Source of the DNA: Opitutales bacterium
Lineage (GTDB): Bacteria; Verrucomicrobiota; Verrucomicrobiia; Opitutales; UBA953
Length of the DNA stretch: 64,000 nt
NCBI GenBank assembly: GCA_024697185.1
Contig: JAILGB010000013.1
Span: 62,001 to 126,000 of the forward strand
Direction: 5' to 3'
Of this stretch, positions 1-64,000 are shown piece after piece (the stretch's first letter is position 1; every line of letters starts with the position of its first letter). The position numbers and the translations under genes were made by a program. The notes beneath the pieces were generated by a model. It had not been told where the DNA came from. It searched no databases and saw only the letters and a program-made list of their open reading frames with translations.

Positions 1-128
1 TTCATATAAAAAACACGGTTGGTCGCAATAGAAAAGCGGACCGTCGCCATATCAAGCGCCGGCAACTTACGGTAATCTGGATCCCGAGTAAGATTTCCGA
101 GCAAAATAACGCGATTAAAGGAAGCCAT
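1..128 (-). CDS. ssb: Single-stranded DNA-binding protein, N-terminal part only
   Basis: The first 42 residues read from an ATG at 128 and run off the window. They contain [15 protein letters not shown] followed by [11 protein letters not shown], the first two strands of the SSB OB fold. SSB coats ssDNA during replication, repair and recombination. The gene is missing from the ORF track because its stop lies outside; the listed ORF at 2..196 is a shadow in another frame. It follows rpsF by 27 nt, and the rpsF-ssb pairing is classical and supports both calls. Confidence 0.88.
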
Positions 129-155
129 TTTCGATCTGTCGAGAAACGGATTTGA

Positions 156-434
156 TTAGAGCGCCTGAACCATAATGCGCTTGATCGTGCGATCAAGACG
201 AAGTTTCTCTCTAAACGAAACCGCGATTGTTTCCGGAGCCGTCACATCAAATTGCACATAATGCGCGCTTGGCATACGGCGATCGGTGATGCGGACGAAA
301 TCCTTGACACCCAAATCGTGAGTTTCATCGAGGGTTGCGCCCAAGGCGGCAAACAGTTTCGTCGCTTTTTCGATTTGAGTAGCGATCGCTGTATTGCGCA
401 CGTCAAAAATAACGTTAAAACGATACTTTTTCAT
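156..434 (-). CDS. rpsF: Small ribosomal subunit protein bS6
   Basis: A 92-residue protein of normal S6 length, beginning MKKYRFNVIFDV and ending in the basic strand RTIKRIMVQAL typical of S6. It binds 16S rRNA with bS18 in the platform of the 30S subunit. Its ATG overlaps the pth stop by four bases (ATGA), implying translational coupling, and ssb follows. Sequence identity to model S6 proteins is modest, but length, terminal motifs and neighbours agree. Confidence 0.85.
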   Translation of the reverse strand: MKKYRFNVIFDVRNTAIATQIEKATKLFAALGATLDETHDLGVKDFVRITDRRMPSAHYVQFDVTAPETIAVSFREKLRLDRTIKRIMVQAL

Positions 435-1009
435 TTTGTTGATTTTCTATTGATTAAATTTTGTGTTGCGCAAAAACCATTTTTGATAATTTGGTCTATG
501 CATTCGATAATTTCTATAACTTTTGTTTCGAAGATTTTTTGTTCTTCATCTGTCAATTTTCCGAGAACATAATCGGCAAGCGGCATTTCGCGCACCGGTT
601 TTTGTCCGATCCCGACGCGGACGCGCATAAACGCGTTCCCGCAGTGCAAGATGACATTTTCCACGCCGTTGTGTCCGCCGGAACTGCCGCCGAGCGACAA
701 TTTAATCTGCGCAAACGGCAAATTTATATCGTCGTGAACGACAATCGCATCAGCGATATTCAAACGATAAAAACGCTGATGGGCTTGAACACATTCGCCA
801 CTGAGATTCATGAATGTCTGCGGTTTCCCGAGCCAAAGCGTTCCCGTCGGGATCGACACTTTGGCGAACTCACCTTTGAAAGCCGACTGCGAAAAACTTG
901 CAGCCATTTTTTTCGCGAGGGCATCGACTACTCTAAATCCCACATTGTGGCGGGTATTTTCGTATTCTTTGCCGGGATTGCCCAGACCATAAATTGCAGT
1001 GACGGGCAT
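431..1009 (-). CDS. pth: Peptidyl-tRNA hydrolase
   Basis: Releases tRNA from peptidyl-tRNAs that drop off the ribosome. The family motifs are in order: GLGNPGKEYENTRHNVGF with the catalytic His near residue 20, KPQTFMNLSG, the catalytic Asp in VVHDDINL, and GGSSGGHNGV. Length (192 aa) is normal. The track begins at a TTG two codons upstream; the ATG at 1009 (MPVTAIYGLGNPG) matches the family start better, although no Shine-Dalgarno is visible for either. It lies between rplY and rpsF, and the rplY-pth order is widespread in bacteria. Confidence 0.95.
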   Translation of the reverse strand: MPVTAIYGLGNPGKEYENTRHNVGFRVVDALAKKMAASFSQSAFKGEFAKVSIPTGTLWLGKPQTFMNLSGECVQAHQRFYRLNIADAIVVHDDINLPFAQIKLSLGGSSGGHNGVENVILHCGNAFMRVRVGIGQKPVREMPLADYVLGKLTDEEQKIFETKVIEIIECIDQIIKNGFCATQNLINRKSTK

Positions 1010-1068
1010 TTTCAAAATTTAAAAGAACAATTGCACTTAAAAAGTGCCTTCAAAACAGCGGAGCCGGA

Positions 1069-1677
1069 CTATTTTTTTGCCGCATCAGCCGCAGGAGCCG
1101 CCGCGTCGTCCGCAACAGCGTCTTCATCCTCAGCCAAGCATGATGCCACGACCGTATTTTGGTTTTTCGGGAACGTTACACCGGGGATTTCCGGGAGATT
1201 TGTAACGTGAATCGTCTGGCCGGCGTGCAAGTTGCTCACATCGACAACAACAGCTTCCGGAAGATCCTTCGGCAAGCAGCGGATCTTGATTTCACGAACA
1301 ACTTCGAGAACGCCGTTTTCCGCCAAAACGCCGACACAGTCGCCCACAGAGCGAACCGGGATCGAAATCGTCATCATTTCATTCGGATCCACTTCGAGAA
1401 TATCGACGTGAACGATTTTTTGGGAAACCGCATTGCGCTGGTAGTCTTTGACAAGCGACAAGATCTTTTTGTTTTCATCGATCGTCACTTCGACGAGAGC
1501 TGCGTTGTCTCCCTTGGCGCGCATCATTGTGCGGAATTCGACCGCATCAATAATAATCGGCTTCGAGTTGTTCTTTGCATAAATCACGCCGGGGATCGCC
1601 CCTTCGGCGCGAATGCGACGGGACGGTCCACGACCGATGCCGTCACGCGATTTTACATTGAGTTTATATAGTTTCAT
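1069..1677 (-). CDS. rplY: Large ribosomal subunit protein bL25, long Ctc/TL5 form
   Basis: A 202-residue protein. The N-terminal ~95 residues are the 5S rRNA-binding L25 domain (RDGIGRGPSRRIRAEGAIPGV). The C-terminal TL5/Ctc domain includes the motif GVLEVVREIKIRCLPKDLP, and an Asp/Ala-rich tail ends in AKK. The long form is the stress-linked Ctc type. It is the first gene of rplY-pth-rpsF-ssb, with a good promoter 80 nt upstream. The ATG at 1677 is the only reasonable start. Confidence 0.95.
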   Translation of the reverse strand: MKLYKLNVKSRDGIGRGPSRRIRAEGAIPGVIYAKNNSKPIIIDAVEFRTMMRAKGDNAALVEVTIDENKKILSLVKDYQRNAVSQKIVHVDILEVDPNEMMTISIPVRSVGDCVGVLAENGVLEVVREIKIRCLPKDLPEAVVVDVSNLHAGQTIHVTNLPEIPGVTFPKNQNTVVASCLAEDEDAVADDAAAPAADAAKK

Positions 1678-1757
1678 TTTGATAAGGTGCCGTTAAGTCG
1701 CGGGCCCGCGTCATTGCGGCCGCTCCCCGACCGGCACAAGTCGAGATTTGAAGATTA

Positions 1758-1787
1758 ATTATGTCATTTTTTTTAAGTTGTTGTCAA
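1758..1787 (-). promoter_or_regulatory. Sigma70-type promoter of the rplY-pth-rpsF-ssb operon
   Basis: On the minus strand there is a perfect -35 TTGACA (1787-1782), an 18-nt spacer and the -10 CATAAT (1763-1758), about 80 nt before the rplY ATG. The surrounding non-coding stretch 1678-2122 (about 445 bases) holds only this promoter, the map terminator at its far end and scattered copies or near-copies of the iterated octamer. I see no RNA gene or credible small ORF in it. Confidence 0.65.
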
Positions 1788-2122
1788 TTTAAAAGAGAAT
1801 AGGGAAACGGACGGCAAAAGAATCTGAGTTTTTCACCCCATTGTCCGATTGCTTCGCGGGAACGAAAAATAACGATAAAAATGATCAAATCGGCATATCC
1901 TTATAAATCCGGCTCAATCGTTTAAAATTCATTCCCGAGGCTAAACGGGATCATCTTCGGGAACACCCGCAAGCCGTTCAAAAAAATCCATAAAAATCCC
2001 CGAATTTTCCGGAGATTTGATCCTATATTCGCGCCTCGTCTTCTTTCCCGATTCTGTTCCCCCAAAAACTTAGCGCAAGATTTTTGACGGATTCCGCTAA
2101 AAAATCCCGTTCCCGCACAATA

Positions 2123-2151
2123 AAAAACTCCGTTACGGGAACGGAGTTTTT
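2123..2151 (-). terminator. Intrinsic terminator downstream of map
   Basis: A perfect 12-bp inverted repeat AAAAACTCCGTT / AACGGAGTTTTT around a 5-nt loop, with A/T runs on both sides, 3 nt beyond the map stop codon. One arm plus the loop contains CGGGAACG. Confidence 0.85.
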
Positions 2152-2154
2152 GTT

Positions 2155-2916
2155 TTAAAGTTTTGTTAGGATTTCGGGATCGCCGTCGGTGACAAGAACC
2201 GTGTGTTCCCAATGGGCGGCAGGTTTCCCGTCGGCTGTTTTTACCGTCCATGTGTCCGCCGCGTGTTTTATCCGATGGCTTCCGAGACAAATCATCGGCT
2301 CGATTGCCAATGTCAGGCCGGCTTTCAGTTTTTCTCCCTTGTGCGGTTTGCCGTAGTTGGGGATCGGCGGTTCCTCGTGCATTGTGCGCCCGACGCCATG
2401 GCCGTTGTATTCGCGAACGATCCCGTAGCCGTAGGGTTTGATGTAGCTTTCGATCGCGTAGGAAATATCGCCGACCCGGTTGCCGACACGAGCCGCCGCG
2501 ATGCCGGCATAGAGCGCCTCCTCTGTAATTTTACTAAGTTGGCGAACCGGCTCGGGAACGGGTTCGATTAGAACGGTCCGCGTATTGTCGCCCACCATTC
2601 CCTTATATTTTGTCACGACATCCAAGGAAACAATATCCCCCGGCTTGATTGTCGTCTTCATATCGCCGATCCCGTGAATCACGACATCGTTGACGGAAAT
2701 GCAAATCCATCCCGGGAACGCGCATTCTCCGTTAAAACAACCGTGCGCCGTGCTTTCACAATGGAGGTCCTCCATCGCCCGCTTAGCAACCATATCGATG
2801 TCATAGGTTGTCATTCCCACCTCAACAGCCTTTGCCGTGCGGTCGAGCACCATCGCTGCGACCTTGCATGCCTCGCGCATTCTCGCGAGCTCGTCAGGAC
2901 TGAGAGGTTTTAACAT
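2155..2916 (-). CDS. map: Methionine aminopeptidase, type I
   Basis: Removes the initiator Met from nascent proteins. The five metal ligands of the pita-bread fold are visible: Asp in SLDVVTKYKG, Asp in GDNTRT, His in GHGVGRTMHEEP, Glu in LAIEPM and Glu in WEHTVLVT. The track ORF starts 43 codons upstream inside secY in another frame. The ATG at 2916 (MLKPLSPDELARMREA) gives the usual family N-terminus and lies 7 nt after the secY stop. That gives 253 aa, a normal length. Co-transcription wzc-secY-map is likely; a terminator follows. Confidence 0.95.
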   Translation of the reverse strand: MLKPLSPDELARMREACKVAAMVLDRTAKAVEVGMTTYDIDMVAKRAMEDLHCESTAHGCFNGECAFPGWICISVNDVVIHGIGDMKTTIKPGDIVSLDVVTKYKGMVGDNTRTVLIEPVPEPVRQLSKITEEALYAGIAAARVGNRVGDISYAIESYIKPYGYGIVREYNGHGVGRTMHEEPPIPNYGKPHKGEKLKAGLTLAIEPMICLGSHRIKHAADTWTVKTADGKPAAHWEHTVLVTDGDPEILTKL

Positions 2917-2923
2917 AAACGTA

Positions 2924-4465
2924 TTAGAGGGATGAAACCAAAACCATAATCCACTTGTAAAGCGCGACAGCCAAGCCCAATGCAAAAACGCCCAGGAGAA
3001 TATAGGTCGTCTTGCCAAGACCTTGTGCGGCATCAACATCCGCAATCCGGCGCGGATTCATCGAAGGCATCGCAATGCCGCCGATACGGCTCTTTTTCAA
3101 AAATCCATCATAATGGCGCTGCAAAAGCAAAGACTCCACTTGGCGCATCGTATCGAGCACGACACCGACAACGATCAAACCCGAAGTCCCGCCAATGACG
3201 CGGGCGAGACGAGGATAAAGATCAAACTCGTAAATAAAGAAGTCCGGCAACAACGCAATGACAACGAGGAAAACACCGCCGGCAAAAGTCAAACGATTCA
3301 TCACAAATTCGAGATAATTCGCCGTATGCTGACCCGGACGCACGCCGGGAATATAACCGTTGTTCTTTTTCAGCTCATCAGCCACCTGGATCGGTTTAAA
3401 CATCACCGACACCCAAAAATAACTGAATGTGAAAACAAAAAGCGCCATCAAACAATAATAGACATTATGTCCAGGAGCGATTGCCGCACCCCACGGGACC
3501 AAGAAATCCAACGCGGGAACGGTCGTTCCCAGCCATGTGAACGGCAAGGACAAAAACGACAATATCGCACCGGCAAAAATCACCGGCATAACTCCGGCAT
3601 AATTGACCTTCATCGGCAAAAAATTCGACTGCCCGCCATACATTTTTCTGCCGACCATCCGCTTGGCATATTGCACGGGGATTTTTCGCACCGCCTGAGT
3701 AATTTCAACCAGAGCCGCGCAGCCCGCGACAAAGAGAAGGAGCATCCCGAGGAAACTGCCGAGACCGTGCTGGGAAGCGCCGGTGCCGTCAATAATCTGC
3801 TCGCCGAACAATCCCGAAACGAACGGAGAAATCGCATTGGGAAGATCGGCGACAATACCGAGCACGATAAGAATCGATGCGCCGTTGCCGATCCCACGCT
3901 GTGTGATCTGCTCTCCGATCCACGTCATGATAAGCGCACCCGCCGTAAGAATCAAGGTGCCTAAGCAAATAAACAAGGTCTTGTCGCAAACCAAGATGTT
4001 TTCCGAAAAGTTTTGCAAGCCCAACGCATGACCGACCGTAGAGGGATTCGAAAGCATCTGGGTCACCATCAATCCCTGCACAAAACCGATCGCGATCGTC
4101 ATATAGCGCGTATATTGCGCAATCTTTTGCTGTCCGTTTTCTTCTTGTCGCAAGCGTGCCAACTCGGGCCAGACGGCTCCCAAAAGCTGCATGATAATCG
4201 ACGCGGAAATATACGGCATGATGCCCAAGGCAAAAATCGCGCCCTTGAGCATCGCTCCGCCCGTGAACGCATTGTATAAACCGACCGCTCCCGTCGCACC
4301 TGTTCCTTCGAGGATTTGTTCGACAAATCCGGCAAGGACCGTCGGGTCAATTCCCGGCAACGGCACGTTCGCTCCGATACGCGAAATAAAAATCAGTCCG
4401 AGCGTAACGATAATACGATTGCGCAATTCCGGGACCTTCCAACTGTTGATAAACGCACTAAACAT
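2924..4465 (-). CDS. secY: Protein translocase channel subunit SecY
   Basis: The pore subunit of the Sec translocon in the inner membrane. The start SWKVPELRNRIIVTLGLIF, the plug region, the GIMPYISASIIMQLL segment and the cytosolic loop KNNGYIPGVRPG are all SecY signatures. At 513 aa it is about 70 residues longer than E. coli SecY. After the usual end (RHYDGFLKKSRIGG) a further ~55 residues include an extra hydrophobic helix, TYILLGVFALGLAVALY, suggesting an eleventh membrane segment. It is not in a ribosomal protein operon: a Wzc-like kinase precedes it and map follows. No Shine-Dalgarno is seen before the ATG. Confidence 0.95.
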   Translation of the reverse strand: MFSAFINSWKVPELRNRIIVTLGLIFISRIGANVPLPGIDPTVLAGFVEQILEGTGATGAVGLYNAFTGGAMLKGAIFALGIMPYISASIIMQLLGAVWPELARLRQEENGQQKIAQYTRYMTIAIGFVQGLMVTQMLSNPSTVGHALGLQNFSENILVCDKTLFICLGTLILTAGALIMTWIGEQITQRGIGNGASILIVLGIVADLPNAISPFVSGLFGEQIIDGTGASQHGLGSFLGMLLLFVAGCAALVEITQAVRKIPVQYAKRMVGRKMYGGQSNFLPMKVNYAGVMPVIFAGAILSFLSLPFTWLGTTVPALDFLVPWGAAIAPGHNVYYCLMALFVFTFSYFWVSVMFKPIQVADELKKNNGYIPGVRPGQHTANYLEFVMNRLTFAGGVFLVVIALLPDFFIYEFDLYPRLARVIGGTSGLIVVGVVLDTMRQVESLLLQRHYDGFLKKSRIGGIAMPSMNPRRIADVDAAQGLGKTTYILLGVFALGLAVALYKWIMVLVSSL

Positions 4466-4488
4466 CGTGATAAGTAAAATAAATACGA

Positions 4489-6855
4489 CTATTTTTTGGC
4501 GGAAGAGTCGGCGCCTTTAATGTAATAGCGGCCGTAACTCTTATAGTTGCCATTATAGGTGTAGTGGTGGGCTGTTCTCATTTTCATCTGATTGAGCACC
4601 GCACCGAAAACGGGAACGCGCGCATCCATCAGACGGCTAAGATTCGATTTCAACATCATTCGATGGATCGCATCAAATTTGATCGTAAGAATCAGTCCGT
4701 CACAAAGCGGCAGAACATTCAAAATGTCCGAGACTGCGGCGATCGGAGGCGTATCCACGATAATACGGTCGTATTTTTCACGCACTGTCGAAATCAGTTC
4801 CGCAAACTTTTTGGAATTGAGGACGCGCGTCGGGCTCTTTGCCACCTTATCGACACCGAGAACATCAACGCCGGGAACGACATCGTGAATAATCGCATCT
4901 TCAAGCGAGATTTCGCCGTCAAACCACGGAAGAATTCCTTTGCCTTCGATGTCGAGCTCAAGCGTGTTGGCGACATTCGGCAAACGCAAGTCCGAGTCAA
5001 TCAGCAAAACGCGCTCATCGTGCAAAGCGTAAACCTGGGCCAAGTTTTCCGAAACGAAAGTCTTGCCCTCCGAAGGGGTTGTCGATGTCACCGCGATCAC
5101 TTTTGCCGTCGCAGAAATATCGCCCAATTTCAATGCGGAATACATCGCGATAAAGGACTCCTTCACTTCGCGAGAAACAATCTTCGAAACCGCCAAAGCC
5201 TTATCGATTTTGGACGCCTTCAATTTGGGGATTGCCGACAAAAGAGGAAGATTCAAGGAGTTTTCAACATCCTTTGCGGATTTAACTTTGTCATCAAAAA
5301 ACGACAGCAACAACACGACGCCGACACCGATAACCAAACCGCCGACCGCACCGAACAAGGAATTCATGAAGAAGTTTTTGTTGGCGGGGAAAACGGGCGA
5401 ACTCGCGCTGTCGAGCGGCTGGACAATGGAGGTGGATGTTGTTGTGAGCTGCAGGCTTTGGTCTTCCAAATTGATGCGCAAGCGCTGCAACAGTTCCGAG
5501 TCGTTTTTCAACTGGGCGTCAAGCGATTCCAGTTCTGTGCTGGCTTCGCGCAAACGGGCGATTTGATCCGCCTTCTCTTTGGCGCGGCGTTTGGCGCTCT
5601 CAAGACGGCGTTGGGCGGCCGTATAATTGTTGTTAAACTCTTCAACCGCCTTGTCAACAGCCTTGCCCAATTCCCTGTTGGAAGCCTCGAGTTCCTGACG
5701 AGCCTGCTTCAGCTGCGGATGGTTTTCGCCATACTTTGTGCTCATCGCCTCAACATTGGTTCTCAGCTCCGTTGTCTTGGAGATCAACTGCGAAACCAAG
5801 CCGTTTTGGGAAATGTAGGAATTATAATAAAGTGGCACATCGTCCTGCTTCATTTTTTCAAGTTCGACGCGAGCCGCCGTCATGTCATCAAACGCTTTTT
5901 GCTCTTGATCGCGAGTGCTGTTGGCGGCGGTCAATTCCGCGCCGACCGTCCCCATGTCGATATTGAGCAAATCGTTACGCTTGATAATGTCAATACGCTG
6001 ATGGCGCTCGGTATCGATCTGCTTTTCAAGATGGGCGATTTTCACTCGTGTGCTCTCGATGATCGGAGCCACACGGCTTTGACGGATCTCCATATTGTAT
6101 TTGCAGATTTCGTCGATAAAATAATCCGCCATTTTTTTGGCGACTTCCTTCGTGCGATGGGTGTAGCCGATTGTGACGATCATCGTCCCCTTGTCCGGCT
6201 TGACCAAACTGTGGGATGCGATAACCTCTGTGGGCGTCATCGGTCCCGTGAAAATATTGCCGTCGCGATAAGGATCGACGACTTCGGAAAGTTCCTCCTG
6301 GGTCAGACGATTTTGAACACGCTCGACAATCTTCGTTGACATCATGATTTCAACCTGGGTCATCAAGTCGTCCATTCCCGTAACCATCGAGTCCGAAGAG
6401 CGCGTCGTTCCCGTGGACAAATTGATCGCCTGGCGCAAAAGTTGCACCCGGCCTGCCGCCGTATATTCGGGAACGACATTGTAAGTATAAACCAATGCCG
6501 CCGTCACGACGATAAACATCGACAAAATCAAATACCAGACATGCTCACGAAAGATTGTGACATAGTCCGCAAAAGTGCGATTTTGAAACGCATCGACAAC
6601 AACAGAAACTCCGTCTGCCATCGCGTTCCCGTAACCGCTCGTATAACCGTAGTTACGCCGATAAGCATAACCGTTCCCGTAGCCGTAGCCGTTGCCGTAA
6701 CCGTAGCCGCCATAGCCATAACCGTTATCGACAGCATCTTCACGGGCGGAGCTCTCTGCTTTGAAGGCTTTTTCTTGAGCCTGTGCGCTATTTTCAGACG
6801 CACTCTTCATTTCTGCAGAGGACGGATCTTCAAAATAATCTTTTTCTTCACTCAT
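4489..6855 (-). CDS. Polysaccharide co-polymerase / BY-type tyrosine autokinase (Wzc-like)
   Basis: A 788-residue inner-membrane protein for chain-length control and export of surface polysaccharide. A Wzz domain lies between two membrane helices (about residues 107-128 and 497-520) with a long periplasmic coiled coil (265-470). The cytosolic ATPase follows: Walker A STTPSEGKT (591-599), Walker A' LLIDSD (617-622), Walker B IIVDTPP (698-704). The C-terminal tyrosine cluster HHYTYNGNYKSYGRYY is the usual autophosphorylation tail. Unusually, residues 44-77 are also a Tyr/Gly-rich stretch at the cytosolic N-terminus. No glycosyltransferase or wza gene is nearby; secY follows 23 nt downstream. 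Confidence 0.88.
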   Translation of the reverse strand: MSEEKDYFEDPSSAEMKSASENSAQAQEKAFKAESSAREDAVDNGYGYGGYGYGNGYGYGNGYAYRRNYGYTSGYGNAMADGVSVVVDAFQNRTFADYVTIFREHVWYLILSMFIVVTAALVYTYNVVPEYTAAGRVQLLRQAINLSTGTTRSSDSMVTGMDDLMTQVEIMMSTKIVERVQNRLTQEELSEVVDPYRDGNIFTGPMTPTEVIASHSLVKPDKGTMIVTIGYTHRTKEVAKKMADYFIDEICKYNMEIRQSRVAPIIESTRVKIAHLEKQIDTERHQRIDIIKRNDLLNIDMGTVGAELTAANSTRDQEQKAFDDMTAARVELEKMKQDDVPLYYNSYISQNGLVSQLISKTTELRTNVEAMSTKYGENHPQLKQARQELEASNRELGKAVDKAVEEFNNNYTAAQRRLESAKRRAKEKADQIARLREASTELESLDAQLKNDSELLQRLRINLEDQSLQLTTTSTSIVQPLDSASSPVFPANKNFFMNSLFGAVGGLVIGVGVVLLLSFFDDKVKSAKDVENSLNLPLLSAIPKLKASKIDKALAVSKIVSREVKESFIAMYSALKLGDISATAKVIAVTSTTPSEGKTFVSENLAQVYALHDERVLLIDSDLRLPNVANTLELDIEGKGILPWFDGEISLEDAIIHDVVPGVDVLGVDKVAKSPTRVLNSKKFAELISTVREKYDRIIVDTPPIAAVSDILNVLPLCDGLILTIKFDAIHRMMLKSNLSRLMDARVPVFGAVLNQMKMRTAHHYTYNGNYKSYGRYYIKGADSSAKK

Positions 6856-6931
6856 AATTTAATGTGACAATTTTACCAAAAAAAAATTTGTGCTACGAGA
6901 ATTTTTTTACTTTAAAAATTTTAAAACACCG

Positions 6932-7477
6932 CTAAACTAAAATATTTTTCACGGTTTCGACTATTGTCTCGACGCTTGCGAGACAACCCTTTCCTTCGGT
7001 GCCGCAAGCGAGGCGGCCGTTGGCGGGTTCCACAATTTTGTTCCCTCGGGAACGCAAAATTTCTAAATTTGCCTGAGTTGCGGGATGTTCCAACATATTG
7101 CAATTCATCGCCGGCGCGATCAAAGCCGGGGCCCGTGTCGCCAAATATGTTGCGGAAACGATGTCGGGAGCCAATCCGACGGCGAAACAGGCGATAATGT
7201 TCGCCGTCGCGGGAGCGACCAAAAAAAGATCCGCCCATGTTGCAATCTCGATATGTTCCGGCTGCCATTTTTCCGGCAACGCCCACATGTCTTGAGCGAC
7301 GGGATTCCGAGACAGGGTCTGCAGCGTCAAAGGCGCGATGAACGCCTTTGCCTCAGGTGTCATCAAAACACGAACTTCGGCGCCGGACTTTGTCAATGCC
7401 GAACAAATATCCGCCGCCTTGTAGGCTGCAATCGAACCCGTAACCGCCAACGCTATTTTTTTTCCTTCAAGATTCAT
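6932..7477 (-). CDS. coaC: Phosphopantothenoylcysteine decarboxylase, single-domain (CoaC)
   Basis: An FMN protein that decarboxylates 4'-phosphopantothenoyl-cysteine in coenzyme A synthesis. The family motifs are VTGSIAAYKAAD at the start, the substrate motif APAMNCNM, and the flap GRLACGTEGKGC. It ends at 181 residues, so the CoaB (synthetase) half usually fused as Dfp is absent and must be encoded elsewhere. The track start overlaps pdxH; the ATG at 7477 (MNLEGKKIALAVTG), 17 nt after the pdxH stop, is better. Likely operon marC-pdxH-coaC. panB of the same pathway lies at 19.2-20.0 kb. Confidence 0.88.
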   Translation of the reverse strand: MNLEGKKIALAVTGSIAAYKAADICSALTKSGAEVRVLMTPEAKAFIAPLTLQTLSRNPVAQDMWALPEKWQPEHIEIATWADLFLVAPATANIIACFAVGLAPDIVSATYLATRAPALIAPAMNCNMLEHPATQANLEILRSRGNKIVEPANGRLACGTEGKGCLASVETIVETVKNILV

Positions 7478-7494
7478 AACAAACTTTAATGTTT

Positions 7495-8136
7495 TTAAGG
7501 TGCCAGGCGCGCAATTTTCCAAGTCCCGTCCTCACGGGAACGCTCATACGCAAAACGGTCGTGAAGCCGGGAGGGACGCCCCTGCCAAAACTCGATTCTC
7601 TCCGGGACAAGCCGATAGCCGCCCCAAAAATCCGGCAACGGGACTTTGCCCTCTGAAAACTTTCGCTTCATCTCGTCAAATTTTTTCAACAAAACGGATC
7701 GCGAAGAAATCACCTGAGACTGATGCGAAACCCACGCCCCCAACTGACTTCCCCAAGGACGACTCAAAAAATAGCGCAACGACTCCGCTGTCGAAATTTT
7801 CTCCACGCGGCCCTCGACGCTGACCTGTCTTTCGAGTCCCAACCACGGGAACAAGAGCGCCGCTTTTGGATTTTGGGCGATTTGTTCGGCTTTTCGACTG
7901 CTGTAATTTGTAAAAAACACAAAGCCGCGTTCGTCATAAGCCTTCAGTAAAACCGTTCGCACCGACGGCGTTCCCGCCGCATCCGCGGTACAAAGGCTCA
8001 TCGCGTTGGGCTCGATCAATTTGGCTTCGCAAGCCTGGTCAAACCATTTGCGAAACTGCGCGAACGGATTCGCATCAAGATCCGGCAAATCCAAACCTGC
8101 GCGCGTATATTCGTTGCGATACTCAAAAAGATCCAT
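7495..8136 (-). CDS. pdxH: Pyridoxamine 5'-phosphate oxidase
   Basis: FMN-dependent oxidation of pyridoxine/pyridoxamine 5'-phosphate to pyridoxal 5'-phosphate. It is 213 aa, normal for the family. Motifs are [41 protein letters not shown], the loop [15 protein letters not shown] and the C-terminal [23 protein letters not shown]. Its ATG overlaps the marC stop by one base (TGATG). pdxJ, acting just upstream in the pathway, is in the window at 46.0 kb but unlinked. Confidence 0.95.
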
Positions 8137-8891
8137 CAGTTTTTTGCTCCGGTAAAAATCGGGTGTCCCGCCGGGATGCGCGAATCCGTTTTCCCCTGCG
8201 AAAGCTCCGAGCTGTCATTTTGGCGTTCCCGAGATAAAATTTCCTGCCGCGCCGATTCCACGCGCGCCTCAAATTCGCCCATCCCGGAAATCACACTGTC
8301 CACAAACATTTGAACTGAAATCAAGATCAGCAGGATCCCGACCAGACGCTCCAAAGCCAAGCCGCCGCGCGCACCCAACAGCCGCAATATTTTTTGAGAG
8401 CAAAAAAGCAATATCACGCTCACCAGCCACGCCAAAACCAACGCCACCAAAAACAAATATGTCTGTTCCGGATGCGTTGTAAATTTCGCGCCATGAATCA
8501 TCACGATGGAAAGCCCGCTCGGACCCGCATACATCGGAATTGCGATAGGGACGATAAACGGCTCGAGCGGAGCATCCTCATGTCTGCCGGGGCGTGTTGC
8601 GGCCGTCACCATCGAAATCATGGGGAAAACCATTCCCAATGCGATCAAAAACAAAACCAAGGATCCGGAAATCCCCAAAGTCGCCCGGTCGATTTGCAAC
8701 CATGAAATAATCGATTCGCCGATAAAGAAGAAAAGCAGGAGCGCCAGCAATGCGAACAGCATTTCCCGCAAAATCACGCGGGAACGATTTTTTTCGGGGA
8801 CATTTTTTAACAATGTCGGCAAGAGCAACGCCAAGCCAATCGGATCTAAGACGATCAATAAAATTAAAGTGTAAGAAATTAAAATTTCCAT
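8136..8891 (-). CDS. MarC-family integral membrane protein
   Basis: 251 residues with six hydrophobic segments and the family signature [17 protein letters not shown] in the middle. MarC proteins are inner-membrane proteins of uncertain function; a link to multiple antibiotic resistance was not upheld. The last ~45 residues form a hydrophilic, charged tail after the final helix ([17 protein letters not shown]), longer than in most family members. First gene of the probable marC-pdxH-coaC operon. Confidence 0.85.
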
Positions 8892-8930
8892 CCCTCTTCA
8901 AATTATAGGGCAATCCTGCGCTTTTTTCCG

Positions 8931-10829
8931 CTACTTTTTCTTGGGAGCCTTGATTTTTTTGTCATAAGCGACCGCGCGACTGCCGTCCCAGGCGATCGCA
9001 TCAACCCGCGTCGAACCTTCCGGATAGCGCACAATCGTTTTAGAGCCGTCCTTTGAACCAAGACCGAAATTGGAGGCGCTGACCAGACGGTCTCCGGCAA
9101 AAGCTTCAAACGCGACAACATTTTTCCACTTGTCAGAGCTGAACGAAAGCTCCCGCTTCGACGGATCGTATTCCACACCGCGGTTTTTCGCGACTTTCAT
9201 CGCCGCACGGTTTTTAAAAATATCGGCATTGTAGGCGCAAAGATAATAAAGCACCGTCGTCGGCATTTCGGGATATTTCTTGCCCGCTTTTTTCAAAAGC
9301 TCACAATCTTTTTCCGTAATCGTCAGGTGTCCCTTCGAATAATCCTCCAACTCCTTGTCAATCGGCTTCAGCATCCCCACTTTTTCAAAAAACGGCATCA
9401 GGTTTTGATTCATAACCTTACAGGCGTTGAGCATAAATTCGAGTTGGATTTTGCCGTTGTCGTCCTTGCCCTCCTTTGTCTTCGGCACATCGGCAAGTCT
9501 CGCCAACTCAAACATCTGCGGCCAAAAATCCTTCGGTCCGAGTTCTGCGACTTTTGTATAGAGTGTCAACTGCCACAACGGGATCAGTTTCACAAACGGA
9601 TCCCCGCTACCGTCCTCATAATCGGAATGCTTGTCCGGACCGGACTGGCAAAGCCAAACCTCCCCGTTGACAATCGCGGATTGCAAAAAATCGCTATAGC
9701 GGCCGCCGACAATCTGCCCGTGATAATCCCGGCACGACTCGCGCTCCAGTCGCATATCGTCCCGATTAAAACGCCAATTCGCCCATGCCGAAAAAATATT
9801 ATTGGTCACCTCCGTTGTGGAAACCCACTTCAGATTGGGCCGCGTTTGATTGACATGCCCGAACTCGTGCGCGATGCCCCACGACTGCTTGACCGCCTTG
9901 TGCGGATCGCCGACGCCCTCCATCGTGCTGTCGTTAAACGCCGCACCGATGCCGTCCGCATGCATATAGCCGCTCCACATTGTCCGTCCGTGCATGTGGT
10001 TGTTGCGGCGCCGCTTAAACTGCGTCAGCCCCAAAAAATCCTCCACCTGCTGACGGATAATTTCGTCGTAGATCCGGATCAGGCTGTTCCCTGCCGTCGG
10101 GCAAGTCTTTTGCATCGTCTTCGCGCAAAAAAGCAACTGAACATTTTTCCCGACGATGTCAAAACAGTCGCCCTTCACATTGTTGATCAATTTGACCCAT
10201 GCCTCCTTGCCGTCGCCGACACGATAAACTCCGTTTGCCGTTCCCGTGGCGACATTCAATTCCAAGGGCGGCGCCTTATCGTAATCTTTCGTGTAATAAT
10301 TGACATAGAGCAAGCCGTTGTGCGGAGCCTGAAAGACATTCACGCCGGGTTCCAACCGCCATTTTTTTTCGCTCCCGCAACCTTCCTTGTCCCAACAATA
10401 CAATTTCAAGTCGATCTCATAATCCTTTGCCGCTTTTCCTGCAAAAGCGACGATGTTTTCTCCGCGCGTAAAATAAATGCCCGTCGGATTTTCAAAACGC
10501 GACCATGTCGAAGTTTTCAGTTCCCGCGCCAAATCTTCATAGGGATAATAGGCTTCGTATTTTCGGGAACGCACTTCCGGGCGATAGGTTTTACGGAGCA
10601 TTTCCATCGCCATTTGTTTTAAGACCGGCGACTTCATTTTTTTAATCCGGTCGTCACTGACGCTTTTTTTCAAAGAACTGCACAAGGCATCTTCAAAAAT
10701 CTCCGCACGTTCCCCCTTCGATTTTTTCAGATCCGCCGCCAATTTTTCCGGAGATTCCGCCAAAATCCACGGGAACGCCAAAAACAGGAACGCGAAAACG
10801 CTTAGCAAATATTTTAAAACACGAATCAT
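8931..10829 (-). CDS. Secreted M60-like (enhancin-type) zinc metallopeptidase
   Basis: A 632-residue exported protein with a signal peptide (KYLLSVFAFLFLAFPWILA). The zincin motif HEFGHVNQ lies at residues 321-328 with a downstream Glu in TTEVTNN (residue 340), matching the M60-like HExxH...E pattern. M60-like enzymes of gut bacteria cleave mucin-type glycoproteins, with Akkermansia and Bacteroides as known hosts. The sequence before the catalytic domain (about 110-210) looks like a beta-sandwich. The C-terminal ~90 residues may be another small beta domain ending in a Lys-rich tail. Its ATG overlaps the aroE stop (ATGA), an unexpected partner. The substrate is inferred, not shown. Confidence 0.8.
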   Translation of the reverse strand: MIRVLKYLLSVFAFLFLAFPWILAESPEKLAADLKKSKGERAEIFEDALCSSLKKSVSDDRIKKMKSPVLKQMAMEMLRKTYRPEVRSRKYEAYYPYEDLARELKTSTWSRFENPTGIYFTRGENIVAFAGKAAKDYEIDLKLYCWDKEGCGSEKKWRLEPGVNVFQAPHNGLLYVNYYTKDYDKAPPLELNVATGTANGVYRVGDGKEAWVKLINNVKGDCFDIVGKNVQLLFCAKTMQKTCPTAGNSLIRIYDEIIRQQVEDFLGLTQFKRRRNNHMHGRTMWSGYMHADGIGAAFNDSTMEGVGDPHKAVKQSWGIAHEFGHVNQTRPNLKWVSTTEVTNNIFSAWANWRFNRDDMRLERESCRDYHGQIVGGRYSDFLQSAIVNGEVWLCQSGPDKHSDYEDGSGDPFVKLIPLWQLTLYTKVAELGPKDFWPQMFELARLADVPKTKEGKDDNGKIQLEFMLNACKVMNQNLMPFFEKVGMLKPIDKELEDYSKGHLTITEKDCELLKKAGKKYPEMPTTVLYYLCAYNADIFKNRAAMKVAKNRGVEYDPSKRELSFSSDKWKNVVAFEAFAGDRLVSASNFGLGSKDGSKTIVRYPEGSTRVDAIAWDGSRAVAYDKKIKAPKKK

Positions 10830-11716
10830 TGTTCAAGAATCTCCTGCATTATATTAACTATTTTTTCCGCGGGAACGCTTCGCCAAACCGTTTGCGCCAA
10901 CGCGCCCTGCCAAGCGAGCATCGAGCGTCCGTCACTCGCGGGAACGCCTTTTTCTCGCGACAATTTTACCAACGCGGGAACATGTTTGCCATAAGTGATA
11001 TCGTAAACAGCCCGCGGCTTCAAAATCTCAAAATCTTCCGGCGAGAACGGCGATTCGTCTGCCGCGCCCAAACCCAACGCCGTCGCATTGACCAAAAGCG
11101 CGTTCGCGGGAAGATTTTTTTTATCACAAAAAACCTGAAGCGACGGGAACGCGATTTTCAAGTCGTCCGCCAAATCCCGGGCTTTTTCCGTCGTGCGGTT
11201 GCAAATCCACAAAACCCGGCAGCCATGATTTGCCGCGGCGAAGGCAATCGCCCGCGCCGCACCGCCTGCGCCGAGCAAAACGAGCGGCAGCTCTGCGAAT
11301 GTTCCCGCCTGCGGGAACGCCGACGACACCGCCCGGCAAAAACCTTCCCCGTCCGTATTCGTTCCCGAAAAAGCCGTCGCGCCAGGCAAACGGTAAAGCG
11401 TATTCGCCGCGCCGATTTGAGAAGCCGCAAAATCCAACGACTGCAAAAAAGGCAACGCCAAAATCTTATGCGGCAATGTCAAATTCAAGCCCGCAAAGCC
11501 TTTTTCAAAAAACAATGCCAGCGCCTCCTGCAGCTTTTCCGGAGGAACCTCAAATTTGAAATAACGCAATTGCCGTTCCCGCGAATGCTCAAACACGGCA
11601 TTGTGCATACGCGGCGAAAGCGAGTGCGAAACCGGATAGCCGAGAACGGCAAAATCCGTTCCCGACGACTGCCGCCAGCCCGACAAATCACCAAGCGTAT
11701 ATGTCTTCTCCGTCAT
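10826..11716 (-). CDS. aroE: Shikimate dehydrogenase
   Basis: NADPH-dependent reduction of 3-dehydroshikimate in aromatic amino-acid synthesis. Motifs: GYPVSHSLSPRMHNAVF (shikimate site), NLTLPHK with the catalytic Lys, GTNTDGEGF, and the dinucleotide loop LLGAGGAARAIAF. NRTTEK follows, and the end is SMLAWQGALAQ. 296 aa, slightly long at the N-terminus. The gene holds an unusual number of iterated octamers (for example 10871, 10940, 11145, 11313, 11364, 11575, 11657). Overlaps the M60 gene by four bases. Confidence 0.95.
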   Translation of the reverse strand: MTEKTYTLGDLSGWRQSSGTDFAVLGYPVSHSLSPRMHNAVFEHSRERQLRYFKFEVPPEKLQEALALFFEKGFAGLNLTLPHKILALPFLQSLDFAASQIGAANTLYRLPGATAFSGTNTDGEGFCRAVSSAFPQAGTFAELPLVLLGAGGAARAIAFAAANHGCRVLWICNRTTEKARDLADDLKIAFPSLQVFCDKKNLPANALLVNATALGLGAADESPFSPEDFEILKPRAVYDITYGKHVPALVKLSREKGVPASDGRSMLAWQGALAQTVWRSVPAEKIVNIMQEILEQ

Positions 11717-11766
11717 AATTTAAAAGCGTCGCCGGATAGATTTTCCGCTTTGCGTTCCCGCAAAAA

Positions 11767-12765
11767 CTACTCTCCGAGATGCTTGTCCGGCAACAAATAA
11801 TTGAGAACGTAGTCGCTCACTGACTCTTCCAAAGGCACTAAATATTGCGCGCCGCCGAGCCGTTCCAGTTTGCTGATTTTCGCCTCTGTGAAATATTGAT
11901 ACTGCCGCTTGATGTGCTCGGGCATTTCGACAAATTCGATTTTTTCGGGAACGCCCATCGCCTTGAAAATAGGCCGCACCAAGTCAAGCCAGGTGCGGGC
12001 TTTCCCGGAACCGACATTCACGAGCCCGTTGGCTTCAAGATTTTGCGCCAGATGAACCGTTATCGCCGCCGCTTCTTTCGCACCGAGAAAATCGCGCTTT
12101 TGCTCACCGTCCTTGTATTCCGGCTTGTAGCTTTTGAACAGTTTTACGCCGCCCGTCTCCTTAATTTGATTAAAGGCGCGAAAAACCATGCTGACCATGC
12201 TGTCCTTGTGATTTTCGTTGGGACCGAAAACATTAAAATATTTAACACCGCAAATCTTGTCGGCGTAGCCGTTGCGCAAAGCGTGCAAATCAAAAAGATG
12301 TTTTGAATAGCCGTACATGTTGAGCGGCTTGAGGCCCGCAATCGGACCTTCGTCGTCCATACCGTTGGAACCGTCGCCGTATGTCGCCGCTGAAGACGCA
12401 TAAACAAAGCGCGCGCCCTGCCCCAAAGCGAACGCCGCCATCTTTTTCGTGTATTCGTAATTGTTGTGAACCAAATACGTGCAGTCCTTTTCAGTCGTCG
12501 ATGAACACGCACCAAGATGAAAAATCGTTCGAATGTCCGAAAATTGTCCGGGATCTTTTTCAAGCGCCCTGTCAAAATCCTCATATTCCATATACTCCGC
12601 AAAATGAAGCGGAACAAGGTTTTTGTAACGAAAATCCGTCCCCAGCTTGTCCGTTACCAGAATATTCTCGTAACCCAACGCATTTAAGCGGGCGATAATC
12701 GCGCTGCCGATCAGGCCGGAGCCGCCGGTCACCAAAATTTTACCTTGAGAGAGATCGTGTTTCAT
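11767..12765 (-). CDS. hldD: ADP-L-glycero-D-manno-heptose 6-epimerase
   Basis: Last step in making ADP-L,D-heptose for the LPS inner core. It is an extended SDR: ILVTGGSGLIGSAI near residue 10, the Ser/Thr region YASSAATYG, the catalytic YGYSKHLFD, then YFNVFGPNENHK specific to the HldD group. 332 aa against about 310-330 in the family. It shows that the cell makes heptosylated LPS. A TATAAT box lies 6 nt before the ATG, so the transcript may be leaderless. Confidence 0.92.
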   Translation of the reverse strand: MKHDLSQGKILVTGGSGLIGSAIIARLNALGYENILVTDKLGTDFRYKNLVPLHFAEYMEYEDFDRALEKDPGQFSDIRTIFHLGACSSTTEKDCTYLVHNNYEYTKKMAAFALGQGARFVYASSAATYGDGSNGMDDEGPIAGLKPLNMYGYSKHLFDLHALRNGYADKICGVKYFNVFGPNENHKDSMVSMVFRAFNQIKETGGVKLFKSYKPEYKDGEQKRDFLGAKEAAAITVHLAQNLEANGLVNVGSGKARTWLDLVRPIFKAMGVPEKIEFVEMPEHIKRQYQYFTEAKISKLERLGGAQYLVPLEESVSDYVLNYLLPDKHLGE

Positions 12766-12771
12766 AGTGAC

Positions 12772-12800
12772 ATTATAAACAATCGATCAAGCTTTTTAAA
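12772..12800 (-). promoter_or_regulatory. Promoter of hldD abutting the start codon
   Basis: Minus strand: -35 TTTAAA (12800-12795), 17-nt spacer, perfect -10 TATAAT (12777-12772), then only GTCACT before the ATG at 12765. Transcription would start at or within a base or two of the start codon. It lies inside the 30-nt gap and the end of the preceding nucleotidyltransferase gene. Confidence 0.5.
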
Positions 12801-13494
12801 TAAAAAGCCGCCGCGCCTTTTCCAGTTCCCCGATTGTCCCCAAATCCTGCCAGGATCCGCCATCGTCAACAAGGGCGGCGATCCCGCGGGAACGCGCAAT
12901 TGTCCGCAAAAACGCCTCGACAACCGACTCGGTTTTCCCGGGAACGAGCTCTTTAAAAAACGCCCGCCGCACACAATAAATTCCCGTAAAACGACAACGG
13001 CGAGTTCCCGCAACCCCCAAACGGTCCCGCATATCACAAACACGGGAGGAACAATCGTCAAAATTGACGTTCCCGCAAGAATCCGTCCGCAAAAGCAATG
13101 TCGCCAAAGCATCGTTCCCGCGATGGAAGGCGAACAATCTTTTTAAATCCAAATTTGCCAAAATATCACCATTGTAAATCGCAATCGACTCATCTTCGTC
13201 AGACAAAAGCGGCTCAATGTTTTTTAAACCGCCGCCCGTATCAAGCAAAACCGTTTCATGAACAAAGGTAATCGGAACGCCATGATATTCACTCTTCGGG
13301 AACGCCGTTTTATAACAATCCGCCGCATGATGCGTGTTGACGATAAAACGCCCGATACCGGCGGCAATCAAAGCGTCAAACGCCCGACAAATAATAGGCT
13401 TGCCGCCGACTTCAATCAACGGCTTCGGACAATGCTCCGTCAGTGGGCGAAGTCGAGTCCCCAATCCTGCTCCTAAAATAAATGCTGTTTTCAT
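12796..13494 (-). CDS. NDP-sugar nucleotidyltransferase
   Basis: 232 residues of the nucleotidyltransferase superfamily. N-terminal signature FILGAGLGTRLRPLTEHCPKP gives the NTP loop and catalytic Lys. IAIYNGDILANLDLKRL carries the metal-binding Asp, and SWQDLGTIGELEKA ends the domain. It transfers an NMP to a sugar 1-phosphate. Adjacency to hldD hints at heptose or another envelope sugar; MurU-like MurNAc-1-P uridylyltransferases look similar, so the substrate stays open. The track start (MIDFTSF) would translate the fabF terminator; the ATG at 13494 is preferred. The last third carries several iterated octamers. Confidence 0.8.
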   Translation of the reverse strand: MKTAFILGAGLGTRLRPLTEHCPKPLIEVGGKPIICRAFDALIAAGIGRFIVNTHHAADCYKTAFPKSEYHGVPITFVHETVLLDTGGGLKNIEPLLSDEDESIAIYNGDILANLDLKRLFAFHRGNDALATLLLRTDSCGNVNFDDCSSRVCDMRDRLGVAGTRRCRFTGIYCVRRAFFKELVPGKTESVVEAFLRTIARSRGIAALVDDGGSWQDLGTIGELEKARRLFI

Positions 13495-13503
13495 CGAAAA
13501 AAG

Positions 13504-13540
13504 AAAACTCGTGAAATCAATCAAGAAATCACGAGTTTTT
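13504..13540 (-). terminator. Intrinsic terminator downstream of fabF
   Basis: Inverted repeat AAAACTCGTGA / TCACGAGTTTT with a 14-nt loop, A/T runs on both flanks, 19 nt past the fabF stop. It contains no iterated octamer, unlike most terminators here. Confidence 0.8.
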
Positions 13541-13558
13541 CACTTTAAAGAACGCTGA

Positions 13559-14800
13559 TTAAACTTTCTTAAAGACCAACGCGGCATTATGACCGCCGAA
13601 GCCGAGATTGTCGCTGACAGCAATCTTGATGTCCGCCTTGCGCGCCACATTTGGCACGTAGTCGAGATCGCATTCCGGATCGGGGGTGTGCAGATTGATC
13701 GTCGGAGGAATAATACCCTCCTCGAGTGCCAAGCAACAGGCCGCCGCTTCAACACCGCCGGCAGCGCCGAGCAGGTGACCCGTCATCGACTTGGTCGAAG
13801 AAATCGCCAATTTGCGGGCGTGATCACCAAAAACCTCTTTGATCGCCATCGTCTCAAACTTGTCGTTCAAGTGAGTCGAAGTGCCGTGAGCATTGATATA
13901 ATCGACCTCTTCCGGCGCAACACCCGCATCCTTCAACGCACAACGGAAACACTCCGCCATCCCGGAACCGTCCGGAGCCGGAGAAGTGATGTGATAAGCG
14001 TCGCAAGTGGCGAAATAACCCACCATCTCCGCATAAATATGCGCACCGCGAGCCTTGGCGTGTTCATATTCCTCAAGCACCAGAATGCCGGCGCCCTCAC
14101 CCATGATAAAACCGTTGCGTTCGGCATCAAACGGACGGCAGGCCTTCATCGGATCTTCCGTCGTCGAAAGTGCCTTCATGTTGCAAAAACCGGCAATTCC
14201 CAACTGCGTGATTGCAGCTTCCGCACCGCCGGCGACCATTACGTCGGCATCGCCGTCGCGAACATGACGATAAGCCTCGCCCAAAGCGTGGGTTCCCGAA
14301 GCGCAAGCGGAAACGACGCCGTAGTTGACAGCCTGAGCCTTCAAGTCAATCGCCACTACGCCTGACGCCATATTTGAAATAAGCATCGGGATCATGAACG
14401 GGGAAATGCGCCGCGGTCCCTTTTCAAGCAAAACGCGCGATTGGACCTCAATCGTTTCCATACCACCGATACCGGAGCCGATAATCACGCCGAGACGCGG
14501 TCCCGGGATTTGTCCAATCTCAAGTTTGGCGTCCTGCATCGCCATTTTGGAGGCCGCCACCGCATATTGCGTATAACGGTCATTGCGCTTTTGCTCCTTC
14601 GGATCCATGTAAGGATCCATATTGAAGTCCTTGAGCTCCGCATCAACCGTGCAGCTGAGGCCGGTAGCGTCAAAGCGGGCGATTTTTTGAATACCGCACT
14701 TACCCGCCTTCAAACTTTCCCAAAATGTTGCCTTGTCATTGCCGACCGGAGACAAAATGCCGATTCCGGTAACAACAACGCGTTTGCGTTCTGCTTGCAT
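13559..14800 (-). CDS. fabF: Beta-ketoacyl-ACP synthase II
   Basis: Condensing enzyme of fatty-acid elongation. The thiolase-fold triad is present: Cys166 in [10 protein letters not shown], His305 in NAHGTST and His341 in [13 protein letters not shown], with Lys337 beside it. The C-terminus [14 protein letters not shown] is typical. 413 aa, normal. It follows acpP on the same strand with a terminator-like hairpin between, the frequent acpP-fabF order. The coding sequence contains no copy of the iterated octamer, in sharp contrast to neighbouring aroE and hldD. Confidence 0.96.
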
Positions 14801-14832
14801 AAAAAATAAAAATTAAAAGTTAAAATATATAC

Positions 14833-14864
14833 AAAAAAACGGCGGACACCAAGGGCGCCGCCGT
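14833..14864 (-). terminator. Hairpin with U-tract between acpP and fabF
   Basis: On the minus strand ACGGCGG / CCGCCGT (7 bp) with a 12-nt loop is followed by seven T residues. It probably terminates or attenuates acpP transcription so that ACP is made in excess over FabF. Confidence 0.7.
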
Positions 14865-14899
14865 CTTTTCAAAATAATCAAAGAGGAGCGGCCCGGCTC

Positions 14900-15163
14900 T
14901 TATTGAGCACCAGCCTTGCCTTTGATGTAGGCGATCACATCACCCACGCTCTTCATCTTCTGCGAATCCTCTTCAGGGATCTCAGCACCATTCAGATCAT
15001 CCTTGAACTCCTCTTCGAAAGCCATAATAAGCTCAACGAGGTCGAGAGAGTCGGCGCCCAAATCTCCAAGGAACGTCGCCTCGGGAGTAATTTTATCTTC
15101 GCTAACATTGAGTTGTTGAACGATGATGTCTTTTACACGTTGCTCGATAGTTTTGTCTGACAT
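14900..15163 (-). CDS. acpP: Acyl carrier protein
   Basis: An 87-residue acidic helical protein. The 4'-phosphopantetheine attachment Ser is in [18 protein letters not shown]. It carries growing acyl chains for fatty-acid synthesis and is modified by AcpS (45.6 kb). It lies in fabG-acpP-fabF order. The leader AACAACTAATAAAAACTCAT before the ATG has no Shine-Dalgarno and resembles the leader of the HU gene. Confidence 0.97.
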
Positions 15164-15201
15164 ATGAGTTTTTATTAGTTGTTAAAATTTGTAATTATTT
15201 T

Positions 15202-15221
15202 GCTAACGACCTGCCGCTAAC
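15202..15221. repeat. Direct repeat GCTAAC-N8-GCTAAC upstream of acpP
   Basis: Two identical hexamers 14 bp apart (GCTAACGACCTGCCGCTAAC) about 40 nt upstream of the acpP ATG and just after the fabG stop. Position and spacing would suit a regulator site, but no binding protein is evident. Confidence 0.35.
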
Positions 15222-15233
15222 ACTTATATTATC

Positions 15234-15980
15234 CTACATCGCCATGCCCCCGTCAACAGAAAAACATTGACCGGTAATATAGCCCGCATTTTCAGAACAC
15301 AAAAAATTCACCGTAGCGGCAATGTCTTCTGGTGTCCCGAAACGCGCCAACGGGATTGCGCCTTTAATCTTCGTCTGGACTTCTTCCGGCAAGACCGCCG
15401 TCATATCCGTCGTAATAAAACCGGGAGCAACCGCATTGACCGTAATCGAACGCGTCGAAAACTCGCGCGCCATTGATTTGGTCATCCCGATAAGCCCCGC
15501 CTTCGCCGCCGAATAATTCGCCTGACCGGCATTTCCTTGAATCCCGACAACGGAAGAAATGTTTACAATCCGCCCCCAACGCTTTTTTGTCATCGGACGC
15601 AAAAGCCCTTTTACCCAGTAGAACGCGCTCGACAAATTGGTCTGCAAAACCGTATTCCAGTCATCATCACCCATGCGCATTACAAGTCCGTCGCGGGTAA
15701 TGCCGGCGTTGTTGACCAAAATATCAACGCCGCCGTAATCCTTGATAATCTCTTCACAGGCCGCCGCCACTGCCGAGGCGTCCGAAACGTCAACCGCCTT
15801 GGCCACAGCCTTGCCGCCTTGGGCGACAATCGCCTCGGCGACAGCGCCGCAGGAACTCGGATTTTTTGAAACACAAATAAGCAAATGGCCGTCCGCCGCC
15901 AAATTCTCGGCAATCGCCTTGCCAATGCCACGACCGGCGCCCGTCACAAGCGCCACCTTTGATGTATGTGTAAGATTCAT
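15234..15980 (-). CDS. fabG: 3-oxoacyl-ACP reductase
   Basis: NADPH-dependent ketoreduction in fatty-acid elongation. It is a classical SDR: VTGAGRGIGKAIAENLA, NNAGITRDGLVMRM, catalytic Ser in NISSVVG and YSAAKAGLIG (Tyr and Lys), ending GQCFSVDGGMAM. The track start adds 25 hydrophobic residues that do not belong to the family. The ATG at 15980 (MNLTHTSKVALVTGAG) gives 248 aa, normal length, and sits 10 nt after a TATACT -10 box. No octamer copy in the gene. Confidence 0.96.
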   Translation of the reverse strand: MNLTHTSKVALVTGAGRGIGKAIAENLAADGHLLICVSKNPSSCGAVAEAIVAQGGKAVAKAVDVSDASAVAAACEEIIKDYGGVDILVNNAGITRDGLVMRMGDDDWNTVLQTNLSSAFYWVKGLLRPMTKKRWGRIVNISSVVGIQGNAGQANYSAAKAGLIGMTKSMAREFSTRSITVNAVAPGFITTDMTAVLPEEVQTKIKGAIPLARFGTPEDIAATVNFLCSENAGYITGQCFSVDGGMAM

Positions 15981-15990
15981 AACAAATTGC

Positions 15991-15996
15991 AGTATA
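15991..15996 (-). promoter_or_regulatory. Candidate -10 box of fabG, 10 nt before the ATG
   Basis: TATACT on the minus strand with 10 nt to the fabG start. No convincing -35 hexamer is seen, so support is positional only. It fits the window-wide pattern of -10 boxes hugging start codons. Confidence 0.35.
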
Positions 15997-16080
15997 ACGG
16001 AAGAAAAATAAATAATAAAGAATAAAGAACACAAAAACGACAATCGCCGGGGCAATGCGTCGCAATTTTCAATTTTGACA

Positions 16081-16110
16081 AAAAAAGCCCGTTCCCTCGC
16101 GGGAACGGGC
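16081..16110 (-). terminator. Intrinsic terminator of the HU gene, built from paired octamers
   Basis: GCCCGTTCCC-TCGC-GGGAACGGGC, a perfect 10-bp stem with a 4-nt loop, followed on the minus strand by a run of T. The two arms are inverted copies of the iterated heptamer. Confidence 0.9.
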
Positions 16111-16131
16111 CGGAAAACTTAAAAGTTAAGC

Positions 16132-16425
16132 TTATTTCTTCTTGCCTTTGTTGACAGAAGCTTTAACAGTCGTCGAAGCTTTGAACTTGACCGAGGTGGA
16201 AGCCGGGATACGGATCTTCGCGCCGGTCAAAGGATTCTTGCCGTCACGGGCAGCGCGTTTCACTGTCTTGAACGTGCCGAAGCCGATGAGTTGGACGGTT
16301 CCGTCCTTTTTGATGCCGGCAGCAATACCGTCGAGAACGGCTGCGACCGCCTTGGTTGCGCAAGCCTTGGTTGCTTCCGCACCGAGAGCTTTTTGAACTG
16401 CGTCAATGAGTTGACCTTTATTCAT
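16132..16425 (-). CDS. HU-family DNA-binding protein
   Basis: 97 residues: MNKGQLIDAVQKAL start, IGFGTFKTVKRAARDGKNPLTG beta-arm region, IPASTSVKFK, and a Lys-rich tail VNKGKKK. A small basic nucleoid protein that bends DNA as a dimer. It is monocistronic, with its own promoter, a structured leader and a terminator. No Shine-Dalgarno; the leader contains AACAACTAAT as in acpP. Confidence 0.95.
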   Translation of the reverse strand: MNKGQLIDAVQKALGAEATKACATKAVAAVLDGIAAGIKKDGTVQLIGFGTFKTVKRAARDGKNPLTGAKIRIPASTSVKFKASTTVKASVNKGKKK

Positions 16426-16462
16426 AATTGAATGATTGATTAGTTGTTGATGATAAGAAAAC

Positions 16463-16484
16463 GTTAACTCCGTTTGGGGTTAAC
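16463..16484 (-). promoter_or_regulatory. Inverted repeat at the 5' end of the HU transcript
   Basis: GTTAACTCC / GGGGTTAAC arms (9 bp, one G-T pair in the RNA) around a 4-nt loop, placed at about +1 to +22 relative to the predicted transcription start. It could be an operator or an mRNA-stabilising 5' stem-loop. Confidence 0.45.
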
Positions 16485-16491
16485 ACAAATT

Positions 16492-16520
16492 AATTTAAAA
16501 TTCTTTAATCGATAAGTCAA
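16492..16520 (-). promoter_or_regulatory. Promoter of the HU gene
   Basis: Minus strand: -35 TTGACT (16520-16515), 17-nt spacer, -10 TAAATT (16497-16492). Predicted leader about 60 nt. The rest of the gap to the methyltransferase stop (16521-16670) is A/T-rich and shows no further feature. Confidence 0.6.
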
Positions 16521-16670
16521 TAGTTTTTTATTACTTTTTTTATAAAAAAATCCCTTATTCTATCGTGTTTTGCGCTTGAACACCCTCCGCAAAAGTGCTT
16601 ATTTGCTAAAAAAAACAGTCCTACACAATCTCAAATCGCGATATTATCAACGATTAAAGAGGCCTGAAAA

Positions 16671-17411
16671 TTATTTTTTTCTAAGAACCCAAAATCGCGT
16701 ATCGTCAGAAAAATTTTTCACATTGTCCGGTTCTTCACAGATTTCCGAGCGCAATGCCGTATAGCAGATTTCAAACCCTGCTTTTTCAAGAGCGATACGC
16801 ATTTCCGCCGGATCCGCAGCATGAATGAACATCTCGCCTTTTTCCGTAAAATGGTGGTAGTCCCCAAAATCATCGAGTGTTTTTTGCCGGAGTTCGCAAT
16901 CCCACAATTTCCGTTCCCGCTCCCAATACTCCCGCCTCTCAGGATTCAAGCGGTCGTGGCCGGTAAAAATCAGAATTCCCTGCGATTTCAAAACGCGGGC
17001 GATTTCCTTCAAGGCTTGCTCGCGGCACTCCCGTCGTGGGATCATTTGCAATCCGTTAAAAGCGAAAATCGCCGCATCATAAACTTCGTTCCCGCAACTG
17101 AGCGCCGTCGCGTCTTCAACTGCAAAGCAAACTTGCGTTCCCGCGGGAACGTCCGCCAATACGCCACGAGCGAAATCAATCATCAGTTCTGAAAAATCGC
17201 TCACGGTCAAATCTTTATAGCCGAGCAATGCCAAGCCACGGGACACCCGCCCCGCTCCGGCGCCCAACTCCAAAATTTTAGCTGCTTTGGGAATATAGCG
17301 TTCGATCAGCATACGCTCACTCCGCCACAATCCGACATTGACCGCCGCGCGCGCATAATCGAGCACGACATCGGGATTTGAAAAAAACCGGCGGTTAATC
17401 TGGGGATCCAC
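16671..17411 (-). CDS. Class I SAM-dependent methyltransferase
   Basis: Rossmann-fold methyltransferase: motif I ILELGAGAGRVSRGL, the acidic end of strand 2 LTVSDFSELMIDFA, and motif IV region DAAIFAFNGLQMIP. Homologues of this shape include small-molecule and tRNA-modifying enzymes, so the substrate is unknown. The track starts at a TTG inside the preceding gene. A GTG at 17411 lies 4 nt after the TPR gene stop and gives a 246-aa protein starting near PQINRRFFSNPDVV; that start is preferred but unproven. Last gene of the ftsQ-to-methyltransferase run. Confidence 0.75.
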   Translation of the reverse strand: MDPQINRRFFSNPDVVLDYARAAVNVGLWRSERMLIERYIPKAAKILELGAGAGRVSRGLALLGYKDLTVSDFSELMIDFARGVLADVPAGTQVCFAVEDATALSCGNEVYDAAIFAFNGLQMIPRRECREQALKEIARVLKSQGILIFTGHDRLNPERREYWERERKLWDCELRQKTLDDFGDYHHFTEKGEMFIHAADPAEMRIALEKAGFEICYTALRSEICEEPDNVKNFSDDTRFWVLRKK

Positions 17412-17415
17412 CTTT

Positions 17416-19182
17416 TTAAAAATCGCGAGATTCGCGCCAATTGTTGCGCGCAAGAGGCGCCACTAATTTTTTTAATGCGTTCGCGCGAACGGGCGGAAGT
17501 CCGCTGCCTGTCGAGAGCCACATGGCCACCTCCTGCCAAATCGCAGGATTAGGACGGCGCATTTGCGTCAAAACCTGAATTTCTTTTTCGAGTGCCGTCC
17601 GCGTCGCGCTTCCTTCAATCATTCCCAGTTTAATGCGCACGGAAATCATATCCGCCCGCAATTGGGAATGCCACGGGAACAGGGACAAGGCGGCACTTGC
17701 GACCTGATAAGCCGTCTCCTCCTCCCCAACACGACGCAACAAGGCGATAACAGAAACGAACTCGTCGGGCGTATGGTCCGGCATCGCCAAATATTGTGAC
17801 AAAAGCAATTGCGAGTGTTCCCGCAAGCGTTTTTCATCCTTTTTGTTTTGTGTCGCCGCACGAGCGTATGCCGCCGCCAAAATCGCCTTTGTCGCAGCCT
17901 CGTAATCGTCAAACAAATCCGGTTTCGCCTGTGTGATCGCCGCGTAATCGCGAATAGCCTTGTCCGCATCTCCGGCAGTCAATGTCGCTTCAATTTCCGC
18001 CGCAACAAACATCGCCGGCGCGATATTGCGTTCAATCGCACAGCGAAGACAACGTTCCGCGACATCCGGCTTCCCTGTTTCCGCCGCTAAATTGGCAAGC
18101 GACAAAAGCGCCGTTTGGCTTGAGGCGAAATTTTCAAAAATCGCTTCCAATTCTTCACGGGAACGTTTTTCGTTGCCCATCTTATTAAAAAGATAGAGCC
18201 GTTGCAAATAAGGAGTTGCAGAGTCCGGATTTTCAGCGATACGGCGTTCCGCAACTTTTAACGCGCCTTCCAAATCTCCCATCCGTTGGCGATAGTGCGA
18301 GAGTTGCGATAAAATCACGTCGCGTTTTTCCGGCGGGAACGATGTCAGACCGTCCTCTAAAATTTTAATCGCGACACTTGTTTCTCCCAATTCAAAAAAG
18401 CATCGCGATTTCAAAATCATCCCCTGCTGCGACTTGTCGATCGCCTCGTCTTCGAGGATTTGCAACGCGTGTTCATAATCGCCGATCCAAAAGGATGAAA
18501 TCGCAGCATGGTTGGCAATCACCAAATGAACCTCTTCCGGAAGTTTTTCTTTCAACAATGCGACAGCCTGTTTTGCCGCAAGCCGGTCTTGCTGCAGATC
18601 CGACAGCGCATCAAAGTAGCGGTTGAAATACACCGGCGCCAGCTCGCTTCGCATATCCAAATATTTGATGCCGAAATGCAAGGTCTGCAACGCCTGCTTG
18701 GGCTCTATCAACGACGCGAACAGCAAACGCGCCTTAATGTTCGCGGGATCGCATTTCAAAGCGATCTGCACAGCCGCCAGCGCGTCTTCCAAACGCTTGC
18801 CGTCGCGAGCGACAAAAGCCATCTCTGTAAAATATTCGCCCAAATCGTGAATGTGGTCGGCGCGGATTTTTTCCCAATCTCCGGGATTTTTAACAATTCG
18901 CGCCAAAGAAAACATCGTCTTGCGCCGCAATGTCGGATCCGAAATTTTAACAGCCTCGTTATCCATCAAACGCTGTGCGCAGGCGGAAATGTCTTTTTCA
19001 TCCTTGTAAAGGGTCAGCTCCGACAAAAACAACGTATTCAAAAACGAACCCAATTCGGCATTCTCCGGCGTTCCCGCCGTGACGGGACTCTGTTGTTCGG
19101 GCAACGACTGCCCGTGACTTTTTGGACTCGGGAAAAGAAACGGGATCATGGCGATCGAAATCAATAGAGGGAATTTGTGCAC
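17416..19182 (-). CDS. Secreted tetratricopeptide-repeat protein
   Basis: 588 residues with an N-terminal signal peptide (LLISIAMIPFLFPSPKSHG). Many degenerate 34-residue helix pairs follow, for example LEDALAAVQIALKCDPANIKARL and LEGALKVAERRIAENPDSATPYL. TPR solenoids mediate protein contacts, here probably in the periplasm. No catalytic domain is visible. The start is GTG at 19182, 12 nt after the panB stop; there is no earlier in-frame choice. Function unknown. Confidence 0.8.
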   Translation of the reverse strand: MHKFPLLISIAMIPFLFPSPKSHGQSLPEQQSPVTAGTPENAELGSFLNTLFLSELTLYKDEKDISACAQRLMDNEAVKISDPTLRRKTMFSLARIVKNPGDWEKIRADHIHDLGEYFTEMAFVARDGKRLEDALAAVQIALKCDPANIKARLLFASLIEPKQALQTLHFGIKYLDMRSELAPVYFNRYFDALSDLQQDRLAAKQAVALLKEKLPEEVHLVIANHAAISSFWIGDYEHALQILEDEAIDKSQQGMILKSRCFFELGETSVAIKILEDGLTSFPPEKRDVILSQLSHYRQRMGDLEGALKVAERRIAENPDSATPYLQRLYLFNKMGNEKRSREELEAIFENFASSQTALLSLANLAAETGKPDVAERCLRCAIERNIAPAMFVAAEIEATLTAGDADKAIRDYAAITQAKPDLFDDYEAATKAILAAAYARAATQNKKDEKRLREHSQLLLSQYLAMPDHTPDEFVSVIALLRRVGEEETAYQVASAALSLFPWHSQLRADMISVRIKLGMIEGSATRTALEKEIQVLTQMRRPNPAIWQEVAMWLSTGSGLPPVRANALKKLVAPLARNNWRESRDF

Positions 19183-19194
19183 GTTAAAAAGTTT

Positions 19195-19965
19195 TTAGGA
19201 TTTTCTAAGCCTGACATCATCGCGCCACGCGGCGATTGCCGCCGTCGCCCGGCTGCCGAGGTTGTCGTAAATTTTTGCAAACGAGGGTTTTTGCGGCGAA
19301 AGTCCGAGAATATCGTGCATCACCAAAATTTGCCCGTCCGTTGCCGTTCCCGCACCGATACCGACGGTCGGGATCGACACCGCCTCCGTGATCGATTTCG
19401 CCAAGTCTTCCGGGATCATTTCCAAAAGCAACGCAAATGATCCCGCCTTCTCGTGCGCCTTGGCGGCGTCAAAAATACTTTTTGCCTCCAATTCGCTCTT
19501 CCCGTACTTGCGATATCCGCCTTCCGCCATCACGCGCTGCGCCTGCAAGCCGATGTGGGCCCAAACGGGAACGCCGGCTGCGACCAGACGCTCGATTGTC
19601 GGAGCCATCGCGACGCCCCCTTCGATTTTTACCGCCTCCGCACCGCATTCCTGCATCAGACGCATACAAATTTTCAACAACTCCGAAAAATCTCCATGGG
19701 CGACTCCGAAGGGAATATCGACGGCAATCAGCGCATCCGGCTTGGCGCGCGCCACCGCCGCACAATGATGACACATCATATCGACGGTCACGGGAACGGT
19801 GTTTTCAAAGCCCAAAACGACGTTCCCGACGCTGTCTCCGACCAAAAGGACGTCCACATCCGCCGCCGTCGCCAAGCGCGCTGTAACCGCATCGTAAGCC
19901 GTAATGCAAACAAGCGGCGTTCCCGCCGTCTTTGCCCGAGCCAAAGTCTTTATTGTTCGCTTCAT
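19195..19965 (-). CDS. panB: 3-methyl-2-oxobutanoate hydroxymethyltransferase
   Basis: First step of pantothenate synthesis: adds a hydroxymethyl group from methylene-THF to alpha-ketoisovalerate. Signatures are VCITAYDAVTARLA, LLVGDSVGNVVLGFENT (metal Asp), KIEGG, HIGLQAQRV and VGIGAGTATDGQILVMHD. 256 aa, normal. It lies 20 nt after hisC. With coaC at 6.9 kb the window holds two unlinked CoA-pathway genes. Confidence 0.96.
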   Translation of the reverse strand: MKRTIKTLARAKTAGTPLVCITAYDAVTARLATAADVDVLLVGDSVGNVVLGFENTVPVTVDMMCHHCAAVARAKPDALIAVDIPFGVAHGDFSELLKICMRLMQECGAEAVKIEGGVAMAPTIERLVAAGVPVWAHIGLQAQRVMAEGGYRKYGKSELEAKSIFDAAKAHEKAGSFALLLEMIPEDLAKSITEAVSIPTVGIGAGTATDGQILVMHDILGLSPQKPSFAKIYDNLGSRATAAIAAWRDDVRLRKS

Positions 19966-19985
19966 GACATCAAAAATTCAAATAT

Positions 19986-21086
19986 CTACCGCTTTAAAAT
20001 TTCACCCAATGCCGCCAGCAAACGCTCGTTCTGTTTTGGTGTTCCCACCGTAATCCGCAAATGTTCCGGCATATCATAACCGCCCATCGGTCGGACGATC
20101 AGACCGCGTCTTTGAAGTTCGACAAAAACCTCCTTGGCGTCGGGACCGATGTGTACCAAAATAAAATTGGCGTAAGTCGGAACATAATCGAGTTTCAATT
20201 TTTTAAATCCGGCGCAAAGTTTTTTGATGCCTTTTTTCGTTCCCGCGAGCGTTTTCTTCACAAACGCGACGTCATCGATGGCGGCAAGTCCCGCCGTCTG
20301 CGCCAGGAGATTGGAATTGAAGGGCTGGCGCACGCGATTCATCAGAGCGATGATTTCTTTGTTGCCGAACATATAACCGCAGCGGAAACCCGCCAGACCG
20401 TAAAGTTTTGAAAAAGTGCGCGCCACAACAATTTTTTTGCCCGCCGCAATCAGCGGACGCATATCCGGAGTCTTGCCGTCGGCAAACTCGGCATAGGCTT
20501 CGTCCAAAACCAAAATCACGTGATCCGGCAAACGCTCCGCAAACGCGAGCAATTCCTGAGGATCGCAGATCGTCCCTTGGGGATTGTTGGGGTTCGTGAT
20601 AAAAATAATGCGCGTTTTTGCCGTAATCGCAGCCTCGATCGCCTTAAGGTCTGTTGAAAAATCAGGCATCGGCACTGTCACGGATTTCGCTCCCGCGAGT
20701 GTCGTCGCGATTTTATAGACGATGAACGATTTGTCGCCGTAAATAACTTCGCTGTCTCTGTTGAGGATTGTCTGAGCCAAAATCATCAGCGCCTCATTCG
20801 AGCCGTTCCCGATAAAAAACTGTTCCGGGCTGAGATCCCAAAACTTTGCCAGGCGTTCCCGCAAGGCGATTGCCGCGCCGTCGGGATACATGTTCGTTCC
20901 CGCGAGAGCCGCCTTAACCGCCTTGATTGCCTTTGGCGAAGCCCCGAACGGATTTTCATTGGAGGCCATTTTTTCGATCGTCGAAGGATCGATCCCGAAT
21001 TCCCGGGCGACATACTCGACCGGCTTGCCGGGAACGTATTCGGGCAAGTTTTCAATAACTTTATTTGCCAAATCTTTATAATTCAT
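19986..21086 (-). CDS. hisC: Histidinol-phosphate aminotransferase
   Basis: PLP enzyme of histidine synthesis, fold type I. SNENPFGASPKAI near residue 42, GNGSNEAL, ITNPNNPQGT, LDEAYAEF, and the PLP Lys in ARTFSKLYGLAGFRCGYMFG. 366 aa, normal. Some HisC-like enzymes also act on aromatic amino acids. hisF is at 50.4 kb, so his genes are dispersed here. Sel1 gene upstream by 6 nt, panB downstream by 20 nt. Confidence 0.93.
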   Translation of the reverse strand: MNYKDLANKVIENLPEYVPGKPVEYVAREFGIDPSTIEKMASNENPFGASPKAIKAVKAALAGTNMYPDGAAIALRERLAKFWDLSPEQFFIGNGSNEALMILAQTILNRDSEVIYGDKSFIVYKIATTLAGAKSVTVPMPDFSTDLKAIEAAITAKTRIIFITNPNNPQGTICDPQELLAFAERLPDHVILVLDEAYAEFADGKTPDMRPLIAAGKKIVVARTFSKLYGLAGFRCGYMFGNKEIIALMNRVRQPFNSNLLAQTAGLAAIDDVAFVKKTLAGTKKGIKKLCAGFKKLKLDYVPTYANFILVHIGPDAKEVFVELQRRGLIVRPMGGYDMPEHLRITVGTPKQNERLLAALGEILKR

Positions 21087-21092
21087 AAAAAC

Positions 21093-21551
21093 TCAATTGT
21101 TGTGGTCGCCGCAATCACAGCCCGGGCCATGGTGGTGCATTTGATGCAGGGCCTCGAAAGCGTCTGCGCTCCCGAGATCGGCGGCTTGGTGCATCAAACG
21201 CAAGCCCTCTTTCGTATCGGCGGGAACGCCCGTTCCCGTCAACAGCGCCTGCGCCACCTTGTAAAGCGCATCGACGTTCCCGAGATCGGCAGCCCGCTTG
21301 AAATAGCTGTAAGCCAAAACCTTATCGCAATGCCCAAGCTCCTCTTCATCATAGGCGATCGCCAACGCCAACATCGCATCCGCGTTGTTGAGATCCGCAG
21401 CCCGCTCCAACCATTTTTCCGCCTTGGAAAAATCCGGCTCGACCACACCTTCGCCAAAAATATAATAGATGCCGACGGTCAGCATTGCCCGATCGTCGCC
21501 AGACTCCGCCTCCGCGAGCCATTGCTCAAATCCTTTTTCTTCCGCGCCCAT
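21093..21551 (-). CDS. Sel1-repeat protein with His/Cys-rich tail
   Basis: 152 residues with about three Sel1 (TPR-like) repeats: AMLTVGIYYIFGEGVVEPDF, AEKWLERAADLNNADAMLAL and AYSYFKRAADLGNVDALYKV, plus a partial fourth. It ends HHHGPGCDCGDHNN, a likely metal-binding tail. No signal peptide, so cytosolic. The track start extends upstream into clpP; the ATG at 21551 (MGAEEKGFEQWL), 5 nt after the clpP stop, is better. Function unknown; coupling with clpP suggests an adaptor-type role, which is speculation. Confidence 0.8.
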   Translation of the reverse strand: MGAEEKGFEQWLAEAESGDDRAMLTVGIYYIFGEGVVEPDFSKAEKWLERAADLNNADAMLALAIAYDEEELGHCDKVLAYSYFKRAADLGNVDALYKVAQALLTGTGVPADTKEGLRLMHQAADLGSADAFEALHQMHHHGPGCDCGDHNN

Positions 21552-21556
21552 CTGCT

Positions 21557-22192
21557 TTATTTTTTCGCTTTTGATTTTTTTGCGGGAACGGCCTTCACGC
21601 AGTCCGGCTCGACGATTCCGTCCGCCAGCCCGTATTTTATAGCCTCTTCCGCCGAGAGCCAAAAATCGCGATCCGTGTCTTCTGTAATTTTTTCGAGCGG
21701 CTGTCCGGAAGCCTCCGCCAAAATCCGGTTCAATTCCTCCCTCAAGGTCTCCATTTCGGCAGCCTCAATCTGAATATTTGTCGCCGGACCTTCAAAAAAT
21801 CCGCTGATCAACGGCTGATGGATAAGAACTCGGGCATGCGGATAAAGCAAGCGGCGCCCTTTTTGAGGCGCGCTCAACAAAATAGACCCCATCGATGCCG
21901 CCAGCCCCGTCACAATTACCGTTACCGGAGAGGAAATCAATTTGATCGTATCATAAATCGCCATTCCCGCCGTAATCGAACCGCCGGGCGTGTTGATATA
22001 AAAAGTAATCGGCTCGCCGGGGCCCGTTTGTTCGAGATAAAGCAATTTCTCCGTCACATCGCGGGCGGTCGCATCCTCAACAGCTCCCCAAAGAAAAATT
22101 TTGCGCTGTTTCAAAAATTCTTTTTGAATTTGCAAATTCGGCGTTCCCGCCTCGTTTTTTTCTTCGTCACAAGCATTTTTTTTCATTTCCAT
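21557..22192 (-). CDS. clpP: ATP-dependent Clp protease proteolytic subunit
   Basis: Serine protease that forms a 14-mer and works with ClpX/ClpA. Catalytic Ser100 in TGLAASMGS, His125 in RVLIHQP, Asp in EDTDRDFW; oligomer region FYINTPGGSITAGMAIYD. 211 aa with a Lys-rich C-terminal tail. clpX is not adjacent, which is unusual. The gene lies 39 nt downstream of ftsZ, and FtsZ is a known ClpXP substrate in other bacteria. The second ATG, two codons on, could also be used. Confidence 0.93.
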   Translation of the reverse strand: MEMKKNACDEEKNEAGTPNLQIQKEFLKQRKIFLWGAVEDATARDVTEKLLYLEQTGPGEPITFYINTPGGSITAGMAIYDTIKLISSPVTVIVTGLAASMGSILLSAPQKGRRLLYPHARVLIHQPLISGFFEGPATNIQIEAAEMETLREELNRILAEASGQPLEKITEDTDRDFWLSAEEAIKYGLADGIVEPDCVKAVPAKKSKAKK

Positions 22193-22231
22193 ACGACCTA
22201 ATTATACGATTTTAAAATATCTTTCCGCAAA

Positions 22232-23401
22232 TTACTTTTTCTGCGCTTCCTTCAGGCTTTTTTCCAAATTCACGCGTCGGCGGATATAGGTCGGCACTTC
22301 AAGATCCTCACCCTCGTAAAGCAGTCTCGGCACGCCTTCAAAAATGCCGCGATCGTCAATCGGCAGTCCGCCTTCTCCCGTATAGTCGAGCGCGAACGAT
22401 CCCGAATCCTGCATCGCGTTGGTGACATCTGTCGGCGTTAAATATTTTTTCCGGCGATTTTCCGCCGCTTTAATATCTATAGCGCCGATAACGCAAAGTT
22501 TTATCTTGTCCCCCATGCCGGGAACGATGTCGTAGCACAAGCGAACCCGTTTTGTCGCGCCCATTTTTTTTGCGACGCCGCTTGCGATGAGATTCGCCTG
22601 TTCTCCGGTCGGGAACGCCGCAATACTGACGATGACAACCGCCGTGTCGCTTTTGTCTTGCGGCTCGATGAGCGGACAGGCGCTCAGGCTGTCCAATGCC
22701 GAGCGAATCGCGTCCGCCCCGTCTCCCTCGCCGATCGAAAACAATGTCGGCGCTCCCGCGACGGGGAAAAAGCTATGGAACTCGACAAAATCCATGCGCA
22801 AATTTTCATCGGAGGAAAACAACAATGAAAAAATCTTTTGCACGCTGCAGTCGATCCATTCGCGAGGTTTTTCATACATTTCGACAATGCTGCCTTGCGA
22901 CTCGAAGAAAGAAAGTCTGTCACAATCGATTCTCAACAAAAAATGGCATTCCCGACTCAACAGACTATAAGCTTCTCGAGCCGCGGCGACGGGAACGTCC
23001 CCGTCATAGCTGAACGGCATCGTCACAAATGCCGCGACAAATTTTTGCTGTTCCCGCAATATTCTGGCGATTACCGGCGTTGCGCCGCTTCCGGTCCCGT
23101 GGCCGAACGCCGACACGAGAATGACCATTTTCGTATCGGCAAAAAGCTCTACGATCCTTTCGGAATTGTCCCGGGCGGCAACAGCCCCTTTTTGCGGATC
23201 CCATCCCGTCCCCAAACCTGCCGGCCCCGAAAGCATCAGTTTCTCGACATCACCCAATTTCCCCAAATCGCGAGCGTCCGTATCAATATAAATTTTTTTG
23301 ACCGGATAAGCGTCCGTTTTTATTTTTGAAACGTATCCGCAACCGCTTTCTCCGATTCCGACAAGCGCCACTTTCAAATCGTTTTGCATCAAATGTCCCA
23401 T
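22232..23401 (-). CDS. ftsZ: Divergent cell-division GTPase FtsZ
   Basis: 389 residues, the third gene of ftsQ-ftsA-ftsZ. The tubulin/FtsZ plan is recognisable: VALVGIGESGCGYVSKI (T1), YIDTDARDL (T2), GLGTGWDP (T3), AFGHGTGSGATPVIARIL (T4, normally GGGTGTGAAP), TMPFSYDG (T5). The T7 loop, normally NVDFADV, reads LRMDFVEF, so the synergy Asp corresponding to E. coli Asp212 appears to be Glu. A short hydrophilic linker and the basic end YIRRRVNLEKSLKEAQKK replace the usual C-terminal peptide. Divergent FtsZ is known in Verrucomicrobia. An alternative ATG lies four codons downstream. Confidence 0.85.
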   Translation of the reverse strand: MGHLMQNDLKVALVGIGESGCGYVSKIKTDAYPVKKIYIDTDARDLGKLGDVEKLMLSGPAGLGTGWDPQKGAVAARDNSERIVELFADTKMVILVSAFGHGTGSGATPVIARILREQQKFVAAFVTMPFSYDGDVPVAAAREAYSLLSRECHFLLRIDCDRLSFFESQGSIVEMYEKPREWIDCSVQKIFSLLFSSDENLRMDFVEFHSFFPVAGAPTLFSIGEGDGADAIRSALDSLSACPLIEPQDKSDTAVVIVSIAAFPTGEQANLIASGVAKKMGATKRVRLCYDIVPGMGDKIKLCVIGAIDIKAAENRRKKYLTPTDVTNAMQDSGSFALDYTGEGGLPIDDRGIFEGVPRLLYEGEDLEVPTYIRRRVNLEKSLKEAQKK

Positions 23402-23408
23402 TTTTGAC

Positions 23409-24599
23409 TTAAATAAAAAGTTCCTTTAATTGTTGCCAGACACTTTTCCTGTCCGTTCTTTTAAGTCGCTCTTTATATTGTTTTTCAAACAATGACGCCA
23501 AGCCGACAACCGTGCTAAAAGAAGGATCGTCAAGATTTTCCGCAAATTCCAATTTCGGCTCGCTGACCGTAACAGTCGCCCCCTTAAAGACGTTGCCGGC
23601 GGCAACGGCAATATCATCTAATTTTGCCGTTCCTCCGGTAAGAACAAGAGAGGAAACTTTCGCCTCCGGCGGGAGCGCTCTCCTGACGAGATCAAAAAGC
23701 TCGCCGACGCGCTCGCTGACGATCGTGTTCAAAATATAACGGCTGTAACGTTCCCCGCTGGGCAAACCGCAATCTTTTTTGGCATCTTCACTGCTCAGTA
23801 TGGCGGACGAATACGATGTTTTCAGCTTCTCCGCATTTTCATTTTCCGCGTGCATTCCGACAGTAATGTCGCGATTGATATTCATTCCGCCGACAGGGAT
23901 GACACCTGTTCCCCGCAAGATGCCCTCTTCGTCATAATAGGCAAAATCCGTCGTTCCTGCGCCGATGTCCACGACAAGACGATTTTTGCTTCCGTCACCA
24001 GTCTCCGTCGCCCTTGCGGAAGCGAGCGACGCGGCAAAAAGTTCACTGACATGAAGATCGTATGCATTGGCGATTTGGACCATTTCCGTCAAATAATCCT
24101 TTTTGCCCTCCACCATCCAAAGGTAATATTTCAGTTCGCTCGACACCTTGCCTTGGGGGGTTTTGGTAAACTCCGCCGCCTTTCCGTTTGGTGTGATGCT
24201 GTAACATTGCCCGACACGATGAACGATACAATAGCCTTCTTGCGGCAAATGCGCATAGGCGTCCGCCTTCGCCGTTCGCATATCTTCAGCAGAAACACAT
24301 TTTGCCTTTGTCGAGGTCACGCCTGAAATCGGACGTCCGGCGACTTGCCGGTATCCGCTGATCGACATGACCGCACGATGAACGTTCCCGGCAGCGAGCT
24401 GCGCTTTGTTTTCCGCTTCATTGATCGCGCCGTGAACGCATTCGTTCAAAGCCTGCATATTTAAAATCTCCCCGCGGATCATCCCCTGCGTCGGTCTTTT
24501 GGCAGAACTCAAAATCTTCAAGTCGGGATTCACCTCAACGATCAAAACTTTTGTGAACGCTGTCCCGACATCAACAATGGCGTATAAAGCGGCTTGCAT
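23409..24599 (-). CDS. ftsA: Cell-division protein FtsA
   Basis: Actin-like ATPase that tethers FtsZ to the membrane. IVDVGTAFTKVLIVEV (phosphate 1), VVDIGAGTTDFAYYDEEG (phosphate 2), GVIPVGGMNINRDI, LVLTGGTAKLDDI (adenosine motif). It ends with the amphipathic helix KSVWQQLKELFI, the membrane-targeting sequence. 396 aa. Two nt after ftsQ and 7 nt before ftsZ, so translation is probably coupled. Confidence 0.93.
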   Translation of the reverse strand: MQAALYAIVDVGTAFTKVLIVEVNPDLKILSSAKRPTQGMIRGEILNMQALNECVHGAINEAENKAQLAAGNVHRAVMSISGYRQVAGRPISGVTSTKAKCVSAEDMRTAKADAYAHLPQEGYCIVHRVGQCYSITPNGKAAEFTKTPQGKVSSELKYYLWMVEGKKDYLTEMVQIANAYDLHVSELFAASLASARATETGDGSKNRLVVDIGAGTTDFAYYDEEGILRGTGVIPVGGMNINRDITVGMHAENENAEKLKTSYSSAILSSEDAKKDCGLPSGERYSRYILNTIVSERVGELFDLVRRALPPEAKVSSLVLTGGTAKLDDIAVAAGNVFKGATVTVSEPKLEFAENLDDPSFSTVVGLASLFEKQYKERLKRTDRKSVWQQLKELFI

Positions 24600-24601
24600 A
24601 A

Positions 24602-25804
24602 CTAACGGTTCCTATATCTCGGATTAACCTCATTGGGTGGAGTGTTCGGCCTGTTGCGGGGCCGTTGAGGCTGTGAATTTTGTCTCTGTTCCGGCTGACG
24701 GGGATTTTGCGTGTTCAACGGCCGGACCAAACTCGGCGGACGCGGACGAGCGTGCGACGGCGTTCCCGTGGCGCCGGCCTCGTTCCCGTGGCGCGCATCC
24801 GTCGTTCCCGCGGCGGGAATCGAAGCCAACGGGATAATGCGCAACTCGATAAATTTGTTGTTGCCTTTTGTACTAAGCATGAAAACAACTTTCCATGGCA
24901 CCAGAAAACAAGCGCTGTTCCTGTCAAAATAATCCTTCAACTGTTTTTGAGTATCCTCCGATATCCACAAAGCCAGCTCGTCCTGATAACGCTGTGCCGA
25001 AAAAGCGAGCGTCTTAATCGGAGGCAAACCCGCATCCATCCGTCCTTCTTTCGGAGAGACCACAAAATACGCCCAAGACTGATCGTAACGCAGCGGGAGC
25101 AGTTTCTCGGGAATGCGCTTTAATGAAACGCTCTCCCATTCACACAGCAAATTCGCGCTCGTCAAACGGACTGCCTCCAAAAAATCGCGCAAACTTTCAT
25201 GCTTCAACAAGACCTTGAAACCGTTCTCGTTTTCCCGCAATTCATAATCCGTCACAAACGGAAACGCCTCATCCGCCATCGCATTAAAATACGTCTCCGG
25301 GAACAAAACACCATCCGACGCCACCATATTGACGCTTCCATCCGCCAACTTTACGCGCGCAAAAGCCCGCCTCTCCTGCACGCGAACGGTCAACAAATGA
25401 TTCTTTTCATCCCGTTCAACTTCGGCGCGCAAAATCTGCGGATAGTCCAAAAGCTGTTTTTGGACATCATAAACACTTCGAGTCATTACCATACTCGAAT
25501 AAAAACCCGTATATTTCAAAAACCAGTCTTTGTCCAGCGCTCCGTCCGAATGAAAGACAACATCATTGATATGATAAGCTTTATTAACCTCATCCGACGA
25601 AGCGATCTTTACAAACAAATTGGTAAAAATAAAAACCAAAAATGCCGCACTCAAGGCAATCGCGACCCCCTTGAGCCTCAAAACCCACCGCTTGATACGC
25701 GCAGCCCGGCTGACCAACGACGATTTGGCCTTCTGATCAATTTCAGAATGCCAATCTTTAGCCTTTTTCGCAATCGAGGTTGTTTTTTTTGAAAATAAGG
25801 ACAC
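24602..25804 (-). CDS. ftsQ: Cell-division protein FtsQ with long disordered C-terminal tail
   Basis: A 400-residue bitopic protein: basic cytosolic N-terminus, one helix (GVAIALSAAFLVFIFTNLFV, about 46-65), then a POTRA-like and FtsQ domain. Conserved spots include YPQILRAEVERDEKNHLLTVRVQERRAFARV and DGVLFP. It links early and late divisome proteins. The last ~75 residues are Pro/Arg/Asn/Gln-rich and look disordered; three iterated octamers fall within about 50 bp of their coding region. The start is GTG at 25804. First gene of the long run down to the methyltransferase. Confidence 0.88.
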   Translation of the reverse strand: MSLFSKKTTSIAKKAKDWHSEIDQKAKSSLVSRAARIKRWVLRLKGVAIALSAAFLVFIFTNLFVKIASSDEVNKAYHINDVVFHSDGALDKDWFLKYTGFYSSMVMTRSVYDVQKQLLDYPQILRAEVERDEKNHLLTVRVQERRAFARVKLADGSVNMVASDGVLFPETYFNAMADEAFPFVTDYELRENENGFKVLLKHESLRDFLEAVRLTSANLLCEWESVSLKRIPEKLLPLRYDQSWAYFVVSPKEGRMDAGLPPIKTLAFSAQRYQDELALWISEDTQKQLKDYFDRNSACFLVPWKVVFMLSTKGNNKFIELRIIPLASIPAAGTTDARHGNEAGATGTPSHARPRPPSLVRPLNTQNPRQPEQRQNSQPQRPRNRPNTPPNEVNPRYRNR

Positions 25805-25912
25805 AGCGACTCTCTCTTCCCCAAGTCTAACAACTTAGGATTGACACGACAAATTTTATTTGGATTTACAGCCGCGCTGCAATTCTTCCTCGAATTTCGC
25901 CTTTTTTTATGT

Positions 25913-25918
25913 TAAAAT
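25913..25918 (+). promoter_or_regulatory. Candidate -10 box of rodA, 10 nt before the ATG
   Basis: TAAAAT followed by AGACGCGCGA and the rodA ATG. The -35 region is weak. A TTGACA at 25841 lies too far upstream to pair with this box but may serve another start point. Confidence 0.3.
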
Positions 25919-25928
25919 AGACGCGCGA

Positions 25929-27275
25929 ATGATCGAAAGTCGTCCCCAAAAAATCAATCCGTTCTTTTCCGCATTGGGAAAGGCGTTTGATTTTTGCGCC
26001 CAAATGGACAAGATCACTCCGATCGCCATTATCATTCTTTGTGTTTTTGGTGTTTTGGGCATTTATTCTTCCGGCTCTTTTCGCGGGAGCGACGAATGGA
26101 TCAAGCAAATTGTTTTTATCGCCTTGGGCGTTGGCGCCTACATCGGGATTATGGTGACCCCGCCTCAGTTTTTTAAAAACAATGCCATTCTCATTTATAT
26201 TTTCGGAACGGTTTTGCTTGTTCCCATCGCCATTTCCGCTCTGACCCATATCAATTTCGGCAATTTCATTCACGATGTCAACGGTTCCCGCCGCTGGTAT
26301 TTTTTAGGATCTTTCGGCCTGCAGCCTTCCGAATTCGCGAAAATCACCGCTTTGATTTTCCTCGCCAAAACCCTTTCATTTTCCCCGCTGACGAGTTTTA
26401 GACGATCCTATGCTTCTGTCGTCAAAACTGCCGCAATCGTCGGCGTTCCCGCCGGGCTGATCGTTGTGGAGCCCGATCTCGGCTCCACCTTGATCTATCC
26501 GCCGCTGGCGCTTGCGCTGCTCTGGATGGCGGGGCTCAAGTCCAGATTTTTTATCGTCGTTTTCGCTATCGGCGCGATTTTGGGCGGCATCATCGCCACC
26601 GACATTTATTTCTATCGGGAACGCATCGTTGACTATTACGAGGCCAATGACCACCCGCGCGATCCCGCAAGAGATATTCGGGGGCAATATCAGGCAGTCT
26701 CGTGGGTGCCGCTCAAGGACTATCAGCGGGAACGCCTGCTTTCTTTTATCGATCCCGAAACCATTGATCCGCGGGGAACGGGATCGTCGTGGAATGTACG
26801 ACAGTCGCTTATTTGCGTCGGCAAAGGCGGACTGACGGGCGCCGGATTTTCAAACGGCATGCAGGCAAAACTCGGATATCTGCCGGAACTCGCCGCACAC
26901 AACGACTTTCTTTTTTCCGTCATCGCTGAAGAATACGGCTTCGCCGGCTGCGGGACGATTTTGGGCATCTACCTCCTGATGCTCATTCGCATTATCCAGA
27001 TCGCCTACAAAATAAACGATCCTTTTTGCTCTTTAATCGCGACCGGGATCGCCGTCATTCTATTTATTCACATTTTTATCAATATCGGCATGAATATCGG
27101 TCTGATGCCCGTTACGGGACTTTCGCTCCCGTTTATGAGCTACGGCGGATCCTTTGTGCTCAGCTGTTTCATCCTCTTGGGACTCTTGCAAAGCGTCTAT
27201 GCTCACCGCAAATCGAATCCCCAACCCAAAATTATCAGCCAACCGGAAATCCAAAAAACTTTATATCAGCTTTAA
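25929..27275 (+). CDS. rodA: Rod-shape SEDS peptidoglycan polymerase RodA
   Basis: A 448-residue polytopic membrane protein of the SEDS family, a glycosyltransferase that polymerises lipid II with a class B PBP. RodA-type signatures are GSRRWYFLGSFGLQPSEFAK, VVEPDLGSTL, LPELAAHNDFLFSVIAEEYGF and NIGMNIGLMPVTGLSLPFMS. The last two match RodA better than FtsW. The track start adds 23 residues; the ATG at 25929 (MIESRPQKINPFF) is preferred. Divergent from ftsQ, in a context mixing division and elongation genes. Confidence 0.9.
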   Translation: MIESRPQKINPFFSALGKAFDFCAQMDKITPIAIIILCVFGVLGIYSSGSFRGSDEWIKQIVFIALGVGAYIGIMVTPPQFFKNNAILIYIFGTVLLVPIAISALTHINFGNFIHDVNGSRRWYFLGSFGLQPSEFAKITALIFLAKTLSFSPLTSFRRSYASVVKTAAIVGVPAGLIVVEPDLGSTLIYPPLALALLWMAGLKSRFFIVVFAIGAILGGIIATDIYFYRERIVDYYEANDHPRDPARDIRGQYQAVSWVPLKDYQRERLLSFIDPETIDPRGTGSSWNVRQSLICVGKGGLTGAGFSNGMQAKLGYLPELAAHNDFLFSVIAEEYGFAGCGTILGIYLLMLIRIIQIAYKINDPFCSLIATGIAVILFIHIFINIGMNIGLMPVTGLSLPFMSYGGSFVLSCFILLGLLQSVYAHRKSNPQPKIISQPEIQKTLYQL

Positions 27276-27444
27276 ATCCAATTTCACGCTGCCAATCCCA
27301 TCACGTGGCGCAGCAGAGTATTCGGTTCAGGTGCAAAAAACGACTCGCACCCGGTGCATCACCCGAGGGAAATGCCGAACCCGTTTACGCTCACGCACGA
27401 AAAGATCGGACCCGGCGGCACTAACACAAAACCAATAAATAATC

Positions 27445-29178
27445 ATGCCAGACATCCCAGACAAAGACGATTATCCTCGTGACGAACATGACGATCTTCG
27501 CACTCCCCCCAAAAAACAAGAGGCCAGACCCGTCGAGATCGAAAAGATCAAAAACGATGCCGCCTCCCGTGCAAAAAAACTCCCGCTCGTCCAACGCGTT
27601 GTCAAGTTCTTCTCAAAAGACAAGGACACCTTCCGCGAGCTCATCATCAACAGCGAACCGCTCGAACGCAGAACCGCACTTCTCACCAACGGCGTTCTCG
27701 AAAAATACGATCTTGAACGAACCGATGAAAAGCGTGTGGTCGGCGCCATCTACAAAGGAAAAATTCAAAACCTCGAAAAAGGTCTGAAGGCCGCCTTCGT
27801 CGATGTCGGCGAACAAAAAAACGCCTTCCTGCACTATTGGGACATGCTCCCGGCAGCCAACGACTCCTCCGTAGAGTTTATACGCGACAACGAATCCGCC
27901 GAACAAAAATCACGGCGGCACTACGAACCCAAAGACGTTCCCGAGCTCTTCCCTATCGGCAGCGAAATCGTCGTCCAGGTCACCAAAGGGCAAATCGGCA
28001 CCAAGGGACCGAGAACAACGACAAATATCGCAATCCCCGGACGTTTCCTGGTCTTGATGCCGTTCTCCGGACAATGCGGAATCTCGCGAAAAATTGAAAA
28101 CGGCGCCGAAAGGGATCGCCTTAAACAGCTCCTGCGAAAACTCACAATTCCAGAAGGAATGGGCATTATTATCCGCACTGCCGGCGAAGGCAAAAAGCTT
28201 CGTTACTTTGTGCGGGACCTCCACATGCTGCTCAAAAAATGGACGGCGATCTGCAATGTCATCAATACAACCCAGCAGCCGTGCATGCTCTACCAGGAAC
28301 CCAACATTATCGAACGCACCGTTCGCGATTTCCTGACAGAAGATATCGACAGAATCCTCGTTGACAACGAAAAAGATTACAACACCGTTCTCGAACTCGT
28401 CGAGGAGATCTCGCCGCGCAGCCGCTCAAAAGTCGCACTCTACAAAGACAACATCCCGATTTTTGAACGCTACAACATCGAACGCCAAATCGAGCAGACT
28501 TACGCCCGACGCGTTCCTCTCAAATCCGGCGGAGAAATCGTCATCGACGAAACCGAAGCCCTCACCGCCATCGATGTCAACACCAGCGGTCACAAAGGCG
28601 AAGGAGACGCCAAAAACTTCATCGTTCAGGCAAATATCGAAGCCGTCCGCGAAGCCGCGAGACAGATTCGACTCCGCAACTTGGGCGGGCTGATCATTAT
28701 CGACACCGTCGATATGAAAAACCCCAAAGACCGCAAAACCGTCTATAACGCCCTCCGCGACGCAATGGAAGAAGACAAGGCGAAACACCAAATCTTGCCG
28801 ATCTCCCAACTCGGCATCATCCAAATGTCGCGCCAACGCCAGCAGGAAAGCAACACGACCTCACTCTACATGGTTTGCCCCTACTGCCAGGGACGAGGCA
28901 TCGTCAAAAATGCCAGAGCCATCAGTGTCGAAATCCAGCGCCGCGTCGTCAGCGTCACACGAAAAATCCGCAGCGACGAAGCCAACATCGGCAAACAACT
29001 GAGTTTCCGAATCTTCCTGCACCCGCTCAACCTCGAACGCTTGCGCACTATCGACCGAAATTCACTGATCGACCTCGAAAGCGCCTACAATATTCAATTG
29101 AGCTTCCGCGCCGACCCCAACTACCATGTCGAAAACTTCAAAGTCATCAACATGGAAACCGGCAACGAAGTGCGGTAA
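27445..29178 (+). CDS. Ribonuclease E/G family endoribonuclease
   Basis: A 577-residue RNase G/E. After a ~62-residue charged extension come the family start [20 protein letters not shown], an S1 domain ([23 protein letters not shown]), [16 protein letters not shown], and the catalytic block [19 protein letters not shown] with metal-binding Asp. [11 protein letters not shown] and the zinc-link CPYCQGRG follow. No long C-terminal degradosome scaffold, so closer to RNase G in size. The 169-nt leader after rodA may be regulatory, as E. coli rne autoregulates through its 5' UTR. One octamer copy in 1.7 kb. Confidence 0.93.
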
Positions 29179-29194
29179 AAATTAACGACAAAAC

Positions 29195-29230
29195 AAAATC
29201 CGTTCCCGCGAAATTACGGGAACGGATTTT
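29195..29230 (+). terminator. Terminator of the RNase gene, paired octamers
   Basis: Perfect 14-bp inverted repeat AAAATCCGTTCCCG / CGGGAACGGATTTT with an 8-nt loop, followed by CTATTTTT. It also serves the convergent small gene on the minus strand. Confidence 0.92.
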
Positions 29231-29253
29231 CTATTTTTAAATCGGTAAAACAA

Positions 29254-29367
29254 TTAATTGCACAATTTCTGCCACTGGTAAAAACCACCTTTAGGACAGC
29301 GCGTCACCATCGGGCGGGCATTTGACTGTACAACCGTTCCACACTTAGAACATTGCCATGTTGCCAT
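29254..29367 (-). CDS. Small zinc-ribbon protein, 37 aa
   Basis: Below the size limit of the ORF track. The translation begins MATWQCSKCGTVVQSN and ends RCPKGGFYQWQKLCN: a CxxC knuckle, a second Cys-Pro and a final Cys, giving four Cys for one metal ion. The ATG at 29367 has a Shine-Dalgarno-like AAAGG 7 nt upstream, rare in this window, and a well-formed promoter. It is freestanding between two terminators. Related-looking tiny zinc ribbons exist in other bacteria; function unknown. Confidence 0.75.
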   Translation of the reverse strand: MATWQCSKCGTVVQSNARPMVTRCPKGGFYQWQKLCN

Positions 29368-29379
29368 AGTAAACCTTTC

Positions 29380-29408
29380 ATTATACTGTTTTGCAAGAAA
29401 ATTGTCCT
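29380..29408 (-). promoter_or_regulatory. Promoter of the small zinc-ribbon gene
   Basis: Minus strand: -35 AGGACA (29408-29403), 17-nt spacer, perfect TATAAT (29385-29380), then 12 nt to the ATG including the AAAGG ribosome-binding site. Confidence 0.5.
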
Positions 29409-29485
29409 GCGCAAGACGGATAAGTTTCATCCGCTGACAAAATTCTAAAACAGAAAAAAAAACGCAAGTTTTATTATGAGAACTT

Positions 29486-29510
29486 CGTTCCCGTAAAAAT
29501 CGCGGGAACG
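29486..29510 (-). terminator. Weak paired-octamer hairpin after the thioesterase gene
   Basis: CGTTCCCG / CGGGAACG, 8-bp stem with a 9-nt loop, just beyond the thioesterase stop. It lacks a good T-tract on the minus strand, so its terminator role is uncertain. Confidence 0.45.
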
Positions 29511-29512
29511 CC

Positions 29513-29953
29513 CTAAATGGTATGCCGCTCGATAACGTCTTTGGGGATACGAATGGCGCGCTGCGTTTTCAAATCAATCAACGCATAAGTCGCTGTTCCG
29601 TCCACGCAAATTCTATTATCCGCTTTTCTGACAATCCGATAAGAAAGGTCGATTGTACAAATACCGAATTTTAAAATGCCGGTCTCCACAAAAAACTCAT
29701 CGCCCATCAGCAAGGCGCTTTTAAAATTCATCGTAATCGACGTCTGATACCACCCCATATTGCGTTCAAGATATTCCGACATCGGCATCTTGTAACAGCG
29801 CTCCATCTGGTCAAAACGCGCCGCCAGCAGATAGTCCATATAACGCGAACTGTGCACGTGTTGAAAAAGATCGATATCGTCCGGGCGCACTTTCATCTCC
29901 GTCACAAAACGCGCGTAAACCTTCCCTTGTTTCTCTTCGTTTGAATCACTCAT
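29513..29953 (-). CDS. Acyl-CoA thioesterase, hotdog fold (YbgC/4-HBT type)
   Basis: 146 residues. The 4-HBT signature PDDIDLFQHVHSSRYMDYLLAARFDQ carries the catalytic Asp and the long hotdog helix; YQTSITMNFKSALLMGDEFFVET follows. Such enzymes hydrolyse acyl-CoA or acyl-ACP thioesters in the cytosol. The substrate is not readable from sequence. Monocistronic, with its own promoter ending 6 nt before the ATG. Confidence 0.82.
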   Translation of the reverse strand: MSDSNEEKQGKVYARFVTEMKVRPDDIDLFQHVHSSRYMDYLLAARFDQMERCYKMPMSEYLERNMGWYQTSITMNFKSALLMGDEFFVETGILKFGICTIDLSYRIVRKADNRICVDGTATYALIDLKTQRAIRIPKDVIERHTI

Positions 29954-29959
29954 AAAACA

Positions 29960-29988
29960 AGTCTAAACCAAAGCCGACATACGGGCAA
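29960..29988 (-). promoter_or_regulatory. Promoter of the thioesterase gene abutting its start
   Basis: Minus strand: -35 TTGCCC (29988-29983), 17-nt spacer, -10 TAGACT (29965-29960), then TGTTTT and the ATG. The expected start of transcription coincides with the start codon. Confidence 0.45.
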
Positions 29989-30022
29989 TTTTTTCAAAAA
30001 GAACAATTTGTCCCGTTCCCGT

Positions 30023-30057
30023 AAAAAAAACGTTCCCGCAGATTTTCCGCGGGAACG
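30023..30057 (-). terminator. Terminator of the acyl-CoA synthetase gene, paired octamers
   Basis: CGTTCCCGC / GCGGGAACG, 9-bp stem with a 9-nt loop, followed on the minus strand by eight T residues; 23 nt past the stop codon. Confidence 0.9.
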
Positions 30058-30079
30058 CCTTTTTGATTGGAAGCGTCAA

Positions 30080-32161
30080 TTATTTGAGCAGCATTTTAAA
30101 ATCGACCACAACGGCGCGGTCAGCTGTCACGAGCACGGGGTTGCCGTCAATCGCTGTGATTTCGGGAACTTCGAGCACGAGCTGCTGCACCTTTTTGAGG
30201 GTTTCCGCGAGCGGACCGACTGCCTTGGGAGCTTCTCCGCGAACGCCGTTAAGGATCTTGCCAACCTTGGTTTCCTTGATCATCTGATCAAAGTCTTCCG
30301 ACGGCAAAATACGCATCGTCGTGTCGCGCATCACTTCGGTGTAAATACCGCCTGTACCGAAAACCATCACGCGACCGAAATTCTTGTCGCTGTTGACGCC
30401 AATGATCGTTTCCGTCGCCTTGACAATCATTTCCTGAATCAAAACGGACGCACCCTTGAGCTGGAATTTTTCAATCGAGCCCCACAGACCGCCCCAGGCT
30501 TCCTCAAAGCTTTTTTCATCGGCAATGTTCAAGTAAATACCCTTCATTTCCGTCTTGTGCAAAGCATCCGGAGCCGAGAGTTTCAAAACGACCGGCTTCG
30601 GGAAAATCGCCTTGCAAAATTCGAGGGCTTTTGCCTTGTCCGTGAAGTTGCCGCATTTGGGATAGTCAATCCCATAGTGATCCATCAGCATATTGACGGT
30701 TTCTTGCGGGAGCGACGCGAGTCCTGCCGATTTCGCCTCTGCAATCTTCGCCTTGATATCCGCGGGGACTTCGCCGACATTGACTGTCGCGAGTTTTTTG
30801 CCGCGATAAACCATTTGCGCCTTGAGCAAGCCGAGCAGACGGACAACATCGACAGGATACTCATAATTGAGAATCTTGTGTTCACTGAGCACCTTGAGAC
30901 CTTCCGCGACTCGGGCGCCGCCGACAAACGCGCAGAAAATATTGACATTCTTGAATTGCGGCGCGATCTTGACGACAGCCTGTGCCGTGCCGACAGGATC
31001 GGTCACGCGCTGCGGCGTCAAAAGCACAAGGATGTTCTTGTATTCGCCGCTCTCGCAAAGCACACGCAAAGCATTTTCGTAACGATCCGCCTTAGCGTCG
31101 CCCACAACGTCAATCGGATTGCCGACAGAAGCCTCCGGTGTCAAAACAGCACGCAATTTTTCAATCGTCGCATCACTCGGGCGAGCCAAATCGAGCTTGG
31201 CGTCTTCACAAAGGTCTGATGTCAAAACGCCGACGCCGCCGGCATTGGTGAGCACCGCGAGCTTTCCGTCGTATTCGTTGTGGTTGGAATACTGCAAAAT
31301 CTCAAGCAGGCCGAACAATTCGCGGTCGTTGTAAGCTTGAATCGCTCCGGCACCCTGCAAGGCGATTTCGAGAACGCGATAGTTGGGAGCAAGCGAACCC
31401 GTATGCGACAAAGACGCAGCCTGGGCCTTGGAACTCTTGCCCGGCTCCATGATCACGCAAGGCTTCGTGTCGGAAACCTCTTTGAGGACCTTAAGAAACG
31501 CCTTGCCGTTTTTCAAAGATTCCAAATAGAACACGAACGCCTTTGTATCCGGGTCGTCCTTAAGAGCTGCGAGCAGCGAATCTTCGCCCAAAGCGGCTTT
31601 GTTGCCGATCGAAATAAAATGAGAGAAACCGATGCCCTTGCCGGCCGCCCAGTCCATAATCGCCGAGCAATAGGCACCCGATTGTGAAATGAACGCGACA
31701 TTTCCGCGTGCGGGGAAACCATCCGCGAACGAAGCGTTAAGATTGTTGAATGTCGCAATATGACCCAAGCAGTTCGGCCCGAGAAGGTTGATGCCGTTGT
31801 CCATGCACTTTTGGGCAATGCGCTTTTCCAGTTCTTTTTCACCAACCTCGGCAAAACCCGCTGTAATAATCGAAATATTCTTCGTCTTGTTCACAATGCA
31901 CGCATCAATGACCGGCTCCGTAAAGCGTGCGGGAACGAGAATCACAACAAGATCCATCGCCTCTGGCAACTTGTCAACACTGGCATAACATTTCTTGCCA
32001 TAAACTTCCTGACCGTCAAGTTTGGGATTGACGCCATAAAGCGTGCCCTTAAAATCGGCGGAAATAATATTGTTGAAAACAACCGCACCGAGTTTGGAAG
32101 GATCGCCGGAAACGCCGACAACCGCAATACTCTTCGGGTTGAAGAATGATTCGAGAGACAT
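30080..32161 (-). CDS. Acetate/acyl-CoA ligase, ADP-forming (alpha-beta fusion)
   Basis: A 693-residue NDP-forming acyl-CoA synthetase. The CoA-binding Rossmann part (FFNPKSIAVVGVSGDPSKLG) is followed by the ligase-CoA domain with the likely phospho-His in SLSHTGSLA. From about residue 480 comes an ATP-grasp domain (KPVVLKLSAPDALHKTEMKG). It interconverts acyl-CoA, ADP and phosphate with acid, CoA and ATP, conserving energy as ATP during fermentation in many anaerobes. Freestanding gene with a strong terminator. Acyl-chain preference unknown. Confidence 0.88.
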   Translation of the reverse strand: MSLESFFNPKSIAVVGVSGDPSKLGAVVFNNIISADFKGTLYGVNPKLDGQEVYGKKCYASVDKLPEAMDLVVILVPARFTEPVIDACIVNKTKNISIITAGFAEVGEKELEKRIAQKCMDNGINLLGPNCLGHIATFNNLNASFADGFPARGNVAFISQSGAYCSAIMDWAAGKGIGFSHFISIGNKAALGEDSLLAALKDDPDTKAFVFYLESLKNGKAFLKVLKEVSDTKPCVIMEPGKSSKAQAASLSHTGSLAPNYRVLEIALQGAGAIQAYNDRELFGLLEILQYSNHNEYDGKLAVLTNAGGVGVLTSDLCEDAKLDLARPSDATIEKLRAVLTPEASVGNPIDVVGDAKADRYENALRVLCESGEYKNILVLLTPQRVTDPVGTAQAVVKIAPQFKNVNIFCAFVGGARVAEGLKVLSEHKILNYEYPVDVVRLLGLLKAQMVYRGKKLATVNVGEVPADIKAKIAEAKSAGLASLPQETVNMLMDHYGIDYPKCGNFTDKAKALEFCKAIFPKPVVLKLSAPDALHKTEMKGIYLNIADEKSFEEAWGGLWGSIEKFQLKGASVLIQEMIVKATETIIGVNSDKNFGRVMVFGTGGIYTEVMRDTTMRILPSEDFDQMIKETKVGKILNGVRGEAPKAVGPLAETLKKVQQLVLEVPEITAIDGNPVLVTADRAVVVDFKMLLK

Positions 32162-32288
32162 AATTTTATTAATTTTTGAGGTTTAAAACAATTTTTCAAA
32201 TCGCGAACATCGCAATCTTCTCTTAAATTATAAACCTCGTTCCCGCAAAAATCAAAAAAAAGTTCCCACGCAAAGCCGCACATTCCCG

Positions 32289-33185
32289 TCAATGCGTCTT
32301 TTTCACATCGAGATGAATCGTCGCATCGACACCCAATTCGTCATAAATCAAATCTTCGATTTTGTCCGCAATCATGTGCGCCTCCACAAGTTTAATATCC
32401 CCCGGAAACCGCAAATGGAACGTTATCTCAATATGCGTCCCGTAATCATGATAATGCAATTGGTGAAAGCCCAAATCCTCGCCGTAGATCCTTCGGCAAA
32501 TCTGCAAAATCTGCCGCTCCAAGTCCGCCGGGATCTTGCCGCCGAGCAAACGCGAACCCGTCTCAAACAAAACTTTTTTTGCCAGGCGCAACAACAAAAT
32601 ACCCACAACACACGACAACGCGCCATCCATCCACCAAAGATCGATCCCAAACTTTGCCCCGACAAACGCAAACAGCATCCCCAAAAGCAAAATCGCCGAA
32701 CTCAACGTATCGCTCCGATGATGAAACGCATCCGCCTTCAACGATGTCATCTTTGTCTTGCGGGCAGCCCAAAGCGCATATTGGGCCAAACCTTCCTTGA
32801 AGACAATCGTCACCACCATCGCAAAAATCGCCCAAAATCCATAATCCACACGATCGCCCGAATAAATCTTCAACACTCCGTCCTTTATAAAAGAAAATCC
32901 GACAACCGCCAATAAAATCGCAATGGCGATACTCGCAATCATTTCCGCACGGCCGTGCCCATAGGGATGCCCGTCGTCCGCCGGCATTTTTGAAATTTTT
33001 AAGCCAATAAGCAAAACAATGCTCGAAAAACAGTCCGACAGCGTCTCAAAAGCGTCCGCCATCACCGCCAGCGATCCCGTGACAAACGCGACACACAACT
33101 TGAAAATCCCCAAACAAATATTCACCGCCATCGAGAGAATCCCCTCCCTCTTGGCAATTTTGTTCGCTTGTTCCGCCGAAATCAT
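32289..33185 (-). CDS. Cation diffusion facilitator family transporter
   Basis: 298 residues with six membrane segments and a C-terminal cytosolic domain. The metal sites typical of CDF are visible: VMADAFETLSDCFSS in helix 2 and KADAFHHRSDTLSS in helix 5 (HxxxD). The C-terminus has GFHQLHYHDYGTHIEITFHLRFPG. It exports Zn2+, Mn2+ or Fe2+ by proton antiport; the metal is not readable. The track begins at a TTG; the adjacent ATG at 33185 (MISAEQANK) is preferred. Confidence 0.9.
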   Translation of the reverse strand: MISAEQANKIAKREGILSMAVNICLGIFKLCVAFVTGSLAVMADAFETLSDCFSSIVLLIGLKISKMPADDGHPYGHGRAEMIASIAIAILLAVVGFSFIKDGVLKIYSGDRVDYGFWAIFAMVVTIVFKEGLAQYALWAARKTKMTSLKADAFHHRSDTLSSAILLLGMLFAFVGAKFGIDLWWMDGALSCVVGILLLRLAKKVLFETGSRLLGGKIPADLERQILQICRRIYGEDLGFHQLHYHDYGTHIEITFHLRFPGDIKLVEAHMIADKIEDLIYDELGVDATIHLDVKKTH

Positions 33186-33257
33186 CAATACAAGATTAGA
33201 GACGTTCCCGCAAAAAGTCGATCTATTTCCCTCTCAAAACCCGTTCCCGCCACAAAA

Positions 33258-33596
33258 TCAAAACGGAGAGAAATAGACAGAAAAATCCTCTCCGCCGTCA
33301 ACAAAACAAACGCTCCAATCTTCACTCGTCTCAACAAACGCCCAATTGCCGGGAGATGGCGGAGTGCCGTCATTCACAAGGCGGACACGGAGGTCTGCAG
33401 ATCCGTATCCGTCCACGACGCGAACACGAAAGTCGCTATTGCTGGATGAAGAAACGACCCTGATTCTCCCGCAACACATGCCAGCCTTCTCCTCGCGCGT
33501 CGCGTTGGCGGGAATTTGTCTGCGGGCGGAAATGCCGCCAACAAGGACAATCGAAACGGCAAAAAAGGCAAGAAACGCAAAAACAAACTTTTTCAT
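33258..33596 (-). CDS. Small secreted protein with beta-strand repeats
   Basis: 112 residues with a signal peptide (KFVFAFLAFFAVSIVLVGG). The mature part has short repeats of the pattern [IV]RVVxxxxxxDFRVRVV: IRVVSSSSNSDFRVRVVDG, SADLRVRLVNDG, WSVCFVDGGEDFSVYF. The segment EEKAGMCCGRIRVV matches EEKAAICRGQIRIV in the next gene, so the two are paralogous at their C-terminal domains. The pattern resembles DUF6150-type strand repeats, weakly. Function unknown. Confidence 0.7.
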   Translation of the reverse strand: MKKFVFAFLAFFAVSIVLVGGISARRQIPANATREEKAGMCCGRIRVVSSSSNSDFRVRVVDGYGSADLRVRLVNDGTPPSPGNWAFVETSEDWSVCFVDGGEDFSVYFSPF

Positions 33597-33639
33597 ACAA
33601 AATTTTAATGAAAAAAATAAGGACTAAAAAACTGCCCCG

Positions 33640-34395
33640 TCACCAACGAGAGCGGAGATCGATCGTAAAATCCGGGCTGTCACGATAATCGACGATCTTG
33701 ACACGCCAAACATCAAAACAGTCATTTGATTGATTTATAATCCAATCAGTCCCGAGATAATGGACGGCATCAGCGCGATCTTTAACAAAATAAAAATTAC
33801 CGTCACCGACAAGCGCCACATGAAAATCCGCGTTCCCGCCACCAACAATTCTAATTTGCCCGCGACATATCGCCGCTTTTTCCTCAGCGGACAATCCCGC
33901 GCATCTTTCCCGAATAGTTTTGTATTCGCCCGCAACAATCGCATCCAAACGCGCGCGCCGCACTTCCGGAGACAATTTCGAACGGAATAAGTTAACAATC
34001 GCATCCGAACGCGCGATAAACGCTTCCGGAGACAATTTCGAACGGGATAAGTTAAGAATCGCATTGTAGCGTGCTCTCTGCTCTTCGTCAGTCAAATCCC
34101 GTTCCCTCTCGCGCACATCGGAAAGAATCGCATTGTAGCGTGCTCTCCGCTCTTCGTCAGTCAACGGGTGTTCTTTTGTAAGTTCATCGATTGTCTTTTT
34201 ATAAACGGCAATTCGCTCTTTTATCGACAATCGCGGATTTTCTTTGACAATCGAAAAATAAAGCTCGATCCGCTCATCCGGCGACAATTCTCTTTTCTCC
34301 ATGACAACAACTTCGCGATTCGCCTTCGACGATTTTCCAGCCAAGACAAACCCTGCCGAGCAAAATAAAACAACCGCAACAAAGAGAAACCTCAT
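33640..34395 (-). CDS. Secreted protein with helical repeats and a strand-repeat C-terminus
   Basis: 251 residues with a signal peptide (MRFLFVAVVLFCSAGFVLAG). From about residue 36 to 165 there are six or seven charged helical repeats of roughly 19-26 residues, such as LTDEERRARYNAILSDVRER, LTDEEQRARYNAILNLSRSK and LSPEVRRARLDAIVAGEYK. Two DNA units (34054-34095 and 34123-34164) are identical at 41 of 42 bases, so copies are recent. The C-terminal ~85 residues resemble the downstream paralogue. I do not recognise the family. Helical part may be a periplasmic spacer or coiled coil. Confidence 0.72.
   Translation of the reverse strand: MRFLFVAVVLFCSAGFVLAGKSSKANREVVVMEKRELSPDERIELYFSIVKENPRLSIKERIAVYKKTIDELTKEHPLTDEERRARYNAILSDVRERERDLTDEEQRARYNAILNLSRSKLSPEAFIARSDAIVNLFRSKLSPEVRRARLDAIVAGEYKTIRERCAGLSAEEKAAICRGQIRIVGGGNADFHVALVGDGNFYFVKDRADAVHYLGTDWIINQSNDCFDVWRVKIVDYRDSPDFTIDLRSRW
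34054..34164 (-). repeat. Near-identical 42-bp coding repeats, 69-bp period
   Basis: Two 42-bp units differing at one base inside the secreted repeat protein gene, 69 bp (23 codons) apart. A second, more diverged pair sharing ACTTCCGGAGACAATTTCG lies just upstream at about 33945-34055. This points to recent in-frame duplication. Confidence 0.75.
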
Positions 34396-34487
34396 AGAAA
34401 AATAAAATAAAACGCTACCGCACCGACCGCAAGTTTTTAGTTCTGCACATCCGTCCGTTTTCCTTCTTTATCTGTTCCGCCAACAAA

Positions 34488-34493
34488 TATAAA
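34488..34493 (+). promoter_or_regulatory. Candidate -10 box of the nuclease gene, 9 nt before the ATG
   Basis: TATAAA followed by ATCAAATCT and the ATG at 34503. The -35 is weak. The divergent secreted-protein gene starts at 34395 on the other strand. Confidence 0.35.
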
Positions 34494-34502
34494 ATCAAAT
34501 CT

Positions 34503-35423
34503 ATGGCCGGTCCTCAAATCTCCCGTCTCATCAAAACGATTCGCGAACGTCTCGAAAAAGCGTCCGCCGAGCTTGTCTTTTATCCCGATGACCATCGCTA
34601 CGAATTTCGCGGGAACGAACTCGTCTCCGTCTCTCAAGTCTGCCGGCAGTTCGCACCGCAATTTGACTCACACGGGAACGCCAAACGGATTTCCGAACAA
34701 ACAGGAAAACCGGTCGAAGAAATCCTAAAGAGCTGGGAACTCAATTCCAAACGTTCTTGCGACACCGGCACCCGGACTCACAATTACGCCGAAGAAAAAT
34801 TTTATAAAAAAACTCAATTCCCCGTTCCCGCAGACTTCGTTCCCGACAGCGATCCCGCGACTGTACCCCACAAAAAAGCCGTCGACGCTTTTTGGGATTT
34901 TTTGAACAACGACTTCAAATCCATAAAATACATTCCCGTCGCGGCAGAAAACAAAGTTATGAATTTGTCACTTGGCTATGCGGGCACATTTGACCTGCTC
35001 GCACTCGAGGTCAAAAACGGTCAGCCCAACGGTCTCGTCATCTTCGATTACAAAACAAACAGCAATCTCTTCAATGTTTTTAAAACAGAGACCATGCTCG
35101 AGCCGATAACGGATCTTTACAACTGCAACGCCGCCCATTATTCCTGCCAGCTCGCGCTTTATCAGCTCGCCCTCGAAAATATTTTCCCCGAACTGCCTGT
35201 CGTCCGACGCGTTTTGCTCTGGCTCGACAACGAAGGTGCAAGCCTCATCGACGAAAACTCGCGGGAACGATTTAACGATGCCGGCAAAAAATGGAAATTC
35301 CTGTCACCGGAGACAATTGAAAATTTAAAAAATAAATTTCGATTCCGACACCAAAAAGATTTCGCGACGCTCGCCCTGCCCGACATCGCCCAAACACTCG
35401 AAACCTTTTTGAATCAAAAATAA
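34503..35423 (+). CDS. PD-(D/E)XK superfamily nuclease, RecB/Cas4-like
   Basis: 306 residues. The nuclease core is GYAGTFDLLALEV, then VIFDYKTNSN (Asp, Asp-x-Lys), preceded by the RecB-type His in GTRTHNYAEEKFY and followed by SCQLALYQLALE (the Gln/Tyr helix). This order matches RecB-family and phage-type exonucleases. It stands alone on the plus strand, with no helicase, cas or phage neighbours, so the role (repair, recombination, defence) is open. Four octamer copies lie in its first third. Confidence 0.78.
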   Translation: MAGPQISRLIKTIRERLEKASAELVFYPDDHRYEFRGNELVSVSQVCRQFAPQFDSHGNAKRISEQTGKPVEEILKSWELNSKRSCDTGTRTHNYAEEKFYKKTQFPVPADFVPDSDPATVPHKKAVDAFWDFLNNDFKSIKYIPVAAENKVMNLSLGYAGTFDLLALEVKNGQPNGLVIFDYKTNSNLFNVFKTETMLEPITDLYNCNAAHYSCQLALYQLALENIFPELPVVRRVLLWLDNEGASLIDENSRERFNDAGKKWKFLSPETIENLKNKFRFRHQKDFATLALPDIAQTLETFLNQK

Positions 35424-35424
35424 A

Positions 35425-35456
35425 TTTCCGACCGCCAAAAAATTGACAGTCGGAAA
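35425..35456. terminator. Hairpin between convergent nuclease and trpB2 genes
   Basis: TTTCCGAC / GTCGGAAA, 8-bp stem with a 16-nt loop, between the two stop codons. The minus-strand side runs into TTTATTTTTG. Probably a shared terminator. Confidence 0.55.
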
Positions 35457-35480
35457 AATCGGCGTTCCCGCGACAAAAAA

Positions 35481-36833
35481 TTAATTTTCGCGAAGATTAA
35501 AGGCGATTTCCTCTTCGCTGACCTTAAAGTTTTGCAAATCGCCGTGCAAATAGGCCTCGTAAGCCGTCATGTCGATCAAGCCGTGTCCGGACAGATTGAA
35601 AAGAATCACTTTCTCCTCGCCCGACTCCTTGCATTTTTGAGCCTCACGAATCACCTCCGCGATCGCGTGACCGCTTTCCGGCGCCGGGATTATGCCTTCT
35701 GTTCTCGCGAACAAAATACTCGCCTCAAACGATTCCAACTGAGGAATATCGACCGCCGTCACAAAACCGTCCCGCACCAGCTCGGCGACAATCGCTCCCG
35801 AACCGTGATAACGCAAACCGCCCGCGTGAATATTCGCCGGCTTAAATTTATGGCCGATCGACAACATCGGGATCAGCGGCGTATAACCCGCCTCGTCGCC
35901 AAAATCCAAACCGAACTTGCCGCGCGTCAACTTGGGACAGCTTTCAGGTTCCGCAGCGATGAACTGCGTCTTTTTGCCATCCAAAAAATTGTGCCGCAAA
36001 AACGGCATTGAGATGCCGCCAAAATTGGAGCCGCCGCCAAAACAACCGATCACAATATCCGGATACTCTCCCGCAAGCGCCATTTGTTTTTCAGCCTCCA
36101 GACCGATAATCGTCTGATGAAGCGTCACGTGATTGAGCACCGAGCCCAAGGTGTATTTGCAATGCGATGTCGAAGTCGCCAATTCGATCGCTTCCGAAAT
36201 CGCCGTCCCCAACGAACCGGGATGCAACGGATTTTCCGTCAAAATCCGGCGTCCCGCCTTGGTGGACATCGACGGGGAACCCTCCACCACAGCGCCGAAT
36301 GTCCGCATAATACTGCTGCGGTAAGGCTTTTGCTGCATGGAAATCTTCACTTGGAAAACAGCGGCTTCGAGCCCAAAAAGTTTTGCGGCATAACTCAGCG
36401 CCGCACCCCATTGCCCCGCTCCCGTCTCCGTCGTCACATTTGTCGTTCCCTCCTGTTTGCAATAATAACATTGCGGGAGCGCCGAATTGATTTTGTGGGA
36501 ACCGAGCGGATTGACGCTCTCGTTTTTAAAATAAATATGAGCCGGCGTTCCCAAAGCTTTTTCAAGCGCATACGCGCGAACAAGCGGTGTGCAGCGATAA
36601 CTTTTATACATTTCGCGCACTTCCGCCGGGATCTCGATCCACGGATGTTCCTGATCGAGTTCTTGAACACAGCACTCCCGGGCAAAAACATGCGACAAAT
36701 CATCGACTGTCATCTCTTTTTTCGTGACAGGATTCACCATCTTACCGGGCTTGTTCGGCATATCGGCCTGAACATTATACCAATGTGTCGGCAAATCATC
36801 TTCTGTTAAAAAATAACGCTTCTGTTTACTCAT
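35481..36833 (-). CDS. Tryptophan synthase beta-like protein (TrpB2)
   Basis: A 450-residue fold-type II PLP enzyme. PLP Lys in NPLGSHKINSALPQ, ETGAGQWGAALSYA, the phosphate loop GCFGGGSNFGG and GHGLIDMTAYEAYL at the end. Length and the N-terminal region (LPTHWYNVQADMP) are those of the TrpB2 group, which can make Trp from indole and serine, often without TrpA. No trpA is nearby. The track start is 61 codons too long; the ATG at 36833 (MSKQKRYFLTEDD) fits. Possible roles are Trp synthesis or indole salvage. Confidence 0.9.
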   Translation of the reverse strand: MSKQKRYFLTEDDLPTHWYNVQADMPNKPGKMVNPVTKKEMTVDDLSHVFARECCVQELDQEHPWIEIPAEVREMYKSYRCTPLVRAYALEKALGTPAHIYFKNESVNPLGSHKINSALPQCYYCKQEGTTNVTTETGAGQWGAALSYAAKLFGLEAAVFQVKISMQQKPYRSSIMRTFGAVVEGSPSMSTKAGRRILTENPLHPGSLGTAISEAIELATSTSHCKYTLGSVLNHVTLHQTIIGLEAEKQMALAGEYPDIVIGCFGGGSNFGGISMPFLRHNFLDGKKTQFIAAEPESCPKLTRGKFGLDFGDEAGYTPLIPMLSIGHKFKPANIHAGGLRYHGSGAIVAELVRDGFVTAVDIPQLESFEASILFARTEGIIPAPESGHAIAEVIREAQKCKESGEEKVILFNLSGHGLIDMTAYEAYLHGDLQNFKVSEEEIAFNLREN

Positions 36834-36882
36834 GATTAACAAACAATTTAAAACATTCCCCGGCGGGAGCGCAATTTTAAAC

Positions 36883-36925
36883 AAAAATCCGTTCCCGCGA
36901 ACAATTCTCGGGAACGGACTTTTTT
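36883..36925 (-). terminator. Terminator of groEL, paired octamers
   Basis: TCCGTTCCCG / CGGGAACGGA, perfect 10-bp stem with an 11-nt loop; runs of A and T on either side make it bidirectional. It lies just past the groEL stop. Confidence 0.9.
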
Positions 36926-36937
36926 TAACGGGAACGA

Positions 36938-38572
36938 TTAATACATTCCGCCCATGCCTGCATCGGCGCCCGGAGCTGCCGGTTTCGGCTCTTCGGGAAT
37001 ATCGGTGATCAGGCACTCTGTCGTGAGCAACATCGAAGCGACGGATGTTGCCGACGTAATCGCCGTGCGCGTGACCTTTGCGGGATCGACAACACCTGCG
37101 GCGACAAGGTCTTCGTAGGTGTCCGTTGCAACGTTGTAGCCAAAATTGCCCTTGCCTGCGAGCACTTCTTTAACGATGAGGGAGCCTTCAACGCCGGCAT
37201 TTTCGCAGAGAGTGCGCAACGGCTCCTCGATCGCGCGACGGACGATTTTTGCACCGAGGCGCTCATCTCCGTCGAGTTTTTTGATCAAAGCGTCCAAAGC
37301 TTTTGCCGTGCGGAGCAATGCGACACCGCCGCCAGGAACGATACCTTCTTCGACAGCCGCGCGTGTCGCATGCAAGGCGTCATCAACGCGGTCTTTTTTC
37401 TCCTTGAGTTCCGCTTCCGAAGCGGCGCCCACCTTGACGACAGCGACACCGCCGGCGAGTTTCGCCAAACGTTCTTGAAGTTTTTCGCGATCATAATCGG
37501 AAGTCGTATCTGCGATTTGACGACGAATCAATTTGACACGTCCTTGAATATCGGCAGAGCTGCCGGCGCCTTCGATAATCGTCGTGTTGTCTTTGTCAAC
37601 AACGACGCGTTTTGCGGTGCCGAGATCGGCGATCGTGAGGGATTCGAGCTTGATGCCAAGGTCTTCCGTCACAAACTTGCCGCCTGTCAGAATGGCGATA
37701 TCTTCCATCATGGCTTTGCGACGGTCGCCGAAGCCGGGAGCCTTGACTGCGCAAACATTGATAGTGCCACGAATCTTGTTGACCACGAGCGTTGCGAGCG
37801 CTTCGCCGTCGATATCTTCCGCGATGATCACCAAAGGCTTACCCGCCTTAGCAACGCCTTGCAAGATCGGCAAGAGGTCCTTCATCGAGGAAATCTTTTT
37901 CTCGAACAGCAAAATATAGGGGTTGTCGAGCACACATTCGAGCGTTTCCGCGTTGGTGCAAAAATACGGCGAGAGGTAGCCTTTGTCAAACTGCATACCT
38001 TCGACGACATCGAGTGTCGTTTCGATTGTTTTTGCCTCTTCGACGGTAATGGTTCCGTCTTTGCCGACTTTGTCCATCGCCTCAGCGATAATGGAGCCGA
38101 TATCCGAATCCCAATTGGCGGAAACGGTCGCGACCTGCTTGATTTCATCGCTGCTCTCAATTTTTTTGGCGATAGCGGCGATTTCTTTTGTAATAGTTTC
38201 ACCGGCGGCATCGATACCGCGTTTGACAAAAATCGGATTGGCTCCGGACGAAACACTCTTCAAGCCTTCACGATAAATGGCTTCGGCGAGCACGGTAGCC
38301 GTCGTTGTGCCGTCGCCGGCCTTGTCTGCGGTCTTGGAAGCGACTTCGCGCACCATGCTGGCGCCCATATTTTCAAACGGATCCGCCAACTCGACTTCTT
38401 TGGCGACGGTCACGCCGTCCTTTGTCACCTTGGGAGCGCCGTATTTGCGATCGATCATCACATTGCGCCCTTTAGGACCGAGCGTCGTTTTTACAGCCTT
38501 CGCCAACATTGAAACGCCGGCGAGGATTTTGCGGCGACCCGCTTCATCAAACAAAATTTGTTTTTTTGCCAT
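36938..38572 (-). CDS. groEL: Chaperonin GroEL (60 kDa)
   Basis: 544 residues, a normal group I chaperonin subunit. [19 protein letters not shown], the ATP motif [31 protein letters not shown] and a short [11 protein letters not shown]-terminus in place of a long GGM tail. Folds proteins in the cytosol with GroES. The codon before the ATG region carries AAAGGT, a modest ribosome-binding site. No octamer copies in 1.6 kb. No CIRCE element is visible upstream of groES. Confidence 0.97.
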
Positions 38573-38598
38573 AATATTTTACCTTTCAATTTTTAAAG

Positions 38599-38895
38599 TT
38601 ATGCGATAACGGCGAGAATTTCGTCTTCATTGACGAGCAGATAAGTCTCATCGCCGAATTTGACTTCCGTTCCCGAATAGCGGCCGAGCACGACCTTGTC
38701 ACCGACGGAGACGTTGAAGTCCTGCTTTTTTCCGTCAACGATTTTACCTGTGCCGAGCGCGACGACTTCCGCGTCCATCGGTTTTTCCTTAGCGCTATCG
38801 GGAATAATGATACCGCCCTTGATTTCTTCTGCCACTTCGCAACGTTTCACGAGAACGCGTCCGCCAAGCGGTTTGATTTTGATTGTATTTGCCAT
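38599..38895 (-). CDS. groES: Co-chaperonin GroES (10 kDa)
   Basis: 98 residues: [22 protein letters not shown], mobile loop [22 protein letters not shown], and [16 protein letters not shown]. Caps GroEL rings. The track start is 13 codons upstream; the ATG at 38895 ([12 protein letters not shown]) matches the family. The leader ACTAACAAAAAATATT has no Shine-Dalgarno. First gene of groES-groEL. Confidence 0.96.
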
Positions 38896-39000
38896 AATAT
38901 TTTTTGTTAGTAAAAGCTTATTTTGCGGGAACAATAAATCGTTTCGCGTTCCCGCAATTCATTTGTAGCATTTTCCGTGCCAATCTTCTCATCCCGCGCC

Positions 39001-39041
39001 AAAAAAACGCGTTCCCGCAAAGCAACCGCCTCACGGGAACG
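39001..39041 (-). terminator. Terminator of purH, paired octamers
   Basis: CGTTCCCG / CGGGAACG with a 16-nt loop, followed on the minus strand by CG and seven T residues; about 22 nt past the purH stop. Confidence 0.85.
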
Positions 39042-39063
39042 GGATGTTTGGTCTGTGACAGCC

Positions 39064-40611
39064 TTAGTGGCGGAAATGACGGTGACCGGTAAAGATCATA
39101 GCCATGCCGCGTTCATTGGCGGCGTCGATGACTTCCTGGTCGCGCACCGAGCCTCCCGGCTGAATCGCGGCTGTCGCACCCGCATCCGCTGCAGCGAGCA
39201 GACCGTCTGCAAACGGGAAAAATGCGTCCGATGCGATTACTGAGCCTTTGAGAGAAAGTCCCGCTTCTCCCGCCTTCCAGACGGCAATACGCGAAGAATC
39301 GACGCGCGACATTTGACCGGCCCCGATTCCGAGCGTGCGTTCGCAACCGGCATAAACGATTGCGTTTGACTTGACATGCTTGACGACTTTCCAGCCGAAA
39401 ATCATCGCTTTCATTTCCTCCGGAGTCGGCTGGCGTTTTGTCACAACACGATAGGCCGCGGGATCGATTGGCTTCAAGTCGCGTTCCTGGACGAGCGCGC
39501 CGCCGATCGCATAACGGATATCATACATTTTGTCCGCCGAAACGGGCTTCAACTGTTCCATCAAACGCAGATTTTTCTTTTTGGCAAAAATCTCGCGGGC
39601 TTCCGCCGAGAACGCCGGAGCAATGATGACTTCTGAAAAAATATGCGCGATGCGCTCCGCCAGTTCGCGATCGACTTCACGATTGGTCACGATGATGCCG
39701 CCGAACGGAGCCTGTTTATCCGTCTCAAAGGCCTGATCCCAAGCTTCGGCGAGTGTCGCCGCCGTAGCGATTCCGCAGGGATTGGTGTGTTTCAAGATTC
39801 CAACGGTCGTATCACTAAATTCCGCAATCAAATTTGCCGCGCCCGTGATATCGATAATGTTGTTAAAGCTGAGTTCTTTACCTTGCAATTGTTTGAAATA
39901 GCTATGGAAATCGCCATAAAGCTTGGCGCCCTGATGCGGATTTTCGCCATAACGCAGTTCCTGGGCGGATTTCAAATTCAAATTAAACTGTCTCGGGAAC
40001 GCCGGCGCGCATTTGTCGCAAGGACTTTGCTTTTCCAAATAATTGGCAATCGCGGCATCATACGCGGCTGTCCGTGAAAAAACCTTGAGGGCGAGTTCGC
40101 GACGAAACGCCGGCAAGTCGGCGGGATCACCCTCCATCGCCGCCAAAACACGCGAATAGTCGGCGGGATCGGTCACGACAAAAACGCTCTGGTGATTTTT
40201 TGCCGCACTTCTCAACATTGAAGGACCGCCAATATCGATATTTTCGATCGCGTCTTCAAACGGGCAGTCCGGTTTTGCGACAGTCGCTTCAAACGGATAG
40301 AGATTGACCACGACCATATCGATCATCGGAATGTCGAGTTGCGCAGCCTGTTCCATATGCGCCGGAAGATCGCGACGGCAAAGCAGACCCCCGTGCACGC
40401 GCGGGTGAAGTGTCTTGACACGTCCGTCCATGATTTCCGGAAAACCCGTGTGTTCGCTCACGTCGGTCACCGGCAAACCGCCCGCACGGAGCATTTTTGC
40501 CGTCCCACCCGTCGAAAGCAACTTATAATCGTATTTTTCAACCAGGACTTTTGCAAAATCAAGCAATCCTGTTTTGTCACTGACGGACAACAATGCAATT
40601 TTCTGTGCCAT
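39064..40611 (-). CDS. purH: Bifunctional AICAR transformylase / IMP cyclohydrolase
   Basis: The last two steps of purine synthesis to IMP. The N-terminal MGS-like cyclohydrolase has SVSDKTGLLDFAK, LLSTGGTAKMLR and GRVKTLHPRVHGG. The C-terminal transformylase has LRYGENPHQGA, ILKHTNPCGIATA, SNAIVYA, and DAFFPFADGLLAA at the active site, ending MIFTGHRHFRH. 515 aa, normal. It follows an aminotransferase gene by 17 nt, probably co-transcribed. Confidence 0.97.
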   Translation of the reverse strand: MAQKIALLSVSDKTGLLDFAKVLVEKYDYKLLSTGGTAKMLRAGGLPVTDVSEHTGFPEIMDGRVKTLHPRVHGGLLCRRDLPAHMEQAAQLDIPMIDMVVVNLYPFEATVAKPDCPFEDAIENIDIGGPSMLRSAAKNHQSVFVVTDPADYSRVLAAMEGDPADLPAFRRELALKVFSRTAAYDAAIANYLEKQSPCDKCAPAFPRQFNLNLKSAQELRYGENPHQGAKLYGDFHSYFKQLQGKELSFNNIIDITGAANLIAEFSDTTVGILKHTNPCGIATAATLAEAWDQAFETDKQAPFGGIIVTNREVDRELAERIAHIFSEVIIAPAFSAEAREIFAKKKNLRLMEQLKPVSADKMYDIRYAIGGALVQERDLKPIDPAAYRVVTKRQPTPEEMKAMIFGWKVVKHVKSNAIVYAGCERTLGIGAGQMSRVDSSRIAVWKAGEAGLSLKGSVIASDAFFPFADGLLAAADAGATAAIQPGGSVRDQEVIDAANERGMAMIFTGHRHFRH

Positions 40612-40628
40612 TTTTTACTGATTGGGAG

Positions 40629-41822
40629 TTATTTTTTTAAAGTGGAGCAAAAACGAGCCAGGCGTTCAGCACCTTTTTTGATGACTTCATCCGAAGTCGC
40701 GTAGCTCAAACGAATATAGCCTTCCGCGCCGAATGCCGATCCGGGAACGACTGCCACGAGCTCTTTTTCAAGCAACTGCGCCGCAAAGTCCACGGAACTG
40801 AGCCCGAACGAACTGATGTTCGGGAACAAATAAAATGCGCCGCGGGAACAATGGCAGCTGACGCCCGGGATCGCGTTGAGGGCGTCGCAAAGCGTTTTGC
40901 GGCGACGATCAAACGTCGTGCGCATAACTTCAATCGCCGCTTTCGCCTTTTCGGGCTGTTCGTAAACCGCCAACGCGCCATATTGCGCAAATGTCGTGCA
41001 ATTGGACGACATCTGTCCCTGCAAACGCGCAATTGCCGCCGCAATCGGCTTGGGCGCGACCGTAATTCCCAAACGCCAGCCCGTCATGGCATAAGCCTTG
41101 GCAAAACCGGAGCAAGTGATCACGTGAGCCGCCGCTTCATCCGAAAATGTCGCCGGAGAAGAGGCTGTCGCACCGTCATAAACGAGAACTTCATAAATCT
41201 CGTCACTCAAAATATAAATGCCCGCCTCAAGCGCCACTTCGACGATTGCCGCCAACTCTTCGCGTGTATAAACCACGCCCGTCGGATTGGACGGCGATGT
41301 GAGAATCAACATTTTTGTCTTGGGCGTAATCGCAGATTTCAACTGCTCGGGCGTGATCTTAAAACCCTCCTTGTCAGAGGCGAAAATGGATTTGGGGATG
41401 CCGCCCGCCAATTTGACCATTTCAGGATAGCTCACCCAATACGGCGCGGGGATAATCACCTCTTCGCCGGGGCTGACCATTGACAAAATCGTCAAATAGC
41501 AGGACATTTTGCCGCCGGGGCTGACCACAACGCAACTTTCGTCAATATTGCGAAAACCTTTTGAAAGATAATCGTTGGCGATAGCTTTGCGAAGCGCGGG
41601 AAGTCCCGCCGCAGGAACATAACGCGTTTTCCCCGCGTCAAGCGCTTTTTTGCAAGCCTCACGAATAAATTCCGGCGTGTCAAAATCCGGCTCGCCGGCA
41701 CCGAAACCGCAAACATCCGCGCCGGCAGCCTTCAAGGCCTTTGCTTTTGCGTCAACCGCAAGCGTTGGAGAGGGCGAAACATTGAGCGCCCAGGTCGAAA
41801 GAGGAGAATTGTTCGTATGCAT
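40629..41822 (-). CDS. Class I aminotransferase, aspartate aminotransferase-like
   Basis: 397-residue fold-type I PLP enzyme. [45 protein letters not shown], the PLP Lys in [16 protein letters not shown], and the substrate Arg near [11 protein letters not shown]. The pattern is that of subgroup Ib aspartate aminotransferases, some of which also use prephenate. It would supply aspartate for purine synthesis, fitting its place before purH. Confidence 0.88.
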
Positions 41823-41912
41823 TGTTTTTTTAATTTTCTCAGACTACGATTATAAACTTTCGTTCCCGCAAGGTAAAACCATTTCTGCCCGACAATCGCA
41901 ACGTTCCCGAAC

Positions 41913-41947
41913 AAAAAACGTTCCCACGAAAAAATTCCACGGGAACG
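41913..41947 (-). terminator. Terminator of serA, paired octamer cores
   Basis: CGTTCCC / GGGAACG, 7-bp stem with an AT-rich 15-nt loop, followed on the minus strand by six T residues. A third copy of the octamer lies 18 bp further on at 41901. Confidence 0.7.
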
Positions 41948-41967
41948 CAAATCCGATCCTGCCGGTC

Positions 41968-43536
41968 TTAAAAAGTCACGGCAAAAGCGTCGATGGCTTT
42001 GACAAGGGTCATTACCGCCGAGACTTCCGCGCCCGAAACCGGTTTGTTGGTTTTGATAACAGCCAATGTTTCCGAAATCGAGTGATCGATCGGTGCAGAA
42101 ATATTTTCAATATTGATTTCCGCATCGGCGAGCACCTTTGTAACATGCGCCAAGACTCCCGGCCTGTCCGTATATCGCACAAAAAGCAGATTTCCGGTCA
42201 AATCAAAATAAAGTCCCTTAAATCCATTGATGGTGGAGACAATCGGAGCGTTTTCGGCAACGATTCCGCGGACGGTGCTCGTCAGAGTCGAGCCGTCGCG
42301 TTCGGAAACGACTTCCACGACGATGGAATCTTCTTCGACATTGCCGACAAGCGGCTCTTTTGCCCGATAGATAACGCCGTGTTCCCGCAAAGAATCTTCC
42401 GCTGCCGCCCAGTTTAAATTCTTTTCAGCCTCCGGCAAAACGCCTTCCAGGATTCGCGGCGTAAACCATTTTCTAAACTGTCTCAACGACCCGCCGAGGG
42501 TGCAATCGACACGGCGAATCGCACCGTTCCCGCCGACCAGGCGTCCCAAAGTCGCCAACATTTTTGCCAGCTGCAATTGGAGCGGATCGAGCCCGACAGG
42601 TCCTTGGGCGTTAACGACGCAAGAAGTGTCACCGCGTTCGAAATAGGCGATAACTTGTTCTGCCGCGCGCTTGGCGGCGTTGCGATTCGCTTCTTCCGTG
42701 TTGGCGCCGAGATGCGGCAAAACAAGATCCGCGACGGCGGAAGAAGGTTTTTCGCCAGCGGCGTCTTTGGGGTGCACGTCTGTCGCGTAAATGATTTTTT
42801 TGCCTTCGGCGACAACTTGCGCCAACGCTTCCTCATCAACGACTCCGTAGCGGGAACAATTGATGAGCATCGCCCCGTCCTTCATTTTTCTCAACAAATC
42901 AAAACTGACCATTTTTTGCGTCGCGGGACCGCCGGGAACATGCAGGGAAATAATGTCGGAACGCTCAAAAAGCGTATCGAGTTCGACCGGGGTCACGCCG
43001 ATGTTGATGGCGCGCTGTTTTGCCAAAAAATGATCATAGCCGATAAGCACGGGTTCAAATCCTTGCAATCGTTTGGCAAGCAGACGTCCGATGTTCCCGA
43101 GTCCGACGATTCCTATTGTCTTTTTGGTAATTTCGCGACCCATATATTTTTTCTTTTCCCACAAACCGGCGCGAGTCGTCGTATCCGCGGGAACGATATG
43201 ACGATAACAGGCGAGGATCATGGCGACAACCTCTTCGGCGACGCCATTGGCGTTCGCGCCCGGTGTATTCATAACATCGATTCCTTTTTTGCGGGCGTAT
43301 TGGCAGTCGATATTGTCATATCCCGCTCCCGCGCGAACAATCAGTTTCAATGACGGGAGCGCGTCGATGATCGCCGATGTTATTTTTTCGGAACGGACAA
43401 TCATTATTACCGTATCCGGATTGGCGGCGACGAGCGTTTCCAAGTCGGTCTCCGCATCCTGAACAACCGGCAGGCCTTGCCCCGCCAGGAGATTTGCGGC
43501 GACTTTGTTCAATTTTGTAGGGATGAGAACTTTCAT
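41968..43536 (-). CDS. serA: D-3-phosphoglycerate dehydrogenase
   Basis: First committed step of serine synthesis. The 522 residues hold a D-2-hydroxyacid dehydrogenase core (RAGAGYDNID, GIVGLGNIGRLLAKRL, INCSRYGVVDEEAL, catalytic His in LVLPHLGANTEEA). Next come the ASB/intervening domain (about 320-450) and a C-terminal ACT domain (NLLFVRYTDRPGVLAHVTKVL) for serine feedback. This is the long type I form. The track start adds 17 Phe/Lys-rich residues; the ATG at 43536 (MKVLIPTKLNKVAAN) is correct by family. Confidence 0.95.
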   Translation of the reverse strand: MKVLIPTKLNKVAANLLAGQGLPVVQDAETDLETLVAANPDTVIMIVRSEKITSAIIDALPSLKLIVRAGAGYDNIDCQYARKKGIDVMNTPGANANGVAEEVVAMILACYRHIVPADTTTRAGLWEKKKYMGREITKKTIGIVGLGNIGRLLAKRLQGFEPVLIGYDHFLAKQRAINIGVTPVELDTLFERSDIISLHVPGGPATQKMVSFDLLRKMKDGAMLINCSRYGVVDEEALAQVVAEGKKIIYATDVHPKDAAGEKPSSAVADLVLPHLGANTEEANRNAAKRAAEQVIAYFERGDTSCVVNAQGPVGLDPLQLQLAKMLATLGRLVGGNGAIRRVDCTLGGSLRQFRKWFTPRILEGVLPEAEKNLNWAAAEDSLREHGVIYRAKEPLVGNVEEDSIVVEVVSERDGSTLTSTVRGIVAENAPIVSTINGFKGLYFDLTGNLLFVRYTDRPGVLAHVTKVLADAEINIENISAPIDHSISETLAVIKTNKPVSGAEVSAVMTLVKAIDAFAVTF

Positions 43537-43567
43537 TTTAAAAAAAAGAAAAAATTTATGAAAAAAG

Positions 43568-43603
43568 AAAAAGACTCTGCCTTTCAAAAGACAGAGCCTT
43601 TTT
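43568..43603 (-). terminator. Intrinsic terminator of fba
   Basis: AAAAAG-A-CTCTG pairs with CAGAG-C-CTTTTT with one mismatch; 12-nt loop. It lies 26 nt past the fba stop and contains no octamer. Confidence 0.75.
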
Positions 43604-43628
43604 ATACAAATAGTAGTAGCCCTGAGAA

Positions 43629-44624
43629 CTACGCCTGCCCTGCGGAGCCGAGAACGTCAACGCATTTGTGCATATAGAGCTTTTTGAGCTCGTCGCGAGC
43701 GGGGCCGAGGTATTTGCGCGGGTCAAATTCAGCCGGTTTTGTTGCAAACACACGGCGAACAGCTGCTGTCATCGCCAAACGGCCGTCCGAGTCGATATTG
43801 ATCTTGTCAACACCAAGCTTCGAAGCCTGACGGAGCTGATCTTCGGGGATGCCGACCGAGTCGTCGAGTTTGCCGCCGTTTTCGTTGATAATCTTGACAT
43901 ATTCTTGCGGAACCGAAGAAGATCCGTGCAAGACGATCGGGAAGCCAGGAATACGTTTTTCGACTTCTTCGAGAATGTCGAAGCGCAGAGGCGGCGGGAC
44001 CAAAATGCCTTCCTCATTGCGGGTGCATTGGGCGGCCTTAAATTTGTAAGCACCGTGGGAAGTGCCGATCGAAATTGCGAGCGAATCGACGCCTGTCGCT
44101 TTCACAAACTCTTCAACTTCCTCCGGACGGGTATAATTGGATGTTTCGTGGGAGACTTCGTCTTCGATACCGGCGAGAACGCCAAGTTCGCCTTCAACCG
44201 TCACGTCGTGCGCGTGAGCATATTCCACGACTTTTTTGGCGAGCGCGATATTTTCTTCAAACGGAAGCGCCGAGCCGTCGATCATCACAGACGAGAAACC
44301 CGAGTCAATGCAAGATTTGCAAAGTTCAAAAGAATCGCCGTGGTCCAAGTGGAGGACGATCGGGATTTCCTTGCCGAGCTCCTTGGCGTAAGCGCAAGCG
44401 CCTTGAGCCATATAGCGCAACAGGGTCGCATTCGCATATTTGCGGGCGCCGCTCGAAACTTGAAGAATAACCGGAGAGCTGACCTCAACGCAAGCCTGGA
44501 TGATCGCCTGCATCTGTTCCATGTTATTGAAGTTGAACGCAGGAATCGCATAATGGCCCGCGTGAGCCTTCTTAAACAATTCCTTCGTGTTGACGAGACC
44601 GAGTTCTTTATATGATACTGCCAT
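43629..44624 (-). CDS. fba: Fructose-bisphosphate aldolase, class II
   Basis: Zn-dependent glycolytic and gluconeogenic aldolase. YAIPAFNFNNMEQMQAI, zinc His in VLHLDHGDSFE, MIDGSALPFEENI, VEGELGVLAGIED, GTSHGAYKF and HGSSSVPQ. 331 aa. The leader AACTAACCAATTAAAAAAAC has no Shine-Dalgarno. No octamer in the coding sequence. Confidence 0.95.
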   Translation of the reverse strand: MAVSYKELGLVNTKELFKKAHAGHYAIPAFNFNNMEQMQAIIQACVEVSSPVILQVSSGARKYANATLLRYMAQGACAYAKELGKEIPIVLHLDHGDSFELCKSCIDSGFSSVMIDGSALPFEENIALAKKVVEYAHAHDVTVEGELGVLAGIEDEVSHETSNYTRPEEVEEFVKATGVDSLAISIGTSHGAYKFKAAQCTRNEEGILVPPPLRFDILEEVEKRIPGFPIVLHGSSSVPQEYVKIINENGGKLDDSVGIPEDQLRQASKLGVDKINIDSDGRLAMTAAVRRVFATKPAEFDPRKYLGPARDELKKLYMHKCVDVLGSAGQA

Positions 44625-44684
44625 GTTTTTTTAATTGGTTAGTTTTCAAATTTTAAAATATTATTTCAGGCAACGCAAACAAAT

Positions 44685-45593
44685 TCAAATCTCTCCGAGT
44701 CCCCACTCTTCGCAATTATCCTCGACGATTTTGCCGGCTTCGGCGGGAACGGATTTTTCCGGCGCGACCTCCGCGGGAACACTCTCTTCCTTCGGGGCGA
44801 CTTGCACTCCCTCCCAGGACTTTTCCGGCGTTCCCGCCGCCAACGGTTCCACCGGCGCCCGTCCCCAGGAACTGTCCATAAAAATTCCCAGCGGTGCCAA
44901 ACGCTCCATAAATGCGACAAAGTCCGGATTTTTCAAAACATCCTCCAAACGCTGGTTTTCAAACGAAATACGGACAAAAACCTGTTCCTGCCGCTGATTG
45001 AATCCCAGGCGCTTGAAATCCTCAATACGTTTGGGCAGTCTGAAAAGCACACCCGCCCAACCGTCGCGCCAGCCGTCGCGATGGTCGGCATACGCATGCG
45101 GAGCCCCGTTGAGCAAATGCCAAAAAAACACCGGAATCGCATTGCCCGACTTTTCATAAACGCCATATTCAAACGGACGTAAACGATGTTGCCCGACATA
45201 GCAGTCCGCAATCGAATATTCGCGGACCGTCCGCAACCAGCCGAAATTAACCCAGCAAGAGTCCGGATTGTGTCCGCCCGCATCGACCGGGGAACGCGTT
45301 CCCGGCTTCCAATACGCGACATAAACGGTTATCTCCAACGAGCCCTTGCGATAGATTCGAGAGACATAATCGTCAAACTTAAGCGTTTTCTTCACATGTT
45401 CGATCATGCCTTTGCTTTCGCCCAATGGGACTTCCGTCACCTGCCATCCCTCCAATTTGCCTGGCAAGAGCTGGTCGAGCCGCACCTTAAAATTGGGCTG
45501 CGAGACCATAAAAAAATTCGTATAGCAGACAATCCCGCCGACCGACAACAGGACAACGGCGACAAACGACCAAAAAATCAGTTTCAATTTCAT
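44685..45593 (-). CDS. EpsI-like exosortase-associated protein
   Basis: A 302-residue protein with one N-terminal membrane helix (LIFWSFVAVVLLSVGGIVCY) and a periplasmic domain. The EpsI-type core is LEITVYVAYWKPGTRSPVDA, HNPDSCWVNFGW, FFWHLLNGAPHAYAD. EpsI (DUF3485) proteins accompany exosortases and exopolysaccharide loci. No exosortase or PEP-CTERM protein lies in the window. The C-terminal ~60 residues are Pro/Glu/Ala-rich. The track start is 41 codons upstream inside acpS; the ATG at 45593 overlaps the acpS stop (ATGA). Confidence 0.72.
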   Translation of the reverse strand: MKLKLIFWSFVAVVLLSVGGIVCYTNFFMVSQPNFKVRLDQLLPGKLEGWQVTEVPLGESKGMIEHVKKTLKFDDYVSRIYRKGSLEITVYVAYWKPGTRSPVDAGGHNPDSCWVNFGWLRTVREYSIADCYVGQHRLRPFEYGVYEKSGNAIPVFFWHLLNGAPHAYADHRDGWRDGWAGVLFRLPKRIEDFKRLGFNQRQEQVFVRISFENQRLEDVLKNPDFVAFMERLAPLGIFMDSSWGRAPVEPLAAGTPEKSWEGVQVAPKEESVPAEVAPEKSVPAEAGKIVEDNCEEWGLGEI

Positions 45594-46015
45594 CTTGCCA
45601 AAACTACAAACGCTCCCGCGAATCCGTGACTGTGCGACAACGACAACAAAACTCGTGACGCGCCCAAACGCTCCATTTGCCGCGTTCCCGCCGCCGACAA
45701 TTTCGCGTGCGGGCAACCGTTCCCGTCGGATTCGACAATAAAGTCCCTAAAAGAAATTTCCGCGCCGATCCCCGTTCCCGCCGCCTTCGCAAAAGCCTCT
45801 TTCGCCGCCCAACGCGCCGCAAAACTTTGCCAACAAGCGTTCCCGCGGGAACGGCATTCCTCAATTTCCCCGGGATCAAAAACACGTTCCAAAAACGCCT
45901 CACCGCTCCGTTCGATCGCAATCCGGACACGCTCGACGCTCTCCAAGTCAAAACCGACGGCAAGCGCCGTTCCCGCCGGCAGTTGCGGAAGCAAAAATTC
46001 GGGAGCCGGCAACAT
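45590..46015 (-). CDS. acpS: Holo-[acyl-carrier-protein] synthase
   Basis: Attaches 4'-phosphopantetheine from CoA to ACP. The Mg-binding Asp is in VGFDLESVERVR and the Glu in RWAAKEAFAKAAGTG; SLSHSHGFAGAFVV ends the fold. 141 residues, a little long at the N-terminus. Six octamer copies lie in under 300 bp (45684-45974), the densest gene in the window. pdxJ-acpS order is conserved from E. coli. Confidence 0.92.
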   Translation of the reverse strand: MLPAPEFLLPQLPAGTALAVGFDLESVERVRIAIERSGEAFLERVFDPGEIEECRSRGNACWQSFAARWAAKEAFAKAAGTGIGAEISFRDFIVESDGNGCPHAKLSAAGTRQMERLGASRVLLSLSHSHGFAGAFVVLAR

Positions 46016-46025
46016 AAAAAACCTC

Positions 46026-46778
46026 CTATACTCCCATCCGCGCCTTCATTTCGCGAACGGCTTCGCCGATACCAAAAAGAATCGAACGGCAAAGAATCGA
46101 ATGCCCGATATTGAGTTCGTGCAGATGAGGAATTTTTTTGATCTGCGCAATATTGATGTAATTGATGCCGTGACCGGCGTTGACCGACATTCCCGCGGAA
46201 TGGGCGAGCCGGGCGGCTTCACAGAGGCGGGCGTATTCGCGTTCCCGCGCGGGAACATCGTAAAAAGCGTTGGCGTAAGCTCCGGTGTGCATTTCGATAC
46301 ACGGAGCGCCAATCTTAATCGCAGCCTCGATCTGTTTCGGCTCCGGATCGATAAAAAGGCTTGTCACAATGCCTGCCGCCGTAAAAGCCGCAGTCGTCGC
46401 CTTCAAATCCTCAATCCGCGCCGCGACATCGAGACCGCCCTCCGTGGAAACCTCCTCGCGGCGTTCGGGAACAAGGCAGACGGAGTCCGGGCGGATTTGC
46501 AATGCGAAACGGATCATTTCCTCCGTCGGTGCCATTTCCATATTCAAGCGTGTTTGAATCGCCTCGCGCAGGCGCAGCAAATCCCGATCCTGCATGTGGC
46601 GCCGGTCTTCGCGCAAATGCGCCGTGATGCCGTCCGCTCCTGCCTGCTCTGCCGCCAAAGCGACGGCGACGGGATCCGGTTCGATCATCTTGCCGCAACA
46701 GGCTTCATAATCGCGATAGCGCGACTGGCGCAAGGTTGCCGCGTGATCAATGTTAACACCGAGTAAAATTGTATCCAT
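46026..46778 (-). CDS. pdxJ: Pyridoxine 5'-phosphate synthase
   Basis: Condenses 1-deoxyxylulose 5-phosphate with 3-amino-2-oxopropyl phosphate. LGVNIDHAATLRQSR, GADGITAHLREDRRHMQDRD, LNMEMAPTEEM, PERREEVSTEGG, GMSVNAGHGINY and ELNIGHSI. 250 aa. First gene of pdxJ-acpS-epsI with 10 nt to acpS. Confidence 0.96.
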   Translation of the reverse strand: MDTILLGVNIDHAATLRQSRYRDYEACCGKMIEPDPVAVALAAEQAGADGITAHLREDRRHMQDRDLLRLREAIQTRLNMEMAPTEEMIRFALQIRPDSVCLVPERREEVSTEGGLDVAARIEDLKATTAAFTAAGIVTSLFIDPEPKQIEAAIKIGAPCIEMHTGAYANAFYDVPAREREYARLCEAARLAHSAGMSVNAGHGINYINIAQIKKIPHLHELNIGHSILCRSILFGIGEAVREMKARMGV

Positions 46779-46795
46779 ATTTTAAAAAGCGCTCG

Positions 46796-46826
46796 TTCCC
46801 GCGGGAATTTTTCGTTCCCGCGGGAA
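46796..46826. repeat. Tandem palindromes TTCCCGCGGGAA between GH31 and pdxJ
   Basis: Two copies of the 12-bp palindrome 19 bp apart, each overlapping a CGTTCCCG. They can pair with each other as a 12-bp stem with a 7-nt loop, and CTTTTT follows 8 nt later on the minus strand, so they may end GH31 transcription. Confidence 0.55.
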
Positions 46827-46839
46827 AACTTGCGATGGT

Positions 46840-49800
46840 TTATTGTTTGCGCGTCAGGCGCATTTCCGTCCAAACACCGGTGTCGGCGGGATCGCCGCCC
46901 TGGTCTGCCACGAAGACGAGTTTGATTTCCTGAACGCCACTTATGTCGAGATCGATCAGCTGTTTGACGGATGTCGGGCTCATGCCGCGACGGTTGAAGA
47001 CTTGTTTGCCGTCGGCGTAAATGTCAAAGGTGACTTCGCCCTTTCCGCCGGCTTCGCGACCAACAAATCCGAGCAGTTTTTCCCATTCGCCGTTCAAGCA
47101 GTAGGTAATCGTCGTTCCCGCACGCACTGCGATGCCGTTGGCGACAGGATTGCCGTCCACGACGAGTGTTTCCGCCGACAAGCTGCGATTGAAAGCCGCT
47201 TCGCCTTCGACGGACTTCGGCGGGAACGCCTCACCGTCGCCCATCAGGATTTCTTCATCGGGCAAGGCTTCGGCGTTCAAATCTTGCAGAACGTCAAATT
47301 CTCCCGCGGAGGCGAAACTGTCGCCGTTGCGTGAAGAAGTCGCGACCAGACGCACATAGCGCGCCCATGCTGTCGGGAACTCCGTCCGTTGGGTCTGCGC
47401 GGTTTTTCTTGTTTCGTCCGCAAAAGCGTGTTGCCATTCGCCCTCGGCGACTTTTTGGAACTGACGGTCTTTGCCGGCGATCCAGATTTCATAACCTTTA
47501 ATGGTGCCGTTGCCGAGATCTTGGCGCGGCGCATAGGCAAATCCGTTGACGGCGACAACTTTGCCCAAATCAATATCGACCGTGTAGGGATACTGGTAGG
47601 CGGGATCGCCCTCGTTGTGTTTTCCGTATTTGGAGTGCCAGATCGTATTGGGATCGCCGTCGAACGCCACCTTGATTTCTGCGCCGGGCTGTGCCGAAGA
47701 GGCGGAAACGGCAAACTCCGACTTGTCCAACTCTCCGGTCACCGGAGGCAACGGATAAGGCTCGAAGGCAGCCAAGGCGAGACCTTCCGGGCAGTCCACG
47801 ACGACGGAAAGCGGCTCGAAGATCGATTGTTTTTTAGTTTTGATATGGACGATGCCCTTGCGGTCCGCGGGATCGTAATACCAGCCAGCCTGGGAATTTT
47901 CGAAAGCGGCGGCTCCGGAATATTTATAAATCTCCTCGCCGTTGACGAGCACGCGGACGGGTTCAAATTCGTAATGCACTTCGAACGCATAGGAACGCTC
48001 TTTATACATTTTTTCGAAATGGCCGGTGACGGGATCGACTTCGATTGCGATATCGGCAGACTTGTCCGTTCCCGCGGCAACGCTCACGCGCTGTTTGGTG
48101 TAGGCGCCGTCGCGATAAGCGCGCGTCGTGCCGTCATCCTCATACATTTCAAACGAGGATTTGCCCCAGGGGTAAATATCAAAAGTAATCTGATCTTTCG
48201 GTTTTTGCGTCCCGTAAAGCATTTCCGGATACATAGGGATGATCGCTCCCGCGCGGACAAAAATCGGCAATTTTTCCAGCGTGATCGGATAAGCGTCGAT
48301 TGTATAGTTGCCGGGAACGCGTCTGCCGTCCCAGTAGTCGACCCACTGTCCTTCGGGCAGGTAGATATCCTCTTTGCGCCAGCCCTTATTGAGGAGCATC
48401 GATGTAAAGACCGGTGCGACAAGCAGGTCTTCGCCGACCATAAATTCGTATTGGGTTGTCGCATCCCAGGTTTTGCGGTCCTGCGGATAGTTCCAAATCA
48501 ATCCGCGCACGATCGGCGCTCCCGTCAAGGCGGCGTCATGGGCGTATTTATACATGTAGGGCAACATTCTCCCCTTGAGTTTCAAATATTTGCGATTGAT
48601 CGAACGATACGGTTCGTCAAACCACCACGGGCTTTTCTTTGGAACGCCCGAAATCGCCTCGCCGTCGCTCCAGCCGTTCATCACATAAATCGCCGGAGTA
48701 AAACATTTCCATTGCAAATCGCGCGTATAGGTTTCCGGCGACCCGCCAAAAATGCCGTCCACATCCGTTGTCGCATAAGCCTGTCCGGACATGCCGCTCG
48801 TGATAAGTGTCGGGATATGGTAACGGATCAAATCCCAGTTGCCCGACTGGTCGCCCGACCAGCAAACGGCGTAGCGCTGCGTTCCCGCCCAGCCGAGAAC
48901 CGTCCAGGTCAGCGGACGCGAATCCGAGTTGTTGGCGATTCCGTCCCATGCCATTTTGTTACATTCGAGCGTGTGTTGGACCGGAGAAAGTTTTTTGGCG
49001 CGGGTCGTCTTGTTGACATCCGAGCTCCAGGCCACGTCGAGCTTTTGGACTCGCGTTCCCGCAACGCCCACTTCGCGCGCCATGCGGATGAGGGCGCCTT
49101 CCGTCCAAAGTCCGGTCTGGAATCCTAATTCGCCCAAACTTTTGACAACATAAGGCAGTTGCGTGTAATTGCAGCCGTAGCCGTCATTGACGAGCATCCA
49201 GCCGCCCGGCATATCGTGTTCCCGGTATTTTTCCGCCACGCGTTCGAGCGAATACGGCGTCAGTTCGACAAATCTGCCGTCCTCGCCGAGCAGCGGCTCT
49301 TTTGTTTTTTTGTCACGCGTCATATACGCGTCGGCATCTCCGAGTTCAAATCCCCAAATCGGGATAAAATTGGGACGTCCCGTGCAGCGTGTATAAAGAT
49401 CCAAAAGGCGCGGGAACGTGTCGCCGACAAAATAAATCGCGTCAAACCGCGATTCATTGTGGCGGGTCGTAATCACATTGTCGTCTCTAAAATCATATTC
49501 GCCCGTGGCAAATGTATGGCGCAAAACCGCATAGCCGCGATTACTCATGTAAAACGGCGCGGGATTGGCTGCCTGATTTTCCGTCCAGCCCGTCGCCGCG
49601 ATCACACGCTTCGCGCCTTTGTGGGAAAAATGCCCTTGCTGCTGACCGCAACCGTAATAAAACTCATCCGGATGGGACTTCAAATGCTGAGTCGTCGTTT
49701 TTTTACTGATCGACAACGGCTGCGTCTCAGACCAGATTTCGTTCCCGTTGTTGCCGTAGAGTGAAAAAGTCCCGCGTTTGGAATCGAGCATCAAAGTCGC

Positions 49801-50253
49801 CGCTCCCGTCTTCCAAAACACGCGATTGTTCAAAAATTCGCAAGTCACGCGTTCCCGCAAAACCGGCATATCGTCCACCAGGATCTGCGCCGCCGTCGGA
49901 TCGTTGAGCGGATCCTCAAACTCGCCGTTGCGCGCCGCCTGAATGCGCACGATGTCGCTCGCGTAAAACTCGACTCTAAAAACAACATTGCCCGTCGTAT
50001 AGATCAAATAGGCTGCGGGGCTGAAATCGACGGGAACGACACGCGTCACTTCACCGATCGTCCATTCCTCCGGTGCCGGAGCGGGAGGGGTCGCCTCCGC
50101 GGGAGTCTGAGCCACCCGTTCCGTCGCGGGAACGGCAGACGGCGTCGTCGCGGGAACGGCATTTTCGACCGAAGGCGCTTCACCGGCAACATTTTCACTG
50201 CAAGCCGCCAACAACGCAACAAACGGCAAGGCATAACAAATTTTTGTCTTCAT
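46840..50253 (-). CDS. GH31 glycoside hydrolase lipoprotein with F5/8-type and NPCBM modules
   Basis: A 1137-residue lipoprotein: lipobox LLAAC with Cys at residue 18, then a Pro/Ala/Thr-rich linker. The N-terminal beta domain (FYYGCGQQQGHFSH) is followed by a GH31 barrel (IPIWGFELGDADAYM, GGWMLVNDGYGCNY, the Asp in VQKLDVAWSSD, VCWSGDQSGNW). Then come C-terminal beta domains, an F5/8 type C-like module (about 875-1000) and an NPCBM-like module to the end. The WGFELGDAD style recalls the GH31 subgroup with alpha-N-acetylgalactosaminidases, so a host mucin glycan target is plausible but unproven. The track start is 32 codons too early; the ATG at 50253 starts the signal peptide. Confidence 0.82.
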   Translation of the reverse strand: MKTKICYALPFVALLAACSENVAGEAPSVENAVPATTPSAVPATERVAQTPAEATPPAPAPEEWTIGEVTRVVPVDFSPAAYLIYTTGNVVFRVEFYASDIVRIQAARNGEFEDPLNDPTAAQILVDDMPVLRERVTCEFLNNRVFWKTGAATLMLDSKRGTFSLYGNNGNEIWSETQPLSISKKTTTQHLKSHPDEFYYGCGQQQGHFSHKGAKRVIAATGWTENQAANPAPFYMSNRGYAVLRHTFATGEYDFRDDNVITTRHNESRFDAIYFVGDTFPRLLDLYTRCTGRPNFIPIWGFELGDADAYMTRDKKTKEPLLGEDGRFVELTPYSLERVAEKYREHDMPGGWMLVNDGYGCNYTQLPYVVKSLGELGFQTGLWTEGALIRMAREVGVAGTRVQKLDVAWSSDVNKTTRAKKLSPVQHTLECNKMAWDGIANNSDSRPLTWTVLGWAGTQRYAVCWSGDQSGNWDLIRYHIPTLITSGMSGQAYATTDVDGIFGGSPETYTRDLQWKCFTPAIYVMNGWSDGEAISGVPKKSPWWFDEPYRSINRKYLKLKGRMLPYMYKYAHDAALTGAPIVRGLIWNYPQDRKTWDATTQYEFMVGEDLLVAPVFTSMLLNKGWRKEDIYLPEGQWVDYWDGRRVPGNYTIDAYPITLEKLPIFVRAGAIIPMYPEMLYGTQKPKDQITFDIYPWGKSSFEMYEDDGTTRAYRDGAYTKQRVSVAAGTDKSADIAIEVDPVTGHFEKMYKERSYAFEVHYEFEPVRVLVNGEEIYKYSGAAAFENSQAGWYYDPADRKGIVHIKTKKQSIFEPLSVVVDCPEGLALAAFEPYPLPPVTGELDKSEFAVSASSAQPGAEIKVAFDGDPNTIWHSKYGKHNEGDPAYQYPYTVDIDLGKVVAVNGFAYAPRQDLGNGTIKGYEIWIAGKDRQFQKVAEGEWQHAFADETRKTAQTQRTEFPTAWARYVRLVATSSRNGDSFASAGEFDVLQDLNAEALPDEEILMGDGEAFPPKSVEGEAAFNRSLSAETLVVDGNPVANGIAVRAGTTITYCLNGEWEKLLGFVGREAGGKGEVTFDIYADGKQVFNRRGMSPTSVKQLIDLDISGVQEIKLVFVADQGGDPADTGVWTEMRLTRKQ

Positions 50254-50395
50254 AGGACTAAGATAAAATATTTTGCGGTATTTTTCGAGCAAAAACCTTT
50301 TTTCTCTATAAGTGGCGCGCGCGAACATAGAAGAACAAACTCCCCTCAACGCGGGAACGTTTATTTTTAAATCACGGGAACTAAAAAAATTACCC

Positions 50396-51169
50396 TTAAA
50401 GTCTCACGCAAATTCCGGCGTCTCTCATCGCCTCTTTCGCCTGACGGATCGTATAAGTGCCAAAATGGAAAATCGATGCCGCCAAAACAGCCGACGCCTT
50501 TGCTTCCTTGACAACATCGACCATATGCTTGAGGTTGCCGCAACCGCCGCTGGCGATCACGGGAACGCCGACAGCTTCGCTCACCCGACGCGTCAATTCG
50601 ATGTCATAACCGTTTTTGACACCGTCACAATCCATACTCGTCAGCAAAATTTCCCCGGCGCCGAGCGACACGACTTTTTTTGCCCATTCGATAACTTCGA
50701 TCCCGCAAGGTGTCCGCCCGCCGTGCGAATAAACCTGCCAGGTCTGATCCGTTCCCACGGGAACGGAATCCCGTCGCGCGTCAATTGCAACCACGATGCA
50801 TTGACTGCCGAATTTTCGAGCCGCCTCAAAAACCAATTCCGGCGTTTTGATCGCAGAGGTGTTCAGCGAAACCTTGTCCGCGCCCGCATTGAGCATTGCG
50901 CGAATATCTTCGACAGACCGCAAACCGCCGCCGACCGTCAACGGCATAAAAACCTGATCGGCGGTGCGCTCAACCACCCCGCGCATTATCGCGCGCCCGT
51001 CACTCGATGCCGTAATATCCAAAAAAACCAGCTCGTCCGCACCCTGCATCTCATACGCTCGCGCACAATCCACGGGATCGCCCGCGTCGCGTAGTCCCTC
51101 AAACTGCACGCCCTTGACGACGCGCCCGGCTTTAACATCCAAACAGGGAATGATTCTTGTGGACAACAT
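50396..51169 (-). CDS. hisF: Imidazole glycerol phosphate synthase, cyclase subunit
   Basis: Histidine pathway cyclase that works with His[23 protein letters not shown] with the catalytic Asp, [49 protein letters not shown] with the second Asp, and VIASGGCGN. The track start is 16 codons early; the ATG at 51169 gives 257 aa, the usual length. No hisH or hisA adjacent. Confidence 0.96.
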
Positions 51170-51261
51170 AAAGTCAATTATACCCCAAAAAGCGCGTTCC
51201 CGCGAGAGTCTTGCCAAAAATTTTATTGACTCTTCAAATAAAAAATACAGAATATTTTACA

Positions 51262-51855
51262 ATGAATGTTCTTAAAATTTATTTTCCTCAAATCTTAGCG
51301 TTTTCTGTATTCGCCGCCATTGTCCTCTCCGGGATAAATCCGCCGGCGGGAACGGCGGTATGGCGGGTGGAAATCGTCTGGTGCGTCGTCTATTTTGTTT
51401 CGCTGGCGTTGGCGTTCCCGCGCTTCCGTTTTTCAAATCTCGCCTACTTTTTTGCCGCAATCTGGTGCATTTTACAGACAATCGGCGCCCATTACAGTTT
51501 TGAAAACGTGCCGTTTTTTGAAACCCTCTCAGAGCTCGGACGCAATCATTTTGACCGGCTCGCACACTTTACCGTCGGGCTCAACGCATTGCTTATTTGT
51601 GAATTTGTCTTTAGAAAAAAACTGACAAACGGCGTCAATGTCGCCTGTATTTTCGGATTTGTCGCTATCGTCGCCCTCGCCGGCGTTTGGGAAATCATCG
51701 AGTGGATTTATGCCGAAATCGACGGAGGCGAAACCGGCGCCGCCTTTTTGGGTTCCCAAGGCGACATTTGGGACGCGCAAAAAGATATTCTTTGCGACAC
51801 TTTCGGCGGGCTTGTCGCCGCGATTATTTTCAGGCTTAGAACACGGGAATCCTAA
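51262..51855 (+). CDS. YjdF-like (DUF2238) integral membrane protein
   Basis: 197 residues with about five hydrophobic segments. The conserved loops of the family are present: QTIGAHYSFENVPFFE, RNHFDRLAHFTVGL, and GSQGDIWDAQKDILCDTFGG near the end. His, Asp and Glu in these loops suggest metal binding, but function is unknown. The track start adds 17 residues; the ATG at 51262 (MNVLKIYFPQIL) is better. A TTGACT at 51226 could be its -35. Confidence 0.8.
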   Translation: MNVLKIYFPQILAFSVFAAIVLSGINPPAGTAVWRVEIVWCVVYFVSLALAFPRFRFSNLAYFFAAIWCILQTIGAHYSFENVPFFETLSELGRNHFDRLAHFTVGLNALLICEFVFRKKLTNGVNVACIFGFVAIVALAGVWEIIEWIYAEIDGGETGAAFLGSQGDIWDAQKDILCDTFGGLVAAIIFRLRTRES

Positions 51856-51874
51856 AAATCGCCGTTCCCGCGAC

Positions 51875-51918
51875 AAAAAAACGCGTTCCCGAAACATCAC
51901 GGGAACGCGTCTTTCTTT
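51875..51918. terminator. Bidirectional terminator between YjdF-like gene and adk, paired octamers
   Basis: ACGCGTTCCCG / CGGGAACGCGT, perfect 11-bp stem with an 8-nt loop, AAAAAAA before and CTTTCTTTTTTT after. It serves both convergent genes. Confidence 0.92.
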
Positions 51919-51932
51919 TTTTGCCGAAAGGC

Positions 51933-52634
51933 TTATTTCACATTCGCGAGCACTTTGCGGATTTCCGCGCCCGTCTCTTCGATACTGCCCAAGGAATTGA
52001 TTTTGTAATACGGGAACACGCCGTCGAGCGTTTCAATCGGGCCGAGTGTTTTATCCGCAAATTCCTTGTAGCGCACCAAGGTTTTTTCGGGATCGAGATC
52101 TGTCGAACGCACGGGAAGACCTGCCGCCTGCATTTCGCGACCGCGTTTCAGCTGGCGCTCGACGGATTCTTTTTCGCCGACATAGAGCATCACCAAGCCG
52201 AACTTGGGAGCCTTTGCCTGTGTCTCCGCCAATTTTTTGGCAAAAAGTTTCAGACAGGCGACCTGACCGGCGGAACGCGGGAAGCCGTCAACGATGACGC
52301 CGCCCTTGTATTCCGGCTTGAGCAGGGCGCGCAACAAAAGCCCGAAAACGGTTTCGTCGTCGATCAATTTGCCTGTCGCCATAATCGCCTTCATTTCCGG
52401 TGTCTTGAACAAATCGCTCATCACGAGCGGCTGGGCGCTAAGTCCGAGCATTTCGAGAATCACGGGCGTCTGGGTGCCCTTGCCTGCGCCGGGAGCGCCA
52501 TTGAGCCAATAGATTGCCGGCGGGAAAAGCAGTTTGTCTGCGCCCAATTCCGCTTCGAGGGAAGCCCAGGCGTTATTAAAAAGCTTTACAGCCACCGGAT
52601 TTGTTTCTTCTGTTTCAGGATATTGATTTGCCAT
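51933..52634 (-). CDS. adk: Adenylate kinase family protein
   Basis: 233 residues. P-loop WLNGAPGAGKGTQT, SDLFKTPEMKAIMATGKLIDDE (AMP-binding), GGVIVDGFPRSAGQVACL, and the Arg-rich lid ESVERQLKRGREMQAAG. It has a 40-residue N-terminal extension and no LID zinc Cys. It catalyses ATP + AMP = 2 ADP. The track begins at a TTG; the ATG at 52634 (MANQYPETEE) follows a TATAAT box by 8 nt. Confidence 0.87.
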   Translation of the reverse strand: MANQYPETEETNPVAVKLFNNAWASLEAELGADKLLFPPAIYWLNGAPGAGKGTQTPVILEMLGLSAQPLVMSDLFKTPEMKAIMATGKLIDDETVFGLLLRALLKPEYKGGVIVDGFPRSAGQVACLKLFAKKLAETQAKAPKFGLVMLYVGEKESVERQLKRGREMQAAGLPVRSTDLDPEKTLVRYKEFADKTLGPIETLDGVFPYYKINSLGSIEETGAEIRKVLANVK

Positions 52635-52642
52635 ATGGTTCA

Positions 52643-52672
52643 ATTATAAATAGCAACGAGGCGGATTGACAA
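52643..52672 (-). promoter_or_regulatory. Promoter of adk, 8 nt before the ATG
   Basis: Minus strand: -35 TTGTCA (52672-52667), 18-nt spacer, perfect TATAAT (52648-52643), then TGAACCAT and the ATG. It predicts a leader of only one or two nucleotides. Confidence 0.6.
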
Positions 52673-52682
52673 TTGAGAATTT

Positions 52683-52726
52683 TCGCGGGAACGGAATCGA
52701 CGGGAACGGGCAAATTTGCGGGAACG
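52683..52726. repeat. Three octamer copies in the adk / aminopeptidase divergent promoter
   Basis: GCGGGAACGG, ACGGGAACGGG and GCGGGAACGC in the same orientation at 16-bp spacing between the two divergent promoters. The third overlaps the -35 of the aminopeptidase gene. Confidence 0.8.
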
Positions 52727-52744
52727 CCGGCGGAATAGTAAAAT
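52716..52744 (+). promoter_or_regulatory. Promoter of the M18 aminopeptidase gene, 9 nt before the ATG
   Basis: -35 TTGCGG (52716-52721), 17-nt spacer, -10 TAAAAT (52739-52744), then GATTGTGTT and the ATG at 52754. The -35 is formed by the 5' edge of an octamer copy. Confidence 0.5.
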
Positions 52745-52753
52745 GATTGTGTT

Positions 52754-54184
52754 ATGGAAGCGAAAAAATCTAAGAAAAGTTCTATCACCGGCGTTTACAA
52801 ACGCGAGGACGCCGTCAACAAATTGTCGGCGGAAGAAACAGCGGAACTCAACAAATACATCGAAACCTATTTGCGCTATTTGGCCTATGCCAAGACAGAA
52901 CGGCGCGCCTACACCGAAGCGGTCCGCCTGCTTGAGGAAAAAGGTTTCAAGCCGCTCGAAAATTTTAAAAATCTGAAAGCGGGCGACAAAGTTTATCGCG
53001 GCTATCACGGCAAAACGCTTTTTGCCGCCGTTATCGGCAAAGATGCCGTCGCCTCCGGCGTCAATGTCGTCGGCGGACACACCGATGCCCCGCGCATCGA
53101 CTGCAAACCCGTTCCCCTGACGGAAAAATCCGGCATCGCCTATTTTGACACCCACTACTACGGCGGGATCAAAAAATTCCAATGGGTCGTCCGTCCCCTC
53201 GCGCTTTACGGCACTTGCGTCAAAGCCGACGGCAGCAAAGTCAATATCTGCATCGGAGACAATCCCGGCGATCCCGTCTTCATGATTTCCGACATCCTGC
53301 CTCACCTCGGACAGGCTCAAAGCGCGCTCAAACTCGGCGAGGCTTTTTCCGGCGAACGCCTTGATGTCATCGTCGGCTCGACTCCGGTTCCGGCGGCAAA
53401 AGACGACGACTCGGTCAAAGAAAAAGTGAAATTGCACGTTTTGCAAATCCTCAAAGAAGAATATGACCTCACCGAACAGGATCTGCTCAGCGCCGAACTC
53501 GAATTCGTGCCCCAGGGAATGCCGCGCGAAATGGGATTTGACCGCTCCCTCATCACCGGATACGGACACGACGACCGCATTTGCGCTTTTGCCGGACTCC
53601 AAGCGATGATGGATCTCAAGAAAACGCCACAAAAAACCGCGGTTGTCCTGCTCTGCGACAAAGAGGAAATCGGCTCAGTCGGTGCGACGGGTATGGATTC
53701 CACATTTTTTGAAAACTCCATCGCGGAACTCTGCGTCCGCCAGGAAAAAAATTATTCGGACATCCTCGTCCGCCGTGCGCTCGAAGCTTCATCAATGCTC
53801 TCCGCCGACGTTTGCGCCGCTGCCGACCCGATGTTCCCGGAATGCTCCTCTCCCAACAATATGCCGATCCTCAACGCCGGCGCCTGCATGATCAAATACA
53901 CGGGCGCGCGCGGCAAAAGCGGTTGCAACGACGCTTCCGCCGAGTTTGTCGGTCGCCTGCGTCAGATCTTTGACAAAGCCGGAGTCGTCTGGCAAGTCGG
54001 AGAACTCGGCGCGGTCGATGTCGGCGGAGGAGGCACAATCGCCCTCTTCATGTCGCGTTACGGCATGAATGTCATCGATATGGGAACGCCGCTGCTCAAT
54101 ATGCACGCACCGAGCGAAGTCGCCTCCAAACTCGACACCTACATGACCTACAAAGCCTACAAGGCGTTTTTCGAAAACGCCTAA
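52754..54184 (+). CDS. M18 family aminopeptidase
   Basis: A 476-residue dinuclear zinc aminopeptidase. Metal and catalytic residues sit in VVGGHTDAPRIDCKP, GYGHDDRICAFAG, CDKEEIGSVGATG and ADVCAAADPM; the dimer-site motif NMHAPSEVASKLD ends the domain. M18 enzymes remove N-terminal acidic or neutral residues from peptides and form large tetrahedral complexes. Likely cytosolic (no signal). Divergent from adk. Confidence 0.92.
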   Translation: MEAKKSKKSSITGVYKREDAVNKLSAEETAELNKYIETYLRYLAYAKTERRAYTEAVRLLEEKGFKPLENFKNLKAGDKVYRGYHGKTLFAAVIGKDAVASGVNVVGGHTDAPRIDCKPVPLTEKSGIAYFDTHYYGGIKKFQWVVRPLALYGTCVKADGSKVNICIGDNPGDPVFMISDILPHLGQAQSALKLGEAFSGERLDVIVGSTPVPAAKDDDSVKEKVKLHVLQILKEEYDLTEQDLLSAELEFVPQGMPREMGFDRSLITGYGHDDRICAFAGLQAMMDLKKTPQKTAVVLLCDKEEIGSVGATGMDSTFFENSIAELCVRQEKNYSDILVRRALEASSMLSADVCAAADPMFPECSSPNNMPILNAGACMIKYTGARGKSGCNDASAEFVGRLRQIFDKAGVVWQVGELGAVDVGGGGTIALFMSRYGMNVIDMGTPLLNMHAPSEVASKLDTYMTYKAYKAFFENA

Positions 54185-54205
54185 AAGGTTTTTCCGTCTT
54201 CCCCC

Positions 54206-54252
54206 AAAAAAAACGCGTTCCCGCCACAATTTTTACGGGAACGCGCTTTTTT
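54206..54252 (+). terminator. Terminator of the M18 gene, paired octamers
   Basis: CGCGTTCCCG / CGGGAACGCG, 10-bp stem with a 12-nt loop, A-run before and CTTTTTTTATTT after, 20 nt past the stop codon. Confidence 0.9.
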
Positions 54253-54326
54253 TATTTCTGGTCCGAATTTTGCGGGAACGAAATTTATTTTCGCGGGAAC
54301 GAAAGAATTCGCGTTCCCGCAAAGGC

Positions 54327-54364
54327 CAAAAAAAATTCCGCGGGAATTTGTCGTTCCCGCGGAA
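54327..54364 (-). terminator. Terminator of mdh
   Basis: TTCCGCGGGAA / TTCCCGCGGAA, perfect 11-bp stem with a 7-nt loop; eight T residues follow on the minus strand. The gap 54253-54381 also holds a further inverted octamer pair (54292-54318). Confidence 0.9.
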
Positions 54365-54381
54365 ATTTTATTTCGATCCGA

Positions 54382-55380
54382 TTAGAGTTGGATGCCGAGA
54401 GCGTCGGACGCCGTTGCGCGCTCTTCCTTGAGCTCTGCGATGGAGGCGTCAATCTTGGCGCGGGCAAAATCGTTGATCGGCAAACCTTTGACGATCTCGT
54501 GGCTGCCGTCAGCGAGGGTGCGCACCGGGAAACCGGTGATAATGCCGGGCTCGGTGCCGTATTCGCCGTTGGACATCATCGCCACGGAGAACCAGTCGCC
54601 TTCCGGAGTCGGGGTGACGAGCTTGCGCACGGTCGCGAGAGCCGCGTTGGCAGCCGAAGCCGCCGAAGAAGCGCCGCGAGCCTTAATCACAGCGCCGCCG
54701 CGCTTTTGCACCAGGGGGATAAATTCATTTTCAAGCCATGCTTTGTCGGTGATGACATCCGTTGCCGGCTTGCCGCCGATTGTCGCGTTGGTAAAGTCCG
54801 GGAACTGTGTTGAGGAGTGGTTGCCCCAAATTGTCATATTCTTGACTTCGTTCACGTGAACGCCGGCTTTTTCCGCGAGGAAGGCTTTGGCACGATTTTC
54901 ATCGAGATGTGTCATCGCATAAAAACGATTTTCGGGAACGCCGGCGGCATTGCGGCAGGCGATCAGGCAGTTGGTGTTGCACGGATTGCCGACGACAAAA
55001 ACGCTGACATCCTTGGCGGCGACAGCGGCAATCGCCTTGCCTTGGCCGACAAAAATTTTACCGTTGATGCCGAGGAGGTCTTTGCGCTCCATGCCGTCCT
55101 TGCGCGGGACCGAGCCCACGAGCATACACCAGTTGCAGTCCTTAAAGCCTTCCATCGGATCCGACGCCACTTTGATGTCCGCCACGAGCGGGAACGCGCA
55201 GTCGTTGAGTTCCATTACGACAGCATTAACCTTGCCGAGCATCGGCTCGATATCGACGAGGTTGAGGGCAACCGGCTGATCCGGGCCGAAAACATCACCT
55301 GCCGCAAGACGGAAAATGAGAGAATAAGCGATATTGCCGGCCGCACCGGTCACCGCAACACGAATTGGAGTCTTTGCCAT
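54382..55380 (-). CDS. mdh: Malate dehydrogenase
   Basis: 332-residue NAD-dependent enzyme of the cytosolic-MDH group. VAVTGAAGNIAYSLIFRLA (nucleotide loop), LVGSVPRKDGMERKDLL (substrate Arg), VVGNPCNTNCLIA, THLDENRAKAFLAEKA and catalytic His in WGNHSSTQFPDF. Interconverts malate and oxaloacetate. Monocistronic. No Shine-Dalgarno; the leader is A/T-rich. Confidence 0.95.
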   Translation of the reverse strand: MAKTPIRVAVTGAAGNIAYSLIFRLAAGDVFGPDQPVALNLVDIEPMLGKVNAVVMELNDCAFPLVADIKVASDPMEGFKDCNWCMLVGSVPRKDGMERKDLLGINGKIFVGQGKAIAAVAAKDVSVFVVGNPCNTNCLIACRNAAGVPENRFYAMTHLDENRAKAFLAEKAGVHVNEVKNMTIWGNHSSTQFPDFTNATIGGKPATDVITDKAWLENEFIPLVQKRGGAVIKARGASSAASAANAALATVRKLVTPTPEGDWFSVAMMSNGEYGTEPGIITGFPVRTLADGSHEIVKGLPINDFARAKIDASIAELKEERATASDALGIQL

Positions 55381-55475
55381 AATTTTATATAGATTTTGGG
55401 TTAAATTTGTTTAGATTTAGTATGCGCGTTCCCGCGAAAATAGTAAAGAGGGAATTTTACGGGAACGACAAAAAA

Positions 55476-56225
55476 TTATTCTTTTTCCGATTCCGCCGCA
55501 CGAATTTTTGCAAGAACATCCATTTTGACAGCCTTGCCTTTTTCATACGCCACAGGATCTTCCTTTGCGATGCGTTTCAAATATTTTTCGTAACAGTCGG
55601 AAAGTTTGCCGAAACCGATTTTTTGTTCGAGTCCGGTGCTTTCGTAAAGTTCCAATGCCGTTCCCGAGTCGCATTCTTCGACCAGAAATGCCAAAAACCG
55701 TTCCACCGCCATGCTGTGGATAAATTTTCGATACGAAACTTGGCGCTGGCACTCAAAATCGATAATCAGCTCTTCCCGCAAACGATCGAGATTTTCTTCA
55801 TCCGCGGGAACGGTCTCCTTGGAAAGGTTTTGATTGCACCTGTCGAGTTCCTGTTGCAAATGTTCCAAAACTTCATCGCCGAGATAAGCCGCCACAACAT
55901 CCGCCACGATTTCCGCAGCCTCAACGGGCTTGTTGTGGTATCTGCGCAAGAGTTGCGCCTTTGCCGCACCCTCGAGGCCCCAAAACGCATCTTCGTTTAC
56001 AACATATTTGCGATGGAGGATCAAAAAATCGACAAACTCGTCCCCGTCCAATTCGTTGCCGACCAAAGCGTTTTTCTGCTCCTCCAAAGAAAGCGCCTTG
56101 AATGCCGGCGAACTGACATCCGGAAAACTCTCCGGGACAAAACGGACATCCTGCGCCGACACATTGCAGATATTCATCAAAAAAAGCGACAGCACACAGA
56201 TTTTCGCAGGATCAAAAAATTTCAT
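55476..56225 (-). CDS. Secreted protein of unknown function
   Basis: 249 residues with a signal peptide ending near NVSAQ (residue 25). The mature part is acidic and alpha-helical with scattered Cys (DRCNQNLSKET, DFECQRQVSYRKF, LVEECDSGTAL, LSDCYEKYLKRIA). No domain recognised. It lies between mdh and the divergent lactate permease. An inverted octamer pair with a long loop (55428-55467) follows but lacks a T-tract. Confidence 0.7.
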   Translation of the reverse strand: MKFFDPAKICVLSLFLMNICNVSAQDVRFVPESFPDVSSPAFKALSLEEQKNALVGNELDGDEFVDFLILHRKYVVNEDAFWGLEGAAKAQLLRRYHNKPVEAAEIVADVVAAYLGDEVLEHLQQELDRCNQNLSKETVPADEENLDRLREELIIDFECQRQVSYRKFIHSMAVERFLAFLVEECDSGTALELYESTGLEQKIGFGKLSDCYEKYLKRIAKEDPVAYEKGKAVKMDVLAKIRAAESEKE

Positions 56226-56330
56226 TTCCTACCCATTTAAGCAAAAGTCCGATGTTCCCGCAATCTGAAAGTCCTCCCTTGAAAAATCGGGAACGCCGAA
56301 TCCGCGGGAACGGCATTTTGATTTTAAACT

Positions 56331-56360
56331 TTGCGAAACGAGCCGCGACACCGTTAAGAT
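56331..56360 (+). promoter_or_regulatory. Promoter of the lactate permease gene, 8 nt before the ATG
   Basis: -35 TTGCGA (56331-56336), 18-nt spacer, -10 TAAGAT (56355-56360), then AAATACGT and the ATG at 56369. Confidence 0.45.
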
Positions 56361-56368
56361 AAATACGT

Positions 56369-57895
56369 ATGAACATTTTCCCGTTCCTGACAGCATGTCT
56401 TCCGATCCTTTGGCTGATTTTGGCCTTGGGCGTTTTCAAAATGGCGGCACATCGCGCTTGTCTGATCGCCCTGGCGGGAACGGTCCTGCTTGCCGCCTGT
56501 CGCGGGCAAAATTCCCTGGAAATCCTTACAGCTTCGACAGAAGGCTTCGCCACGGCGCTCTGGCCGATCGGGATCGTGATTATCGCGGCGCTGTTTTGTT
56601 ATAATCTTTGCGTCGAGACGAGAGCGATGGAAAAAATCAAGGCTCAACTCGGCACGATTTCAACCGATCAAAGCGTTCTCATTTTGCTCATCGCCTGGGG
56701 CTTCGGCAACTTTATGGAGGGAATGGCCGGTTTCGGGACCGCCGTTGCGATTCCCGCCTCCATGCTTGTCGCCCTCGGGATAAAGCCGATGCGCGCCGTC
56801 CTCGTCTGCCTCATCGGCAATTCGATGCCAACGTCCTTTGGCGCCGTCGGCGTCTCCACCGAAACGCTCAGCGCCGTTACCGGCCTGGATGTTCTGCAAC
56901 TTTCCAAAAGCTTGATCTGCCTTCAAGTTTTTCAAACCCTTCTCCTGCCGTTTTTGATGCTCGCCGTCGGAGCCGGACGACAGGCGCTTAAAGATTCCTG
57001 GCAGGTGACGGCAATTGCGGCGGCGAGCTTTACTTTGCCTTGGGCGGCAACCGCCTGGTTTGTCGGTCCCGAACTCCCCAACATCGTCGGAGCCGCGTGC
57101 ACAATGCTCGCCATCATCGCCTTCGTCAAAATCCAAAAAAAGGAAAATCCCGTTCCCGCGGACAATGCGTTCCCGCAAAAAAATATTGCTTGCACCGAAA
57201 TCTGCCGCGCCTGGTCGCCGTTTATTTTTGTCACCGCTTTTTTGGCGATCGCATCGAGACTTTGCCCGGTCGTTTTTTCATTTTTGAGAACTTTTTCCTC
57301 CAATCTCCAAATCTATAGCGGAGACAATCCGAACACTTTGACTTTCTACTGGATCAGCACTCCGGGCGTTTTGATTTTGCTGGCGACATTTTGCGGCGGA
57401 CTTTGCCAACAGGCAAGTTTTAAGACGATTGCGATGACACTTTCAAAAACCGTTCGCCAATATTTTAAAACGATTCTCACGATCTGTTGCGTCATGGCGA
57501 CGGCAAAATTGATGAGTTATAGCGGAATGATCGGCAATATCGCCGAAACGCTCGTCGGCATCACGGGAACGACGTTCCCGGTTATCTCGCCATGGATCGG
57601 TGCCGTCGGCGCATTTTTGACGGGATCGGGAACCTCGACGGGAGTGCTTTTCGGCGAAGTCCAAATGCGCGCCGCGCTCAGTTTGGGTCTCGATCCCTTT
57701 TGGACAGTCGCCGCCAATCTTTTTGGTGCCGGAATCGGCAAAATGATTTGTCCGCAAAGCATCGTCATCGGCGCGGGCGCAATCGGGCTCGGCGGTTCAG
57801 AATCCGCCATTTGGCGTTCGGTCATCCCGTTTTTCACCCTCTATGTTTTGCTCGCGGGAACGATGTCCGCCATCGCCTGTTGGCTTTTTGCCTGA
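56369..57895 (+). CDS. L-lactate permease (LctP family)
   Basis: A 508-residue membrane protein with about 13 hydrophobic helices. Family landmarks are EGFATALWPIGIVIIAALF, WGFGNFMEGMAGFGTAVAIP, GAVGAFLTGSGTSTGVLFGE and NLFGAGIGKMICPQSI. It takes up or releases L-lactate (and glycolate in relatives) with protons. No lactate dehydrogenase gene is nearby. An inverted octamer pair lies within the coding region at 57564-57579. Confidence 0.92.
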   Translation: MNIFPFLTACLPILWLILALGVFKMAAHRACLIALAGTVLLAACRGQNSLEILTASTEGFATALWPIGIVIIAALFCYNLCVETRAMEKIKAQLGTISTDQSVLILLIAWGFGNFMEGMAGFGTAVAIPASMLVALGIKPMRAVLVCLIGNSMPTSFGAVGVSTETLSAVTGLDVLQLSKSLICLQVFQTLLLPFLMLAVGAGRQALKDSWQVTAIAAASFTLPWAATAWFVGPELPNIVGAACTMLAIIAFVKIQKKENPVPADNAFPQKNIACTEICRAWSPFIFVTAFLAIASRLCPVVFSFLRTFSSNLQIYSGDNPNTLTFYWISTPGVLILLATFCGGLCQQASFKTIAMTLSKTVRQYFKTILTICCVMATAKLMSYSGMIGNIAETLVGITGTTFPVISPWIGAVGAFLTGSGTSTGVLFGEVQMRAALSLGLDPFWTVAANLFGAGIGKMICPQSIVIGAGAIGLGGSESAIWRSVIPFFTLYVLLAGTMSAIACWLFA

Positions 57896-57940
57896 ACTGT
57901 TTTCCGTTCCCGCAATCGCGCGTTCCCGTCAAATTTTCAT

Positions 57941-57969
57941 TTGAACCTCGTTCTTCAAAATTATAAAAT
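57941..57969 (+). promoter_or_regulatory. Promoter of aspS
   Basis: -35 TTGAAC (57941-57946), 17-nt spacer, -10 TAAAAT (57964-57969). Predicted leader about 18 nt, A-rich and without a Shine-Dalgarno. Confidence 0.5.
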
Positions 57970-57993
57970 AGTTAGAAAATAACACTTATAAAT

Positions 57994-59781
57994 ATGCTTC
58001 GCACACACAATTGCAACAGTTTAACCATTGAAGACAACGGAAAGACTGTCACTCTCATCGGCTGGGTTGACACAGTCCGCGACTTGGGCGGCGTGCGCTT
58101 TGTCGATCTGCGCGACCGCGAGGGAGTCACTCAAATCGTCTGCCACCCGGATTATGCCGAAGTGCACGAAATTGCCAAGGGACTCAAAGACGAATCCGTC
58201 ATCCAAGTGACCGGCCGGGTGACGCTCCGCGAACCCGAGACCATCAACGAAAAACTGAAAACCGGCAAAATCGAAGTCGTCGCCGAATCCATCGTCGTCG
58301 AAAATATTTGCGCGCCGCTGCCCTTCCCGATGGACGATGACAAGGCGGACAAAGTCAATGAAGACCTGCGCGGCGAATTCCGCTTCTTGGATTTGCGCCG
58401 TCCGCGCAACATCAATCTCCTGCGTATGCGGGCAAAGGCGGGACATGCCATTCGCAACTATCTCGATTCGCAAGACTTTGTTGAAGTAGAAACTCCGACA
58501 CTTTTTAAATCAACCCCGGAAGGCGCGCGAGAATTTCTCGTGCCGAGCCGCCTCAATCCCGGACAATTTTATGCGCTGACACAATCGCCGCAGCAATACA
58601 AGCAAATGCTGATGGTCGCCGGCATCGAACGCTATTACCAAATGGCGCGCTGCTACCGCGACGAGGACTTGCGCGCCGACCGCCAGCCGGAATTCACCCA
58701 AGTGGATATCGAAATGTCCTTCATCGAACGCGAAGACATTTATGCGCTCATCGAAGGCATGCTCAAAAAAGTCTGGAAGGAAGTCCTCGACATCGACATT
58801 CCGACACCGTTCCCGCGGATGCCCTACAAGGAAGCGATGGACCGCTTTGGCGTCGATAAGCCCGATACGCGTTTCGGGATCGAAATCACAGATTTTACGG
58901 AGCTTTTCAAAACCTCCTCCTTCAAAGTCTTTAACAATGTCGCCAACAGCGAAAACGGCGTTGTCCGCGCCATCAACGCCAAAGGGCTCGAAGATATCAC
59001 CCAAGGCGAATTGACGCATCTCGAAACGATCGCCAAGACTCTTGGCGCCAAGGGACTCGCCTTCATTAAGGCTGCCAACGGCGAATGGAAATCTCCGATT
59101 TTGAAATTTTTCTCAGATGCGGAAAAAGCCGCGCTCAAAGAAAAGCTCAACATTGAAGACGGCGACATTGTTTTCTTCGCCGCAGCCCCGTGGGAACAGG
59201 CTTCCGCCATTCTCGGGCGAATCCGTCTTGAAGCGGCGAAATTGCTCCAAGCCCGCGGAAAATTGATCATTCCCAAAGACAAATTCAACTTCCTCTGGGT
59301 TATCGAATTTCCGCTGATGCTTTGGGACGAAGAGCAAAACCGCTATGTCTCCGCGCACCATCCGTTTACATCGCCGGTCAAGGAAGACATGTCCCTCTTG
59401 GATACGGATCCCAAAAAAGTTCGCGGCCAACACTATGACATTGTGCTCAACGGTGTCGAACTTGGCGGCGGCTCAATCCGTATTCACAATCCGCTTTTGC
59501 AAAAGAAAGTCTTTGAAGATGTTTTGCAAATCCCGAAAGATGTCGTCGAATCGCGTTTCGGCTATATGCTCAAAGCTTTCAGCTACGGAGCACCGCCCCA
59601 CGGAGGCATCGCGCTCGGCTTTGACCGCCTGGTCACAATGCTCGCCGGTCGCAGTTCCATTCGCGACTTGCTCGCGTTCCCCAAGACACAGCGCGGACAA
59701 GACCTTATGGCCAACTGCCCGTCACCGGTGACCGAACGCCAACTCAAAGACGTTCATATTCAAGTTCGAGGCGACGAATAA
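57994..59781 (+). CDS. aspS: Aspartyl-tRNA synthetase, bacterial type
   Basis: 595-residue class IIb synthetase. N-terminal OB anticodon-binding domain (VTLIGWVDTVRDLGGVRFVD), motif 1 and 2 regions (FVEVETPTLFKSTPEGAREF, ARCYRDEDLRADRQPEFTQ), the bacterial GAD insertion (about 290-410), HHPFTSP, and motif 3 GGIALGFDRLVTMLAG. Charges tRNA-Asp; whether it also charges tRNA-Asn is not readable. Confidence 0.97.
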   Translation: MLRTHNCNSLTIEDNGKTVTLIGWVDTVRDLGGVRFVDLRDREGVTQIVCHPDYAEVHEIAKGLKDESVIQVTGRVTLREPETINEKLKTGKIEVVAESIVVENICAPLPFPMDDDKADKVNEDLRGEFRFLDLRRPRNINLLRMRAKAGHAIRNYLDSQDFVEVETPTLFKSTPEGAREFLVPSRLNPGQFYALTQSPQQYKQMLMVAGIERYYQMARCYRDEDLRADRQPEFTQVDIEMSFIEREDIYALIEGMLKKVWKEVLDIDIPTPFPRMPYKEAMDRFGVDKPDTRFGIEITDFTELFKTSSFKVFNNVANSENGVVRAINAKGLEDITQGELTHLETIAKTLGAKGLAFIKAANGEWKSPILKFFSDAEKAALKEKLNIEDGDIVFFAAAPWEQASAILGRIRLEAAKLLQARGKLIIPKDKFNFLWVIEFPLMLWDEEQNRYVSAHHPFTSPVKEDMSLLDTDPKKVRGQHYDIVLNGVELGGGSIRIHNPLLQKKVFEDVLQIPKDVVESRFGYMLKAFSYGAPPHGGIALGFDRLVTMLAGRSSIRDLLAFPKTQRGQDLMANCPSPVTERQLKDVHIQVRGDE

Positions 59782-59797
59782 GTTTTGACGGTCATAT

Positions 59798-59840
59798 AAA
59801 AAATCCGTTCCCGCAAATTTTTACGGGAACGGATTTTTTT
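59798..59840. terminator. Bidirectional terminator between aspS and thioredoxin-like gene, paired octamers
   Basis: AAAAAATCCGTTCCCG / CGGGAACGGATTTTTT, perfect 16-bp stem with a 10-nt loop, the longest of its kind here. Confidence 0.93.
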
Positions 59841-59872
59841 GTAGCGGGAACGGCAAATCTCGGGAAGGCACT

Positions 59873-60430
59873 TTATTTGGCGTTCCCGTGTTGTTTTTTC
59901 CAATCGGACATTTTTTTATAAAGTTGATCAAAGCGCGGGTCCGGCTTTTTTGCCTGCATTGCCGCCGAAGCTCCGGACATACGATGGAGCACGCTCCCGT
60001 CGGGAGCCAGCACCACCAGGCCGGGAAGTCCGTCCGAAAGGCTGGTCTTTGTCTTGCTGCCGAGCGGCACCGCCAGCCATTTCATTTTATATTTCTTACA
60101 ATAATCGACCATCGCCGCCTCCGAGTTGTCGGAAGAAACGAAAACGACTTCAAACTCGTCCGCGTGCTTTTTTCTGAAATCGACCAATTGGGGGGTAAAA
60201 TAATGGCAATAGCCGCACCAGGCAGCGGAAGAATAGATGCCGACAAATTTACCTTTGAGCACCTCCAACTGTTTCTTGTTCGCCGAAGAAGAGCGCTTCC
60301 CCGCTTTCATCACGCCCTTTGGGAACTCCGTCTCATACCAGGCGGCGGGAACGGCATCCTCCGCTCCGGAGACAAATGTCGCCGACAAAATGCAAAGCGC
60401 GGGAACGAGAAAAGCAAATAAATTTTTCAT
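59873..60430 (-). CDS. Secreted thioredoxin-like protein
   Basis: 185 residues with a signal peptide (KNLFAFLVPALCILSATFVSG). A thioredoxin fold with active site SAAWCGYCHYFTPQL (CGYC), VVFVSSDNSEAAM, and the cis-Pro loop DGLPGLVVLAPDG. The layout is that of TlpA/nucleoredoxin-like periplasmic thiol-disulfide proteins. The track start is 28 codons early; the ATG at 60430 starts the signal peptide. Partner unknown. Confidence 0.82.
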   Translation of the reverse strand: MKNLFAFLVPALCILSATFVSGAEDAVPAAWYETEFPKGVMKAGKRSSSANKKQLEVLKGKFVGIYSSAAWCGYCHYFTPQLVDFRKKHADEFEVVFVSSDNSEAAMVDYCKKYKMKWLAVPLGSKTKTSLSDGLPGLVVLAPDGSVLHRMSGASAAMQAKKPDPRFDQLYKKMSDWKKQHGNAK

Positions 60431-60495
60431 ATTTTTCAAAACAACGGGTCTTATTTCAAAAATACTCAAAATGCCGAGCTCCCGCAAGTCGTTTT

Positions 60496-61863
60496 CTAAT
60501 CGGCGTTCCCGCAAAAGTCTGCGGATTCTAACGCTTCAGGGATCTGTTTTTCCTCTTTCCAGCAGCGACGCAACAACACGCGTTTGAGAGATCCGGCGGG
60601 CGTTTCGAGCGGGATGATTTCATAATCGCCGATCATAATTTTTTCGCCGCGCTTGGGCAATCGGTGGCAATGCTCGTGTTTGATCCATTCGGCGACCGTC
60701 TGTGTCGAATTGCCCTCCCATTCGAGCACCCATCCGGTCTCCGCCTCGAGTTCGTGCATCGAAAGCGTTCCCGCGACTACGATCGTGTCCGGAGTTTGTT
60801 CAAAAATTTCTTTGTTGTCCGTATCAAACTCGTCTCGAATATCTCCGACGATTTCTTCAAGCAAATCTTCAAAACTTACCAAACCGAGTGTTCTGCCTTC
60901 GCTGTTGACGACAAGGGCGAGATGGTTTTGCGAGAGTCGCAGACGCTCAAGGACAGTGACGACGGGCATTTCCGGCGGGAACGTCAACATTTCCCTCAAA
61001 AGCGGCTGAATCGGAGTTTCGCTGCCAAGCAGTTGCATCTGCCAAAGCCATTCCCGCATCATCAAAATTCCGACGGGTTTGTCCAAATCCCCGTCAAAAA
61101 CCGGATAGCGGGAATGCCCTGTTTTTTGGGAAATCCTCAAATTTTCCTCCGACTTTGCATGAAGCCACAGACAGTTGATTTCATCGCGCGGCAACATAAT
61201 TTCTGAAACCCGCGTGTCGCGCATTCTCAAAGAGCGCAGCATAATTTTGTTGACGACCTCATCCGCCAAATGCGAATGGCGGGAATGCGAGAGGACATAT
61301 TCCATTTCCTCCGGCGAAAAACCATGGGCATTTTCGCTCGCCGGATGAATCCCGGCTCGGCGCAAAAAGAAATTTGCGGTCCCGTTGAGCGCCCAAATAA
61401 ACGGATAGAGCATTTTATAAAAAAGCATCAACGGGAACGAGACCATCGTAGATGCTCTCATCGGATATTGTATCGCAATTGACTTGGGAGCGAGCTCGCC
61501 GAAGACAATGTGCATAAAAGTAATCACGGCGAACGCGATCAGACCGGCGACAAGGTGCGGATCGTTGATATGCAGCCAATTTAACAACGGCGCAAAACGC
61601 GCGGCGACAAAGGGCTCGCCCACCCATCCGAGCGCCAGCGAAGAAAGTGTAATTCCCAACTGCGTCGAAGAAAGCACCGCATCCAAATGTTCCGTCGCCT
61701 TAATCGCCGAACGGACACCGAGACCGCCGTCTTTTTGCAAAGGGTAAAGCTGGCTCGAACGAACCTTGACCAAAGAAAATTCCGCTGCGACAAAAAAGCC
61801 GTTTGCCGCGACTAATGAAAGCACAACGACAATTTCAAAAACAAACTCAAGCGCCTCTAACAT
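60496..61863 (-). CDS. CNNM/CorC-type hemolysin-family transporter
   Basis: A 455-residue protein: an N-terminal DUF21/CNNM membrane domain (LSLVAANGFFVAAEFSLVKVR, FMHIVFGELAPKSIAIQYP), then paired CBS domains (about 205-335: SEIMLPRDEI, GHSRYPVFDGDLDKPVGILM). A CorC_HlyC domain ends it (TIVVAGTLSMHELEAETGW, RLPKRGEKIMIGDYEI). Homologues transport Mg2+ or Co2+ or act in metal homeostasis; older names call them hemolysins. Confidence 0.9.
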   Translation of the reverse strand: MLEALEFVFEIVVVLSLVAANGFFVAAEFSLVKVRSSQLYPLQKDGGLGVRSAIKATEHLDAVLSSTQLGITLSSLALGWVGEPFVAARFAPLLNWLHINDPHLVAGLIAFAVITFMHIVFGELAPKSIAIQYPMRASTMVSFPLMLFYKMLYPFIWALNGTANFFLRRAGIHPASENAHGFSPEEMEYVLSHSRHSHLADEVVNKIMLRSLRMRDTRVSEIMLPRDEINCLWLHAKSEENLRISQKTGHSRYPVFDGDLDKPVGILMMREWLWQMQLLGSETPIQPLLREMLTFPPEMPVVTVLERLRLSQNHLALVVNSEGRTLGLVSFEDLLEEIVGDIRDEFDTDNKEIFEQTPDTIVVAGTLSMHELEAETGWVLEWEGNSTQTVAEWIKHEHCHRLPKRGEKIMIGDYEIIPLETPAGSLKRVLLRRCWKEEKQIPEALESADFCGNAD

Positions 61864-61907
61864 ATATCTTATTTAATTCTAACAAAACCCTATTGAAAAA
61901 CACATAT

Positions 61908-61942
61908 AAAAAAACGTCCCCGCAAACGAATCTGCGGGGACG
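61908..61942 (-). terminator. Terminator of the feo operon
   Basis: CGTCCCCGCA / TGCGGGGACG, perfect 10-bp stem with an 8-nt loop, seven T residues following on the minus strand. The arms are a one-base variant (CGTCCCCG) of the iterated octamer, changed on both sides so pairing is kept. Confidence 0.92.
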
Positions 61943-61963
61943 CGCGTATAACGAACACTAACC

Positions 61964-62116
61964 CTATTTTTTATTAGGAAAATCTTTTAAATGTTTATGA
62001 CAGCCACAGCCGCACCCGCATCCGCCACTTTTGGAATGGAACTTCCGATAAACCGCGAAAACTATGTAAAAGCACGCGGCCAGCAACAAGATGCTAATGA
62101 TGATTTTTTCTGCCAT
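61964..62116 (-). CDS. FeoB-associated Cys-rich membrane protein, 50 aa
   Basis: Too short for the ORF track. It starts MAEKIIISILLLAACFYIVF, a single membrane helix, and continues VYRKFHSKSGGCGCGCGCHKH, a GGCGCGCGC motif, ending FPNKK. This matches the small Cys-rich proteins encoded after feoB in many anaerobes. The Cys cluster probably binds iron or senses it. It starts 3 nt after the feoB stop and ends before a strong terminator. Confidence 0.85.
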   Translation of the reverse strand: MAEKIIISILLLAACFYIVFAVYRKFHSKSGGCGCGCGCHKHLKDFPNKK

Positions 62117-62119
62117 AAT

Positions 62120-64000
62120 TTAGAACAGCGAACCGATTTGATAAATAAGAACGGCTGCAATCCAGGCAAGCAAAGTCATTTGCGTCCAGGCAATAATCGC
62201 CCATTTCCAAGAAGACTCGCGCGCAATAACGACGATTTCCGCGAGGCATTGGCCGCAAAGGGCAAAGAAAACCATAATTCCGATAAGAACAGAGATCGTG
62301 AAAACAGGCGTCCCTTCGCGAGGCGTTCCCGGTTCCCAGACCGTGTTCATCATCTTGTCTTTAAGAGAATCACTCTCCTCATCCTCTTCATTGCCGAGCG
62401 AGAAAATCGTACCGAGTGTCGCGACTATGCCTTCGCGAGCCGGGAACGACGCGAGAACGCCGATGGTAATGCGCCAATCAAAGCCGCAAGGATCGACAAC
62501 CGGCTGACAAAAACGACCGAAACGACCGAGATAGGATTGCACAAGGCATTCTTCCGCAATACGATTTTCGACTTCCGCGACCAAATCTTCTCGATTGACA
62601 ACTGCCGCGATAAGATCCTCGGAGACATTGAGTGCTTTGGCGTTGAGCGCAACATACGATTCGCGAATCGCTTCGCAACGCTTTTCATATTCCTCCGCAA
62701 GTGCTTCCACTGCGTCATCATCGAGCGTGATTTCAGCCTCCTCGTCTTCTTCAAGCACCGCAACAATCATTTCTGCGGGCACTTGGAGTTCTTCAGCTTT
62801 ATCCGCGACAAATTTTTCCGTATCGTTACCGATAAGATCTGCGACAGCGTCATTAAAAGCATTCACATCGATTCTGGCATCGCTTGCCAACAATACTGCG
62901 CCCTCGGTTTCCGCACTGTCAACAATTATAGCATAGTCATCAGCCGAAATCTTCAGTTCGCTCGCATTTTGCGCGATAAACTTTTCTTTGACACCGTCCT
63001 TAAAGGCTTCATCTTCACTATACGGGAAGAACAAAAGCGCCCAAACAATGACGTTCACTGCAAAAATAATCGTTCCCGCACGTTTTGTATATGCCACACC
63101 GCTCTGCCAAACGCGAAGTGCGACATCACGCAAACGCGGCAATTGGTAACGCGGCATTTCGAGCACAAACGGCGCCGCCTTCGATTTCATCACCAAGTGT
63201 GTATAAATCCAAGCCACGGGAACGGCGACGACAATGCCGACGAGATACATGCAAACGAAGACCGTTGCTGCCGTCGCGGGATTTGTCAACCGCTCAAGGA
63301 TGGCACACATCAAAACATAGACCGGCATGCGCGCACCGCAACTCATGAAAGGAACGGCAAGAATTGTCGCCAAACGAGCCTTCGGGTCTTCAATCGTGCG
63401 AGCGCCCATAATACCGGGAATGCCGCAGGCGAAACCGGAGAGCATCGGCACAAAACTTTTACCGTTCAGACCGCACCAGCCGAGAAGCTTGTCCATCAAA
63501 AATGCCGCACGAGCCATATAACCCGTCGATTCAAGCAAGCCCAAGAAGAAGAACAAGATCAAAATTTGCGGCAAGAAGACAAGAACGCTGCCGACTCCGG
63601 CAATGACACCGTCAACAATGAGCGAACGGACAATCGGCATATCCTCCAAAGAAGATAAAGAGCCAAGCCATTCGCCGAGCGCGCCAAATTGCCCTTCAAT
63701 CCAATCCATCGGGATTCCCGAAAGCGTATAAAGGCAATAGAACACGGCATACATAATGGCGACAAAAATCACAAAACCGAAAACACGGTTCAATAAAATT
63801 TTGTCCAAAATAGACGTGAACGATTTGCGGTTTTTGGTCTGCCGCGTCACTCCGCTGAGCATCCCCCTGATAAACGCATAACGCTGAATCGCTTCCGTCG
63901 AATGCGGATTGTCCCCGACAGCGCGGATGCAGGCACGAGCCTTTTTCAAAGCCGAACCGACGCGCTCGAGATCCTGTTTTTCAAGCAAGCGGTCCGCAAG
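62120..64000 (-). CDS. feoB: Ferrous iron transporter FeoB, C-terminal part
   Basis: At least 626 residues are visible; the track start is an internal TTG and the frame runs on past the window edge (LADRLLEKQDL), so the G domain lies outside. Gate motifs: MLSGFACGIPGIMGARTIED and VPFMSCGARMPVY, then SFPAREGIVATLGTIF, and FALCGQCLAEI near the end. Imports Fe2+ across the inner membrane. Between the helix ending WALLFFPY and GRFGRFCQPVVDP there is an unusually long (~160 aa), very acidic hydrophilic insertion. Confidence 0.95.
   Translation of the reverse strand, partial: LADRLLEKQDLERVGSALKKARACIRAVGDNPHSTEAIQRYAFIRGMLSGVTRQTKNRKSFTSILDKILLNRVFGFVIFVAIMYAVFYCLYTLSGIPMDWIEGQFGALGEWLGSLSSLEDMPIVRSLIVDGVIAGVGSVLVFLPQILILFFFLGLLESTGYMARAAFLMDKLLGWCGLNGKSFVPMLSGFACGIPGIMGARTIEDPKARLATILAVPFMSCGARMPVYVLMCAILERLTNPATAATVFVCMYLVGIVVAVPVAWIYTHLVMKSKAAPFVLEMPRYQLPRLRDVALRVWQSGVAYTKRAGTIIFAVNVIVWALLFFPYSEDEAFKDGVKEKFIAQNASELKISADDYAIIVDSAETEGAVLLASDARIDVNAFNDAVADLIGNDTEKFVADKAEELQVPAEMIVAVLEEDEEAEITLDDDAVEALAEEYEKRCEAIRESYVALNAKALNVSEDLIAAVVNREDLVAEVENRIAEECLVQSYLGRFGRFCQPVVDPCGFDWRITIGVLASFPAREGIVATLGTIFSLGNEEDEESDSLKDKMMNTVWEPGTPREGTPVFTISVLIGIMVFFALCGQCLAEIVVIARESSWKWAIIAWTQMTLLAWIAAVLIYQIGSLF

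Follow-up and report, generated by a model that had tools for sequence, protein, structure and literature searches.

Facing copies of a DNA-uptake-sequence-like octamer form predicted transcription terminators in an Opitutales bacterium

After the ribonuclease gene rng, as after several other genes in the 64-kb window analysed here (the whole stretch of DNA under study), the octamer CGTTCCCG faces an inverted copy of itself across a short spacer. This locus raises two questions: do such hairpins terminate transcription, and what is the source of a word that recurs in the stems of so many of them? The original prediction placed an octamer stem at 29195-29230, and that is exactly where it lies; the hairpin folds at -22.1 kcal/mol, with a z of -6.8. 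Nine hairpins, this one included, had been named as terminators built from inverted octamer pairs. All nine are present and fold better than nearly all shuffles, but both arms are exact in only seven of them; the HU and serA stems combine one exact arm with an arm carrying a single mismatch, and are not full octamer pairs. The hairpins after fabF, acpP and fba, which had been put forward as exceptions, do lack the octamer, and the same is true of those at 35425-35456 and 61915-61942 and of a weak one at 1995-2017. The hairpins of the window are listed below, with the strand where one was assigned.

1995-2017: weak hairpin without the octamer.
2125-2149, minus strand: terminator-like hairpin after an M24 peptidase gene (2155-2880, minus), with one exact octamer.
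13505-13538, minus strand: octamer-free terminator-like hairpin after fabF (13559-14800, minus).
14839-14864, minus strand: octamer-free terminator after acpP (14900-15163, minus).
16087-16110, minus strand: terminator after an HU-like gene (16132-16425, minus), CGTTCCCG facing AGGGAACG, the second arm with one mismatch.
29195-29230: terminator after rng (Rne/Rng family ribonuclease, 27445-29178, plus), CGTTCCCG-8 nt-CGGGAACG, bordered by A and T tracts.
29486-29510: facing octamer pair adjoining the end of a thioesterase-like gene (29513-29953, minus), with no T tract and not scored as a terminator.
30031-30057, minus strand: terminator after an acyl-CoA synthetase gene (acetate--CoA ligase-like, 30080-32161, minus), exact facing pair.
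35425-35456, minus strand: octamer-free terminator after a PLP-dependent enzyme gene (35481-36833, minus).
36884-36922, minus strand: terminator after groEL (36938-38572, minus), exact facing pair.
39008-39043, minus strand: terminator after purH (39064-40611, minus), exact facing pair.
41918-41948, minus strand: terminator after serA (41968-43587, minus), CGTTCCCG facing TGGGAACG, one mismatch.
43569-43602, minus strand: octamer-free terminator after fba, for a class-II fructose-bisphosphate aldolase (43629-44624, minus).
51881-51910: terminator between the convergent YjdF-like (51262-51855, plus) and adenylate-kinase-like (51933-52634, minus) genes, exact facing pair with T tracts on both sides.
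54208-54251: terminator after an M18-type aminopeptidase gene (52754-54184, plus), exact facing pair.
54334-54366: second hairpin in the same M18/dehydrogenase convergent region, with one exact octamer.
59801-59836: terminator after aspS (57994-59781, plus), exact facing pair.
61915-61942, minus strand: octamer-free terminator downstream of a FeoB-like gene, with the stem CGTCCCCG/CGGGGACG.

The gene names attached to these terminators were checked by profile. Two labels are weak: for "YjdF" one uncharacterised-protein model matched, below its cut-off, and for "adk" adenylate-kinase models matched, below theirs. An extra octamer (41902-41909) lies beside the serA terminator. The M18-type aminopeptidase gene is convergent with a lactate/malate dehydrogenase gene (54382-55380, minus), and the gap between them (54185-54381) holds several hairpins and six exact octamers within ~150 bases. 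Of the distinct terminator-like hairpins close to gene ends in the window, 18 in all, 12 contain at least one exact octamer.

A GC-rich hairpin followed by a U-rich tract, the hallmark of an intrinsic (Rho-independent) terminator, is what we find at these gene ends. The wider counts come from a 464-kb sample, made up of the window and 400 kb of the same genome. Using a custom terminator scorer and a custom gene caller, which missed a few genes, and counting hairpins within 120 nt of a gene end (a bidirectional hairpin may count once per strand), we found an exact facing pair in 40 of the 65 terminator-like hairpins after genes in this sample, which bears out the claim that a majority of terminators carry the inverted pair. 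At least one exact octamer copy was present in 48 of the 65, and the hairpins with the octamer were the stronger ones, with a mean score of -18.1 versus -14.6 for the others. None of 74 terminators from ~850 kb of other Opitutales contained the octamer, and neither did the few sister-genus terminators examined.

The word itself is far more abundant than its use in hairpins. There are 176 copies of CGTTCCCG in the window; shuffled sequences contain 4.9 +/- 2.3, and in no shuffle was a count of 176 attained. The genome containing the window (1.59 Mb in 32 contigs) has 5,322 copies, or 3.35 per kb, with 2,713 on one strand and 2,609 on the other, and this balance is also kept within 20-kb blocks, those with strong GC skew included. 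In the 464-kb sample the density is 2.7 per kb in coding DNA versus 8.1 per kb in intergenic DNA, and 1,174 of the 1,452 sampled copies are coding, mostly single, on both strands, with all reading frames used. The conserved genes rpoB and groEL carry no copy. The motif is graded: positions 4-8 are nearly fixed, with no single-base variant above 2.8 times expectation and several below expectation, while positions 1-3 are tolerant, several changes there being enriched 4- to 8-fold. Downstream there is a preference for C, then A or G, then A, and an A-rich stretch lies 4-7 bases upstream; these flank preferences are strong in intergenic copies and faint in single coding copies. Terminator hairpins contain only 81 of the 1,452 sampled octamers, so that ~94% lie outside them, indicating that termination is a secondary use and does not explain the word.

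One region of the same genome is free of it. At L088:6729-11101 (contig C18, ~146.7-151.1 kb), where the GC content is 0.42, a 5.5-kb stretch without any octamer carries two genes with GmrSD_N restriction domains, and this low-GC GmrSD cluster is likely acquired DNA.

Are the facing pairs selected as terminators, or do they arise by density alone? Genome-wide, at spacings of 3-12, there are 103 facing, 34 outward and 210 direct pairs (101 and 109), whereas simple arithmetic from the density gives a random expectation of ~45 for each of the four arrangements. Direct pairs are therefore as enriched as facing ones, and the predicted genome-wide excess of inverted over direct pairs, read literally, is contradicted by the counts (137 versus 210), because the genes hold many direct pairs: in coding DNA of the sample, direct pairs outnumber inverted ones by 37 to 7 (~5-fold) at this spacing, and the facing arrangement is avoided (4 of 44 pairs). 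In intergenic DNA the same excess does appear, with 26 facing, 2 outward and 14 direct pairs at spacings of 3-12. When orientations were randomised, the intergenic facing pairs had a mean of 10.5 and a maximum of 20 in 2,000 trials; the excess over these shuffles was present at spacings of 3-12 and 3-20, and was gone beyond 20.

Context, tails and stems can be set beside orientation. The density of facing pairs is 1.74 per kb where the neighbouring genes converge, 1.17 where they run in tandem and 0.55 where they diverge, the last figure reflecting two pairs only. Of the nine bases on either side of a facing pair, a mean of 6.1 are A upstream and 5.1 are T downstream, where the other arrangements reach 2.0-3.2, although the tails alone would not prove selection, since the extended motif is itself A-rich upstream; the same caution was made for the USS by Kingsford et al. 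(PMC1852404). Pairing also extends outside the octamer: at the first two positions it reaches 0.72 and 0.57, compared with 0.32 and 0.27 with shuffled partners, and the observed sum was higher than in all 500 shuffles. This extended pairing, which we regard as the cleanest of the four tests for selection as a terminator, is absent from coding facing pairs. Orientation, context, tails and extended pairing thus agree that the hairpins are selected as terminators. Since these are the kinds of test used by Kingsford et al. in 2007 (PMC1852404), covering gene-end placement, orientation and extended pairing, the analogy that had been drawn with the terminators of Neisseria and Haemophilus, and with Pasteurellaceae more widely, is a sound one.

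We therefore regard the facing hairpins as very probably intrinsic (Rho-independent) terminators, as predicted from their structure and position. RNA polymerase would transcribe CGUUCCCG, a short loop and CGGGAACG; the transcribed arms would fold into a stem of at least 8 pairs, and the run of U that comes next would release the transcript. Because an A tract precedes and a T tract follows many of the hairpins, these can work on either strand. Such hairpins would not have been invented for termination. Their source would be a word scattered more than 5,000 times, mostly singly inside genes, whose copies, where chance had set two of them face to face downstream of a gene, would have been kept and then improved as terminators. 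The word, in turn, would be a self-recognition signal for uptake by natural transformation, read by a type IV pilus machine. The profile of the octamer, with thousands of copies, both strands, a graded motif, an A-rich flank, a limit at the genus and no copies in rpoB, groEL or the foreign-looking restriction cluster, is by analogy that of an uptake sequence, and a DUS/USS-like uptake word is what it is likely to be. Taken together, the best explanation, which we hold to be quite probable, is that a DNA-uptake-sequence-like word has been co-opted for termination, the uptake being deduced from the profile and the termination predicted.

Other explanations would account for part of these observations. 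The octamer could be a word for chromosome maintenance or recombination (a Chi-like, segregation or nucleoid-binding site), with only its use in terminators resembling uptake sequences. Its high density, its spread over most genes and its absence from the apparently foreign restriction cluster would fit a Chi-like word equally well, as would the presence of the same competence genes in sister genera that lack it. However, words of the Chi and KOPS type usually have a strand bias that follows replication, and the octamer shows no strand skew, either genome-wide or in 20-kb blocks; the A-rich flank and the graded motif also resemble the USS, and we consider a maintenance role rather unlikely. 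Could termination instead have come first, with the octamer preferred as a terminator stem and copied outwards from there? The use of the octamer by about two-thirds of the predicted terminators and its three times higher intergenic density are what this would predict, but such an origin is highly improbable given that the great majority of the copies lie in genes, usually one at a time and irrespective of strand or frame, and that coding DNA avoids the facing arrangement.

The facing pairs themselves might be something other than terminators. Protection of mRNA is possible for any 3' hairpin, a T tract is missing from some facing pairs (such as 29486-29510), and two pairs lie in divergent regions, all of which would be in keeping with protein-binding operators or with hairpins that stabilise or process RNA; against this, most facing pairs have T tracts, a location at 3' ends and a spacing of the size of a loop, making these roles very unlikely as a general explanation. 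Short, frequent and often inverted pairs between genes also recall REP/REPIN-type mobile repeats moved by a RAYT transposase. In the present case, though, only the octamer and a loose flank are conserved, the loops and outer flanks vary from copy to copy, and most copies are single and coding, so a mobile repeat is extremely improbable. An uptake word secondarily used for termination accordingly remains the reading that we prefer.

If the octamer is an uptake word, a machine to read it may be encoded in the genome. The lineage has ComEC, DprA, a secretin and several pilins, together with pilB/pilT-type ATPases (pilus motors) in a three-gene array. The search did not find ComEA. Its only strong HHH_3 match fell in an ORF of ~800 aa; such ORFs were not counted as ComEA, since ~800 aa is a length typical of Tex, which they may be. 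The same competence genes are possessed by the sister genera without the octamer, and thus do not explain its restriction to one genus; they are also present in G001 and G006, two members of the genus in which the octamer is weak.

Specific receptors are ComP in Neisseria and, as proposed, ComN/PpdA in Pasteurellaceae (PMC12616744). In the present lineage, a small stand-alone gene for a minor-pilin-like, acidic product (L146:1429-1824, minus strand; same-genus loci L151, L153, L160 and L165-L168) is full-length in all eight genomes of the genus, while other relatives match mainly its N-terminal part. By this distribution the small minor pilin is a candidate receptor for the octamer, and it stays a lead, since its predicted structure (pLDDT 80) gave no significant or informative match in the PDB.

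How far does the word extend among relatives? The organism, a gut bacterium, probably falls within Candidatus Spyradosoma (Opitutales) or close to it. Its aspS product shares 86-89% identity with its counterparts in Opitutales MAGs, one of them Candidatus Spyradosoma merdigallinarum, and several of the nearest named relatives were obtained from the gut of herbivores or birds. Six of the eight members of the genus have the octamer at high density; it is weak in the other two and at background level in sister genera. Five of the seven other same-genus genomes have totals of 5,192-6,550, compared with 1,362 in G001 and 546 in G006, and four genomes of sister genera have 77-220 each. Facing pairs follow a similar boundary: of the seven other same-genus genomes, six have 64-109 and G006 has 11, versus at most 2 in each of 87 other relatives. 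In the sister genera, across 20-40 kb each, no 8-mer was comparably enriched.

Within the genus, the aspS terminator is in the same place at nine orthologous loci, with the full octamer pair only in the genome analysed here and half-pairs or unrelated stems at the others, suggesting that the position is kept while the stem turns over. The octamer may be forming or decaying in G001 and G006 (loci L137, L169-L178, L182 and L183). The terminator stems of G001 are often built from related words, for example AGTTCCCGC, CATTCCCGC and CGCTCCCGG. At the G006 loci L169-L173 and L183, CCACCAACC-type and poly-C words are strongly enriched and are apparently repeats. Local enrichment was also seen in two other Verrucomicrobiota contigs, L010 and L025, for ATCCCCTA (8 copies, 0.2 expected) and CGGATACG (11 copies, 1.0 expected), which could be other repeats or other words.

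Among the closest known systems is that of Neisseria, where DUS-containing terminators take the form GCCGTCTGAA...TTCAGACGGC (Kingsford 2007, PMC1852404; Frye 2013, PMC3630211). As in Neisseria, the iterated word is equal on both strands and facing pairs serve as terminator stems, with a strong bias of facing over outward pairs, an extended motif that starts with A and involvement of the majority of terminators. At least one exact copy is found in the best terminator in 54-57% of cases in Neisseria and 16-29% in Pasteurellaceae (PMC1852404), and TerminatorNet gives shares of up to 37% and 22%, respectively (PMC13020248); our 48 of 65 comes from a different scorer, so these percentages are only roughly comparable with it. 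Unlike in Neisseria, the word is unrelated, the phylum is another one and the copies number 5,322 (3.35 per kb) as against 1,892-1,965 per genome there. Close direct pairs, frequent here (210, mostly coding in the sample), are almost absent in Neisseria and Haemophilus (PMC1852404). Uptake function is proven for the Neisseria DUS, whereas for the Spyradosoma octamer we infer it. The USS of Haemophilus and other Pasteurellaceae (AAGTGCGGT; PMC1852404, PMC13020248) likewise has an A-rich flank and facing pairs acting as terminators, but the word is unrelated, only 16-29% of the terminators there are involved and the orientation bias is weaker. Ordinary intrinsic terminators, such as the octamer-free ones in this genome and those of the sister genera, have the same hairpin and T tract at gene 3' ends and no shared stem word.

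A literature search, mostly without subscription papers, gave no report of uptake words or of uptake-word terminators in Verrucomicrobiota, and for the octamer itself apparently only chance matches. Taken with the comparisons above, this suggests that the octamer belongs to an uptake-word system that evolved independently in Verrucomicrobiota. A fuller scenario, possible but tentative, is that Candidatus Spyradosoma evolved its own uptake system independently of Neisseria and Pasteurellaceae, with CGTTCCCG (core TTCCCGC) as its word and the genus-specific minor pilin as its reader, and that the word then took over most terminators.

Two families of Pseudomonadota are known to have uptake words and terminators made from them. 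A case of independent origin, in which the word is unrelated, the density higher and the genus boundary clear, would permit tests of how such words arise, of whether biased uptake and recombination spread them and of why they turn into terminators. If G001 and G006 do represent an early or decaying state, the gain or loss of an uptake word could be studied within one genus. Finally, a function of the octamer in uptake, if real, would point to a practical way of transforming gut Verrucomicrobiota of this lineage.
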